A stretch of 64,000 nucleotides of DNA from Tubulanus polymorphus (taxonomy: Eukaryota > Nemertea > Palaeonemertea > Tubulaniformes > Tubulanidae), in assembly GCF_964204645.1 (NCBI RefSeq), contig NC_134030.1:9050278-9114277 (forward strand), given 5' to 3'. Positions 1 to 64,000 of this stretch are shown here, in pieces. Below the pieces are notes generated by a model. It worked only from the letters and a program-made list of their open reading frames with translations. It was not told where the DNA came from and did no database searches. Each line of letters starts with the position of its first letter. Positions within the stretch are counted from its first letter, which is position 1. The position numbers were made by a program, and so were the translations under genes.

Positions 1-66
1 ATTACTATCAGATTTGCCAGAATTTTTCACTTAAACCCTTTCATTTTTGTTCTCATTTCTTTCTAG

Positions 67-2163
67 CCGTTGCGCGTGAGCGTGGATGACAACATCGTGC
101 AGGGCATTGAGAACGTGCTGTCGTATAAATACGAGAAAGAGGATCAACTGCGACTTGTGTTCCAACACGCGCGTCACGTGGCCAACAACCAAATTAACGA
201 CGTGTTGACGGAATTTCGTGATAAACGTAAATTAGGTCAGTTCTGTTTTTTTGAAAATCGAATCTGGATCGAGAATATAGAAAACCATTTTTTTTTTCCT
301 TGGTTTGATGGATTCAATTCTTATTTATGTTTGGTTGTGTTGTTTATTCGCAGGCTTAGCAAGTATGTACGGTGAAAACGATTTGCATAATTACAGTTTA
401 CCAAGATCGGAAGAACTTCGAATTATCGAGCAAATCATCTATGAACGTCACCTCAAACGTCTATTATCGTAAGTTGATTTTCGGTCGGGGTGAGTTGAGT
501 TGAATATATTGTCCTGTCGGCGAAAGGATGTTTGTTTAACTTCTAACATCTTTCACTCTTAGGAACATATTTGAATAGTCTGTGTGTGGCTCGAACAAAA
601 CGCCATACAGGTCATTCAAACATGATAGCATCACGTCACTAGACTCGGCCATAGCACGGAATCCTGCCACACTAGACTGGGTGTGCAAGTTTGTGACTAG
701 TCTTCTCGGGGCACCAATCAGGTTGCTCATTGTGTAATCGCTGAGGCAAATTTCACAGATAGAATATAAACAGAAAAACCAAGGCAAAAATAGAATAGGA
801 TTTCTGATTGGCTGACATCATCTCTACTGCACATATAGCTGCGCACTGGTCTAGTGTGGCAGGGTTTTGTTCTGGGATGAGTTTTGAATCCTTGTATTGG
901 GTTTTTATGTTGACGAGTGGGACCAAGTCTACGTATGTTTTTATCGAAAGAAAATACGATTAGTTGCCGATGACATCTTTCTCATTCTTGATAACTGTAG
1001 CAATTAAAACTATCGGCGATGTTCTAACGACTGTCCCTGGGATTTTGAATTAGTCTAATTAATAACCAGATGCTCTGAGGAGTGAAAGCGGTAAATAAGA
1101 AAGAGATAGATAAGATTCATAACAGTGTGAATTGAAATTGAATCGTTTGATTGTAGTATTGCCTCGGAGAATAAGCATCAATATAGAGGTTATCATGTGT
1201 AAGTGCAAGATATTTTCAATGAACTTTACCTTATATATTTATCGCTTATGCCACTGGATTATTATGACTTCATGATGTGACGATCTGTTTGTTCGTATAT
1301 GAAAACTGATTTTATTTCGTGATTTCCGATGTGGCTTCGGGCAGTGTCTCGTATACGTGTTCTGGGCCCAGTTTCACGAAATGGATAAAGGCCTAAATCG
1401 ATTTAAGATAAACTGAATTAATGAAGAAATTAAATCGATTTAAGAGTTAAACCTTTTTGTGAGACTGGGGCCCTGAGTCGTAAGATTAAGATTGAGTTTC
1501 CTCGACTTTTGAGCGGAGAGCTGAAAAAACATTTCTCCTCAAATGTATATTCATGTATGTTATACGTATATGTATATATCTATATTTATATATACCGCTT
1601 GCGTTTCCTGTCACAAGGGGCTTCTCTCGCCAAAACATATTTTCGGAGGGGTGAGCGTTTGCCTTCACTGCTTGCACTATGGTGGTCATTCGAGTACTAT
1701 GTTTTGTATTGCAGTCTTAGGTGTGTTCACTATTTTCTTGAGTTATACGGTGGACTCCTCCCTTTTCAGTAGCTGTCAACTTGCTAAACCAATGCGAGTT
1801 GGGTGTATTTCACTAGAATTCATTTGGTAAAAACTTCTTTAATCGGTATGCATTGAACTCGGTGAAATATTGACAGTTACGAAGGCGGAGCTTACCGAAT
1901 ATATATTTTCGACAAAACGCGTGTCACGGCATTTAGAAAGAAACCCTTACCCATAATGTTCGTTAGTCATTGTTTGTCTTTATGCACGTTTTTACAGAGA
2001 AGATGAAGACGCCTCTGATCGTAATACCGCCCTACTCTCCGCAATAGTTACATTCCTCAAACAAATTGGTGCTACATCGCGAGCGAAGCTTCTAGAACGA
2101 GTGCCGACCTACGTCGAAAAAGACAAGAAATTCATACTCAAGTTCAATAAGACAAATAAAAAA
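67..2163 (+). other. RGS-like (rgRGS) domain exons of the RhoGEF
   Basis: Three exons (67-235, 354-468, 1998-2163) encode a helical segment containing RLVFQHARHVANNQI, EFRDKRKLGLASMYGE and ATSRAKLLERVPTYVEKD. This matches the C-terminal half of the RGS-like domain of PDZ-RhoGEF/LARG proteins, the part that contacts G12/13 alpha subunits. The N-terminal half is outside the window. Intron 469-1997 holds a MITE at 1364-1473 and an AT-rich microsatellite near 1560-1600. Confidence 0.75.
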
Positions 2164-5100
2164 GTATGTACATGTTCTATTAGGCTGTAAATGGGTGGAA
2201 AGTGGCCACCCTGCCTGAAAAAATACCTGTACAACAGTCATGCCGTGCATCATATGCTTCTATGTAGCCTAAACAGTTAAATTCAACATAAATATATTAT
2301 TTCAACCTAGAAAATGAATCCAAATGTGCTTTGTAGGTGGTTATACCATTGTAATGAATATTGCTTGAAATCATAGATACATACATGATGTATTTTCATC
2401 GCAATGATTCCGATTTTGTTGTTTTTCAGGCCCACATGTCGAATGGACACGCGTGTCAGGCGCAACATTATTATGTCACAACTTTTTGTAATCACTGTTC
2501 TGGCTTATTATGGGGTATCGGTTACCAAGGATACCAATGTACGAGTAAGTATCTCCCAGCACGGATGGTAATTAATGTCGAAAAAATGATAACTGGTTGA
2601 TATTTTCTTTCTACTCTATACTTTTCGTCATCGTCGATTGATGGATGTTACTCTTTCATTAACTGGATGCGTGTGGTATATGCAGTATATGTATTCAATG
2701 TTCAAGCAGTTATCATACAGGGAGGCCACTGACCTGGAAAACTCAGGGAAACTCAGGGAACCAGAAAAGTCTAGAGAAAAAATCAGGGCAAACTCAGGGA
2801 ATTTGATGAATTTTACACCCAAAAAACCTGGAAAACTCAGGGAATGCAGATGATGTTATTGACAGCCTGTTTCAATACGTGATTCAATGAAAAATGGATG
2901 AATTGCAACATTTTAAACCTAAAAATTTCTCTGATTCATTCAGGGAATTTTGTGTAATCACATGGAAAATGCATCAAAAGGGGATTTGCAGGTGGACAGA
3001 GAGTGATCACCCTGTCATATCAGAGAAAGTGGTAGAATTAAGAAAGTCTTAGAATTAAGATGAACATGATGAGGATTTTTGAGATTTTACTCGATGTTCA
3101 ATTATCGATACCTGGTACAGTGTAACCTCGTTACGGCGAACTCCAAAGGACCTGGAAACCGATAGTTTGATGAATCCAGTATGAGACTAATTAGATTATC
3201 TTACATGGGATGCAATTCTAAGTTCGTTATATCGGAGTTCGTTGTAACGAGGTTTCACCGTGCAATGTAGTTCAGTATCGTTCGGAACGTTCGTTATTGG
3301 ATTCATTTTCGTTTCGTTTCAGCCTGTGATCAAAACTACCACAAAAACTGCCTCGACTTCCCGCCTGAATCGTGCAGTACGGTGAAAAAACGCAGCAATC
3401 GAAAGTCGGTATTCGATAAGATTGCTACGGGCATTCGTAAACCTAGCGTCAACAGTGCACAAGCGAGTAAGTATTCATTGGAATCGATGTGGTCAGTGGC
3501 GTACCGGCAACATTCGCTAAAGCCCCGAGCGAGCTTCGGATTTTCGCTGATACACCTGTGCGATCAAAGAAAATGATGGCTCCAGGAAACTTAAAATTGT
3601 TGTTGTTGTTGCTCGTCATTGATTGGTTCGCGGTAAAATTCGCATCTCACGGACAAACTGTGCGAAAATATTCGCTGCAACAAAATTTTAATGTGTTCGG
3701 GGCTTAAATTTTCGCTAGTCTTTTCTGGATTTTCTGCACTTCAAAATTTTTCGCATTTCAATGAAATTCAAACTGAAGTAATTTTCTCTAGAAAGTAGAT
3801 CCACTATATGTAAACCTGATTCAATTCTCACTAGAAAAGTGCATCTTAAACGTTTATCTTAAACATTTATGGCGGCTGATACGGTAATATTTGGGTGTGG
3901 AAATTTGAAGTTGATCGAACAAGATGAAGTAATAAAATTGTTAGCGGTCGTGTGTCGATGCCCCATTGGATCAATGGATCAGGACCCAAGTTCCACAGTT
4001 GTGAGTTCCGATACTTGTTGAAAATTAACTAGTTTTAACTCGGAGTAAACTCTTAATTCACAACTGCGGAACTGGATCCAGAAAACTATTCGGTGGTGAA
4101 CTAATATTTTGATGAAAATTCTATGCGATTGGAGCCCTTGATTTCCTCATGATGATATTTGTGGTACGTTTCATGATGTATTCTAATAAATTTTCCTTTG
4201 CCGTCGAAGAATGGGATTTCATAACTCATTTGACCAACTATCACCTCCATTTCGACGGTAAATATACGATGTATATAGCGGCTACTGCCACTCCCAGTTT
4301 AAGTGTTCGTAACTTCGGTGACCAGGGGTTTCATTGTTGCTCAAAATGCCGACACCCTGTAGCGTTGCGATTTTCACGACCCGGTACACCATTGCGGGAT
4401 CACATGGTCTGCTTTGCGCATGATCCATCCGTCCCGATTTAGCTAGCAGCTATCCACAATGATCAAACGCATTCAGTGACTATTGTTTTTCCCAACTGTG
4501 TTTGTATTTACTTAATGCCTTCTGTTGCTTTTTCAAGAAGGATTTTATGATGTTTTTGACTGTAAACAGGAGATGATGACGACGATCACGTATCAAAATA
4601 ATCCACTAACAATCGTTTTCCTTCCTATATATACCAGTATATATCCTTTATATATTCAGTTACTAACCAGTTGCTCAAAAGTTGGTTAACCAGTGGATAG
4701 GATGTAGTGACAATTAAAAGTTCATTTTCACTTTGGTATTTATCCGCTGGTTATCTTGAACCAACTTTTGAGCAACCGCCCTTGCTGTTAAGTTTGTTCA
4801 GTTGACACTTGTTGAGTGTACGATATCAAGAAGTTGTAATGATTTTAGTTAAGATGTCAAAGAGTACCGGTATCTGTATTTAGTTCATTTACAAAGCACA
4901 AAATAACCATTTTATACACTGAAAATTCAATTTCCCTCTATCTTAGATGAGTTAACTTTTTCAATTGACATTAGCCAGTTGTTTTAATCAATCTATCTAT
5001 TATCTTAAGCTATGTTTGATTCTGTTCAATTGAAGTCAATAAGAATTTTAGTTGTTGTTGCTCGTTTGGGGCAGAAAGTTGGAACATGAAAACCAGCCCC

Positions 5101-8100
5101 CAGATTGTGCATTACAAAATATTCTTAATGACTTCAAATTATTGCTTGCGTTAATAGCCGCGATCGTACAGAGCGTTTTTGGCCCCGGAACAACTGTTCA
5201 CACAAGTGCCAATTGGGGGCATACCTGTTTGTCTTGGGCAAAATTTGGCCGACAAAAATGTCAGACCAGGCCTAAGCTAAATTTTAGCACTAGACAAATA
5301 ATTGCGTGTGAATTGCGACTGGTTCCGGAATTGACTCACTTTGCTTTGTTTAAGCATTGTTTAGTATCAAGTGAGTGGTTTACATGTGAACGCGCTCTCT
5401 TATTAGGCACAGGCCAAATTAATTTGACTCAGCCGGATCTGTGCCGATTTGGCCCGGGCCAAATTTGGCTCTGTGTGATCGCGGCCAATGATGTTTTGTT
5501 TCACACCTGGTTTCTTAACGATAATCGATGATAAATTTCACTAATCGCTTTTTGCTTTTTGTGTTTTTTTTTTCTCTTTCGTTCCACCTACCCGCTGTGT
5601 CATGTCGCTTCTTTCACCAACCACACCTCCACCTGTCGTCATCGTTTCGTCACTGTTTCGTGTGAATTGTCGTATCGATTTCTAAAGTTCCGTCGTACTA
5701 TAATCCTACTCCAGTCGAGAAGGCGCAGCGTCTGCACGATGCTAAGGAAGAAGAACGCGGTAGTGGCACGCCGACGGGAAGCGTCAGCACGTCGTTGTTA
5801 GGCAACACGGTCAAAGAAGCGACGGAAGAAGAAGAATTGGGTAAGTTACTGTAATAACCGTAATTCCCGCGCCCCTTGAGCCTAACTCAGGTCGCACTAA
5901 GATGCGATCAGATCGTAAGCTCTGATCGGATCCACTAGAAGGTCGATTTTGTAATTGGGAACCTTTTCGACATGAGTGTACTTACGACCGCGACGGATTG
6001 TCGCAGACCAATCCTTAGTGATCGTAAGGATATGAACAAGTTTAATTTCCTACGATTGAAAATTCTAAATGTCGTAGCCAATCAGCGATGAGTATTGGAT
6101 CATGTGACTTTTAGAATTTGTTTGCTGACTTAGTCAAAAGCATTAGACTCGGCGATGATCGAGTCATTGTCTGCATGAGTGCTCTTAAGTTTGTGAGACA
6201 AACGAATCCGCAATCAGTGTACTCATTCATGTGTGCACTGTGGCTGTTTTAAGACGATGCAGTTGGGTCGTTAGTCGACCTGAGCCAGGCTTTAAAACCC
6301 AATGCACAAGGTGGAGGGAAATATGGAAACATAGCAACATAGTAACACAGAATCGAACATTGTTTCCCGAGCTATATTTCTCATTTCTTGAAAATGGGCA
6401 CGACACAGGGAAATGTACCGAAACGCATGATTCTGTCTCCTGTTCCTGTACATTTCCCTGTGTCTAGTACGTTGGGCTTAACCGTATTGTGAAATTGTAA
6501 CCCAACCAGAATACATGTTCGGTCGCACTTACTGTAATTCGCGTTATTGTAGATAACCGTAGCACGAATCGTCATAGTCTACTAGTGGAGAGATATAACG
6601 CGAATTCGTCATCGGAAGATAATAAACCTAGTCGTTCGCCGAGGAGCACGAGTCCCATGTCAGACGAAGACAAGTAAGTCTCTTCATCGTGAGGAACTGG
6701 TTGCATTGAAGGCATTTTTAGTTCTGCGCTTTATCGAAAGACCAGAAAATTGAGCTTAACTTGTACGGTGGTATTGTCATTTGCAGGAAAGATGAAGGTC
6801 GAAACAGTAGTGTAAATATCAACAGGTCGGAAAGTCTAAAAGGCACACGGGTATGTATTTTGGAAGTCTGATCCGTGGAAATGTTTCAAAATATTACGGT
6901 GTAGTTATAGCCTATGTATAAGTGATCTGCGAAACTTTCCTCGGCTGAACACCAGCTCCGGATAAGAGTACTGATATTAAAACTACTATGTTTCTCGGTT
7001 ATTTTCTTTCTTCAGCCTAAAGACAGATCTGGATCTGTGAAACGTACAAACAGTGATGTCTCCGGGGATAAAACTGCAATAAACCAGGCTCTTGATCAAA
7101 CTTCTAGTTCCTCAAACTCCAGTCTTTCAGCCAAGTAAGTTATCGTTTAGCTCTCTTGTTACGGGCATAATGCTCAACAAAAGAAATCCGATGCCAGATT
7201 TGGTTTTGTTATTTTGGCAGCATCGACAATTTGGTTTGGTGCCGGGTACGAATATACTTTTACATCCGGGTCAGTCACCATGTGCCACTACGAATATATT
7301 CGTAGCTGATTCTTCCTATTGCAATAAGATATTTGCCAACTGGGAATGAAACAGTTTCTGATTGGCTGGCAATTTGAAATGATCAGCTTCATGCACAATG
7401 CTCATTGGTTGATTTTGTGCAAAGGCTGATTAAATAACAGCTTCAGTGCCAACCTACGAGTATATTCGTGCTGCAATTTGGGGCTGCACCGTATTGACAA
7501 GCTGGTAGCAAACGTGCTTACCACTTCTATGCATCTCCGTAAGACTGAAGTTATCAATTTCGATTAATGATTACTGTTTTCAATTTTTCTTGGAGAAGTG
7601 AAAGTCCGAGCACTTCATCAGAAGCTGTGAATCAACTACCTCCAACTAGTCTTAATTTTAATGATGACTCGGACTTCGAGGGTGGCGACGAACTGCCGTT
7701 ACTGGATGAGTTACTCGGTAAAGACACCGTCCGTAAACTGAAACCGAAAGAACGCAAGCGACAGGAGGTCATTAACGGTACGTCTCGTTATCTTGTTACC
7801 TTTCTGGATTGAACTGAAATTCCTCGGTCGCAAATCGGAGTGGGAGCTCATAGGACGTTCTTTTTAAATTCAGAATTGTTTTTCACGGAGAAGACTCACA
7901 CTCGCGCGTTGAAACTGCTCGACAAGTTGTTCTATCGGCCCTGGCACGCGGATAACTCTTTACCTAAAGATCTAGTCAAAAGTTTATTCCCAAATCTAGG
8001 GGAGTTATTAGAAATGCACGGTGAGTTAGAATGAGAATCATCGGAGTATTCATAAGCCGAAAAACAATTAGTCTATTCTCTATGTACATCATGCTAAGAA

Positions 8101-11100
8101 ATGCATTCATGAGGGGAAGAGTGGTCGTGACCAAATTTTGCGTATGTACTCTATGAACAGGAAAAATTTTTAGTATTGTGTTTTCATCACCCTGTTGCGC
8201 CTCTATATGCGTAGCTCTGAAATTCAATTATCCACTGATGTACATCAGAAACGCTGTGAATATTTTCTATTTTTTTTCATTCATATATTTCAGTATCTTT
8301 AAATGATAGTATGAAAGAAGTGCAAAAACGAAATCCGGTCGTGGAACAAGTTGGAGACATTCTTTTAGACAGGGTCAGTGAATCGTTTTTGGTTCAATCG
8401 AAATCGAAATTTCGCCGTATCTTCGCGATCTCTTTGTTCGTCGATGTTTGATTGCTGTCTGTCTTTCTATTACAGTTCGACGGCGAAAACGGAATCAAGT
8501 TTCGTAAATGTTGTGCCAAATTTTGCCAAAGTCAATCCTATGCATTAGAGTCGTTGAAACGACATCAAGCCAAAAAGGATCACAGAGTCGCTATGTTTAT
8601 AGCTGTAAGTCTTCGGAATATTCTCTCACGTCAGATTTTAAGGCCTCATCAATGGAAGAAACAAATCTTATAACTCTACAACTCTTCCTATGTGGTCAAG
8701 GGATATGTGTAATGTACATTTAGCACCTTTTGGTTGAAAATCTACTTGTATTTGATTGTTTCAATTATTCTCTACCTATTCAGGAAGCTGAAAGTCATCC
8801 CCTATGTCGTAAGTTATTGCTTCGTGAACAGTTACCCAAACAGATGCAAAGATTGACGAAATATCGGCTTCTTATCGAAAATTTACTTAAGTATACACCG
8901 TGTAAGTGAAGATATTCCTCTTTACTATGATTCAAGTATATCCTAGGATAATAATTTCTGCCTTGAATTCAGCCCAGGTAGCAATTTATTTGCTCATTCA
9001 TTGTGGTACCGGTATTCATAAGTAGTCTTCATCGTTCGTTTATTTAGCATCGCAGGAAGAACATACCAAACTACAACGGGCATTAGAATGTTGTAAAGAG
9101 ATATTAGACTTTGTAAATTCGGCCGTGAAAGAGTTTGAAAATCATCAGAGATTAGTCGAGTTGCAGAAACGCACGGAAAAACGACTGGAAAATTGTAAAA
9201 ATAGCGACGCTGAAGCTTTCAAGGTATGATGCCAACAAGGACAAGAAAACTAACTTGAAAGTTTATTCCAAATACATAGAGATGTACTGAGGGGCCTCGC
9301 ATTTATTTCATCCATTGTTTTCTATTCAGAATTTGGACTTCACGAAGTGTCGCATGATTTACGAAGGCAGCATGACGTGGCGTCTGAATCGCAACAAACA
9401 AATCGAAGTTCAGGGCGTGATGTTGGAGGATATATTGGTGCTACTACAGAAATCGGATGATAAATACATACTCAAGTGTCAGAACACGACGCAGTTTCCA
9501 GGCAAAGAGGACACAAAGTTCACGCATAGTCCAATAATACAGCTGAAAAGTATACTAACGCGAAACGTAGCAGCAGGTAAAATCATGCCTCCAGTGACAT
9601 AACAAAGGACTTATCAATGTCCAGGAACCTTAACCCCGTAAGCCTTAGGCTGCTCAATACTAAGATGCCTCGATGATACCCCCAATGGCAAATCAAATGT
9701 TTATTAACGAGGGTGGCCACTGACCTGGAATACCTGGAAAACTTGGGTAATCTAGAAAAGGATCAGGGGAAGATTTTACAAAAACCTGGAGAACTTGGGG
9801 TTGAAACACCCTTTCAATCGGTTAACACATCTCTATTTTAAGGATAAGTTAAACTACATATTGTTCGTAAAGTGATTGGATAAGTAAAGATTTAAGACAA
9901 ATCCCAGAAAAATGCCTCAGCATTAAATTTCTTACGTTATGCTTCATAATGCTTCACTCTATCACAGAATAAGCACCTTGTATTTATAATTGTTCACTTT
10001 GCGTCTGTTTTCAGATAAACGTGCATTTTTCTTGATCAGTACATTGTCAACGGCAGGGCCTCAGATCTATGAGCTAGTCGCCATATCAGCGGAAGAACGC
10101 AAAAGGTGAGTTCGAAAAGAATTGTAAAATTGTGCGTCTGGGTCTTTGGAGTTTATTCTCTCGATTTATTTACGCTTATTTACGATTTCAGATGGGTGAA
10201 ACATATAACTGAAACCGCAGCCATCTTACCTAGAGGGGGCTCAACCTCGATGCCTATTCACGAGCCGACCACTCCTGTATCGGTTGTCTCTATGCCAAGC
10301 GATGCTGAAAAACCAGATGCCGAAAAAGTCTGCGAACGAAAAATGTAAGAAGAATATTTTCAAATTAATTTGAATGATGTTCATGCCATTTGTTTAGACT
10401 TTCATTGTTGAAATGGTTAGAAATTAACCACGTTATAGTTGGGCTAAAGCTTCTATGCCATATGTGGTAAAATATGGGTTTCATTGTTTCCGTAAACAAT
10501 CATCTGAGATTTATATCCTGGTTCGAGATAAACCAGGAAATTATTATGATGCGCGTAGATATCTAGATTTATTAGTGGGATGGATTTATTAGTTGATTAG
10601 AATGGGCTTATGTTGGAGTCTAGACAACGAAGTGTCGAAATTCAACGTACCGCTACCACCAGTTAAAGATAAAAAGGTTTACCATGCAGATGCGAAGTAA
10701 GTGTTTCGTTGTGTAGAGTATTAAACCAGAAATATCCAAAATCAAAGGTGTACTATAAATGGTTGTTATAATATGGAATAGTTAATCGAGCAAAACTCAC
10801 TGTTGATGATCTAACAATTCATTTTGACGATTTCGAAGTTCTGACTAAACTTCATCATCAGAGGAACAGAAAATGACCTTCATTTCTCCGATGATGAAGT
10901 TTAGTCAGAACTTCAAAACTGTCAGAATAAATAGTAAAATCATCAACAGTGAGTTTTGCTCATTACGTCTGAAATACTGAGGGATTGATATCAGTCTACC
11001 TGTCAGTGTTCTGATTATCTCAGCTGAAATGTTTAACAGGTGCCACGATAACTGCAACAATCAGAATTCCGCGCATTCCTGGTTTATACCGGCGCAGATT

Positions 11101-14100
11101 CTGTTCTTCATTCGCGGCCTACAATTGAATTTCATTACGATTTTTCAGATCCGAACCGGAGCCAGATTACGTCGAAATGCCACCGATCAAGATGGGCAGC
11201 ACGGAGAGTCTGGATAAAGTCGGAAAAGTGTCGATGTTGCAAGTGACGCAGGAACCGGAGCTTATAACTCCGACCGAAGTGTGCGTTACGAATCCCGTAT
11301 ATTCACGCGCGGAACCTATCCTTTCACCATTAGGTACGTGTTCAAACAAAGCTTCAGTTTATTAAACTGATTTCTGAGCGGTTAATCCCTTCTGGTAGAT
11401 ACAGAGTAGCTTAGCCCATTAAGCCTAGCTCGAGTCGACTTAAGACCCGACTAGGTCGTTGTAAAACAGCGGTAGTACACACGCGATCGCTGATTGCCGA
11501 TTGGTTTGTCTCATGATCTTGAGAGCACTCAGGTCAACTACGATGATTCGATCATTGCAGAGTCTCGTGGTTTGTTGACTTGCCATTTTGAAAGCTAAAG
11601 GCCTTATGATGCAATACTTTGGCTACGACGTTAAGATCAGTCTTAGGAAAAACAACATGTTCTATCCTCACGATTCGACTTACAATTATTCTGCGAACTG
11701 CTTACGATTCGACGATCTGATCGGATCCTAGTCAACCCGAGGTTTTAATCTCATAATCAGATTTACTTCCGATATCATTCAATTCATCTTCTACTTGAAA
11801 ATGGCTATGAAAATTGTTGAACGACGATTCAGACGTTTTGATTTTTATAATTTTTTTCTAGAAAAACTGCGACAAAAAGACGACATCATCGAACGTGCTC
11901 TACGCGAGAAACATCGCATTCTAGCCGACATGTTTGGAGTACCGGTCGAGGAATTTGAACACGTTGCAGAGGTAAATAGGATGCTCTATCGTGATTGATA
12001 GCTATTTATTTAGTTGTTGTACGTGTAACGGGAATAAAATTGCTAAAGTTGGTTAGACATCGGGAACTCTGCTTCTCCGGAAAGCTACGTGTTACATTTT
12101 ACAGGGTGGGACACTGACCTGGAAAACTTGGAAAACTCTGGGAATCTTAACAAATTTTACCAAAAACCTGGAAAACTAAGGGAATTCTGATAATGCTAAT
12201 GACTACGCGTTTCTTTATCAATGCGTGATTTAATGAAAAGTGAATGAAGATTTTAAGCCTAGAAATTTCTCTTGATTCCCTCTGTTTCGTTCAGTCAATT
12301 TTGTGTAATCATATGGAAAAATCAGGGAAAACTCGGGGGATTAGTAAATGGATTGAAAGTGGCCACCCTGTTTTAGTATTCATAGGAAAATGTGTTTGTA
12401 ATAAAGTAATTGTCATCAATTAGTTAAAATCTTTGTGGATTCATCTCGAGATTCCGATGACAATTTACCTGACAATCATCCACATTTTCTCGCTAAAAAG
12501 TAAGCGTAGTTATCCATGTGGAGTGGGGACGTTGTCTGGATATCGTATGTGAAAGTTCCGTAAAGGTTTCTGTTTGTTAGAAGTATTTTGTGTAGTGAGT
12601 GATTATGTTACGTCATCGCGTGTGTTTATAGGCGACAACTGTGTAAGAAAAAACTAATGATGTAACACAAAAGAGGATGAAAATCTTGCCATTAATTCAA
12701 TATTCTGTACGCACCATCTGGCCCTATAATTTGGACTAATTCCTTTACTTTCGTACAGACCAGACCAGCTTCGATCAAAACGCAGACCCATTCCATTGAA
12801 ATTCACCTGAATGAATAAAAAATTATTCTCATGACTGATTGGGATGAAAACAGTTGTTGATTGCTATGGCGAGATTTTTTTCTACTGGTCTTCCACCGAT
12901 TAATTTATTTTAGATTGTCGTCATTTATTTCAATTCAGTTGTCCTGAATGATATAATGATATATTGTCCTGTCTGAATGATATAACAAAGCCATTTCCAA
13001 TTCTGATGACTATTCCAATTTACTGCTATCAGTTTTCTCAGATATGGAATGAATGTTGTTCAGACTTGTCTCTTTCTATTCATTTCCCCCCATTTATTCG
13101 TTTAATGATCATTTAATTTTCTGTTTCATACCTCCCGGCTGCATTTTTTCGAAGCCACTTATCCTCCGAAGTACCGATATCATATTTGGCCTTCAGTTAA
13201 TGAACAAGATCAGCCATAAACCACGACCATACGAGCATTTCAGGTCTGGAACGACTGTTCACACGGGTGCCAAATGGGCCTGTGAATGTCTGACCAGGCT
13301 AGAGCCAAATTTTAGCACTGGTCAAGTTAGTGCATGTGAATTACAACTGATTCTGGAAGTGACCCACTTCGCTTCGTTTTCGGATTGTTTAGTATCGAGT
13401 GAGTGGTTTACATGTGAACGCGCTCTCATTACTGGGCACAGGCCAAATTTGACTCGGACTTGATCTGTGTCAATTTGGCTTGGGACAAATCGTCTCCGTG
13501 TGTGATCGCGGCTATATGCTAAGAAAGTCCCAAGCTCCGCAGTTTGACATCCAAATTTGACTCATCAAATAGAATATATAAACTGAATAATGTTGAGCTC
13601 ACAACCGCGGAACTAGGTCCAGTCTTTGCTATAGGATTCAACCTCTCAGTTCATAAAAACAATTCGGTAATTCGTACTTCATTCGGAAAGGTTGTATCTC
13701 CGAGGGAGAACGGAGCGCTCCTGAAAAATGCAGCCCCTCGTTTCGCTATTTTTGTTGTTATCGATACACGTTTTTAGATCGTCGATATCATACATAGAAA
13801 AGATTATTACCTATACATATATACATAATCTTGTGTGTTTACTTTAGAACCCTCCGATACCACCAAATCTATCGGTAGATTTTAATCCGGTGAGTTCGTC
13901 TGTTCATGTGCATATGTATACGTGTGTATATCCGATCCGGTGATAGCTTGTTGTAACGCAAGCTCCTGCGAAGTGGCAGACAATGAATACACCTCGACGT
14001 GAATTTGCATGACGAAAATTCGGGGGCCTCGTTCGGGAGTCGCGTATCGAGCCTGAAAATCAGCTCAGATGATCGTAACAGCGCAATCCTCTTATTACTT

Positions 14101-17100
14101 CAGGGTATCCAGCATAAGAATCTTCGAGTTAGATACGTCGATATATAACGTGCTTATATATCTTGAGTTGCTCAGTATTGTTAATCAGGGGCTGGGTTTA
14201 TAGACTGGTATTAACTTAAACCCGGGTCTAACTCAATTCATTTTCGATTGAAGGTTAACGCCACCAGGTTAAAGCTAATACCAGTCTATAAACCAGCCCC
14301 TGTGGCCAGATCCACAGTCGAGACTTAAGTCCAAAAGTGGGCTTAAGTCTTAAGATTGGTCTTAAGTTGTTAGATTGGCTTTATGACTAACATAGTCTTA
14401 GACTGGGCGTAAGTCTAAGCCATGACTATGGAACCGGCCCTTGGGGCTTATATTCAAGACCATTCTTAGTCCAACTTAGATCTATAGCCATTCGAATGAC
14501 TTAAGACCAGTCTTAAGATTTAAGACCACTTTTGGACTTAAGTTATGACTGAGCAACTGGGACCTGGGCCGGTTCCATAGTCAAGACTTAAGACCAAAAG
14601 CGGTCTTTAATCTTAAGACTGGTCTTAAGTCGTTAGATTGGCTATAGAACTAGAACTGGTCTTAGAATGGTCTTAAGTCTAAGCCTGACTATGGAACTGG
14701 CCTCAGAAGTTTATGAGCCGAGGCAAGTGACTGATCGGCTCTATTGCTTGACTTTGGAATCGGCCCCCGATGATTATAATTTTCTGAAGCGGCCTTGTAT
14801 GTAATTCCTCCATTTCTTGAAATCCTAAAAGCGGATTTCACTTTTTAGTTACGGTGCTATGTTTAGATATATTTACAATATTCATATCATTTAAACACAT
14901 GTATGTACCTTCTGAGCTGAAAGAGTTGTGAAAAGTAAGTCTGCCACACGATTCCGAACACAAAGGATACTATTATGCGCGAACCTCTAGCTCTATTCAG
15001 TATCATGATAGTTCTGAGGTGCGTTCATAGATGGTGCTACTGTTGTTATGCCCGGCGCTCATTGATTCATGCACTTATCGTTAAAAAAATTCTCTCGATG
15101 TTCTCCTGCTTCGCTTCAATTTATGTGGATATTTCTTTTCGGTATTCAGATTAGGTTCTGGGTTTATTTTTGGTAAAGTTCTAGGATGCGTTTATGTTTT
15201 GTGCAAATTCTTCGTAAAAAAAGAAGACGTATTTTTCTTACTCGTGTTAATTTTGAGCATGTATGAATTTGGTTGTTTTGGTTTTTGGCTTCGATATGAT
15301 CTCGATAAATGACTTGGATGTTTTTTTTTTGCGAATGGACATAATTTGTTTCAGCTTCGTTGCAAAAGTATTGTCCATGTCGAGCAGTTTTGTAGCTGTT
15401 GTTGTTTGTGGCTTTCAACATGCGAAGCTAATCTTTGAAATGAAATATTATATTTCCCTCAAGTGCTGTATCCGTAATGCGATTTTGAATGAATTCGGAA
15501 TGATCTCGGGAGAGAGAGCTGCCTCCATTGGCCATTCTATTAAAAGCTTAGACAGCGATACATAATGGGATAACATTATCGGCCGCGAAATGACACAAAA
15601 TCTGGCTAACTTTCTTGAACAATTGTAAATTTTCTGATCATATTGTGCATGAAAAAAACTGTCTGTCAATTCTTTTGATGTTTTTCAAACGTGAGAAATC
15701 CTTTCAATAATTTTTAGTTCTTCCTTTATATCATTTAAATTTCATCTTTTTTCTCAATGAATTTCGATCAGCTTAGTCAAATGAAAAAGATCGTGGCTTA
15801 CTCGAATTAAAATTTCAACCGAATGAATTACTGAGTATGAAGACAGATTCTCTCTCTCTCTCTGAATCATTGCATGTGGCTATGTTTGGATTGAAAGAAA
15901 AAACATATACTTCTTCGTTCAAAGTTCTAGATATAATGTCTGTACTATATATACGAAAAAAAATACGAATTCATTCTATTGAGTTATGAATGTGTTCCCT
16001 CGTATTTAATCATTAGAATATATCATTGTATTGTATTTTTCATTCGGATTGCCTGTTTAGAATAATGAGCAGTTATCTATTTAGATAATCGCCATTTTCA
16101 CGTATGAATTTCTATTTTGTAGATGGCCAGTGAATTCGACGAAGAGCGAGGGCCGAATGAACTGGTGCTATCCGCGATTACTCAGGTCGGCTTCCTCATG
16201 CAGATGGTGAAAGATGCCCTGACTGCTCCTCCGGAATCAAATGATTCATCACCTCGCGCTTTGTCCGGTGAGTCTACAGGTCTTTAGACTTTTTCTGCGC
16301 GTTTATGTTACAAAATAGATTCTTAATTCAGTGGCCCTTAAAAAAAGCCTCGCAGGATATTATTATATCCCTGGGATTCTGAATTCATTTCCTATAAAGC
16401 ACTGCAATGGTATCCTTTGAAAAGATAATTTTTTGGGGAATGAATGATGAGAAACCAGATAACTGCGTTGCAATATTTGATTAAAGCAACCTTTTCACCG
16501 GACCAGAGTTAGGGAGGTTTTTTTGGGGATGGCCGGGGGGATTGCTTTTGCAAGGCGAATGCAAAACTCTAGTCCACCAAATGAAATGATAATGGAAAAA
16601 TAAAATACGTATGTTCCAATTCACATTCTAATTGCTGTTCATTGTAGACATAAGACCATCGACAACTACGCAGAATCTGAAGTTGGCATTGACCTTACCA
16701 TCCGGAGATCTTCTCAAAGTAGTTTCAAACCTCGGCAAAAACCTCGGCCAGTTGCGGGTAAGTGTTGATAAGATGCTCGACAAGAGCTGCTTTTTGGTTC
16801 GGGTTCTCGGAAATCTGAAATCAAGGCTGATATGAAAGGTCCAGACAATCTGGGTACCAACCTATGAAAAACCTGTTTGATGAAGGGTAGTCCTGATTTC
16901 GGGAGGTCTTCCATTTCCTAGATTTGCAATGTTAGACCTCCGTTCAGGGAACACTCACATCGAGGGTGGATTTATGGGGTGGTCTCGGGGGTCAGGACCA
17001 CTGCCTTCTCATTCAGGTGGACCTTTTTGTCAAGACAGGGATCATTAAAAGCTGTTGATTTGACACTCATCCTCTCGGAAATTGCAACCTTTCAGATTTA

Positions 17101-19997
17101 TTTCTTCAAAAATATCTAAAACTAAGGTCGGAACCTTGCGGAATCCCGATACCTGTGACTTGGCCGCTTTACCTGAAAAATACCTTTTTATCTCTTCTGG
17201 ACCCCGGCCTTCCAATTTACCTAGATCTGCCCTTGCACATGCGGTAGTCGGTATCAGTATATCCCCTAACACGTCTGAGCCTGAATGATAAGTGCGAAAT
17301 TTTTTTACTGCGCTAGGCCGTGATGACCGAACAAGAACACGAAACGTCTCGCTTGCAGCACGAGTTGAAGGTCACGCGGAGAGAACTCGTGTCGTCGTCG
17401 CCAAAAACGAGCCGTCCGAATAGTTTCCTGTCGAACGCATCGTCAGCGTCGGAAACTGCTGACGTGGTGGAGGAATCGGTCGTCCCCGCCAGCGACGAAT
17501 CAGGTACGCTCCTCGAATTATTCGTAATTATTTGTACACGTTTATAAGCTCTTCAAACTTTAGAAATCGTTACGAAAAATTCTCGACGGCAATCGCGTCG
17601 GAAGCGCTTTTGAATCCATTTTTACATGGCAGTAAAGTGCGGTCTCTTTCTTTTTCCATCTTATATTCACTTCTACAAAGATCGGTAGTAGTAAAAGAGT
17701 GTTTTGTATAACTCCATTCAGCAGGTGTCCATCGTATAATCAACTCCATCAAAGGTGAATTCATAGTTTTGTGAACATTATGATGTTTGTCGCTGCGTTC
17801 TCAGTTGTTCATTTTATAGTTAGTCGAACTGAAGTTTTCGTTACGTATACGTACATATTTAAAATACGCGGATACAATTATTACGTAGTTATTTCTTGTT
17901 TAGTTTGCGAAAATATTGCCTTTACTACGCTCTATTCATCTCTCGAAAGATAGATTAATGATTTGTGTGAAGACTCTATTCGAGTGTTAATATTCGATAT
18001 ATTTCTAAATCGGCCGTATCTTCGGTAGTTACATAGTCGTATGTAGATAATCGTCAACTCGATCTCTGAGTTTTAATTCATTTTCATCTCCTCTCTTAAC
18101 TCTTTCAACCGCCTCTAGGATTATGGAAAGCTGTAGTAGATTTCTTCTATGTAATGCTCGTGATAGGTATATTTTCCCCGCTCTGAAACGCCGATTATGT
18201 TTGCTCTGTTGTTTTTCTTTGTATCGTTTATTTTATCTGATGATAAACATTTGTTGCGCCGGTTTAGTTGTCGCGTTGTTGGTCGGTTTTTTTTGGTAAA
18301 GCAATGTTGTCGTTTAGTTTTTCTATTCTCGATTTGAGGTGTGTCAACATTTGCAGGCTTAATGATGTTCATTTTAGTGATACATTGTTCGTCTTTACTC
18401 ACAGGGTCCCTACGACTCCTTGATTCCTGAAAAACTCTTGAAAGGGAAAGGGAAAATGTTTTTGAAAGTGCTCAAAACTCCTTTGATATGAACAAAATGT
18501 TAGAAACACCTTCAAAACTCCTTCAATTTTGAGAAATAGACAATTAGAAATGTTTGGCTAGTTAGCAGTTGTACCGTAGATTACACCTAGAACTCAGTAC
18601 AAATGGGATCTGGATTTTTTTATCCTATCAGGTGGTTACTGAATTAGAAAGTTTAGGCAGTGTAAAAGATAAATATTTGCTTAAAAAATCACCATTAATG
18701 GTTTACAAAGATAAACAGTACCAATTTAGGAGGAGTCTACAGTAATTGGGATATGAAAGCCATGCAGACGCTTCCTTGAAATTTGAAATTTTCTCTTTGA
18801 AAACTCCTTATATCCAGGAACAAATGATCTGTAGGGACCCTGACTCGTTAGCAACGTTGCATGAAGCAACTGGCAAAAAACGATTAAAACTATGAATTAA
18901 AACTACGAAGAAAATAATTTTTGTTCATATCGCGATTAAACTGACCAAAATGCAGTTCATTGCGCTCAATTGTCAAAATGCATTAGGCGTTCGCTCGAAG
19001 TTATTTTTAGGTGCATGCGTCTGAAAAGTGTCCCGCATTTATATTTTCATTCCCACAGCATGAATTAGATATTTAAGGAAGTAAAAACAGTTGACTGTTT
19101 ACGACCCCTGATTTCTAGTGAGTAGCGATCACGAGTGATCTATTTGTAGTTGATTTTACGTTCGTTTGTACATTTTAGCCCTGTTTTCCCCACCCCCCGC
19201 ATCTGAACTATCTATCAACGACGACAACGGCGACGAACCACTTTTGATGGCGGCCGTGTCGCTGGAGCAATCCGTCGACGACTCGGAAGAAATCGTTGTC
19301 GCCGCCATCGAAACGGATATCGTCGTCGAGGAAGTAATCGACGATGACGATAGTAAAAATGTCGCAGACGATGATGACGATGATGTCACGGTAGAGACGA
19401 CCGAAGAATACGTCACTGATATATTGGACAACGTGATCGACAAAGCTGTTGAGATGATGACAAGTGAAAAAGAAGAGCGCGTAGCGGAAGATCTGACCGA
19501 GGGTAAAGATGAAACAGGTAAATGTCTAACATCCTACCTACCAACAGTCCTTCTCTAACGCAATGCATGACAATAGATTGATTAGAATAGATTCAGTAAT
19601 TCTGGTCCCAATTCCAAAGTTGTGAGTTCCGATTCTGAGAACTCCGAGTTAGAAATGACTTACCGAAAATAAGCCAATTTTAACTATTAACAACTGTGGA
19701 ACTGGATCATGTTGTCTGAAAACTCCATTAATCCGCGCCATTTAAGTTGTCCTTAATTAGATGCATTGTTTATTACGTAGTTAAGTCAAAACGGCGTAGT
19801 CAAAAATCCTAAGTTTCTGTTATGGTCTCCCTTATCAGACGCAGGCGATCGAGGGCTAATATGGAGGTATTTCTGAGCATGGAATTGTAACCGAAGTCTT
19901 TTTATACGGATATGTTTCAGATGCGAATGTCGATGGATCGCCGGACGACCGAATAACAGACGCCACTGCGGATACATCAGTCGAGAGCTCGGTGTGA
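67..19997 (+). CDS. ARHGEF11/12: Rho guanine nucleotide exchange factor, RhoGEF2/ARHGEF11-12 type (5' partial)
   Basis: Activates RhoA-type GTPases by GDP/GTP exchange; in this family the RGS-like domain couples it to active G12/13 alpha subunits at the membrane. I join 27 exons, all in matching phase: 67-235, 354-468, 1998-2163, 2430-2544, 3323-3466, 5715-5840, 6553-6673, 6787-6850, 7016-7134, 7596-7777, 7874-8020, 8294-8373, 8476-8604, 8784-8901, 9048-9223, 9330-9576, 10015-10105, 10192-10344, 10601-10696, 11149-11333, 11862-11971, 13848-13889, 16123-16267, 16648-16757, 17317-17503, 19179-19517, 19921-19997. They give about 1250 residues. The window starts inside the RGS-like domain, so the start codon and the PDZ domain expected for the family are not visible. 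Domain order RGS-like, C1, DH, PH is that of invertebrate RhoGEF2; vertebrate ARHGEF11 and 12 lack the C1. Exon 7596 could start at 7599 instead. Introns carry several MITE families. AKAP13/ARHGEF2 was considered, but those lack an RGS-like domain. Confidence 0.9.
1364..1473. mobile_element. MITE-like hairpin, GGGCCCAGTTTCACGAAA family
   Basis: A 110-bp element in a RhoGEF intron starts GGGCCCAGTTTCACGAAAT and ends TTTGTGAGACTGGGGCCC, so its ends form an inverted repeat. An inner AATCGATTTAAG is repeated. It has no coding capacity and looks like a non-autonomous DNA transposon. Confidence 0.65.
2718..3016. mobile_element. Dispersed repeat with CAGGG(T/A)GGCCACTGACCTGG end, copy 1
   Basis: Intron repeat opening CAGGGAGGCCACTGACCTGG, with repeated GGAAAACTCAGGGAA motifs, and closing near GTGATCACCCTG. 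The ends are inverted relative to each other. It is the same family as 12102-12372 and the fragment 9709-9830. A lone end (GTGGCCACCCTG) also lies near 2195-2210. Confidence 0.6.
3117..3262. mobile_element. pogo-like MITE with TGTAACCTCGTTAC termini
   Basis: About 145 bp opening CAGTGTAACCTCGTTAC and closing GTAACGAGGTTTCACCGTG, an imperfect terminal inverted repeat of the widespread CCTCGTTA type often linked to pogo/Tigger elements. A relative lies at 32915-33066. The family assignment rests on the termini only. Confidence 0.55.
3982..4080. mobile_element. MITE of the TTCCACAGTTGTGAGTT family, copy 1
   Basis: About 100 bp opening GACCCAAGTTCCACAGTTGT and closing CACAACTGCGGAACTGGATC, so nearly the whole element folds back on itself. 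Further copies lie at 13524-13623, 19603-19708, 22129-22233, 56208-56310 and 61265-61353. Confidence 0.7.
4668..4777. mobile_element. MITE-like hairpin with GGTTGCTCAAAAGTTGGTT arms
   Basis: Left end CCAGTTGCTCAAAAGTTGGT and right end CCAACTTTTGAGCAACC form a long inverted repeat in a RhoGEF intron. The inner segments (CCAGTGGATA, TATCCGCTGG) pair too. It has no coding potential. Confidence 0.65.
5156..5487. mobile_element. Non-autonomous repeat, about 330 bp, GCCGCGATC termini, copy 1
   Basis: Opens AGCCGCGATCGTACAGAG and closes CTGTGTGATCGCGGCC, an inverted repeat. The body (GAACAACTGTTCACAC through GTGAGTGGTTTACATGTGAA) recurs at 13230-13514 in another intron of the same gene. The long open frame across it is not conserved with the second copy and I treat it as chance. 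Confidence 0.65.
5878..6291. mobile_element. Non-autonomous DNA element, about 410 bp, GCCTAACTCAGGTCG termini
   Basis: Opens GAGCCTAACTCAGGTCGCAC and closes GTCGACCTGAGCCAGGCT, an imperfect inverted repeat. The segments GCGATCAGATCGTAAG and GATCATGTGACTTTTAGAA recur in inverse orientation at 11420-11741, showing a dispersed family. Confidence 0.55.
6402..6465. repeat. Short palindrome with ACACAGGGAAATGTAC arms
   Basis: The arms GACACAGGGAAATGTAC and GTACATTTCCCTGTGTC are perfect inverted repeats separated by about 30 bp, inside a RhoGEF intron. It could be a very short MITE or the end of a larger element. Confidence 0.6.
7596..9223 (+). other. DH (Dbl homology) catalytic domain of the RhoGEF
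   Basis: The exchange domain spans exons 7596-7777 (from KERKRQEVIN) to 9048-9223. Conserved region 1 is seen in ELFFTEKTHTRALKLLDKLF and conserved region 3 in RLTKYRLLIENLLKYTP. The fold should be an all-helical bundle contacting Rho switch regions. No internal stop or missing segment is seen over seven in-phase exons. Confidence 0.88.
9330..10230 (+). other. PH domain of the RhoGEF
   Basis: Exons 9330-9576, 10015-10105 and the start of 10192-10344 encode the PH domain that follows DH. Visible blocks are YEGSMTWRLNRNKQIEVQGV, DILVLLQKSDDKYILK, FPGKEDTKFTHSPIIQLKSI, AFFLISTLSTAGPQIYELVA and EERKRWVKHITETA, which holds the invariant Trp of the C-terminal helix. An intron repeat related to the GGTGGCCACTGACC family lies at 9709-9830. 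Confidence 0.86.
9709..9830. mobile_element. Fragment of the GGTGGCCACTGACCTGG repeat
   Basis: Begins GGGTGGCCACTGACCTGGAA and continues with ACCTGGAAAACTTGGG-type motifs; no right end is visible. It lies between two PH-domain exons. Confidence 0.5.
10788..10961. mobile_element. MITE with long near-perfect arms, GAGCAAAACTCACTGTTGAT
   Basis: The left end GAGCAAAACTCACTGTTGAT pairs with the right end ATCAACAGTGAGTTTTGCTC, and the inner GAAGTTCTGACTAAACTTCA pairs with TGAAGTTTAGTCAGAACTTC. The element is therefore an almost complete 174-bp hairpin in a RhoGEF intron. It has no coding content. Confidence 0.75.
11420..11741. mobile_element. Second copy of the GCCTAACTCAGGTCG-type element, inverse orientation
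   Basis: Starts near AAGCCTAGCTCGAGTCGAC and ends near GATCTGATCGGATCCTAGTC. Shared internal motifs in reverse order relative to 5878-6291 (TTACGATTCGACGATCTGAT against ATCAGATCGTAAG) support one family in two orientations. Confidence 0.45.
12102..12372. mobile_element. Dispersed repeat with CAGGGTGG...GTGGCCACCCTG ends, copy 2
   Basis: Opens ACAGGGTGGGACACTGACCT and closes AAGTGGCCACCCTGT. It shares ACCTGGAAAACT, AACTCGGGG and GTGTAATCATATGGAAAA with copy 1 at 2718-3016. The ends form a terminal inverted repeat of about 13 bp. Confidence 0.65.
13230..13514. mobile_element. Second copy of the GCCGCGATC-ended repeat, left end decayed
   Basis: Runs parallel to 5205-5487: GGAACGACTGTTCACACGGG, AAATTTTAGCACTGGTCAAG, GAGTGGTTTACATGTGAACG and a closing TGTGTGATCGCGGC. 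The first 50 bases of the family are not recognisable. Confidence 0.6.
14188..14300. mobile_element. MITE with GGGGCTGGTTTATAGACTGG arms
   Basis: Opens GGGGCTGGGTTTATAGACTG and closes CAGTCTATAAACCAGCCCC, followed inward by GTATTAACTTAA against TTAAAGCTAATAC. It is almost a full-length 113-bp palindrome. It abuts the next MITE cluster directly. Confidence 0.8.
14303..14703. mobile_element. Three adjoining copies of a GACTTAAGACCA MITE family
   Basis: Copy one (about 14303-14440) runs from GGCCAGATCCACAGTCGAG to CATGACTATGGAACCGGCCC; copy two (about 14440-14570) is in the reverse sense; copy three (about 14568-14703) runs from GGGCCGGTTCCATAGTCAAG to CTGACTATGGAACTGGCC. All are rich in GGTCTTAAGTC and its complement. 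Ends shared by neighbours suggest insertion into or next to each other. Confidence 0.65.
18402..18842. mobile_element. Non-autonomous element with CAGGGTCCCTAC termini
   Basis: A perfect 12-bp terminal inverted repeat, CAGGGTCCCTAC at 18402 and GTAGGGACCCTG at the right end, encloses 440 bp of AT-rich DNA with CTCCTT-type repeats. It sits in the RhoGEF intron before the acidic exon. A relative in an MTRR intron is at 26729-27025. The short TIR would suit a hAT-like element, but this is unproven. Confidence 0.6.
19603..19708. mobile_element. MITE of the TTCCACAGTTGTGAGTT family, copy 3
   Basis: Opens GGTCCCAATTCCAAAGTTGT and closes CAACTGTGGAACTGGATC, with the GAGTTCCGA / AACTCCGAG inner motifs of the family. 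It lies in the last intron of the RhoGEF. Confidence 0.6.
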
Positions 19998-22128
19998 ACA
20001 ACATCGGCGATTTTATTCTCTCGTTAAGATACGGCGGTAGCTGCTATTGACATACAAAGTTGAATCGGAATTCGTAGACTGTGTCGAATGGTGCTGCAGT
20101 CATCTTTTCTAGTTCGAATGTCGCTCAGTAAATGTTCATACTCGACCAATCGGAATATTGGTTCTTAAGTTCAGTTGTCCGCAGCATTTTTGATTCGAAT
20201 TTTCGGTGTCGTCTGATAGACGTCTGAACACTAGCGTATGTCAGTGAAGCATAGACAAAAAAAAACTACATAATAAGCAAAAAGGGACCTACTTACCGCT
20301 ACTTAAAAACCTTTTAGTTAGCAGTTATTAGTTAATTTATCATTTTCTATAAGATGCTACAAATGCATTTAAATCTAGATTTAATCTTCATTGATCTATT
20401 AAGATAATAATTATTATCATTATTATTATTATTATCGTTATCATTATTATGACTTATTTCATGATTATTGCTGTTTTAAAGTATTATATCACTCAATGGA
20501 TTCAGTCTTGTGATTGTGCGCTTATTTCAAGTGTTGTTTAACTGTCGTTTGGTCAATACATTTTCAATGGTTATTGATTGCGACACAATGGGACACCGGC
20601 ACTCACCAGATGGTCAGTCGTAGCGAAAATCTATTCATTTTCGATGAAATTTGAACTTGATTTTTAGGCTTCCGAATGTGAAATCACCAACAAACTCATC
20701 AAATATATGTAAGATTGACTTTCTCACCTGTGTCAATGCTTGGATTTCACTGAATATTGATTTACAAATGAGAAAAGTCGACTGGAAATAATTGGAGCGC
20801 TGCAACTCTAGCTGCTCTAGTGATCCTGGCGGATTATCGCTGAATCCTTGCTTGCCACTGTAACGTTGCCGGCACCCCATTCATACTGTTGCAGCAAAGA
20901 GCATAGTTCCACTTATGCGGTGATGATACCCGCTTTATTCAAGTTCCACAAAACGACATTGGATCTTGCCTAACTGCTTCAGTGCGGAACGGTTGAAATC
21001 AAGTACGATATTGTTTGTGACTTTTTACTTCGATCGTAATTTTTCCAAAATTCAAAACGTTTCGAGTTATAGTCGTAAATTTTGATCTTGTGGTCGTACA
21101 ATTCGTACTCTTAGTTTTGATCGGGCTAGGGTTTTTGTGAATGTGATAAGGGGCCATTCATTCATCAAATATGTATGCGTCGACGTGGGAAGGAGTCGGG
21201 TCCAAAAATTGTCCATATTTCTCCCTATGTACATAATGGCCAAATGCTTTGAATTGCGTACATGGGGAGCTGGGGATTCGAAAATCGACAAGGGCTAGAG
21301 ATGGGCTACTACTTTTTACCAGTTATCGGCTGTGCTATTATTACTCAGTAATTGATATGATATCATTGTTATATATGCAAAACCTTCTCTTACTGTTGAC
21401 TGATTGATGATGATTTTCAGTTTTGTGTATTATAGTAATATGGTTATTATTCAAAAAACACGTTAAAATATGCTAAATGCGGGGTAGATATTGCCCGCTC
21501 ACATGTGCGTGTACAATATGTAAGGTTCGTACTTACTGATTGCCAATTTTTGAAGGATGGTCAATGCCTACGGCCTAGTGTTGGAAACTTGTATAGGATT
21601 TGTACAAAGATCCCATACATACATACATACATATATATATATTTCATGAAAGAGAATATTTGATGAATAATGATGCGTTGATTGAAGTCGAAATCGATTT
21701 TCTTCGCGTTTGACCTGGTGTATATATATATACAGTGACACGTTAAAATTCCAGATGTTTGCATTGTACAGAGAAAGTTTCGACGTTTATGTTCTGACCT
21801 GTCGATGGATGGTGCTCACGTATTAGATCGATATTATCATTTATACAATGATGAGAGGAAGCTTTGAACCGTTTACAGTCGGACAATCGGGAAATTGTCG
21901 TCGACGTTTATTCGTTCGGATGAAGAATTCGTTCTCTATCCTTGAATTGTACAGCGAATATGGATGTATCGTATATGGGATCCATACTATGCATTTTGCA
22001 TTTAATTTTGTCAGTAGCTGGTGCTACATCTAAAAATGTCAGAATTCAGACAGGGGCGGATCCAGGAATTTTGCTAGGGGTTCACGCTTATTTAAATGGC
22101 CGAAAACGTTTGGAATTTAGCTTTCTGG

Positions 22129-22233
22129 ACCCATTCTACAGTTGTGAGTTAGAGTTAACTCTGAGTTAAAATCAGTTCATTTTCGATGAGTTAACTCCGA
22201 GTCAAATCTTAACTCACAACTGTAGAACTGGGT
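22129..22233. mobile_element. MITE of the TTCCACAGTTGTGAGTT family, copy 4 (best preserved)
   Basis: Opens GACCCATTCTACAGTTGTGA and closes TCACAACTGTAGAACTGGGT. The inner AGTTAACTC motifs also pair, so the 105-bp element is nearly a perfect fold-back. It is the clearest copy for defining the family ends. Confidence 0.78.
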
Positions 22234-23744
22234 GGTGATCACGCGGAATTTCTGGAAATTCGACAACCACCGGTTTGTAACCCTGTGCCTCCCAACTACC
22301 TGTCTAAGACTGTTATGATGGAAATTACGATATATCCATACTTTACTGTATATATTGTCAGTAATAATTACATAATGTATTATTTACATCGTATTATGCT
22401 ACAGGCAACAGTATATAACTTATATATTTTTGCAGCAGATTGACCTTGTTTACCTAGAGTGTTGGTAAAGGTAAAATTCCCTACTGTTTTCAGTGAAATT
22501 CAAAGTTGATAAGTTAGTAGTTGTACTTATGATTTGGATCGAGCTGTCTTTTTGGTAAAAGCCAAGTTGAAATCGGTGCATTGGGACAAGGAAATTATTT
22601 TAGGACTGATGGTCAGCCGGTATGGGTCGAAAAATTTCTGTGTAAAAACAACCGGCGGTTAAAAATAATACGGATGCTATGAAAAAAATCTACGTCGTTG
22701 AAAATATCATTGGACATGTACATTCTCCTCGGTCCATACGTCGAATGTACATATAATATGAGTTTCGAAAAGTAGTTATTCGTTTAAAAACAAACAAAGT
22801 AGCAAAATTGTAAATAGAATAGAAATTAGGTATTGTTTTATCCACCTCTTTAAGTTGTATTAATTGAAAATGCTGTAAAGTCATATATATCAAAATTCGT
22901 ATAAATATATATATACATGAATATATATATATTTACGATTTCTCTTCTTCTTACTTCTTGTAAATATATCTGAAAAAATGAGAATTCGATAAATATTCTG
23001 TCAGTGATAGGTTTCGACAACTTGTATGCAAATCATCGGCTTATCATTTTATGTGCATATATATATTAATTAAACTGTATATTCACTCAATGTTTACGGT
23101 CTTGAGTTAATTCATTCGTGGAGTGTTAGTTGTTGTCTGGTGCCGTTTCTGGTACCACATTTATCCAGTTGAGGAATATACTATGTTTTTAGTACTCCGC
23201 AAAACCTACTGGTAGATTGTACGAAATCCTCAAAAGCAATAGGGATGGATGGCCATCTCTTCCCAATGAGTGGCACTATGGGCATCTTTAGCTGGTTCTG
23301 AGGTTGCTAGGATTCAAGCCTGTTCTGGACTGACGAGTCTTGTATAAGAAAGAGCAATGCCACTATGCCTGGGGTTAACATCACCTAACTGGGACTGAAA
23401 ATGGATGTCAAGAGTTAAGGGATAGTCCAAATAAGGAGTAGAAAATAAGTCTGAAATTTCGTTTTTGGAAGAGTTTGCTATGTCCGAGTTTGGATAGGTT
23501 TCCAGTAATATCTGATCGGAATATGGAATATTCCATTAGCCTCGTTCATCCCACTTAATATATAGGATACTTGCAAGTATGTAAGTTTCTTTACTTGTAA
23601 GTAGCAGTACTTATATAGAGGATAAAGCAGGCTGTAGGCTGATACAGCTCAGCTGGGCTTTGTTAACTTCATCATCCATCATTCTTCATTTATCTAATGG
23701 CCCCATCGCTAAAGGTACCCCCAATGGATTAGTCAAGGTACCAC

Positions 23745-24105
23745 GAGAAGGATTAGTTAGTAACAATTCATAGAAATATGGGTCTTGTCTAGTAGGTCGA
23801 ATCCCTTAACAAAGGGTCTTTATCGTAGTAGTCTCACCCTTGGGAACATCAGTAGAAAATTTAGAAAACTAGTAAAAATCTGTAGGACTAGTATTGATTC
23901 ATAGAAACACGACTTGAACTATAGGGACAAATCCATTGAATGGCTCTATATTCTTGTAGGACTAGTAGCAATTCATAGACATATAGGCCCGAAACCACTA
24001 AGTGGTCAAACCCAAAAAATGCCTATTCACTGTTTTAGACCTTGGCTCACAGATCATTGGTACAATATTTGCTCTTGATAGAAACTGTAGGACTAGTAGT
24101 CAAAG
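23745..24105. repeat. Diverged tandem repeat, TAGGACTAGTAGNAATTCATAGA unit
   Basis: Motifs GTAGGACTAGTA and ATTCATAGAAA(C/T)A recur at about 23750, 23882, 23957 and 24088 with intervals of roughly 75-130 bp. It lies just downstream of the MTRR 3' end. It is strongly decayed. Confidence 0.5.
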
Positions 24106-24363
24106 TTGATGCTAGATGGCTTGACGGAGCACCTTCTTAACCATCAGCTCCACTGACCTTCGTTCACAAAAAAAACGATCTACATTCAAAAGTAAGTTCT
24201 TATGATCAGGTGGATCTTGAAGAAAAAGTCACAATCTGATCACTTCTCATACAAAAGCTGCATCGAAGAGGCAAAATCTCGGGTGAAGTCTCTGAATGGT
24301 ACAATGGAGCCAGTGAACAAACAACGGTAAGACATTAGAATTTTGAAAACAATTTTCACACAT

Positions 24364-24369
24364 TTTATT
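24364..24369 (-). other. Candidate polyadenylation signal of MTRR
   Basis: AATAAA on the minus strand about 140 bases past the MTRR stop codon, a normal distance for a short 3' UTR. Confidence 0.5.
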
Positions 24370-24508
24370 CGGCTGGAATTTTCTAGCACTATCTTAAAAC
24401 AAACGCACTGGTTTATTAAAATCACATATCGAATTTTCTCGGGAGACTTATTCATAATCACTATGACGAACTAGAAAAGTTTACGAGTGGTTCATAATTC
24501 TACAGTAG

Positions 24509-27500
24509 TTAAGACCAAACGTCCTCCAGATATCTATGGTTGAGACGTAATGACATCAACCTTGCTTTCGCTACATCAATCGTAACTCCTGAAATCAAGA
24601 AACAAATAACTATCACTGATCAGTGTTGTGCAGATGGCCTGCACGAATCAAACATGCCACAGGTGACAACAGTTCTCGGACTCGGGCTGAACTCCGAAAT
24701 TCCCATGCATTAGTTCCCATTATATTTTGGATATGTTGTATCTTGGGCCAATAGCTAAATTTTGTCAAGACAGCCTCTGGAATTTCGACCCCTTTCCTCA
24801 GTAATGAGGTCATCTTCAAGGTTGTGTCGCTGAAAAAAGTTCGGCCACCAGGTGGCGCACTGGGCCCATTCTTTACACCGCTGGACCCCATACTAACATC
24901 GTAACCAAGTTTCATCAAGATCGACGCACTATTAATGTTAAGTAGGTGAAAGACAGACTGATTATAAGGGTCTCATGGAAGCCTGAGAACCAATATAGAG
25001 ACTAGCTACCGACCTTTGCATTCTGAAATAATATCCGCCCAGGCTTCATTCACATCTTTCGCCATGTGGTTAGCATCCCCGCACACGTACACGTGGGCGC
25101 CACCTTGTATCCACTCGTAGAGTTGCTTCCCGCGTATTCTCATACTATCTTGTACATATCGAGGCTGCTCGGGTGATCGATCGTCGCGCGAGAAACTAAC
25201 GCTCAGTTCGGTCAACGAACCGCACGCGCGAAGCTTCTCTAGATCTTCCCTACAACGCACAAGACGTAGAATGAAAACTAAACACATCGACGAACAACAA
25301 GGGTGTTTTTGTCAGCGCGCGAATGAACTGATTTTAGTGTTTTACCTGTAAATGTAGTCACAGGCCTCATGTCGACAGCCATAGAATAACCACATTTTCC
25401 CGATGTCGTGACCAGCTTGTTTTTGAGCATGCCTGAATCGAAAAGCAATCAGTTGGACTCGGATATCAAATAAATCACAGGCCTATCCCATTAGTTTATA
25501 GCTATATCCCCTTATAAAAGATGGCAGCTCTTTTAGTTACAGTAGGCCCCGCTTTACTGGGATCAGATTAATCATCATTTTGATGCCATTCAGATTTTAT
25601 TAACAGTCCACCTATACGAATTATGTTTCCCCATTTCTATGATTCTGTGAAATCATAACTCAAATTTCAATAAGTCCCAGATTTACCAGATCAAGTGGAG
25701 TTAACCGTATTTCCAAAATTTGGCTTCGAAGTGAATGTGTTTTTTTTTACCTGTGTTTGATCATACCAACGAACGGGGCAACGCCGGTTCCAGGGCCGAT
25801 CATCACCAAGTCAACCGATGGGTCAGTTGGCAGACGGAAATGTTGATTCGTACGGAAATACATCGGAACCTAAATGTATATAAGAATCTATTTCATTTTA
25901 GAATCAAGGAATCCAGGCTGACCACTTTAATTAGACTCGCTTTTTCCCCGACACGTATGTTGTTTTCCCTGATTCGATCTGCTAAGAATCCAATCAATTA
26001 ACAAAGTCAAATTTGTAAGACATAGGTTGAAAATGTTTGATTTTATATGCGATCTAGCAATCTCAACAAATTTACCCGACTTTTCTTTGATTTTAACTTT
26101 TTTTAATTCAAAATTCCCTCACTATTCTCTCACTTTTCTAAAAGAAATGGAAAACTTGCCGATTTTTCCCCGATTTCACGGTACCGCGTAAGTGGACACC
26201 TTGAAATCTGATGGCACTAGAAACCCCCACAAATACTTCCAATGTTTTCTCTACTCTACCTGCATGGTATCATCACCCGAGAAGCCGTTTTCCGACGTGG
26301 ATGTCGGATTTGTTGTCATTTTCTCAGTGATACGATTTAGCCAACCGGTACAAACTCCTGTACGGTCACTGTGACGACCGGAACCGGCTTCCATTTCGAG
26401 TACGTTGAAGGCGATGCGTATTCGGCCAGGAATTTCCAGGGGTGAACTGAAACATCGGAAGAAAGCTTCGTTCAGACCTGCTTAGAAGTTAATTGAGCAA
26501 ATTCTTCTAAAAAGATAACTGGCTCATCTAGGCCGGACAGAAATTTGTTATGTATGAAACAATTTCCAGTCACATTTCTCATGAATTTCATCAGCCCCAA
26601 ATTATTTAAATCAAGACGTGTCTTAAACCGGTATTTCTTTTTCAACTCACCTACAAGCCGAGTATGGACGAGGCTGAAGTCTTGGTAATTGTTCTGATGA
26701 AATGTAAGAATACATGCATTAGTTAGAACGGTTCCCTACAGATCGGTCATTCGTGGATATCAAGTTTAAAGGAGTTTTTAAGGAGAACATTTCAAATAAC
26801 GAGGAATCCCTGCATGAATTTCATAACACATTTACAGTAGACTGATTTCTAGGGGTAGTCTACAGTACAATCACAAACTAGACTAAAAATTCCTAATTGC
26901 TCTTTTCTCAAAATTGAAGGAGTTTAGGGCATTTTGCTCAAATGTAAGGAGCATCAAGCACCTTTCCATTTCGAAGGAGTTTCTAATGATTCATGAGTCA
27001 TAGAGGCAATTTGAGAGGCCCTGTAGAGTGGCAATTTGAGCAGCAGGTGTAACATCTTCTAGGACTCTGACTCACCGATCAACCGTTCAACGGGTGGATT
27101 ACAGCTGGGAAAACTCAGTAGAATATCCAACAGCGAAACGTGCGTTTCTCGTACGAACTTGGCGTAGTCTTCGCTGCCTTGTTTACTGGTCAACTCCTGC
27201 AGACGACGCTTCTCAGTCGGGTCGGTCGTGTAGTCGACCAACATCCTTAAACACGCCTGAAATGTACCACAGCCATTTTTTCCCTTTTACTTCTGGTAGA
27301 AATCAAATCTAATTAGGTCAAATAACCGTTTAACTCAGCTGTACAAAATATTTTGAAATATTCTTGATACAAAATATCTTTTAATGACCATTTTCTTAAT
27401 CCCAAAAGGCCCCACTTCAGCGTACCCTATGGTATATACAAATTTCATAGTCCAACTATTAATTTCAATACAGACTGTTAAAATTAACCCTTTTGAGCTT

Positions 27501-30500
27501 ATCTAGTATTTGAACCCTGAAATTCTTCACTGAAACAATCCATCCGTTTCATAAAGCCCTGTGAACGAACCTTTTTCAGAGTCGTGCGGATATCACAACA
27601 CGATGTGAATATATGTCGTAATGTGGCTTCGGTAGGAATATAATCATGAATCACTGCACGCTTTTTCTTCGTTTCAGCCATGACGGATAGAATACACTTT
27701 TTATCCGCTACATCAGCAACATTCAATCTACCAAGTCAATTTTAACAATGCTAATAATGTTTGATTCAAACATTATTAGTGATAATAATACTCACTAATA
27801 GTGTTATTGATTCAATGAATCAATAACACTATTATTGAGTATTATTATCACCGAGTCCGATTATTAGGTAATTAGAAAAGGAACTTTTTATTCTGGACTG
27901 GAGGTCATAGTCAGATGAAAAACGAAGAAATTAACCTTGAAAACCTCTATAATAATAACGCATCAATCAAAGTTATAAGTACATGCATTTGTGCAATTTG
28001 GCTTTCAAGTATTCTCACACAGAGGAACGCAAATTCTTGGGTAGTTGGAGAGCAGGGATGGATCGATATCAAGATGATATAAAGTAAGGAAAGGCCTTTT
28101 GTTCGGGGCTTGCGATAATCCAAGCAATTGAATCAGCGGTAAATGAAGTCTACTACATCTCAATGATTGTGTCGAGAGATTTAAGTACTAAATATAAGGG
28201 TTCAAAAGATTTTACATATACGTAGTACACATTAACCTTGTGAATAAAAATTCAAAGAAAGGAGCTTAGAATTTGCGGAATTTTTAAATCTTACCTCTGT
28301 AAAAGTCTTTGGACCTCGGACGGTTCATTCTCACAAACGATGCTCACCGAATCACCGGGTTCGTATTGATAATCCTATTAAAAAAAAAGCGCGAAAGATC
28401 GAAGAAATAACTCTCGTGTAATCAAATCGAATGATCTGTACCCAATTATTGCCCCGATAGACTTACAGGCGCTTCTAATTCCAATTCAAGTGTCTTCTTC
28501 ACCGCGTCGACGCTGGTCAAAACTGTCGCCTTTGTTACGGCAACCAAAGCGACCGAGCTCGCGGCTGACGGTAGCTTCGCTCCGTTTTGTATCGAACTTT
28601 GACTAGAGTCCTGAAAATCGAAACAATCCTCCTTCGTTTCTACTAACTATTCCAAAATTGATCGGCTATCATATAGAATATTTGGCCGTACAACACTTAC
28701 CCATTTTTCATTGCTGAAGTTTATTTCTATAAACGGCGGGCTGACTACGGGCAAAGAAAGGTTTGCTTCGGAAAGGGGAGGGATAGATGAGGTCAGAGAA
28801 CGTTCAAGCGGAGGAGTCGAAGTCAGTTCAGATTCTACTGGTTCTTTTTGAACGGAAACTTGAGTTTGTAATTGATTTTTATTCACTGTTTGATCACCGT
28901 CCACCGAGTCACTGACGCCATTAGTTATTAGGACAGATTCCCTGTAGCCATTCGAGATTGTTACTGATTCGCCTATTTCAAGATCTGATATTCCGTTTTC
29001 AACCTTTTCGACTAAATTTTCACGATCTTCCGTATCGTGGTTATGACTATTTTCTGCAGTCTTTGGCTCGTTAGTATCAGCATTTTCGTTTATCAGTGGA
29101 GGCTCTGAAACTGCGTTGTTGTAACTCGTTTCTTCATCAAGGTCAGATACACCCAATTCTTTCTGTAGTACAGGCCACAGTCCATCCATCCATGGCTCCA
29201 CAACTACCTCTAGCCTGCAAAACAAACAGGTACCTAAGATACAAGATAATGTAACATATTGATGATGGTCTCGTAAGGACTTAATGTTAAATGATACCGC
29301 CTCAACCAAATATTTACAAATGACAGGAAAACGTTTGATTGAAACGACGTAGTGTCCTCAGGCTTGTTAAGGTTTTATGCGAGGCTAGTCATTTGTTGGG
29401 GGATTGAATTCTGACATAATTGGCAGACGAAATTCCAAAATCGCACATGTTCCATAGTTTTTCAGAGTTATGCAGTTTCTGGAACTTATCACCATAGAAA
29501 CTAGGGGTCCAAAAACATGGTGGCCACTTGGAACGCGGATTGTTTGGTCAACAATCTGACAGTTTCAATATTCAATGCCCCCTGGTAAAACACAGAAACC
29601 AATGATCACAGCGCAATCCAAGAACATGTCATAAACCTATAACTGTGCAATTAAATGTGGTAACACAATATCTATACATCCCAAAATATGCCCTAAATGG
29701 AAATACTAGATAATTTCCCCATTCATCGACCATGATCAAGTCAATGACCTGATAGCGAGCACTTACCCTACAGCATCATCTCCATATCCTGTAGCGTAGA
29801 AGTGTTTGGCGCCGAGTTCTTGCAACCTTTCATCGAATATCCGACAGCAATTACAAAAGTTTGTATAGTTCGAATCGCCCAAACCTATCGCGAAAAACAT
29901 CAGATTCAGTATGGAAAAACATCGACTACTCAAACCAAGAAATGAAAACTGATTAATCCTGTATTACGCACCTAGTATAGCGTATTTGACATCGCTGAGG
30001 AGATCGGTGGGTAACGTTTTTTTCTTGATCCGACGCCAAAATTTCAGAGCGGTATCCGGAGGGTCTCCTTCGCCGGTCGTCGAGACAACGATGACGACGT
30101 ACTTTTCACGCTCGATATTGAACTGAAAAGGCGATCGAAAAAGACGTATCGTTAAAGGGGTTAACCGGGGGTCAAAGGGTGCTGACGCTGTCATTTTTAT
30201 TTAAGAGGCCTTGCCATGTCCCAAGAATGGAAACTGAAAACAGTACTCCTGTCAACTTTAGGCCCGTATTTAGGTCGAGAGGGTTCTTAATACCCCAAGG
30301 ACCCAACATTCCTGCTAGCACCTGAAAAAAGTTCCACTTTCATGAAAATTGGACCTCCCCCCTGAGACATGGATGGCTACGGGCACAAACTTGGTCATTA
30401 GATAATTTGTTGCATCATTTAATCCACAAAATTGTTTATTTTCAACGTTTGAAAATCCAACTTCATTGGTCCAGGTCTGCATACACAGAGATGAACCCAT

Positions 30501-30961
30501 TTCAATCATTGAAGTGCCAGTTTGTATTTTGCAAAACAATTTCTTGACCGGCAGGTCGTCCTTTGGATAAGTCATCAATATATAATGATCACTACGATGA
30601 ATTAAATAAGTTCAACTGTTATACATAGAGGGGATGGTTGGCCGATCGGCATTGATGACATGGTGACTTAATTGCAATCCAGTCACTGAATAAGTTGAAG
30701 GATGAAAAGAAACTTTGGCTGATGGTGGCCAGTAAGAGTAGTCTAGAATGAGAAAACGAAAACAAGCACTACCGTATCTACATTACAGAATTTGTTCATC
30801 AGAATTTTTTGACAAACCTTTTTATCAGTTTTGCTGAGACAGTGAAGTTCTGGATGAAGATTGTACGAAAGAGCAGTTTCAAACATCTCTTCAGCAATCG
30901 CCTCTGCCTGACCCGTCTGCGAGCCGTACACCAACAAGAATCTACCCTTTTTTTCTGGCAT
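24509..30961 (-). CDS. MTRR: Methionine synthase reductase (complete, 14 exons)
   Basis: Diflavin reductase that passes NADPH electrons via FAD and FMN to reactivate cob(II)alamin methionine synthase. Exons in gene order: 30818-30961, 29972-30122, 29767-29884, 28701-29214, 28467-28610, 28295-28374, 27571-27727, 27076-27256, 26651-26693, 26260-26446, 25751-25869, 25346-25432, 25014-25249, 24509-24588; all phases agree, giving 746 residues (human about 700). The start [17 protein letters not shown] leads straight into the FMN-binding loop; [13 protein letters not shown] and [10 protein letters not shown] complete the flavodoxin domain. Exon 28701-29214 is a long Ser/Glu-rich linker. The FAD domain shows [20 protein letters not shown] and [14 protein letters not shown] bind NADPH. 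The C-terminus YLEDVWS keeps the Trp that stacks on FAD. The extra length lies mainly in the linker. Related P450 or nitric oxide reductases are excluded by the linker position and the C-terminus. Confidence 0.93.
26729..27025. mobile_element. Relative of the CAGGGTCCCTAC element inside an MTRR intron
   Basis: Opens GGTTCCCTACAGATC and closes near GGCCCTGTAGAG. Internal CTCCTT/AAGGAGTTT motifs match the 18402-18842 element in reverse orientation. Its ends are decayed. Confidence 0.45.
27748..27858. repeat. Nested palindromes in MTRR intron
   Basis: CTAATAATGTTTGAT pairs with ATCAAACATTATTAG-like sequence next to it, and GTGTTATTGATTCA pairs with TGAATCAATAACAC, flanked by ATAATAATACTCA / TGAGTATTATTAT. 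The result is a cruciform-prone AT-rich stretch. Confidence 0.6.
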
Positions 30962-31196
30962 TTGACTTTGATTGATGATTATGCTAATGTTTACGAATAA
31001 CCACTAATTTCACGCAATTCTCATAAATGATCTGTTTAAAATATAAAAGTTATTTATATTATATTAGCATATGTTTAAAATATAAAATATAACAAAGTTA
31101 TCTTTTAAGATAAAGATAAGAAATCTAATTTCATCAAACAAACAAACAAAGCCAAGAGTTTCCACAAAATTTTCGAAGAGTCAAAATCAGGTTTAT

Positions 31197-31357
31197 TTAC
31201 GATCTTTTACTGCCGGCCGTCCGTTGTATAATCACATAGACATGTTCATTGCGACGGTGCGTTACGAAATGACGTCCGGATAAGGTTGATGTTGATCTAT
31301 AAACAGTGAATTTGGTGGCAGCACCGTACGGTCCCCAAGCTGAATTTCTGTGAACTA
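31197..31357 (-). other. Unassigned C-terminal ORF (possible terminal exon), low support
   Basis: On the minus strand an open frame reads AWGPYGAATKFTVYRS, then SGRHFVTHRRNEHVYVIIQR, ending at a stop that overlaps an AATAAA. A splice-acceptor-like TTAG lies at the border with the MITE at 31358-31701, which would have landed just upstream. I recognise no family. It ends about 235 bases before the MTRR start codon. It may be a decayed gene end or chance. Confidence 0.2.
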
Positions 31358-31701
31358 AGGCGTTTTTACGAGCATCCGATTTTTGCGATCGATCGTAGGA
31401 ACGCATTTACGAGCACCGATTTTTGCGATCGATTTCACAATCGGCGTTTTTACGAACACGATTTTCCGATCGATTTTTGAAATCGACCAACTCGCTCGGC
31501 GAGCGATTTGGCGATTTGATTTCCAAGATGGCGGCACCGGGTAGTTCAAAACCATACATTTTTTTCCTCAACGTCGCCATATTTATGTCATGTGATTAGC
31601 CAAATCCATCGTCATTTTTACGAACGTTCAATTCGATCGTACGATCGGAGCAAATCGTTCACGAAATCGATCGCAAAAATCGGATGCTCGTAAAAACGCC
31701 T
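31358..31701. mobile_element. MITE with AGGCGTTTTTACGAGCATCC termini, upstream of MTRR
   Basis: Opens AGGCGTTTTTACGAGCATCC and closes GGATGCTCGTAAAAACGCCT. The paired ends continue inward as GATTTTTGCGATCGAT / ATCGATCGCAAAAATC, so arms exceed 30 bp. CTA lies on both flanks, a possible 3-bp target duplication. The left part holds three partial repeats of TTTTTACGA(G/A)CA. Confidence 0.78.
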
Positions 31702-31785
31702 CTAATATATAATACTACCACGAGCATCCTCGCTTGCCAGGGGTCCGGTATCGCTCCCGAACTCGCTTCCACCAGCCCCCTGGCC

Positions 31786-31989
31786 CACAGGGGCTCGTAT
31801 CAGAGTTGTAGGTAATGTAAAAACGATAATCTGTTAATCCAATGTATATAGTTTATATAAAATATTATTTGATATATATAATGTATATAGTTTATATAAA
31901 ATATTATTTGATATATACTATATAGGCCTACGTTGGATTAACAGATTATCGTTTTTACATTACCTACAACTCTGATACGAGCCCCTGTG
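31786..31989. mobile_element. 204-bp hairpin element with arms of about 60 bp
   Basis: Opens CACAGGGGCTCGTATCAGAG and closes CTCTGATACGAGCCCCTGTG. Pairing continues inward through GTAATGTAAAAACGATAATC / GATTATCGTTTTTACATTAC. The loop is an AT-rich 38-bp unit (AATGTATATAGTTTATATAA...) present twice. It looks like a recent MITE insertion, given how well the arms match. Confidence 0.8.
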
Positions 31990-32003
31990 CCCTGGCCTGT
32001 GTG

Positions 32004-32260
32004 TTCTGATGTTGATTTTCTGAGATACAACTCAGGTTTTCTTAAGAATTAGAAGTTATACGTATTAAATTGAATGAGCTCAACATACACAGAATGAATT
32101 GTTGTTGTATCATGGTAAGTTTGAAAAACGGATGAAACATGAATTGCAAAGTCAATCCAGGTTTAATTGTTGGTATCATGTATACCGGTATCGGTTTAAT
32201 TTCAGAAAGTAACCTCAATCACGAATCAAAGAGATTAACGAATCCAGCATTATTTAACCT
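32004..32260. repeat. Dispersed duplicate of 46080-46310, copy 1
   Basis: About 250 bp, from TGTGTTCTGATG through GAGATACAACTCAGG, GAATTGTTGTTGTATCATGG and CAATCACGAATCAAAGAGAT, recurs in the same orientation at 46080-46310 with modest divergence. Here it lies immediately 5' of the TXNL1 remnant. It may be an intron piece of the TXNL1 source gene or an unrelated transposon. Confidence 0.75.
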
Positions 32261-32302
32261 TTAATAGAAATGCTTTAACCCTAACCCTGATCACTTCTGT
32301 AG

Positions 32303-33182
32303 GTGCGGCCCTTGTCATCAAATCGCGCTTGTTTTCGAAGGATACACCGCCAAATATTCTAATGCCGTTTTTCTAAAAGTCGAACGTCGATAAATTGACC
32401 GTAAGTCCAAGAGAGACAAGTTCGACCGTACTTTAAGCGTCCAAAAAACCCGTCGTATTTTGCTTTAATGATTTATTCGTCGGTTTTTTAGGAAGCGTTG
32501 AATCGGTACAATATCTCAGCGATGCCGACCTTCACCTTCTTCAAAAACAAGGTCAAAGTCGAAAGGAAAACGTCAAAAAGCATTATCAAGAGCCAGGAGA
32601 AAGTGATGAAACAGTCGAAGTTAAAGGCCACGTACCGGTAAGTTTGTGAAATATAGTAGACTCTGTCTCTTACTTCGGTAAAGTTGAGACTGGTAAAATT
32701 CTACCCCGAGTTGGTGTCAAATACTGAGTAAGAAGTTTGTGAAATATAGTAGACTCTGACTCTTACTGCGGTAACGTTCTCTTTTTTGTGAAATTTGGTG
32801 ATTGTTTATTTCACGTATGTTTAGATATTTCAGTCACGGATTTATTTGGAATTTCAACCTGAATTGAGACAATGAATTCTGAGATATTTTCACCATCTGT
32901 AGAACTCTGTTTACAGCGGGACCTCGTTTTAAAAATTTATCAGTTAATACAAAACTAGAATTCCATTCCAGATAAGACAATATCAATTATTTCCATACTT
33001 GATAACGAGTTATAACTAACAGATTTTCTGGTGCCCTGAAGTTCGTTGCAACGAGGTTCCGCTGTATAATTTTCTAAATTCAAAGAATGTTTTACAGACT
33101 TTTTAACATCAATAATTAACCACTAAGAAATACTTTCTTTTTATTATTTCAGGTAGCGGGAAAGAAAGGCGAGAGTTATTGA
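32303..33182 (+). pseudogene. TXNL1: TXNL1 (thioredoxin-like 1) remnant: frameshifted, PITH domain lost
   Basis: TXNL1 is a cytosolic thioredoxin with a C-terminal PITH domain that associates with the 26S proteasome. Exon 32303-32400 reads CGPCHQIALVFEGYTAKYS then NAVFLKV, with the CGPC active site, but one extra base near 32381 shifts the frame; exon 32492-32637 reads YNISAMPTFTFFKNKVKV and then changes frame to KKHYQEPGESDETVEVKGH. The short last exon 33153-33182 gives VAGKKGESY and stop, matching the family's conserved C-terminal end. Residues between thioredoxin and C-terminus (the PITH domain) and the first exon are missing. Introns are kept, so it arose by DNA duplication or decay in place, not retroposition. 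AATAAA follows at 33335. A working, heavily revised short gene is possible only if both frameshifts are sequence errors. Confidence 0.75.
32915..33066. mobile_element. pogo-like MITE inside the TXNL1 remnant intron
   Basis: Opens ACAGCGGGACCTCGTT and closes AACGAGGTTCCGCTGT, an imperfect inverted repeat of the same CCTCGTT type as 3117-3262. It lies in the intron before the last TXNL1-like exon. Confidence 0.55.
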
Positions 33183-33334
33183 TGGCGAGGGTCAATATTG
33201 AACGTACATTATTTCACCAAGAAACAAAGATTAGGAACTTAAGGGATTAATTTCACCAGAGACACATTACAACAGCGAGCGTATGAATTTGCACGAGGCA
33301 AATTGAAAATTACCACTTTTATTGTATCGTGATT

Positions 33335-33340
33335 AATAAA
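33335..33340 (+). other. Polyadenylation signal after the TXNL1 remnant
   Basis: AATAAA about 150 bases past the terminal stop of the TXNL1-like last exon, a plausible relic of the parent 3' UTR. Confidence 0.45.
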
Positions 33341-33794
33341 CTCAATATTATTATTATCATTTACTGAATGGTTTTTCTTTTGAGTTTATTTTTCTTCAGA
33401 GGACCGGCATCAATGATGACATGATTTTTGTAGGCTTAAGCAAAATTTAACACATAATGCGGAAAAAAGTGGCAGGTGGCAGTTTTTCAGTCAGTGAATT
33501 GCATCAATGCCTAATCATGACTTGTCTGACTTATCACAACTAGTATCCTCATGGACAGACTGACCCTGTACGCATGATTTAATACCGCCATAATCTTTGA
33601 CCAAAATCAAAAATGGGATAAGAGTAAATTGGAACAAGATACGAATATGGACTTTCCTAAATTTACATGATGATGTACCGTTTAATCCAGTATCAAAATT
33701 AAAGAAAACAATTTCTTTTTCAAATTATGAGTGGTAAGCATGAAGTTTTGGCAGAATTTCAGAGGATCCGTGCTCCAAGTAATTAGAAAATCCC

Positions 33795-33970
33795 TTTTAA
33801 GGGATTGCTTCGGGCAGGGATTAATAATTCTGTCTTCCTTTGCGTGCTAGAATTCATTGATTCACTGCGGGATCGCTTGCCTGTCTTCCTTTGAGTGTTA
33901 GTATTCATTGATTCCCAGTGGGTTGCTTCGGGCAGGGATAAGTCTTGTCTTCCTTCGAGTGCTAGTGCGG
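33795..33970. repeat. Three diverged copies of a unit of about 65 bp
   Basis: GGATTGCTTCGGGCAGGGAT, TGTCTTCCTTTGAGTG and ATTCATTGATTC recur three times in tandem. No coding frame is shared. The rest of 33341-34240 shows nothing I can support. Confidence 0.6.
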
Positions 33971-34619
33971 GCAATCCAGTTGCGCTACTCTATTTTCGTC
34001 ACATGTAATCTTACAGGTATGTCAGTTACCGACGTCACCCGGCACACCCTGTCGGTAAATGGTGAAAGTAAGGCGTCGTCATTCTGGGTTTCGCGTTCTG
34101 TGTGAGGGCGTGTAGAGGGCAGTATATTCCTGGCTGGCTCATTGTCTGGTGTTCTTGGCATGTGACCGGCGACGGAGAGCTGAAAAGCTTTCGGACATTA
34201 GTTTTGTTCCGTACCAGGTTTTCATCGCTCTTCTCTTTTTTTTCATTTCAGGACTCCCAAGATGAAGAAGAAGATGCTGAAGGCGACTACAACGAAGACG
34301 ATGCCGAAAAAAGAAACTGAATTCAGCAATATTGAAAGTTAAGTTGATACACATGTAAATTACGATGCGTGATACGGAAAGGATTGTGTAACTAGAGAAT
34401 ATCATTCTTTTACTCATTTCAGGTTAATCCGGAAAGGCCCATCTAAAATCTGCCCACCAGAAGTGTCCACAAAAGACTCCACGTTGAATGAACCAAACAC
34501 CGAAAGTCCTGCCGCAACCAAACCTGGCAGTCTCATCCTGCATGGCAACAGGAATGCATACATACATAAAGCTAAGTTGATTTTTCATATCTGGGGTAGA
34601 ATGCATAGGCACTGGTGAG

Positions 34620-37600
34620 GATAGAGATGCTGGTCAAGCTAACCATCGCACTACTTTATTGAAGCTCTATGGCCGGCATATTGTTAAAAGTAAATTGAAA
34701 TATAGTTAGGGCAATGATTGCTTGAATATTTACAATATTAGACGAAATGATTGAGTGAGGTCCCTTGAATATTCTTTGGTCTGATAATAAAAATGTAGAT
34801 TGGTCAGTTATTGATTAAAAGATTTGTACAATTAAGCTAAATTCAATATCTAATGTGAAATTTTTCAAATGTACCGTAGATATTTCAGGCCTCATAAAGC
34901 TTGTTTAACTGACATCAAGATATAGATAGGACAATTTACTAATTAACCAATCGCTTAGATATTAGCAATCATTCAATATCTTATAATGTTTGACGAGAAA
35001 CTCTTCGGGTGTAGATATTTTAGGGCCCCGTATTCATGTAGGCTGGCTTTACCTGTAAAGATATATATCAATTAAACTTTATCGTCAGTTAATAGATCTT
35101 TTTTACAAATAGTATATTGATACATTTATAAACATTCAGGCACTTTACAGTATATATTATATGCTGCTTTACCCATTGCATTAATGAATTTCTGGGGGAA
35201 AGATGTATAAAATATTGTCTAGGGCTCTATCAAGATCTGGTGTAATATATATATGGGGAAAACTATGGACTGCAGGTCTTTTAGAAACCGTGATTAGGTC
35301 TCAGCGCTTTGATAAATCTAGAGTAAAAAAAGCTTTCATTGAGTCAAATCATTCCACAGAGCCATACTCTGTGCCTTGTTATGCGCTATGATTATTGTTT
35401 AACTGAAAATTGTCATATATAGCTAGGAAAAATTGCTCATTAACCAATGGCTTAGATCCACAATTAAGATGAATTCTATATTTCTAAGATCAAAAACTAT
35501 TTATACGGTATGTAATACAGGTCCATAATATAAATGTCGTAAAACTGAAAATTTAAATATAGCCGATATATGTATGAGCACATCTGAATCAGTCTCATCG
35601 ACTGATCAGTATTTACATCTCCAACTGACGTGCTTATGGCAACTGGTCACGTTCTTCAAAATTGCCAAAATTTACCTAAACCTAACTGATTCATCTAAAA
35701 GCCATACTGTGTGTCAAGTTACGCATAATAGATATTGTTTAACTGACAATTGGAATCAAAGGTGAATAACTCATTAATGTATTACTATAAGATATCTACG
35801 ATTAAGGAAAATTCAGGTCCATGGACATTTAAAATGTAGCTGATACATGTGTATCTGATCACATTTATCTATCTGTATCTAGTGAACCTATTGTGTCCTC
35901 ATACAGCTGTATTAGTTTTGATACATATTGCCAAAATCATTTCACACAGATTTACTTCCGATCGAAGGGAGATAAAACAATTCTGTACATTCACAAATAC
36001 ATTCCTGATTTTGGAAGGGAGAATATTTCAATTTCACTGTGTATGTCAGATTGAGAGCCTTATTCTGACAGGATATCCTAAACTTAGGTCTTATTCCTCT
36101 TGCTAATAGCTCTCTTTTACTAACCCCTCTCCTTCAAACTATTTTCTAGCATCATGTCTTGCACCGCACCAGGGAGCTCCGGTCATAACAAGGTCTTTTG
36201 GTCCTTATACACAGTGTACTACTATAAATGGGAAATAAAGATTATATAGCAATTCGGCTTTAAGGGAATTTTTAATTTACCACTTAAATGTGCTTTTATC
36301 TTAATTTCTGATGAATTCATAATAGTGATGAATTCACCACATCTGAGATTCTACTCATGTAGATTTTTAGGCTCCATGTTCAACTGACTATTAAAATGTA
36401 GCTAGTATGATTACTAATTAACGGGTCGCTTAGATATCTAGAAGATTAATTAAAATTAATTCAATGTAATGAATATAAGTGAAAATTATTTAAAAAATAG
36501 TGCAGTGGATGAGACGACTATATCGTGCAATGTCACCTTCGTCATAACTGGGCGACATGTGGTTGGGATCTGTTGAATCAGTTAGGTTTTGGGGAATTCT
36601 GTATTCGTCAAACTAGATATCAAAAGCTCTGATGCAAAATAAGCATTTTGAAATAGTGATCAATCGAAACCAGATCTGAAATTCTTGTCGTGTAGAAATA
36701 TCAAGCCCCGTATAAAATATTGTCAGAGACAATTTAATTATAGCTAGGAAATTGAGTGATTAGGTATCTAAGATGAAGATTAATTCAGCATCTTCATATA
36801 AGGTAAAAGTGCTCAAATCTAAACCGTAGGGGTTGATAAGAAAACTGTATTATCTTATTGGTTGATATCTAAAGAAAACAGGGTGTGTTTAAACTCTGTC
36901 TCTTAGACGTGGGATTTATTGAATCTTTTTAGGCTTTGCATAATTCTGGATTTGTCAAGGCGTTGGAATGATTCAAGGTTTCTTAAATCTGTAGAACCAT
37001 GTTGACCAGGATCAGTGTGCTCAATGCTGGCAGCGCACAGTTAGTTATATTATCATAATTACAAGATCATTGTATATATTAGGAGCAATATTTAGAATTA
37101 CTGGAATGGATTAGAATAACATTCACTGGGCACAGATGTCACCACCTATGGGTAGAAAACATATCTCTTAAAGTTTATTAATTGATGATGAAGTTAATTT
37201 GATAATACGAACATGGTTTAGCTGACAATCAAAATGTATATAGGGAAACAGTACAAAAACAATTTGATAAGATTGATTATGCATTACTAAATTTGTTGTA
37301 ACTCAGGTATTCCTAGAGATGACTATAGATGCTTTAGTCGAATTGTTTTTAAACTATAATAATCAACCGTTGCTTAGATATCTAGAATATAGATGAATTA
37401 CGATATGAGTTGACTTTCATATAGATATTGTTTAATAATTGACTATTATCAAAATCTACTTACCGGTCCACATTGCTGATCTTATATTATGAATTGACAC
37501 CTTAATTATGATCAGAGATATTCGAAAGGATTCTGCTCTTTTTTTCAGCTATACTACTAATCAACTAGTCATAAAATGTACAAAATGATCTTCAACCTTG
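34620..37600. repeat. Ancient tandem-repeat field, units of about 330-630 bp, heavily decayed
   Basis: Two anchors alternate through the region: TTTAACTGACAAT...TAGCTAGG at about 34900, 35397, 35736, 36379, 36708 and 37212, and AACCAATCGCTTAGATATCTA at about 34945, 35440, 35780, 36416, 36748 and 37366. Copies have lost most identity but keep order and orientation. No open frame of note is present. Confidence 0.55.
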
Positions 37601-37829
37601 TAATATAGATATTACAAATCGCGATGTATTAAAATAGGCAGTCAACTTTATTGACCCCAATCAGTCGCTTGCCGGTTCAGACTGGTTGGAAGATTAATCG
37701 AATGAACCGGAACCGAATTTCCCAATTATGTACTCGGATTTAAAGAAAAAGAAATTTATGTGAAATCGACCGCCGATCACACAACTATATATGTACTTCG
37801 ATTTCCGATTTTGAAAAAACTTAAAACTA

Positions 37830-38015
37830 CAAAAAAATTTAAAACTAGACACAATTACCACCTTGTAAACTTTCGGACTATTTACTTGAAAAAAAAGACC
37901 AAAGAAATGTAAAAATTAGACAAAATTATCTTAAACCTTGTAAACTTTCGGACTATTTACACGAAAAAAAGAGCAAAGAAATGTAAAATTAGACAACCAA
38001 CTTAGGAGACCTCAC
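37830..38015. repeat. Two tandem copies of a 75-80 bp unit
   Basis: CCTTGTAAACTTTCGGACTA and GACCAAAGAAATGTAAAA-type sequence occur twice in tandem just before the 240-bp array, with AAAACTAGACAAAATTA between. It may be the leader of the array. Confidence 0.6.
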
Positions 38016-38042
38016 CAATAATGAACACGGCAATCACAAAAG

Positions 38043-41000
38043 GTAACTTAATATATTTGGAATTATTGCAATAAATTCTGAATGAAATATTTTGTCATTA
38101 CAGGATATCTATTTTTAAGATCATTGCAGCTAAATTTCACCTCTGAGAAAAAACCCAGCTTGAGAACAACTACTCGCCCAAAATCGACCGACTTGAACAG
38201 CGCACAGATGGGGCCAACAGAACCGAACTCATTAACGCACAAACTTCCACACCGATAACGAACCCAGCAATCATAAAAGGTAACTTGATATACATGAAAT
38301 TATTACGATTAATTCTTATTGAAATATTTGGTCATTACAGGATATCTTCTTTTAATCATTGCAGCTAAATTTCAACTATAAGAAGAAACCCAGCTTGAGA
38401 TCAACTACTCGTCCAAAATCGACCAACTGGTACAGCGCACAGATGAGGCCAACAATCGAACTCATTTACCAACCAACGAATAAGATAATTGCCGATAACG
38501 AACCAAGCAATCATAAAAGGTAACTTTATATATACATGAAATAATTACGATTAATTCTTATTGAAATATTTTGTCATTACAGAATATCTTCTTTTAATCA
38601 TTGCAGCTAAATTTCAACTATGCGAAAAAAACCCAGTTTGAGAACAACTACTCGTCAAAAATCGACCAACTTGAGCGGCGCACAGCCAACTCATTAACCA
38701 ATCAACTAATAAGATAATCGCCGATAATGAAACCAGCAATCATAAAAGGTAACTTGATATACATGGAATTATTACGATTGATTCTTATTTAAATATTTTG
38801 TTATTAAAGGATATCTTCTTATGATCATTGCAGCTATATTTCAACTACGAGAAAAAACCCAGCTTGGGAACAACTACTCGCCCCAAATCGACCAACTTGA
38901 ACAGCGCACAGATGAGGCCAACAGAATCGAACTCATTAACCCACCAACTTTAGATGATCCACACCGATAACGAACCAAGCAATCATAAAAAGTAACTAGA
39001 TATACATGAAATTATTACGATTAATTCTTATTGAAATATTTTGTCATTAAAGGATATCTTCTTTTGATCATTGCAGCTAAATTTCAACTATGAGAAAAAA
39101 CCCAGTTTGAGAACAACTACTCGTCAAAAATCGACCAACTTGAACGGCGCACAGCCAACTTGGGTCGAACTCATTAACCAATCAACTAATAAGATAATCG
39201 CCGATAATGAAACCAGCAATCATAAAAGGTAACTTGATATACATGGAATTATTACGATTAATTCTTATTGAAATATTTTGTCATTAAAGGATATCTTCTT
39301 TTAATCATTGCAGCTTAATTTCAACTATAAGAAGAAACCCAGCTTGAGATCAGCTACTCGTCCAAAATCGACCAACTGGTACAGCAAACAGATGAGGCCA
39401 ACAGAATTGAACTCATTTACCCACCAACTAATAAGATAATTGCCGATAACGAACCAAGCAATCATAAAAGGTAACTTCATATACATGAAATTATTACGAT
39501 TAATTCTTATTGAAATATTTTGTCATTACAAAATATCTTCTTTTAATCATTGCAGCTTAATTTCAACTACGCGAAAAAACCCAGTTTGAGAACAACTACT
39601 CGTCAAAAATCGACCAACTTGAACGGCGCACAGCCAACTCATTAACCAATCAACTAGTAAGATAATCGCCGATAATAAATCCAGCAATCATAAAAGGTAA
39701 CTTGTTATACATGGAATTATTACGATTGATTCTTATTGAAATATTTTGTTATTAAAGGATATCTTCTTTTGATCATTGCAGCTAAATTTTAACTATGAGA
39801 AAAACCCAGCTTGAGAACAACTACTCGCCCAAAATCGACCAACTTGAACAGCGCACAGATGGGGCCAACAGAATCGAACTCATTAACGCACAAACTTTAG
39901 ATGATCCACGCCGATAACGAACCAAGCAATCATAAAAGGTAACTTGATATACATGGAATTATTACGATTAATTCTTATTGAAATATTTTGTCATTACTGG
40001 ATATCTTCTTTTAATCATTACAGCTAAATTTCAACTATGAGAAAAAACCCAGTTTGAGAACAACTACTCGTCCAAAATCGACCAACTTGAACAGCGCACA
40101 GATGAGGCCAACAGAATCGAACTCATTAACCCACCAACTTTAGATGATCCACACCGATAACGAACCAAGCAATCATAAAAGGTAACTTGATATACATGAA
40201 ATTATTACGATTAATTGTTATTGAAATATTTTGTCATTAAAAGGATATCTTCTTTAAATCATTGCAGCTAAATTTCAACTATGCAAAAAACCCAGTTTGA
40301 GAACAACTACTCGTCAAAAATCAACCAACTTAAACGGCGCACAGCCAACGTGGGTCGAACTCATTAACGCACAAACTTTAGATGATCCTTGCCGATAATG
40401 AACCAAGCAATCATAAAAGGTAACTTGATATACATGAAATTATTACGATTAATTCTTATTGAAATATTTTGTCATTACAGAATATCTTCTTTTAATCATT
40501 GCAGCTAAATTTTAACTTTGCGAAAAAACCCAGTTTGAGAACAACTACTCGTCAAAAATCGACCAACTTGAACGGCGCACAGCCAACTCATTAACCAATC
40601 AACTAATAAGATAATCGCCGATAACGAACCAAGCAATCATGAAAAAGGTAACTTGATATACATGGAATTATTACGATTAATTCTTATTGAAATATTTTGT
40701 CATTACTGGATATTTTCTTTTGATCATTGCAGCTAAATTTCAACTATGAAAAAAAAAACCCAGTTTGAGAACAACTACTCGTCCAAAATCGACCAACTTG
40801 AACAGCGCACAGATGAGGCCAACAGAATCGAACTCATTAACCCACCAACTTTAGATGATCCACACCGATAACGAACCCAGCAATAAAAGGTAACTTGATA
40901 TACATGAAATTATTACGATTAATTCTTATATCATTGAAGCTCAATTTCAACTATGAGAAAAAACCCAGTTTGAGAACAACTACTCGTCAAAAATCGGCAA

Positions 41001-41460
41001 ACTTAAACGGCGCACAGCCAACTAGGATCGAACTCATTAACCAATCAACTAATAAGATAATCGCCAATAATGAAACCAGCACTAATAAAAGGTTACTTGA
41101 TACACATGGAATTATTACAATTAATTCGTATTGAAATATTTTGTCATTACAGAATATCTTCTTTTAATCATTGCAGCTAAATTTCAACTATGCAAAAAAA
41201 CTCAGCTTGAAAAACAACTACTCGCTCAAAATCGACCAACTTAAGCAGCGCACAGATGAGGCCAACAGAATCGAACTCATTAACCCACCAACTTTAGATG
41301 ATCCACACCGATAATGAACCAAGCAATCATAAAAGGTAACTTGATATACATGGAATTATTACGATTAATTCTTATTGAAATATTTTGTCATTACAGGATA
41401 TCTTTTAATTATTACAGCTAAATACTAACTATGAGAAAAAACCCAGCTTGAGATCAACAA
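38043..41460 (+). repeat. Tandem array of about 14 units of 240 bp with exon-like structure
   Basis: The motif AAAAGGTAACTTGATATACA recurs with its GT at about 38043, 38280, 38520, 38749, 38992, 39229, 39471, 39697, 39939, 40182, 40420, 40648, 40890, 41092 and 41336, so units are 202-244 bp. Each unit has a donor-like AAAAG/GTAACT, two acceptor-like sites (TTTTGTCATTACAG and TTTAATCATTGCAG) and a part reading TQLENNYSSKIDQLEQRTDE then ANRIELIN in one frame. Many units have TGA where the best copy (near 38838) has CGA (QLREKTQ). Two subtypes occur: one with GATGAGGCCAACAGAATCG and a shorter one with CAGCCAACTCATTAACC. The frame does not stay open across joined units, so present coding is unlikely. 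Confidence 0.85.
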
Positions 41461-41599
41461 CTCATCAGAAAATCTACAAGTAGATGAATACTGATTGACC
41501 CATTTGCTAATGAAAACTGTAGAAGCCCAGATTAGAAGTTGAGGAGCCAGCAACGGATTAATCACTCAACGATGGATTCTTCTACAAACGGTGGTTGAT

Positions 41600-41850
41600 T
41601 TCTATAAAATATTTTATCAGGAGCAGCAGAGACTATAGTGAATCTTATAAACACTGATTCGAGTGACAAAGCTAATGAATTATCTCATAAATACTGATTC
41701 AGGATAAGCACTGTTTTAAAAGCCGCAAAGACAATAGTGTATCTTATTAGGAGCAGCATAAACAATAGCGCATCTTATAGATGCGCAGATTCAGGACCGG
41801 CAAAGACAATAGTGGATTTTTGTCGTAAAGTATTGATTTTTTTACTTAAC
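41600..41850. repeat. Diverged short tandem repeat, GCAAAGACAATAGTG(A/G)ATCTTAT unit
   Basis: About four to five copies of a unit containing GGAGCAGCA(G/T)A(G/A)AC, TATAGTGAATCTTATA and ACTGATTCAGGA follow the 240-bp array. An AATAAA occurs at about 41927, which with the upstream splice-like motifs could be the 3' end of an old transcript. Confidence 0.5.
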
Positions 41851-41999
41851 ACCCTTTTTCAAACCAGTCTGATATAGTGTTGTAAAGGAAATTATTTTAT
41901 AATGTTTAATGCAATGTGAAAGTCTAATAAAAGCTAAGCTCCATTAATTCACAATATTGGTATTCGATCCTTGGTTGATAGAGAAGTCAAGTTAGGTTA

Positions 42000-43280
42000 G
42001 TCACTAGGGGTAAATGGTCGCGTCAAGCGCCTTGTTTGGGCTCGCAGTCTGTTGAGTTAACTCCTAAACTGAGATATAGTTTCAACATGATATTGTGAGT
42101 TTTATCTTTAAACTTTACCATAGTTAAACATAGTCAACTATGGCTATTTGTCCGTGTAGGTATCACATAGTTTGGAAACATAGAAAATAACGTTAGGCCA
42201 GTGTGTTGATCTACAAATATTAAGTATTTGATGAATTGTAGATGTATTAATTTGATGGATATATATTTTCGAAGGCCCATGTAACTGATTTCACAATTGA
42301 ATCGTATATGTTGATTTTCACATCGAGTTTTAACTTTGAGCCTCCATCAATCTGTTTGATGATCATAGCTACGTATTTGAAATCAAAAGCTTTATTTGAA
42401 AGGAGACCATTATTTACATTTGAAAGGTAAAGCTAGGAATAACAAGGCATAAAGTTATAGCTAGGACTAATTTTGAACGTTTTAACATTGTTTATAGCTG
42501 TTTGAACTTCTTTTATTGTAATGGGTAAATCCATATCATGAGGTGGCTCTCGTGAATAATCACTTAGCTTCAAATTGGGTGTATAATGATTATTAAGGAG
42601 TGGCAGTGAATCAGTAGTGCTTTTCTAAAATGGAACCAGAAACTTTACAGTGAAAAAATGCCTGCAGTTGTAAATAGAGGAGTATAAATAATACATAATA
42701 CAAACTACAAGTACATAAATTAATGAAAAAATAAATAAAAAAAACCAATAAATAATAAGTAGTAAATAATACAAAATACAAGTACATTCATAAATAGATA
42801 ATATTAAAAAATAGATAAAAATACTAAACAACAATAGAAACAAACAACAAATTAGTACTCTATTTACATGAAAAGGCATTTTTCAAATATTTATCAACAA
42901 GGTTATTCACTTATTGAACAACCTTCCCTAAGTATAGCGAAAACCCGAGATCTTTTCTGTTGTTGTTTTAAGCATTCTATCGGACTCAGTTATTGTAATG
43001 AACAAAACAAATAACCATAAACCTTAAATAAATCGAACACACTTAAAAGAAAATAACTGATATGATAGAATGCTTTGAATAACTGTGATGAAAGATCGAC
43101 CGCCCTATGAACTAGCCGCGCTCAATCACTGCTGTGTCCGTTGATTGTTATACAGGGGTAGACTTACTATCTAAAATCTGGTACATACATTTTAATTTTT
43201 AGAAAGAATGTAAAACAGCTATAAACTTAAGTTATTGATGTTATTGATTAGTTACCAATTGTATAATTATGTTGATGTTT
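42000..43280. other. AT-rich intergenic stretch, no gene seen
   Basis: Includes A-rich low-complexity sequence at 42660-42860 whose minus-strand frame is only Tyr/Leu/Ile-rich by composition. I see nothing else to support. Confidence 0.6.
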
Positions 43281-43956
43281 TCGAAGCTGCCAGAAAAAAC
43301 ATTAGAATACTAGTATTCAATGCCAAGGTGCTTGGACATCTTTAAGTCAGGGCAAAGTAGGCAAAATTCTAGTTTTCTAGTGAAAGTAATGATTAGTTGA
43401 TACTTAGATTTCCAGAGTGAATCTGTATGTTCCATCTCTAGTTTTAATGCTCTATGTTGGAGACTGTTATTGTAACACATAACGCATGTTTGGAAATTAG
43501 GAACCTGCATGATGATTTCTCGTTTAAGATATTATTGTTGTGTGAATAAAACGATGTACATTTTCATCATTCATGTTGAAACTTTTTATTTGTTAATTTC
43601 TATAGCAACAATTCCACTGTGGTGCTTTTCAGTGGTTCATAAAATACTGATTTAATTAGCAGGAGCATAGAATAGAAGGAGCAGTTTCTTGATAGGTTAA
43701 CTCAAGGATATAGTGGTAATTGGTCAATTGTCCTAGCTTTGTTTTGATTATCAGTTTAACCGCATCTGTGTGGGGCCTGTAATATCTGGACAAGAAGAAT
43801 TTCTGATCTTTGTATAGAGTTGTATTGATATCTACTATCAAGTTGAATAATACAAATTAAGAAGTTGCCGTAGCTTCGTCAGTCAAACCATATTTATATG
43901 TATGAAGATACTCGATTTATCTTAAATCATCACAAAGAAAAACCTTTATAATAGTT

Positions 43957-44215
43957 TGCAGGGTTTGATCTAAGGAATAAATGCCACTTGACCTTGGGGC
44001 AAGCATATGTAATATCACTTGCCCCCTCAAAAATCAACTTGCTCTACATGAGTAGTCCGATTGAGACACAATCATCCCTTGCATCGAGTGGGATAAAAGC
44101 TTTGAGATATAGAATTACACAAGCCCGGTGGACGAGTGATTGTGATAACCTACATGCCCTAATGAAAATATACTTGTGTCGGGCAATTGGACTAGTGCTT
44201 AAATCAGACCCTGCT
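43957..44215. mobile_element. MITE with GCAGGGTTTGATCTAAG termini
   Basis: Opens TGCAGGGTTTGATCTAAGGA and closes TGCTTAAATCAGACCCTGC, an inverted repeat of about 18 bp. Inner CCTTGGGGCAAGC / GCTTGCCCC-like motifs add secondary structure. It sits inside a repeat unit, dating it after that repeat formed. Confidence 0.65.
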
Positions 44216-45599
44216 TTGTTTCAAATGTAACATTTGTGAAATAAGCTAGTTGATAATTAAAGAAATCTCTCAGACGAGGACATTTTTGGCAATGTTTTTA
44301 GTTTTCTTGTAATAACTAAGATTAATTAGTTTACCTTACGCTTTCCAGAGTGAGTGAATTTGTAGGTTTTATGTTGAACTGTTTTATAAATAACTCATTT
44401 AGTGGGGTATAATTGTTGTTTAAGAATAAAATGATATACATGTTTCGTCATTCATACTGTGGTGCTCATCAATGGTTCCTAAAATACTATTTTCATTAAG
44501 GCCCTTATGGAAAATTGAGTAGCAAAATAGAGGAGCAGTCTCTTGATAAATGAGGATATATGAACAGTATTAATCAGTAGATTATGCTAGCTATGGACTC
44601 TAAAACCATGGTTTAACAATGTCTGTATGGGTTCTGAATATCTGCACAAGAAGCACCTAAAAAAGTAAGTTATTGAATCTTAACTTAATTGTAGCAAAGC
44701 CATTAGTTATTAGTAATTGCCCTAGCTCTATTCAAATTGGCAGTTGAACAATATTTATATACTCGATTTATATACTCTTGCTGAATGCATAGAAGAGAAT
44801 ACCTCCAAAATACTTTGCATTAAATGTAACATTTGAGAGAAAAACTAGTGGCAAAACTAGCTATCTTGTAAAATAATGTTAATGAAAATTAAATCAAAGA
44901 CTGTTTATTTAATCTAATCTTTAGCTTTCCAGATTGAATTTGTGGTTTTATCTTCGGTTATAATGTTTTTATGTTCGAGACTTTTTTGAAATACAGGTCA
45001 CGTTTTTGTAAATGCCTGAGGCACTTCCTCCAGTACATGAATACCTGTCATTTAGGTATAATTGTTGTTGTTGAGATAAAATGACATGTTCATGTCAATT
45101 GTTCATAAAACATTGATTTATTAAGGTCCTATCGAATAAAGTTGAGCTTTTTCTTGATAAATGAGATGTCCTCAATCGATGTCATTTGAAAAGTTGACAT
45201 GATACATTCATATTTCATGAAACTGTCGTTGATATTGACCTCATGAATTGTCAAATTCATAATCTTAGACTAGTCCAATTTTCGGTTTTTTATGGATCAA
45301 AGTTTATAATTCTTTGTGTATATTTGTTATTTTCCTATTGATGCAAATTGTATAAATCAGCTGTAGTGGAAATGTATCATAGATAAAGACTTCTAAATAC
45401 CTTACATGTAACTTTGTTTTAAGTTAGTACAATTTCATACAGTAATAGAAATAAAATTACTATTAAAATTTGAGAAAATAAGCTAAAAGTTAATAATATG
45501 ATATGTGAAAATGAAATGATGTAAGAATGTATATCAGATTGATTACTTGATCCTACGCTTTTCAGAGTATTTGGCCAGGTTTATCTCTGGTTTTAGTGC

Positions 45600-45745
45600 T
45601 GGGAGCCATGGACTCACGGTTTAAGAGTCCATGGTTGTGGGCCATAGACGTTTCTGTTTTAGAGTCTATGGTTGGACCATGGGCGTATATAAACTCTCGT
45701 TTATAGTTAATACGCCTATGGTGGTTGGACTAGTTGTTTTTGAAA
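45600..45745. repeat. Cluster of short palindromes around CCATGG / CCATAGAC
   Basis: CCATGGACTC / GAGTCCATGG, GCCATAGACG / AGTCTATGG and ATACGCCTATGG / CCATGGGCGTATA lie within 150 bp, giving several possible stem-loops. It is probably a decayed fold-back element. Confidence 0.5.
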
Positions 45746-46079
45746 GTCCGTGTTTGAGGAGCTTACATTATAATTCCTCGAGCCTGGCATTTGTTGTATG
45801 AGAATAAATATGATTGATTTTGAAATTTGTCATTCGTTTAGTTAAGCAAACCGGCAGAGCGCCCCAAGTGATGATTTCGAGTATCTTCGGACTTCTTTTT
45901 AGTCATGCATAGTTCTAATACCCCAAAGTGCATAGGTCTTCGTTTCAGTAGCGCATAGTTTTTAGTAACACCCCCACTTCACTGCCCCGCTATAAAATTA
46001 ACTGCTTTTCAGTAAATGATTATATATTCTATATATTAAATATTCTGTTGATTGTCTATTGTAGGTAATTGATTGTGTT

Positions 46080-46310
46080 CTGATGAAGATTCTCTGAGAT
46101 ACAACTCAGGATTTCTTAAGAATTAGAAGCTATACGTATGAAATTGAGCTAAACGTGCACAGAATGAATTGTTGTTGTATCATGGTCATTTTGAAAAACG
46201 GATGAAACATGAATTGAAAAGTCAATCCAGGTTTAATTGTTAGTATATCTATATTGATTTAATTTCAGAAAGAATCGTCAATCACGAATCAAAGAGATTA
46301 AACGATTCCC
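46080..46310. repeat. Dispersed duplicate of 32004-32260, copy 2
   Basis: Carries GAGATACAACTCAGG, GAATTGTTGTTGTATCATGG and CAATCACGAATCAAAGAGAT in the same order and sense as copy 1, 14 kb away. No thioredoxin-like exon follows here. The flanks 45830-46080 and 46310-47917 show no gene. Confidence 0.75.
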
Positions 46311-47917
46311 GCACTAATCGTCATGAAATGAGATTCCAAATAACGGCGAAACTCCTAGATTCTAATACAGTGATGAGGTTTAAAGAGCTGGAATTTATGA
46401 ATAACTACACGAGCGAGCATGCAATCGGAATTGAGATTGGATTTAGGCCTACTGTCTGGTCAAGACTCGAGTTAAGTTAGAGATATCAGTATCATTCTGT
46501 TGTCACACAATTTGCAATGTCACAAAATACGTATGTCACCGTCTTATCAGGCGGTCTGTAGTGGACAATGAATATAGAATAGCAGTAAAAAGAGTTTGTC
46601 GTGATGGATTTTATACTCAATTTCTAGCAAAAATTATGTTTGGTCCATGAGGAGAGGAAAATATTGCGAATATCCAGATGATCTGAATTACTGGTCTTTC
46701 CCAAGTCTGTCCCAACTCACTGTCTGTTTCCAGAATAAGATGCTGCGGTGGATCCAAATATCTGATCTCAGAAAACACTGACAAGGAGTTCAACTATTGT
46801 AAACTTTATTCAGACTTTAGTCATTTTCACATCATCATTAACACAACAATTCACTGAATATATTCCATGTACGGTTGATAAAGAAAGCATGTCCCCCTTC
46901 GGCCAAGTTCCTTCAGAATGACTATCACAGCTGAGCCCTTTTTCTTACCTACAAAATGAATAAGTATTAATTCAGTTGTCTGTTTGAATTCCGATTAAAT
47001 ATCAGCGGATTAATTCGATACGTACAGCAATTAATGCCTTTTCTTCAGTCTTTAAATTTCCTTTTGTTTGCTGATTACATTTATGATTCATAGATTATCA
47101 GCTGATTTACTGTAATCTATCATTCCAGTGCGATTTTGATATTACTCCTAATTTCGCTTATTCGATGAGACGCCATTTTAACCCAGAAGTAACTCGATAC
47201 TAACATGCATCAAAAATGTAAAATGGAGGATGGGATCAACCGGTGAAGGTAGAGACCGGCAACCAGTCGGGTACCGTATAGTGCTGCCAGTATAGACATG
47301 AACGAAACGGTTATTCAATGGTGTACAAGAACACCGTTTTAAGATGGCGGCGTTTGAACTGCAGAAGGGTCAGGGTTTACAGATCTAGACAGTTCAAGAG
47401 GGATCACGGTTCAACCGCGGCACATGAGATGCTGCTGGCCATGCCAACCACAGCCCGACTGTCGTTGGCATTGAGGTGGTACTTTGCGTGAGTCCGAGCG
47501 ACATGATTTCATTACATCTGGCTGGCAGGAGGATCGAGAGTCAAATCAATCACCATCCTCCCCGGCAGGGATTCGAAATGCATGTAAATTGTGACCCCGC
47601 GGACCTAAATTTCAAAAGGGTTAAAAGTTCGTTACCCCAATAAGCAGGAATTCTTTCTCCTTTGATTTTATTTTTTTTCAGGTTAAAAAACAACGTTGGT
47701 GTGTTAGCGGGAAGTTTAGAGCAAACAAAACCGAAAGTCAGAATTGGCAACCATTTTTACATTCCGAAAAAAAAACTTGATTCCATATTGCGAGCACCGA
47801 GAAGTTATGAATTTTATATAAACGGCTAGGCCTACTGCTAAAAACTAACCCAAGAGCCAGAGAAGAGCCAGATTTGGTTACAGCGTGTACTCGAACGGAA
47901 GAAAAAAAGATCGATCC

Positions 47918-48895
47918 TCAATATGTTCTTCGAGAGCAAAATAACAATTTCATTTGTTGTTTGAAGTTTTTACTGTATATATAATAAAATATACCGTTTA
48001 CAGCCGAATTCAGGGATTGAAAAACTTCATTCAAAAGCAATGCCCACCAGATATCAGACCATGGTAAATGAAGTCTCAAAACATTGAAAAACATGTCAGG
48101 GGAGACTGACACCATGAATATAGTTGATGCGACAAATACCATTCTGTGCGCCGTTCCATCTTGTTTACTTATATCTGCACCGGTCAAAAGTTTCCTATTT
48201 TTAGCGTGGATATGTAGTTTTATTATCAAGACAAAATTAAAAAGTTGAACGAGAGCGAATGGTAAATATGTAGTGAAAACATTTTCTATTAAATACGAAT
48301 ACTTGGGCGGGTTGTGAACCGTTTTGGCCCCGAGGACAGTCAGGCCGTATGAACATGTTTTTTTAACCCGCACAATGATTCGGTCTCGCGTGCGATATGA
48401 AGCAAATCCACTCCACGTGACAACCAAAACGGCCGAAAATAAACAACAATGATTCAAATTCCAAAATCTCTTAGCTTTAAGTGGAAAACAGATATGAAAT
48501 GCTCGGTCGAACGTCACTAATAAGGTCAAACCGTTACGAATGTAAAAAGCCCATTTTATGATGAGGTTACCCACTATATACAGCTCAGGAGCTCCCAAAT
48601 CGTCGTCTAAATACAGTCCCGTTTTTCCATGGCGAGTAAGTTTCACAAACCAAACTAAATGGTTATAAATAATGATTCCAATGCAACTCATTGCGTCGAA
48701 AGCCGCCAGTATCATTAACAGGAAATGCGAAGTCGCGGAACGATTCATTTTATGCAGTCGATATAGCAAGACCAACGTTACCGAGTTGGCGACAAGGCCA
48801 AACCATGCGACCGGTCCTATCACAGTTACCATGACAAGATTCCAAACGATGCGATCGTATTTCCAGCATTCCTCCACAGCTGTGGCATTTAACAT
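47918..48895 (-). CDS. Orphan rhodopsin-like (class A) GPCR, intronless, 325 residues
   Basis: Seven-transmembrane receptor by pattern. N-terminal NAT is a glycosylation site. TM1 has GLVANSVTLVLL (Asn 1.50), TM2 ILAAFDAM (Asp 2.50), TM3 ends TFDRAFHICFPLKAK, a DRY variant, TM4 has VVTWSGF (Trp 4.50), TM5 YLPFAL (Pro 5.50), TM6 SVSPDMFF (Pro 6.50) and TM7 LNSAVNGIFYYIYSKNF, an NPxxY variant with Gly for Pro. No Cys stands at the usual top of TM3, though loop 2 has one. It resembles invertebrate peptide-type (FMRFamide-receptor-like) orphans; the ligand is unknown. It is only distantly related to the three receptors at 57.9-63.4 kb. No intron is needed. Confidence 0.88.
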   Translation of the reverse strand: MLNATAVEECWKYDRIVWNLVMVTVIGPVAWFGLVANSVTLVLLYRLHKMNRSATSHFLLMILAAFDAMSCIGIIIYNHLVWFVKLTRHGKTGLYLDDDLGAPELYIVGNLIIKWAFYIRNGLTLLVTFDRAFHICFPLKAKRFWNLNHCCLFSAVLVVTWSGFASYRTRDRIIVRVKKTCSYGLTVLGAKTVHNPPKYSYLIENVFTTYLPFALVQLFNFVLIIKLHIHAKNRKLLTGADISKQDGTAHRMVFVASTIFMVSVSPDMFFNVLRLHLPWSDIWWALLLNEVFQSLNSAVNGIFYYIYSKNFKQQMKLLFCSRRTY

Positions 48896-51800
48896 GCTGC
48901 TATTGAGTGCGTGATAGAAACGTACGCTCCTGATGGCAAAAAAGTAACGGTTGACATGCTGCGCACTCTGAAATTCTTAAAGTTATACGCAGAAGAGAAT
49001 TACATATACATACGTGTAGCAGAAAATACCGTATTATCCATAATGATATAGTATATACTTGTATACACATTCGTCGGGTGAGGCAAAATCAGAAAGTTCA
49101 CATGCCAACCATTTTATCACAATTCAATCTGAAATATATTCACTTCATATATCTCACTACATCTAAGGTCATTATGGTAAAATGAATACGAATCTTACAA
49201 TATCAATACATCTTACAATATCTTCGTAATTTACCAAACAATCGTTATCCGCCCCCTATGCGCACGCAGACATGGCTGAACAAGAAAACTAACTTGAAAG
49301 ATTATTGACCCCTTGGAATTTTGGATTTGAATACATTGATTTTGCAACCAGTCTAGCCCTAATATATCAACCGCAGAATAAACGCCAAAATTCACAATTG
49401 TAATTGTTATTTCAAGAAGCAGATATTGATGACGCAGTGCACAGTCGATTCACACAGAACCCCCCTAAATAACGCATACTAGGTGTCGAGGTATATGAGC
49501 ATCATTGTAACGGTCTTTACTCCCTCGCTTGCCAGGGTTTGATTGCATCCACGGGCTTGTCACGATAGCTTGGGGTCCAAAATCAAAGATTCGACTCAGT
49601 ATCCTACGTACCACCTGAATTCGTTATCATCACATCTAAAACGAATGGTTCGGTTTTAGGACAAAAAATGCGCCCGATTTGGGATTAATGATCGAAGACA
49701 CTGTAGATTTGAACCCCGATTCAATTTGTCAAAGACTTTACGCGCTTTGTTACCTCTCATTAACCTTTCTACAGCTGAGCGGCAATATTTGACGATGAAA
49801 CGCATCGCGGCGGTAAATCGCTTTTCAAGAACCGCCAGACAAAAGATCTTCCCTCACGACGTGAAACCGACCCGGCTTGTTTCCCGCTGCTCACGCAATG
49901 CATCGTTTAATATTACACATCGAGTGAAACAGAAAGCGACGAATGTCAATCTCTTGATGATTCCTCATAATTTCGCGGCAATCGGAAGAAAAAGATCTAG
50001 CGCGTATTAATTCGATGACATGTAATCAAATCTCTCGACGATCATTGGTTCGCGGTTGACTGCACGTGATCAATACTTCCGGTAAGGCGGATGATTTATG
50101 TCGGAACTAGAAATTGAATGATTTGACTATTGCAGCTAATGCGGCTTTGTAATCGATGCGTCGGGTCATCTATCAGCTGACAGATGCTTTCATAATCATT
50201 TAGCCGAGAGAGATTACAATTAGAAAGCTATTTGTCAATTCTGGAGAGATTTATTTCGCCGACTTCGATGACGGTTGTGTTTGGTGGTTGGGAAACAGAA
50301 AACCCGATACGAATAAACAGATACACCGAGAACAACAGAATAGTCTTTCTGGCAATAGTCTGACTAAAAAAAACCGTCGAATTCTCATCGCATTTCCCAA
50401 GACAAGGAACAATAGCTTTAACCATTATCCCGGCCGGTCAGTAAAGCTAATTAGTTTATGACACCCAAACATTAGTTCAAGACGCTTTAAACATTGATCG
50501 ATGAGAATACTTCAACTATTAACACGGAGATGCCCGCGCCGTTCATGTAATTAAAAAGAAACGAAGATTACAAAAGGGTAATTCGATCTGCAAATAATTA
50601 GCCCGGGCGGTTATTATCGCACTTTTTTCTTGACACTTCTCTGATATTCCTTATTGTCACTCCATGTGGTTCAATTTCGCGCTGACGCGCGCCACCCGAA
50701 GTTTCAACGATACATCAAGACGCACGCCGAGAAAGAAAATGAGACAAAAATTCGACCGATGTCGATATAATTGATACGTCGTCAGATATTCGAGGAATTC
50801 TAGGTATGTTAATAATAGGTGCTCGGCAGCCATTAAGGTAAAGACGAGCTGCTGTGTAATGGGCACGCGGATACGTGCGCTAATTTACCAACTATCGCGT
50901 ATTTCGTGTACGTGAACTTTCATTACTTTGCGATGTCGGTGCAAAATCTCCCCTGGTTCCTCGAACTCGATATGGCGGTGGTTTCCGTTTGACGGGTCGA
51001 AGCAACTTATGATTTCGATAAGCTTATACCGGTACGTCATATTGATACCATATAATTGGGTAGATTCATCTATCCAGGTTTCTTCATATATCAGTTGAAC
51101 CATTTAGACCTATTTTTCCCTGGATGATATAGAATGACTTACTGAAGCTTTCAACAAATCAAGAGAACTATAGATGAAAGCTACGGTAAGTTAAACTATA
51201 TCAATCATGTAGTTAAATAAGTCTAAATGGTTCAACTATATTGAAACCGGCCATTTAATGAATAATTTCCAGGGCCTTTCGAAGTAAAACTCGCCTATTT
51301 ACATGATGGATTTGGCTATGCAAGTATCATTCAATGTATACGCTCGAATCTGGATCAAGTTTAAGTATTACTTCACTCAATCGTCGAATCTAACTAGCAA
51401 CTGCCGGGGCCCTATTCAAATTTTCATTTGCTGAAAGATTTCGGAATATGCATGTTGTATTTCTATGCATACTATAGTTAAGTTTACTCCAAGATGACGT
51501 AATTTGCACGTATGCACTTATATATAGACATATATATCTTTTCACTTTCGGTGCAACGCGTTAATGTATTTTGGGCTGGGAAATTTTTCCTAAATGGGAG
51601 AAATCGTTATCGCGATATCGTCGCAATGGCTTCTCGTTAGATTTAAACGTAGGTGTAATATGATTGAAAAATTTCGATTAAGGGAGAAATAATTCGATGT
51701 AACGAATGGGGCACCTGGAAACCTTTGTCGATGAAGATTGCTGTATTGTGATATAACATCGTGTGGGTGGACTCCGTCTTTTTCCGAGGTTCAAATACAT

Positions 51801-52170
51801 ATGTAGATAGATCGAGAACAATTTTTTCATATATAACGATGTTTATCATTTATGTCATGGTTACCCCGAATCGACGGTCGGAAATGCTGCAAAATTACGC
51901 GTTCGTCATTTTGTGAAATTGTATATATCTAAGTCATTAGATCATACGCGTCTATGTATCGCTAATTGGAAAAGAAACTTCGATTATGTGTTTGAGGTAA
52001 ACGTTTACTACAGACGATCAGCGATAATCGTTCCACCGCCGCACTGTGCGAGACACACAGCACAAGAAAAGACACTAATATCACGTATTTCGGTGATTAG
52101 CAATATCACACGGCAGAGGTTAATACATTATTTCCTCAAGAATCAGACCGCACCGTCAGAGAGTTTTCTT
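48896..52170. other. Upstream region of the orphan GPCR: no firm gene
   Basis: Repeat-poor, with CpG-richer segments at 49.7-51.1 kb. Short open frames there (49726-50010 plus, 50228-50425 minus) have no recognisable domain. An inverted repeat GTTGAACCATTTAGAC / GTCTAAATGGTTCAAC brackets 51094-51237. Confidence 0.5.
50885..51103 (-). other. Unassigned ORF, possible exon
   Basis: A minus-strand frame reads YEETWIDESTQLYGINMTYR, YKLIEIISCFDPSNGNHRHI, then EFEEPGEILHRHRKVMKVHV and ends at a GTAAAT donor-like site just before the stop. Its composition is protein-like, without low complexity. A CACAG acceptor-like site follows about 45 bases on. I recognise no family and found no matching start exon. 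Confidence 0.2.
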
Positions 52171-52174
52171 ATCC

Positions 52175-52353
52175 ATATATAGAGAATCCCACATTAAAAA
52201 AAGATGAACGATAATCGAAAGATAATTCATTGATTCGACGTTTCATTCCTGAAGATGACTATTAGGTTATAGCCGAAACGTCGGATCAATTATCGATTAT
52301 CTTTAAGGAAGGACTTCATATTTCGTTTTATCAGCGTGGGATTCTCTATATAT
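52175..52353. mobile_element. 179-bp fold-back element carrying a CTGAAGATGA...GCCGAAACGTC motif
   Basis: Outer arms ATATATAGAGAATCCCAC and GTGGGATTCTCTATATAT are perfect 18-bp inverted repeats. Inner arms (52218-52243 and 52276-52304) pair through AAAGATAAT and GACGTTT / AAACGTC. The centre holds CCTGAAGATGACTATTAGG then TTATAGCCGAAACGTCGG, matching the motif in the Penelope-like insertion at 57041-57618. That insertion also has GTGGGATTTCTCT near its end, so both probably come from one element class. Confidence 0.65.
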
Positions 52354-52359
52354 CATTAC

Positions 52360-55300
52360 AAAACGGACATTGTGTTTCACCAATGGTTCTCTTATCTATA
52401 TTATGATATGTATTTTCAAAAAAGTTTCTTTTATCTATCGTGAACACAGTGCTTAACTCAATAACACGACTTACTTGAATTCACGACTCATAAAACGATT
52501 ATCCTAATGTTCGTTATGATTTGTTTTCTTAGGAACACAACGAAGGGGTGGAAACTTAAATTCTAATTTTCTGTTAAGGTGTGATGATATATCTTAGCGC
52601 CGCAATACTTTCGTGTTGCCGCGAAAGGATTGCTGCTGAATGTATTTCATTACGCACACGCAAAAAGCAAAATGCTTTTCAAAAGAAATGAGCATAACAT
52701 ATATAAAGTGTATATATGGAGTTTGATTAAGTATGTGGAGTGTGATTTTGTATGTGATTTAGTATCTTAGAGTGTGATCTAGTATGTGGAGTTAACGTAT
52801 AGGTTTCATATCGATTCTTTAACGGTAGATATTCAACCACCGACTCAAAACGGATTTTTCGAATAACTCGTCTATGCCATATTTAGTTCAATATGCAATT
52901 CCAGTTGTTTTTAGAAACGAAGGTTTAGTTGAATAACAACCGTCCCACTCGTCCGAGAAATAAAGTACACTTCTACTATACTCAAACATCTGTAATCTAT
53001 CAACTGTTTACTTCATTTTCTTTCTCAAACTCTTTAGGACTTTTCTAGGCTAAGTCATAGCAAAATTTTGTGGAACCAAATGAAATTGTTATCCACTAGA
53101 GTTGTAAGATCTAACGATGAACCTCTCAAGTCACCCCGTGTTAGACTAATCTCAGCACAGAACCTTCCGGTACTCCGCCCCAGTCTGGAATACTTAACCT
53201 AGTCCAATTAAATCTAGTCCGCGTCATTGATGTTTTTTAAATCTAATTTCAAGACCCATTCTTTCGTCAAAGCTTTTGATTAAACTCTCTTTATTTAACT
53301 CTGTTCACATGAAAGCCAATTAGAACATTTCATTATCATTCAGGGCAAGATCTAGGGGGACTTGTGAGAATTGTTAAAGTCCATCAAATGTTTTGAGTGT
53401 CCTTTTTCATTTTATCAACAAACAAAAAGTTGGTGCATTTCTTAGCGCGAGTATACGCTTGATATTGTTTTTTGGACATCAGAGCGCCTTTTGAGATGCG
53501 ATGAGTTTTTTAAAGTTAGCCCCTCAGAGTGAGACTACACCTAATATTGCCTTTTTGGATATCAAGGTGCCATTTGGGGTGTGACAAGTAGTGAGGGTCC
53601 GTTACCATAGAACTGCTGAGGGTGTAGGTTCGAGGTCCTGTTATATATAAGTGACAAGAGTTGCCTCCACAGAACAAATGGATGGTTTGATTATCCCCTC
53701 AGTGCGGATGTTGCCTAATATTGCCATTGCCTTTTTGGCCATCAAGGTACCCTCCCGGAATGTGACGAGTTCTTCAAAATTAGCCCTGGGTCCGCCCCGG
53801 TTATCTATATCAACCTTGATTCATTCTTTTATCAATAAAATTGAATTGGATTGGATGCAGTACGACCACGCATATTTGACACGCGGTGATTGGTGAATTA
53901 TCTCCCGAGACGAAACTCAATCCGAAAATGAGTTAGACGCCCTCTGCGGCCGTAAGACACCTCCAGTATAATAAAAATGCCAATCAGTTTCTAATGAAAG
54001 CTGCTATTACGATTCACTCATCGGGACAATAAGGACGTTATCAGACAAATAGCAAGCGAACAATGAAAAAACTGCAGTCATTTTGAAATAACAAGGTAGG
54101 ACCATAAAAATGAATATGGTGTTTAAAGGCGAATTGATAGAATAGCAGGTAGTAGGTGTTTTGGTATACATAAATAGATCGCCTTTTTTAGAATCTTGAT
54201 AACTACGTGTAAGAGCAAAAAACTAATAATCAATTTCAGAAAAAAAAGTATGAAAAGTTTCGCGTAAAACTGGGAAAGATATAAAGCGTTATTTTGAACT
54301 TTTGTTATGAATTGATTGGGGTATATATACAGATGTATTTCTTGAAGGGATTCATAAACGCGCACTCTCAATTGACGTGATCAGTGACCGGAGACCTTTA
54401 AACCACTCGGCCAAATATAGGTCGAACAGTAGTTCATGAATTCGGGTGGAATTCACAGGAGATCAAATGGAAAGTGCAGGTGAGGTAACTGTTGTCTTAT
54501 TTAGGGATCAATCGACATGTACAAATGCGTATTTTCTTTTTTTACCGTTTATGAATATTCAAGACGACTTAAAGTACAATTTACACCGAGTTTAGATTCC
54601 TGATAATCGCATTCCAAAATAATAAATTACCACAAATTTTGATAATCCATTATTCTGCTTAGGAGCTCCATATTTGGATTGAATCGTCTTTGAACATACC
54701 GATCTACCCGCGAAAAAAATGTGTGATGAATAGATCGGATAAAAAGTTTTAAAACAGACTATATATTACATAGTCTATAAATTTCGCACGCTGACTAACG
54801 ATTTACCCAGAAAATATACACCACAGTCTGGCAATATTTCAAAAACGGGAGACTGACCTCCAAAATTTAAACTCCGTTTCGGTCGGTTTTATCTTGTCGT
54901 CAAAAACGTTCGACACAATAGAAAACAAATGCGTCAGTGTCAACTGAATGGGGTGTTCTCCGCAGACGTGTCGGGCCGATCTTTTTTTTCGCCCGATCCA
55001 TTATGCGCTCAATTACGTACGAGTGGCGGTTAGTGCAATAAAATTTTATGAAAACAACATTTAAACGATTAATAAATGTATTCTGACAAGTTTATAATTC
55101 CGAATGACTTAGAACTCGGAATATTAAGGCCTACTCGTCTCCGAGGTGTAGGAAGTCTCACACATTCGCTCGTCGGGTCGTCCCGCGTTCTTCAAAACGT
55201 ACATTCTCAAAATACATTCTATGAAGTGAGTATCCTTTGAAAGAAGATTAAGTCGAATCGGAACAAATATCGGATAACTAACTATACTCCGTGTTGCGAA

Positions 55301-55816
55301 AACGAATTGGAAATTTAAATCGGTTGTGACGCCAGAAATATATAAGGTTTGTCAATATGTCGCACAATGAGCAGTTGTCAATCAAAAAGCTAGTAGTCAG
55401 ATGAAATTTATGGCTATAATGTGGTTTCTACCGTTAACAGTCTCTCTTGTTTAGGCCTATATAGATAAACAACGTATATTTGATTAAATTCTAGTGAATT
55501 ATACATGGCAGACTAGAAAAAAATGCCACCGAAACGAGCTACGAATTTGTAGTTATGATCAGATTAATACATAACTTATGCGGACAATGACTTAGCGGTT
55601 TCTTAGATGTATTACAGTACTTCAAAGGTGTTGAATGATTTCGAAATCTTCAGATCTACGACAATTTTTGACTCGACTACGTTACTGGGCTTTTTTCAAA
55701 ATATATTCGATGTACTTACAAATTGTCCTTTTCCGCAGGTTGTTCAAGTATGTTATTACAGATAACATCTGCTCACTTTTACGTGTCTCAATTTTTTTCT
55801 GTCTGCTTTTTAATAG
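52360..55816. other. Intergenic or RFX 5' intron: mostly unique sequence
   Basis: Contains a diverged tandem repeat (53440-53790) and no gene I can support. If the RFX gene starts further left, this is its intron. A tRNA B-box-like GTAGGTTCGAGGTCC near 53623 has no partner A box that I can place. Confidence 0.45.
53440..53790. repeat. Three diverged tandem copies, ATTGCCTTTTTGGACATCAAGG unit
   Basis: TATTG(C/T)(C/T)TTTTTGGA(C/T)ATCA, GCCATTTGGGGTGTGACAAG and TTTAAAGTTAGCCC-type blocks recur at about 53463, 53546 and 53717. No frame is shared by the copies. Confidence 0.5.
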
Positions 55817-58800
55817 TTTCTTGGGTAGACGACTCAATGGCTATGGACACGTGTATGGGTGAAATTGATTATGAGGTGATCGATGAGGTAGATGATTGTC
55901 CGGGTATGTGTTTATGTGGAGTTTTATGTTTTCATAGCTTCATTATTTCTATCAGCTAAAACATATTTTCTGTACATTTCCGTGACCCTACGCTTCGTTA
56001 ATACTTATTTTTGTCATAAAAGAACATAAACTTTGACAAAATAGATAAACATCAATACAATCCTGTATTGCGCAAACGTAATATGCTTCAGCTAACCCCA
56101 TGCTGCCAAGCAAATCACCGAAGAATCGCCACATTAATGGGTTAATGTCAGCGTTAAAATATTTTCTTCAGCGAAAGATCATTGACTGCGACCAAAGAAT
56201 CCGGACTCAGTTCCACGGTTGTGAGTCAAAGTTCACTCTGAGTTGAAATAAGCCGAATTTCAATGTTCTACTTCGAATCAAATCTTAACTCACAACATGG
56301 AACTGGATCCTGAATAATGACATCAGATGATTCCGGAGAAAAACATAAATTAGATAAGCATAACTTCATGATTAATATTTTTATTACTTAAGTCTGAGTT
56401 TGATTCCTTGGTGCGATGGGTTTAGGATTAGCCCAGCATTGTGAATATTCCGCGAAAAAAAAACGTTAAAAAGAGTAATGTACAGATTCGGACGCGATTT
56501 AACAAATGGCGACACAACCAATTGGCTTAACGCAATTTTCTTTTTCGTAGAGGATCACAAAGAAAACCATCATATAACTGGAAGAAAACCTCACTCCACG
56601 CCTTTAACGCTCAAGTGGTAAGTTAATCCTTTAGTTATTTTCCCAATCAACAACCGTATATGATAGGCTGTAGACACTGAAATAACGTATCCTAGTATAT
56701 CTGCCGATTTACTATAATAATGATAATATCTACCAGTATTTCATCATCAATTAAAGAGAATACAAAATTAGTACTTCGGAATTGACCGTAATTTACTGAT
56801 ATGGTTATCCATCTATGGAATATTTTTGCTAATCTATGTTAATGTAAGGATATATCAATTCCGAAATCTGTTTAAAACAATTCATTCTTGCACAGGATAC
56901 GATAGGAACCCGTCAGAAACAGCAAATTTTTGATAAAAAGTATTTTCTAATTCCATATCCTAACAGGCTCAGATATATGTAGAAATTGATAACATAGTTA
57001 CAAGATGAAATGGTGTATAAAATCGAATAGAGTAGCCCATGACAAGAGAAATCCCACAATAACGAAGCCAAGATTGAAAATTCTATAACAGAATGATTAT
57101 ATTTGAGGAGCGACGTTTCGGCTAACACCTGTTAGCCATCATCAGGCGTACTGAGAACAAAATGAAATAACAGGATATTTATACAAGAATGTGACAAATG
57201 ATAAAGATTAAAGGATTAAGATTTAAGTAATTAAATAACAAAAACCGGAACACTAAGGAAGAAACCAAAGAAGGCAAACGACAAACTATAGGGGATGTAG
57301 TGCGATATTAAAGTAATAAAAAAACAGAGCCCAGAGGGTTCAAAGGCAGACAAACTAAGGGGTAATCAGACAAAAACAAAAGGCAAGAACATCAGAGGGA
57401 TAATCAAGGAATGAGTGAGGGAGAGAGTGAGTTAGTGGAAGTGTCAAACGGACGAAAACAAGCTAACGGGATTAGAATAATGGGGGTACAAGTCAAGCGA
57501 GAAATTTAGAGATCGAAATATTGTGAGAAGAAAATCCGTTATTCAAATTAACACATTTATCCATATTTTCAATAATATTTCTCTCGTTATTATCATACAC
57601 TGATATTGTGTATCTAAAGAGTAGCCCATCCTCGTCTAAAGAGTAGCCCATCTGGAGTTCTTCGTCTTGGTCTTACGAATGTACGTGATTATGGTCAATA
57701 GAAGACTATGGTCCTTTTGACGCTATATCTTATCGAAATCTCCTTTCAAAATATGGAATTGGCCGCAATTTACAGATATGGATATTCATCTATTGAATGG
57801 TTTACGTTAATGTAGGGATATATTTTCAAAATTTGGTTAAAAGAATACATTCATCATTGCTCAGGACACGATATACTTCAAGAAAAGCGTCCGGAAAAGC
57901 AAATTTTTGCAAAAAAGTATTTTCTAATTCCATATCCGAGTAGGAGATATATGTAGAAATTGATAATGTAGTTGCAGGATAAAATGATGTTTAAAATCGA
58001 ATAGAGAATCTGTAGTTCTTCGTCTTGGATAGGAATGTAGGTGACTATGGTCGATGGAGCGGTTGTGATGGTAAACGCGATCGAAACTGTAACCAACATG
58101 ATCGTGGTCCGTCTGGTCTTACTTGATTTATTGTCAGACGACACCAGCTTCGGACCATTGAACAATCTTATGATGATTATAAAATTCGAAATAACGATGA
58201 AGCTCAGAGGTAGAACATACGAATATACAAAGCTATACGTGTACGCAATTTGCTGAGCGACCGTCTCCATAACGCAGTCCAACTGTTCTGAATGCTGCAT
58301 CAGGGTGATTATCCACGAACTTATGGCTAAATTCGTCAAAAAAATCACCGCTATCATTGTCCTGGAGAATGTCGGGGTACAAATCAATCTCGACGAAATC
58401 GGGAATAGGACAACGGCCAAACGCTCCAACGTTATGGCGACGATCACCCATGCGCTCGTATATGCGCAAACAACGCTTGTAAATTCGTATAGAATACACG
58501 TTGTTGAACTCTGAAAATTGATAGTAAAACCAAATCTAAATAAGACATATTGTACGACAGGCATGCCTGACATAACAAGACAAACAAGACAGTCACAAAT
58601 AGACAAAAATCTTACGTAGTTCGCGTAGGAATACTGGTGAAATTGTATGCTGCCCATTATGAGGAAAGCAGCCGAATTTCCGAACGCACCTAGACAAAAT
58701 ATGACCGGGTACACGCAAAGCATAAGCGCGTAAACGGTTCCTTTTGCGTGAATCAATGAATTGAGAACGATGTTACTTGCGTATACTAGAGATACTGCCG

Positions 58801-61800
58801 CTGTGTCATTGTCCATGGTAAAAAAAAGATTCCGATGCCACTAACGCATGTGCACGTTACTAATTCAATTGGCAGTCGTAACTGCGATTGGCCAGGAATT
58901 AATTAATGAGCGATATATTACTAAGAAAAGTTGTTTCACCCGATTTTCTTAATACATTGATTCCGTTTGCGCGTGGAATGAATTTTACTACTAAACCGAA
59001 AAATATGCCTAATGTAAAAATCTATACCTCCGTAACTGAACGTTTTCTCTATTCGTAACACAACGATTTCGGTGCGAGTAATACATATGCTTGTAACTTT
59101 ACTAATTGATTGTCGTGACGGTGATTGGTCGGGAATGTTTGTCCTCAAAGTTTTATCGATATTACTCAGAAGACTAAAAGTTTTCCTCACTGAGTTCGAC
59201 GATTTTTTTTAACATCCGATTTGCTTGCCCGTGAAATTGAATTCACTACTAAACCGAAAACTGATGTGAAAATCCATGCTTTCATAACTGAGAGAAATTT
59301 GCTCTTCAATACCATAATTTAATAATGTTTATCGGGTCTGGGACGTTTATGTAGCCATTTAAATAGATAACAGAAAATTTGAAAGATATTTGTTTTGAAA
59401 AGAACTCCACATGTATCATAATATAGTTGGTTTCAAGTAATAGTATATTGTGGTCAATCGTGTCAAATGCAGCGGATAAATCAAGTAGTATCGGGATCAC
59501 GGCATTTCCTATACCAAGAGCACCGGTGAATACCATTACTAAGTTTGAGAAGTGCCGCACCCGTAAAATTATAGGGCATGCGATATGGCGTCTGTTTAGA
59601 TTCATATCAGAAAAATTGTATTGCATGGACATTTTCATAAGCTGAAATTTAGATTAGATTTTTCCAAGGTTCCAATCCCAAAAATTAAAGAAATTATATT
59701 CTCGAGGTCGTATGATTGGGGAACCCGTTAACGATGTTTTGTTACTAAGTTTGATCATCATTTCCTTTTCCATATCTTGGATTGACCGTCATTAAAAAAT
59801 AGAGATGTTTATCTATTAAGTGACCAACGCTGAGTTATGCCGATGTAGGCCGCACTTTCTCAAAGAATAAATTCATGACCAGGTCACAACACCCCCTTAA
59901 GGAAAGCGGTACAACAGCAGATTTTCGTAAAAAAGTATTTCCTAATTCCATATCCGAGTAGGAGATATATGTAGAAATTGATAATATAGTTACATGACAA
60001 AATGATGTTCAAAATCGAATAGAGAATCTGTAGTTCTTCATCTTGGATAGGAATGTAGGTGACTATGGTCGATGGAGCGGTTGTGATGGTAAACGCGATC
60101 GAAACTGTAACCAACATGACCGTGGTTCGTCTGGCTTTACTTGATTTATTATCAGACGACACAAGCCTCGGACCATTGAACAATCTTATGATGATTATCA
60201 AATTCGAAAGAACGATGAAGCTCAGAGGTAGAACATACGAATATACAAAGCTATACGTGTACGCAATTTGCTGAGCGATCGTCTCCATAACGCAGTCCAA
60301 CTGTTCTGAATGCTGCATCAGGGTGATTATCCACGTAGTTATGGCTAGATTCGTCGAAAAGATTATCGCTATTATCATCCTAGAGAATTTCGGGGTACAA
60401 ATCAATCTCGACGAAATCGGAAATAGGACAACGGCTAAACGCTCCAACGTAATGGCGACGACCATCCATGCACTGGAATACGCGCAAACAACGCTTGTGA
60501 ATTCGTATAGAATACACGTTGTTGAACTCTGAAAATTTATGGCAAAACCAAATCTGAACAAGACACGTTGCACGACAGGCATACCTGACATAAAAAGACA
60601 AACAACACAGTCACAAATAGACAAGAATATGACGTAGTTCGCGTAGGAATACTGGCGATATTGTTTGCTGCTCATAATGAGGAAAGCAGCCGCATTTCCA
60701 AACGCACCTAGACAAAATATGACCGGGTACATGCAAAGCATAAGCGCGTAAACGGTTCCTTTTGCGTGAATCAATGAATTGAGAACGACGTTACTGATAT
60801 AAGCTGGAGATACTGCTGCCGTATTGTTACTCATGATTCTAATATGATTTAATCAAACAAACGAGTCCAGTGCAAGTAACGCATGTGCACGTTACTAATT
60901 CAATTGGCCATTGTAACTGTGATTGGTCGGGCATTTATTGTCTTCGCAGTTACTATGCACTACTAAGACAATTTATTTCATCTCACTGACTTTGATGAGA
61001 ATTTTTTATAAACTGATTCCTTTGCGCGTGAATATAAATTTTACTTCCAAACCGAAAACTAATGCGAAAATCCATACTTCCATAACTGAAAGAAATGTTC
61101 TCTTTTGTACTATCTCTGTATCTGGTCAGATACGTCAATTGGAGATTTGAAAGCAAACTCGTGCAAAGTTGTTGCGTACTTGTTTTGATGGCTTTGGAAA
61201 TATGACTGATGACTAGAATGATAGAAATTTGCCTACGTATATGGGTTATGTTTGAAGCCATTTCCAAATTTCAGGACCTAAACTCTAAGCTAAAATTAGT
61301 TAGTGAGTTAACTCCGGGTAGAGTCTTAGCTCACAACTGTGGAACTGGGCCCAAAAGATCATCACATCACACCTTACCCCAATGCATTTATTTCCTTGAA
61401 AGTTAAACAAATAACAACTGGTTACCATAAATATATCCAAAACCTAGTTGTCTAAAGACACCAAGAATGAAGAAATTCTAGCATAAAAGTTACTCTAAAA
61501 CATAAGTATTTAAGTTGATATTGGACAACGTTTAGCAAATTTGATCCCTGAGTCTGAAAAGCATATCAGCTGTTATTCAGATCATCATAATAATGAAAAC
61601 TTCAATTTTTTCCAAAAAACTCGATAGAAATTTATGATATTGTCAACACATTGTCTGGAAATAAAGTATTGGCATTGATTGAGTTTCTACGGAAATGGTT
61701 TAAAGAATTATCTATGCGATTAGATATCCCACTTACTCATAAATTCAATAATACCCTCCAATCTGGAGTTGTCCGCATGTTGCACTTAAAATTGTTCGGG

Positions 61801-63922
61801 TCTTCCCTCTTTATGAAAAAGGTGAATGCGATTCTTTTTACAATTATCGACCCTTATCTATTACACTATGTTTTTCCAAGATACTAGAAAAACTCGTTCA
61901 TAAACGTTTAGTCGCGTTTTGTGATACATTGGAAATTAATGATTATTACCAATTTGGATTCAGGGAACATTTAATTAATATCAATGGCATTAACTTGCAA
62001 CGTCGATGAAATAGCAGCCAATATTGACGAAAAAAGGACGATTGTAATATTGTTGGATTTGTCAAAAGCTCTTGACACAGTAGATCACCGAATTTTTTTT
62101 GGGAATATTTTCTTCATGTTCGATGAATGAAAGGCTGTGAAAATTGAAGGTATCCTATATGTGCTGATTAGTTTAGGGCAAATCGTAGCGCCTACAAATT
62201 GATGACATTCGAACCCCTCCACCGATTGACTTTTTGATAAGGCGAAAATTGGTGTTCGATTTTTCCAGTTCCAAAAATTGAAAATATTGTATTCTTGAGG
62301 TCGTACAAATGCGGAGACACGACATCATCGTCGTTTTGCTGCTAAATATGATCGTCATTTTATGTTTATCTATGACAAATGCTGATTTATGCTAATGAAG
62401 CAAGGTTTTTTTCACAAACTTTTTAAACAATTCATTCTTGACTAGGTCACAACACACCCTTAAGGAAACTGGCAAAAACAGCAGATTTTCGAGAAGAAAT
62501 ATTTCCGGATTCCATATCCGAGCAGGAGATATATGTAGAAATTGATAACATAGTTACAGGATAAAGTGATGTTTAAAATCGAATAGAGAATCTGTAGTTC
62601 TTCGTCTTGGATAGGAATGTAGGTGACTATGGTCGATGGAGCGGTTGTGATGGTAAACGCGATCGAAACTGTAACCAACATGATCGTGGTCCGTCTGGCC
62701 TTACTTGATTTATTATCAGACGACACCAGCTTCGGACCATTGAACAATCTTATGATGATTATCAAATTCGAAATAACGATGAAGCTCAGAGGTAGAACAT
62801 ACGAATACACAAAGCTGAAACCATACGCATATTGCTGAGCGACCGTCTCCATAGCGCAGTCCGACTCTTCTGAATGCTGCATCACGGTGATAACCCACGA
62901 AGTGATTGTTAGATTCGTCGAAAAAATCACCGCTATTATCATCCTTGAGAATTTTGGGGTACAAATCAATCTCGATGAAATCGGGAATAGGACAACAGCT
63001 AAACGCTCCAACGTAATGGCGACAACCATCCATGCGCTGGAATACGCACAAACCACGCTTGTGAATTCGTATAGAATACATGCGTTTAAACTCTTTAAGT
63101 TGATGGTAAAACCAAAGCCGAATAAGACATATTGTACGACAGGCATACCTGACATAAAAAGACATACGACAAAGTCACTGATAGACAAGAATATGATGTA
63201 GTTTGCGTAGGAATACTGGCGATATTGTTTGCTGCTCATTATGAGGAAAGCAGCCGAATTTCCGAACGCACCTAGACAAAATATGACTGGATACATGCAA
63301 AGCATAAGAGCGTAAACGGTTCCTTTGGCGTGAATCAACGAATTTAGAATGACGTTGCTGATATATGATGGAGATACTTCTGCCGTATTGTTGATCATGG
63401 TTAAACAGATGATTCCGGTACGAATATTGCGCATGCACGTATTTCATCTAATTTACCATCGTATAACTGTGATTGGTCGAGGTTAATAGTCTTCGCAGTT
63501 GATCTATTTATATATATATTGAATCTAAAAAAAACGTATCCTACGTATCTTACTGACGATGAATACACTTTTTAACTCTAGGTCGCTTTCGGAAATGGAA
63601 TTCAATGTTAGAATTCGAAAAAGCTAATATGAAAATCTATCTTTCAGTACATTATCAGAAAGGTATTCATGTATGAAAATTCGTCTGCTTATAACCGTCG
63701 GAATGTGGGTTAACTCGCAACTATTTCCAACGTTCTAAATATAAAGTGTTCCAATCGAGATGATTTTGATCATTCTTTTGACTATGCGTTATTTACAGGT
63801 TAGAGGAGAACTACGAAGTAGCTGAGGGTGTCTGTATACCTCGCAGCACTTTGTATATGCATTACCTTGACTTCTGTAATCGAAATACCAGCCAGCCAGT
63901 TAACGCTGCCAGTTTCGGTAAG
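55817..63922 (+). CDS. RFX4: RFX4-like transcription factor, internal exons (partial both ends)
   Basis: Three plus-strand exons join in phase: 55817-55903, 56551-56617 and 63799-63922. The last reads [40 protein letters not shown] then K, the start of the RFX winged-helix DNA-binding domain, with the Trp codon split across the preceding intron. The second gives [13 protein letters not shown], the Lys-Pro-His-Ser-Thr-Pro segment directly before this domain in RFX4. The first gives [29 protein letters not shown]; its place is supported by phase and position only. RFX proteins bind X-box sites and control ciliary and developmental genes. The rest of the domain and the C-terminus lie right of the window; the start codon is unassigned. 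The 7.2-kb intron 56618-63798 holds three GPCR genes on the opposite strand. RFX6 and RFX1-3 fit the third exon less well. Confidence 0.8.
56208..56310. mobile_element. MITE of the TTCCACAGTTGTGAGTT family, copy 5
   Basis: Opens CAGTTCCACGGTTGTGAGTC and closes CTTAACTCACAACATGGAAC. It lies in the RFX intron between its first and second visible exons. Confidence 0.6.
56913..57705 (-). pseudogene. Broken fourth copy of the GPCR cluster, split by an insertion
   Basis: Only the 3' end of the receptor survives. On the minus strand 57705-57641 matches the TM6-TM7 linker coding of the intact copies (their [12 protein letters not shown] region), and 57040-56913 matches TM7 ([27 protein letters not shown]). 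Between them lies a foreign 578-bp segment flanked by GAGTAGCCCAT. The copy also has a small indel in TM7 (YIYLSLLGY) and its 5' part ends where the 3' flank of the next receptor begins, so it is truncated as well as interrupted. It shares the same 3' flank (GGATATATCAATTCCG...AATTCATTCTTG type) with the intact copies. Confidence 0.8.
57041..57618 (-). mobile_element. Penelope-like element 3' piece with hammerhead-like motif
   Basis: A 578-bp insertion in the receptor pseudogene, flanked by the direct repeat GAGTAGCCCAT (57030-57040 and 57619-57629, plus a third tandem copy at 57641-57651). Near its minus-strand 3' end (57145-57112) it has CTGATGATGGCTAACAGGTG then TTAGCCGAAACGTC: a 7-bp stem GGCTAAC/GTTAGCC between CTGATGA and GAAAC. 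These are the boxes of hammerhead ribozymes known in Penelope-like elements, though one extra T precedes the stem. No reverse-transcriptase reading frame is left; the rest looks like 3' untranslated sequence. Class assignment rests on the motif and its position. Confidence 0.5.
57878..58816 (-). CDS. Class A GPCR, tandem copy A, intronless, 312 residues
   Basis: Seven-helix receptor with NDT glycosylation site at the N-terminus, [10 protein letters not shown] in TM1, [10 protein letters not shown] in TM2, Cys at the top of TM3 ([11 protein letters not shown]), [12 protein letters not shown] as DRY-like motif, loop-2 Cys (QLDCVMET), Pro in TM5 (SYVLPLSF), TTAPSTIV in TM6 and [11 protein letters not shown] in TM7, an NPxxY variant with Phe for Pro. 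The NF(x)IY form is common in invertebrate FMRFamide-type and other peptide receptors; the ligand is unknown. The usual CWxP of TM6 is absent. Very similar to copies B and C throughout, with a diverged last ten residues (CFSGRFS). It sits antisense in the RFX intron. A CCAAT box lies 71 bases upstream of ATG. Confidence 0.9.
   Translation of the reverse strand: MDNDTAAVSLVYASNIVLNSLIHAKGTVYALMLCVYPVIFCLGAFGNSAAFLIMGSIQFHQYSYANYVRFLSICDCLVCLVMSGMPVVQYVLFRFGFTINFQSSTTCILYEFTSVVCAYTSAWVIVAITLERLAVVLFPISSRLICTPTFSRTMIAVIFLTNLAISSWIITLMQHSEQLDCVMETVAQQIAYTYSFVYSYVLPLSFIVISNFIIIIRLFNGPKLVSSDNKSSKTRRTTIMLVTVSIAFTITTAPSTIVTYIPIQDEELQILYSILNIILSCNYIINFYIYLLLGYGIRKYFFAKICFSGRFS
58850..59060 (-). promoter_or_regulatory. 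Conserved 5' module of GPCR copy A
   Basis: A block with minus-strand CCAAT (58891-58887), GTGCACGTTACTAATTCAAT, GCGTGGAATGAATTTTACT and ACTAAACCGAAAA is repeated before copies B and C. Its conservation exceeds what the spacers show elsewhere, so it likely holds promoter or 5' UTR sequence; no TATA box is obvious. Confidence 0.45.
59085..59310 (-). promoter_or_regulatory. Orphan copy of the GPCR 5' module, no receptor attached
   Basis: Same order of motifs as the receptor modules: CCAAT on the minus strand at 59128-59124, then CCCGTGAAATTGAATTCACT and ACTAAACCGAAAACTGATG, AAAATCCATGCTTTCATAAC. It lies directly upstream of the copy A module with no receptor ORF between them, so it marks either a lost receptor or a duplicated promoter. 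Confidence 0.5.
59400..59560 (-). mobile_element. LINE reverse-transcriptase fragment
   Basis: A minus-strand frame reads [20 protein letters not shown], the catalytic block A (LDLSxAFDTxDH) of CR1/jockey-type LINE reverse transcriptases. The flanking sequence does not continue the domain, so it is a short decayed piece between receptor copies A and B. Confidence 0.7.
59884..60834 (-). CDS. Class A GPCR, tandem copy B, intronless, 316 residues
   Basis: Second intact receptor of the array. Starts [20 protein letters not shown] with an NNT glycosylation site, and keeps [10 protein letters not shown] (TM1), [10 protein letters not shown] (TM2), [19 protein letters not shown] and [12 protein letters not shown] (TM3), [10 protein letters not shown] (TM5), [19 protein letters not shown] (TM6 and loop 3) and NYIINFYIY (TM7). 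It differs from A mostly by conservative changes in TM2-TM4 and in a longer C-terminus ([11 protein letters not shown]). A CCAAT box is 88 bases upstream of ATG. The 3' flank resembles that of C, with GGTCACAACAC(A/C)CCCTTAAGG at the stop. Confidence 0.9.
   Translation of the reverse strand: MSNNTAAVSPAYISNVVLNSLIHAKGTVYALMLCMYPVIFCLGAFGNAAAFLIMSSKQYRQYSYANYVIFLSICDCVVCLFMSGMPVVQRVLFRFGFAINFQSSTTCILYEFTSVVCAYSSAWMVVAITLERLAVVLFPISSRLICTPKFSRMIIAIIFSTNLAITTWIITLMQHSEQLDCVMETIAQQIAYTYSFVYSYVLPLSFIVLSNLIIIIRLFNGPRLVSSDNKSSKARRTTVMLVTVSIAFTITTAPSTIVTYIPIQDEELQILYSILNIILSCNYIINFYIYLLLGYGIRKYFFTKICCCTAFLKGVL
60885..61110 (-). promoter_or_regulatory. Conserved 5' module of GPCR copy B
   Basis: CCAAT on the minus strand (60926-60922), GTGCACGTTACTAATTCAAT, GCGCGTGAATATAAATTTTA and CCAAACCGAAAACTAATG, AAAATCCATACTTCCATAAC, in the same order as the other modules. 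Confidence 0.45.
61265..61353. mobile_element. MITE of the TTCCACAGTTGTGAGTT family, copy 6, left end decayed
   Basis: The right end TTAGCTCACAACTGTGGAAC then TGGGCCC is clear, preceded by GAGTTAACTCCGGGTAGAGT; the left arm is reduced to TTTCAGGACC. It lies in the RFX intron between receptor copies B and C. Confidence 0.55.
61650..62150 (+). mobile_element. Decayed LINE reverse-transcriptase segment (CR1/jockey-like)
   Basis: Across several frames the plus strand reads [42 protein letters not shown] and then [17 protein letters not shown]. These are the ordered blocks leading to the first catalytic Asp of LINE reverse transcriptases. Frameshifts near 61800 and 61980 show it is dead. It has opposite orientation to the fragment at 59400-59560. 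Confidence 0.75.
62460..63398 (-). CDS. Class A GPCR, tandem copy C, intronless, 312 residues
   Basis: Third intact receptor. An upstream in-frame ATG at 63434 would add 12 residues, but the Met at 63398 ([20 protein letters not shown]) aligns with the starts of A and B and keeps the NNT site, so I choose it. Motifs: [10 protein letters not shown] (TM1), [10 protein letters not shown] (TM2), [11 protein letters not shown] and [12 protein letters not shown] (TM3), [11 protein letters not shown] (loop 2 Cys), YVLPLSF (TM5), TTAPSTIV (TM6), NYVINFYIY (TM7), C-terminus CCFCQFP. Loop 2 and the TM4 and TM5 ends ([22 protein letters not shown]) are the most changed parts relative to A and B, as expected where ligand preference differs. 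A CCAAT box is 74 bases upstream of the chosen ATG. Confidence 0.9.
   Translation of the reverse strand: MINNTAEVSPSYISNVILNSLIHAKGTVYALMLCMYPVIFCLGAFGNSAAFLIMSSKQYRQYSYANYIIFLSISDFVVCLFMSGMPVVQYVLFGFGFTINLKSLNACILYEFTSVVCAYSSAWMVVAITLERLAVVLFPISSRLICTPKFSRMIIAVIFSTNLTITSWVITVMQHSEESDCAMETVAQQYAYGFSFVYSYVLPLSFIVISNLIIIIRLFNGPKLVSSDNKSSKARRTTIMLVTVSIAFTITTAPSTIVTYIPIQDEELQILYSILNITLSCNYVINFYIYLLLGYGIRKYFFSKICCFCQFP
63430..63690 (-). promoter_or_regulatory. Conserved 5' module of GPCR copy C
   Basis: CCAAT on the minus strand at 63476-63472 inside GTATAACTGTGATTGGTCGA, followed outward by sequence like AAAATCTATCTTTCAGTACA. It is the most diverged of the four modules. It ends about 110 bases before the RFX DNA-binding exon. 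Confidence 0.4.
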
Positions 63923-64000
63923 GTAGGTAATCGCTTCAAATGAGCTCGATTCTTGGATCGAGAGCAGGCTCCAATTTGATTCTAGAACGGATTAAAGACA

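Follow-up and report, generated by a model that had tools for sequence, protein, structure and literature searches.

A member of a large family of intronless receptors very probably entered, in antisense orientation, an older intron of an RFX4-type gene in Tubulanus polymorphus and was duplicated there in tandem, with each descendant retaining its own promoter and the host removing the array by splicing. In the sequence of events that we propose, an intronless class A GPCR, probably chemosensory, would have entered an already existing intron, which interrupts the DNA-binding domain at its first codons. Tandem duplication inside the intron would then have produced at least four copies, one of which would have decayed while at least two others exchanged sequence by gene conversion. 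Transcription of the receptors would most likely start at a short promoter upstream of each, in cells not shared with the host, and the host pre-mRNA would lose the whole array along with the intron. Positions given without a contig or locus name refer to the window, the whole stretch of 64,000 nucleotides that was analysed, C6:9050278–9114277 (Table 1).

The first-pass annotation had claimed two plus-strand RFX exons that share a split Trp codon, and both are present. Exons 3 and 4 join in frame across intron 3, and their TG/G junction (slashes mark exon boundaries) restores the conserved Trp codon opening the DNA-binding domain. The splice signals are strong (GTGGTAAGT, CGTTATTTACAG), with the donor CAAGTG/GTAAGT and the acceptor TTTACAG/G. 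A splice search based on GT-AG signals and frame continuity gave a partial host model of 14 exons and 482 aa, in which further RFX coding segments follow in order past the window end (10 more model exons, up to C6:9119433). Its introns measure, in order, 1337, 647, 7181, 494, 84, 88, 57, 815, 121, 195, 1314, 265 and 646 bp; intron 3 is the longest of the 13 in this partial model and the remainder span 57–1337 bp. Splice signals are weak where exon 8 meets its flanking introns of 57 and 815 bp, and these junctions are unsure. The spliced model matches the Pfam profiles RFX_DNA_binding (e-value = 2.4e-34) and BCD_RFX (e-value = 1.9e-93), so that both the DNA-binding domain and the BCD region of the RFX family are present, and the RFX1 DNA-binding domain (PDB 1dp7) aligns without gaps to model residues 53–127 across the split Trp (e-value = 6.8e-26). 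We tentatively take the gene to be RFX4 rather than RFX6. RFX4 and RFX6 are described as one RFX subgroup with a DNA-binding domain and B, C and D regions (PMC2533330), and the host resembles this subgroup in having the DNA-binding domain plus the B, C, D region.

Table 1. Features of the RFX4-type host gene and of the receptor array in its third intron (window positions).
Feature	Position	Strand	Basis
Probable first coding exon of RFX host (M E S A, phase 1 donor)	54467..54479	+	tied best donor/acceptor pair; start codon inferred
RFX host coding exon 2	55817..55903	+	splice search; alternative start 55739 scores equally
RFX host exon 3, ending in TG of split Trp	56551..56617	+	splice search, 1dp7 alignment
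RFX host intron 3, 7181 bp	56618..63798	+	splice model
Broken receptor copy, two pieces split by repeat	56778..57720	-	nucleotide comparison
Dispersed repeat inserted in broken copy	57090..57560		46 matches including itself, from 40 scored of 590 candidates
Receptor R1, intact intronless class A GPCR, 312 aa	57878..58816	-	ORF, Pfam 7tm_1
R1 proximal upstream block, CCAAT at -75 and -56 from ATG	58817..58910	-	shared with R2, in part with R3
Relic of receptor upstream region	59057..59306	-	71% identical to 60856-61104
110-aa ORF with reverse-transcriptase-like motif	59306..59638	-	ORF; no Pfam match
Receptor R2, intact intronless class A GPCR, 316 aa	59884..60834	-	ORF, Pfam 7tm_1, AlphaFold model
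Dispersed repeat fragment, LINE-like by eye	61600..62160	+	15 matches including itself, best other 83%
Receptor R3, intact, intronless, 324 aa (312 aa from homologous ATG at 63398)	62460..63434	-	ORF, Pfam 7tm_1
RFX host exon 4, start of DNA-binding domain	63799..63922	+	splice model, Pfam, 1dp7 alignment

Between these exons lie three complete, intronless minus-strand receptor ORFs (R1, R2 and R3) and one broken copy, each where the earlier annotation had put it. The receptor coding sequence falls wholly within the 7181-bp RFX intron and on the opposite strand, a nested arrangement provided that the intron is spliced as predicted. R1, R2 and R3 match Pfam 7tm_1 with e-values of 1.8e-17, 1.2e-16 and 7.3e-19, respectively. 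The broken copy is readable as C-terminal fragments only: one piece (56778–57032) matches the end of R1 (57878–58816) and its 3' flank at 76% identity, and a second of 53 bp (57650–57702) is 83% identical to the neighbouring part of R1. The dispersed repeat within this copy is flanked on both sides by a short direct repeat, GAGTAGCCCAT. Between R1 and R2, the 110-aa ORF carries a putative reverse-transcriptase-like motif.

Comparison of R2 with the PDB returned weak matches to receptor structures, the best being cholecystokinin receptor type A (e-value = 2.4e-8). The AlphaFold model of R2, based on an alignment of 18 rows out of the 21 used for the tree below, has seven long helices and a short eighth at a mean pLDDT of only 62.9, and the best 50 Foldseek matches listed for it are all class A receptors (best e-value = 6e-8). 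Both the 7tm_1 profile and the seven-helix fold of a class A GPCR are found, the latter in a model of modest confidence. Cys107, Cys181, E131-R132 and P254 are invariant in the 18-row alignment. In the E/DRY motif the residue that follows the invariant E131-R132 is not Tyr, TM6 is without the Cys-Trp of CWxP around the invariant Pro254, and TM7 reads NFxxY instead of NPxxY. By analogy, the receptors probably have a chemosensory role.

We searched the genome (267.8 Mb in 77 contigs) for the family with R2 as query and scored 126 of 1579 candidates. The scored matches are spread over all 12 large contigs (C1–C12) and, besides R1–R3, the other 123 show at most 49% identity. At a 20-kb cut they form 90 groups, 76 of which hold one scored match, and 35 of the 36 grouped neighbours are on the same strand; these counts and groupings are lower bounds, so some single members will have unscored neighbours. 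Since most of the candidates were left unscored, the genome may hold several hundred members. Members are intronless in the 18 loci read besides R1–R3. Contig C2 carries 34 and C8 21 of the 126 scored matches, with dense regions at C2:7.45–7.91 Mb and C8:1.72–1.82 Mb. A second kind of receptor-like ORF (L036:8149–9213, minus strand; 7tm_1 e-value = 2.8e-4, under the cut-off) lies near one family member, and receptors of different families may therefore be mixed together.

In a phylogeny of 21 family proteins, a branch supported at 100/100 separates R1–R3 from all the rest. The tree joins them to three divergent members from C4 and C6 and sets the remaining 15 apart, a placement made uncertain by long branches, and within the R1–R3 clade the grouping of R1 with R2 is supported only at 91/40. 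Values of dN/dS among the three pairs are 0.26, 0.24 and 0.21, at dS of 0.26–0.35, and codons 209–260 have a low dS (0.03–0.11) in every pair. Gene conversion was assessed by permuting the differences 5000 times per pair. For R1 and R3, neither the longest identical run (132 nt) nor the longest run without a third-position change (52 codons) was equalled in any permutation. For R1 and R2, the identical run was reached in 115 of 5000 permutations and the third-position run in 11 of 5000. For R2 and R3 the identical run was reached in 57 of 5000, and the third positions give conversion no support (904 of 5000 permutations as long). From these permutation counts, conversion appears clear between R1 and R3 and likely between R1 and R2, and is unshown between R2 and R3.

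Upstream of their start codons, R1 and R2 have in common a block of some 50 bp that contains two CCAAT motifs and is partly present in R3; the motifs are found at -92 and -73 from the ATG in R2 and at -78 in R3. Upstream bins of R1–R3 are 74–81% identical over 69–134 aligned bases (gaps left out), about the level of their synonymous sites (72–78%), so that promoter conservation is apparent, by eye, only for the short block. Exceptional conservation of the promoters, which we had considered, is not shown. CCAAT occurs within 300 bp upstream of R1–R3 and of 8 of 20 other members and is no family hallmark; the count skipped members with less than 1.5 kb upstream, and in L035 at least, the start codon had been set too far in. 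The sole other genome match found for the R1 upstream stretch is that of R2, where a missing match need not mean rarity, and such sharing only within the array fits duplication of the DNA in place, promoter included. Neither AATAAA nor ATTAAA occurs within 400 bp past any of the three receptor stop codons. Only 364–400 bp separate the R3 start codon from RFX exon 4, and the proximal R3 promoter and the host splice acceptor must therefore lie together in this stretch.

That overlap bears on an alternative in which the array is coupled to its host, with receptor promoters or enhancers driving the host or host transcription silencing the receptors. There is a precedent in Caenorhabditis elegans, where the nested gene ceh-10 makes a short polq-1 (PMC12274878). 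A possible sign of coupling is an X-box upstream of a receptor. With up to three mismatches, the X-box GTTRCCATGGYAAC has 11 matches in the whole window versus 5.6 expected (2 of 100 shuffles gave as many). One coding-sequence site, present in each of the three receptors, accounts for three of the 11, and the sole match upstream of a receptor (60904–60917, three mismatches) belongs to R2 alone and is absent from R1 and R3. A looser X-box pattern is at chance (9 matches versus 8.1 expected; 41 of 100 shuffles gave as many). RFX-driven co-regulation through X-boxes is thus not supported by this mild window-wide excess and single degenerate upstream site. Further, co-expression in opposite nested pairs averages lower than in neighbouring genes that are not nested (PMC12274878), and mammalian nested and host genes are typically expressed in different tissues, their overall divergence being not different from that of unnested pairs (PMC8467205). 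We consider coupling unlikely, and array and host are probably functionally independent.

In a more specific version of coupling, which we regard as distinctly improbable, the array acts as a switch on its host, and the R3 promoter stretch also starts a short host transcript from exon 4. The R3 promoter would lie in divergent orientation in the 364–400 bp before that exon, and cells with the receptors on would make the short transcript. The first in-frame ATG of that transcript (63857–63859) falls within the DNA-binding domain. Translation from it would yield a product that retains the BCD region (dimerisation) without an intact DNA-binding domain and that could inhibit RFX in cells expressing the receptors. 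The short polq-1 made by ceh-10 is the model for this proposed product.

We also searched the genome for RFX domains, which gave 19 matches listed at e-values up to 1, 13 of them over the cut-off. On C2 (22753070–22753516, minus strand), two RFX DNA-binding-domain matches lie 66 bp apart with one and two internal TAG stops, which may reflect a partial tandem duplication or read-through of introns. A paralog on C11 (locus L004), which we tentatively call RFX6-like, has an exon ending ...LTLQ TG/GTGAGT and a next exon starting CAG/GTTGGATGAG, that is, the same Trp codon split by the same phase 2 intron, here 1594 bp long (7379–8972 of L004). None of 21 receptor-family proteins matched the 10 kb of L004 around this intron at an e-value of 1e-3, and in this comparison of two RFX genes the receptor-bearing 7.2-kb intron is particular to the RFX4-type gene. 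This genome holds two such genes of the RFX4/RFX6 subgroup, with a common intron position. Because the RFX6-like paralog has the same intron without receptors, the intron probably predates the array, and the receptors probably multiplied within it. The simplest order, as far as two genes of one genome suggest, would be that the intron came first, that the two RFX genes then separated, and that the array arose last, in one of the two. The first-pass annotation had proposed that the array grew inside the host intron, and the single clade, the lack of any scored relative above 49% identity elsewhere and the receptor-free paralogous intron bear it out.

The receptors might instead have landed in this intron separately, each as a dispersed (retroposed) copy: no introns are seen in the members read, the family is dispersed, and the 3' flanks common to the intact copies are short (about 20–40 bp), as a 3' UTR could explain. 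However, R1–R3 are each other's only close relatives among the 126 scored matches, all on one strand, and have common upstream DNA for which no match was found outside the array, and we hold such repeated landing to be very unlikely. That the RFX-like exons come from different genes, with the array between them, is extremely improbable given the in-frame TG/G junction, the domain continuous over it, the downstream exons following in order and the identical junction in the paralog; as read from the sequence, both exons are one gene, and the claim of a single RFX host spanning them stands. An assembly error that put the array into the intron is just as hard to credit in a stretch of 93.9 kb (the window plus 29.9 kb beyond) that contains no N, on a contig (C6) of 23.0 Mb.

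We surveyed nesting elsewhere by reading 17 of the 76 scored singletons at 10 kb, in an order set by a seeded shuffle: L027, which had been selected beforehand for its kinship with the array, and 16 more (L028–L035 and L036–L043). One of the 16 is nested (L033), four lie beyond the start or end of a neighbour's coding part on one side (L028, L029, L032, L043), three are beside a recognised frame and ambiguously inside or outside it (L039, L040, L042), and eight are without a usable neighbour (L030, L031, L034–L038, L041). Nesting is undercounted here, since viewing was limited to the 7 or 9 top-scoring frames in each stretch (L033, L027 and L043 more fully); 19 frames were run against Pfam. 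Five of the 16 loci are not true singletons, as they hold a second or broken family copy (L031, L034, L037, L039, L043).

The receptor in L033 (4522–5469, plus strand) stands in sense orientation between frames matching cytosolic carboxypeptidase-like protein 5, the left at an e-value of 0.0023 (chain residues 132–217) and the right at 7.7e-10 (residues 275–333). The right frame also matches Peptidase_M14 (e-value = 1.5e-5); the left frame and a middle exon recognised by eye on the right side gave no Pfam match. On these matches, the receptor is nested in sense within a carboxypeptidase intron. In L027 (receptor at C6:5037978, plus strand) a JHY-like minus-strand frame lies to the left (e-value = 0.0017, below the Pfam cut-off) and also gives Get5_C (0.0073), while a 927-codon minus-strand frame to the right and a second frame taken for JHY gave no Pfam match; this receptor is perhaps antisense inside a JHY-like gene. 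Frames taken by eye as host exons that had no Pfam match at 0.05 are L033:3450–3782, L033:5802–6014, L033:7466–7768, L027:3619–3792 and L027:6245–9025. At the trio on C4 (L024–L026), a matrixin frame lies to the left and nothing was recognised to the right. The idea that hosts tend to be cilium genes (RFX4, cytosolic carboxypeptidase, JHY) was dropped, with three cases, some of the names tentative and one case unproven. The earlier annotation had noted that tandem receptor expansions usually occupy intergenic DNA; that receptors in a host intron are a peculiarity is not supported, since the family is spread genome-wide and at least one other member (L033) occupies a host intron, that of a carboxypeptidase.

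Opposite-strand nested genes are common in animals (PMC12274878, PMC8467205). Nested genes make up 4.3–8.7% of protein-coding genes in seven vertebrates, and 74.3% of simple nested pairs in human and 77.8% in mouse are on opposite strands (PMC8467205). C. elegans is reported to have 567 opposite nested pairs, ceh-10 in polq-1 among them (PMC12274878), which are like the present case in that a gene lies wholly in a host intron and one partner is a transcription-factor gene. Unlike ceh-10/polq-1, the present case has a transcription factor as host and receptors in tandem as the nested genes, and it is known from sequence alone. Intronless, lineage-specific rhodopsin-like receptors are known in Aplysia (PMC2700072) and flatworms (PMC3261222). 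The Aplysia AcCRb family comprises intronless rhodopsin-like GPCRs, 38 of them full-length at 319–364 aa, that are candidate chemoreceptors; at least some are clustered, with a putative non-LTR element between two neighbours (PMC2700072). Compared by description, the receptors here are alike in being intronless and rhodopsin-like, and are clustered in part, with one scored match in 76 of 90 groups; AcCRb has the signature WITAFVTFERCLCIA (PMC2700072), and the receptors here carry a different motif. The flatworm PROF1 receptors, likewise compared by description, are an intronless orphan rhodopsin-like family; PROF1-II has the TM6 F...T.P and TM7 NF..Y in common with the receptors here, whereas TM3 reads ERL here and DR[L/V] there (PMC3261222), and the receptors here clearly match Pfam 7tm_1.

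Our literature search on intronic chemoreceptor arrays found none, and only Drosophila glue genes surfaced. Each ingredient is known, and as far as this search shows, a tandem receptor array in an RFX4-type intron is a new instance. The array looks like the ordinary settling and multiplication of a large receptor family inside another gene, and illustrates a known process by which duplicates of large intronless families settle in introns. It offers a clear example of receptors that multiplied with their reading frames kept (dN/dS of 0.21–0.26) inside the intron of a conserved regulator. The receptor-free paralogous intron is a built-in control for the order of events, and the array can be used to ask whether receptor expression can couple to a neighbouring transcription factor.

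Finally, we noted several features around the host gene. Upstream of it, an unrelated intronless GPCR-like ORF of 325 aa (47918–48895, minus strand) is weakly Srw-like (e-value = 1.4e-4, just below the Pfam cut-off) and was unmatched by the 21 receptor-family proteins at an e-value of 1e-3. About 2.8 kb past the last RFX exon of the model, and beyond the window, C6:9122239–9122757 gives a weak match (27%, e-value = 1e-5) to family member L007 and is perhaps another receptor piece. Some 6 kb past that exon, also outside the window, an ORF at C6:9125663–9126049 (L002:1486–1872, minus strand) has no Pfam match and contains repeated RYGKR, MRFGKR and RFGR units that by eye resemble a neuropeptide precursor. 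Coding-like frames occupy window positions 1–20000 on the plus strand, RhoGEF-like by eye, and 25000–34000 on the minus strand, which by eye resemble a methionine-synthase-reductase-like flavoprotein.
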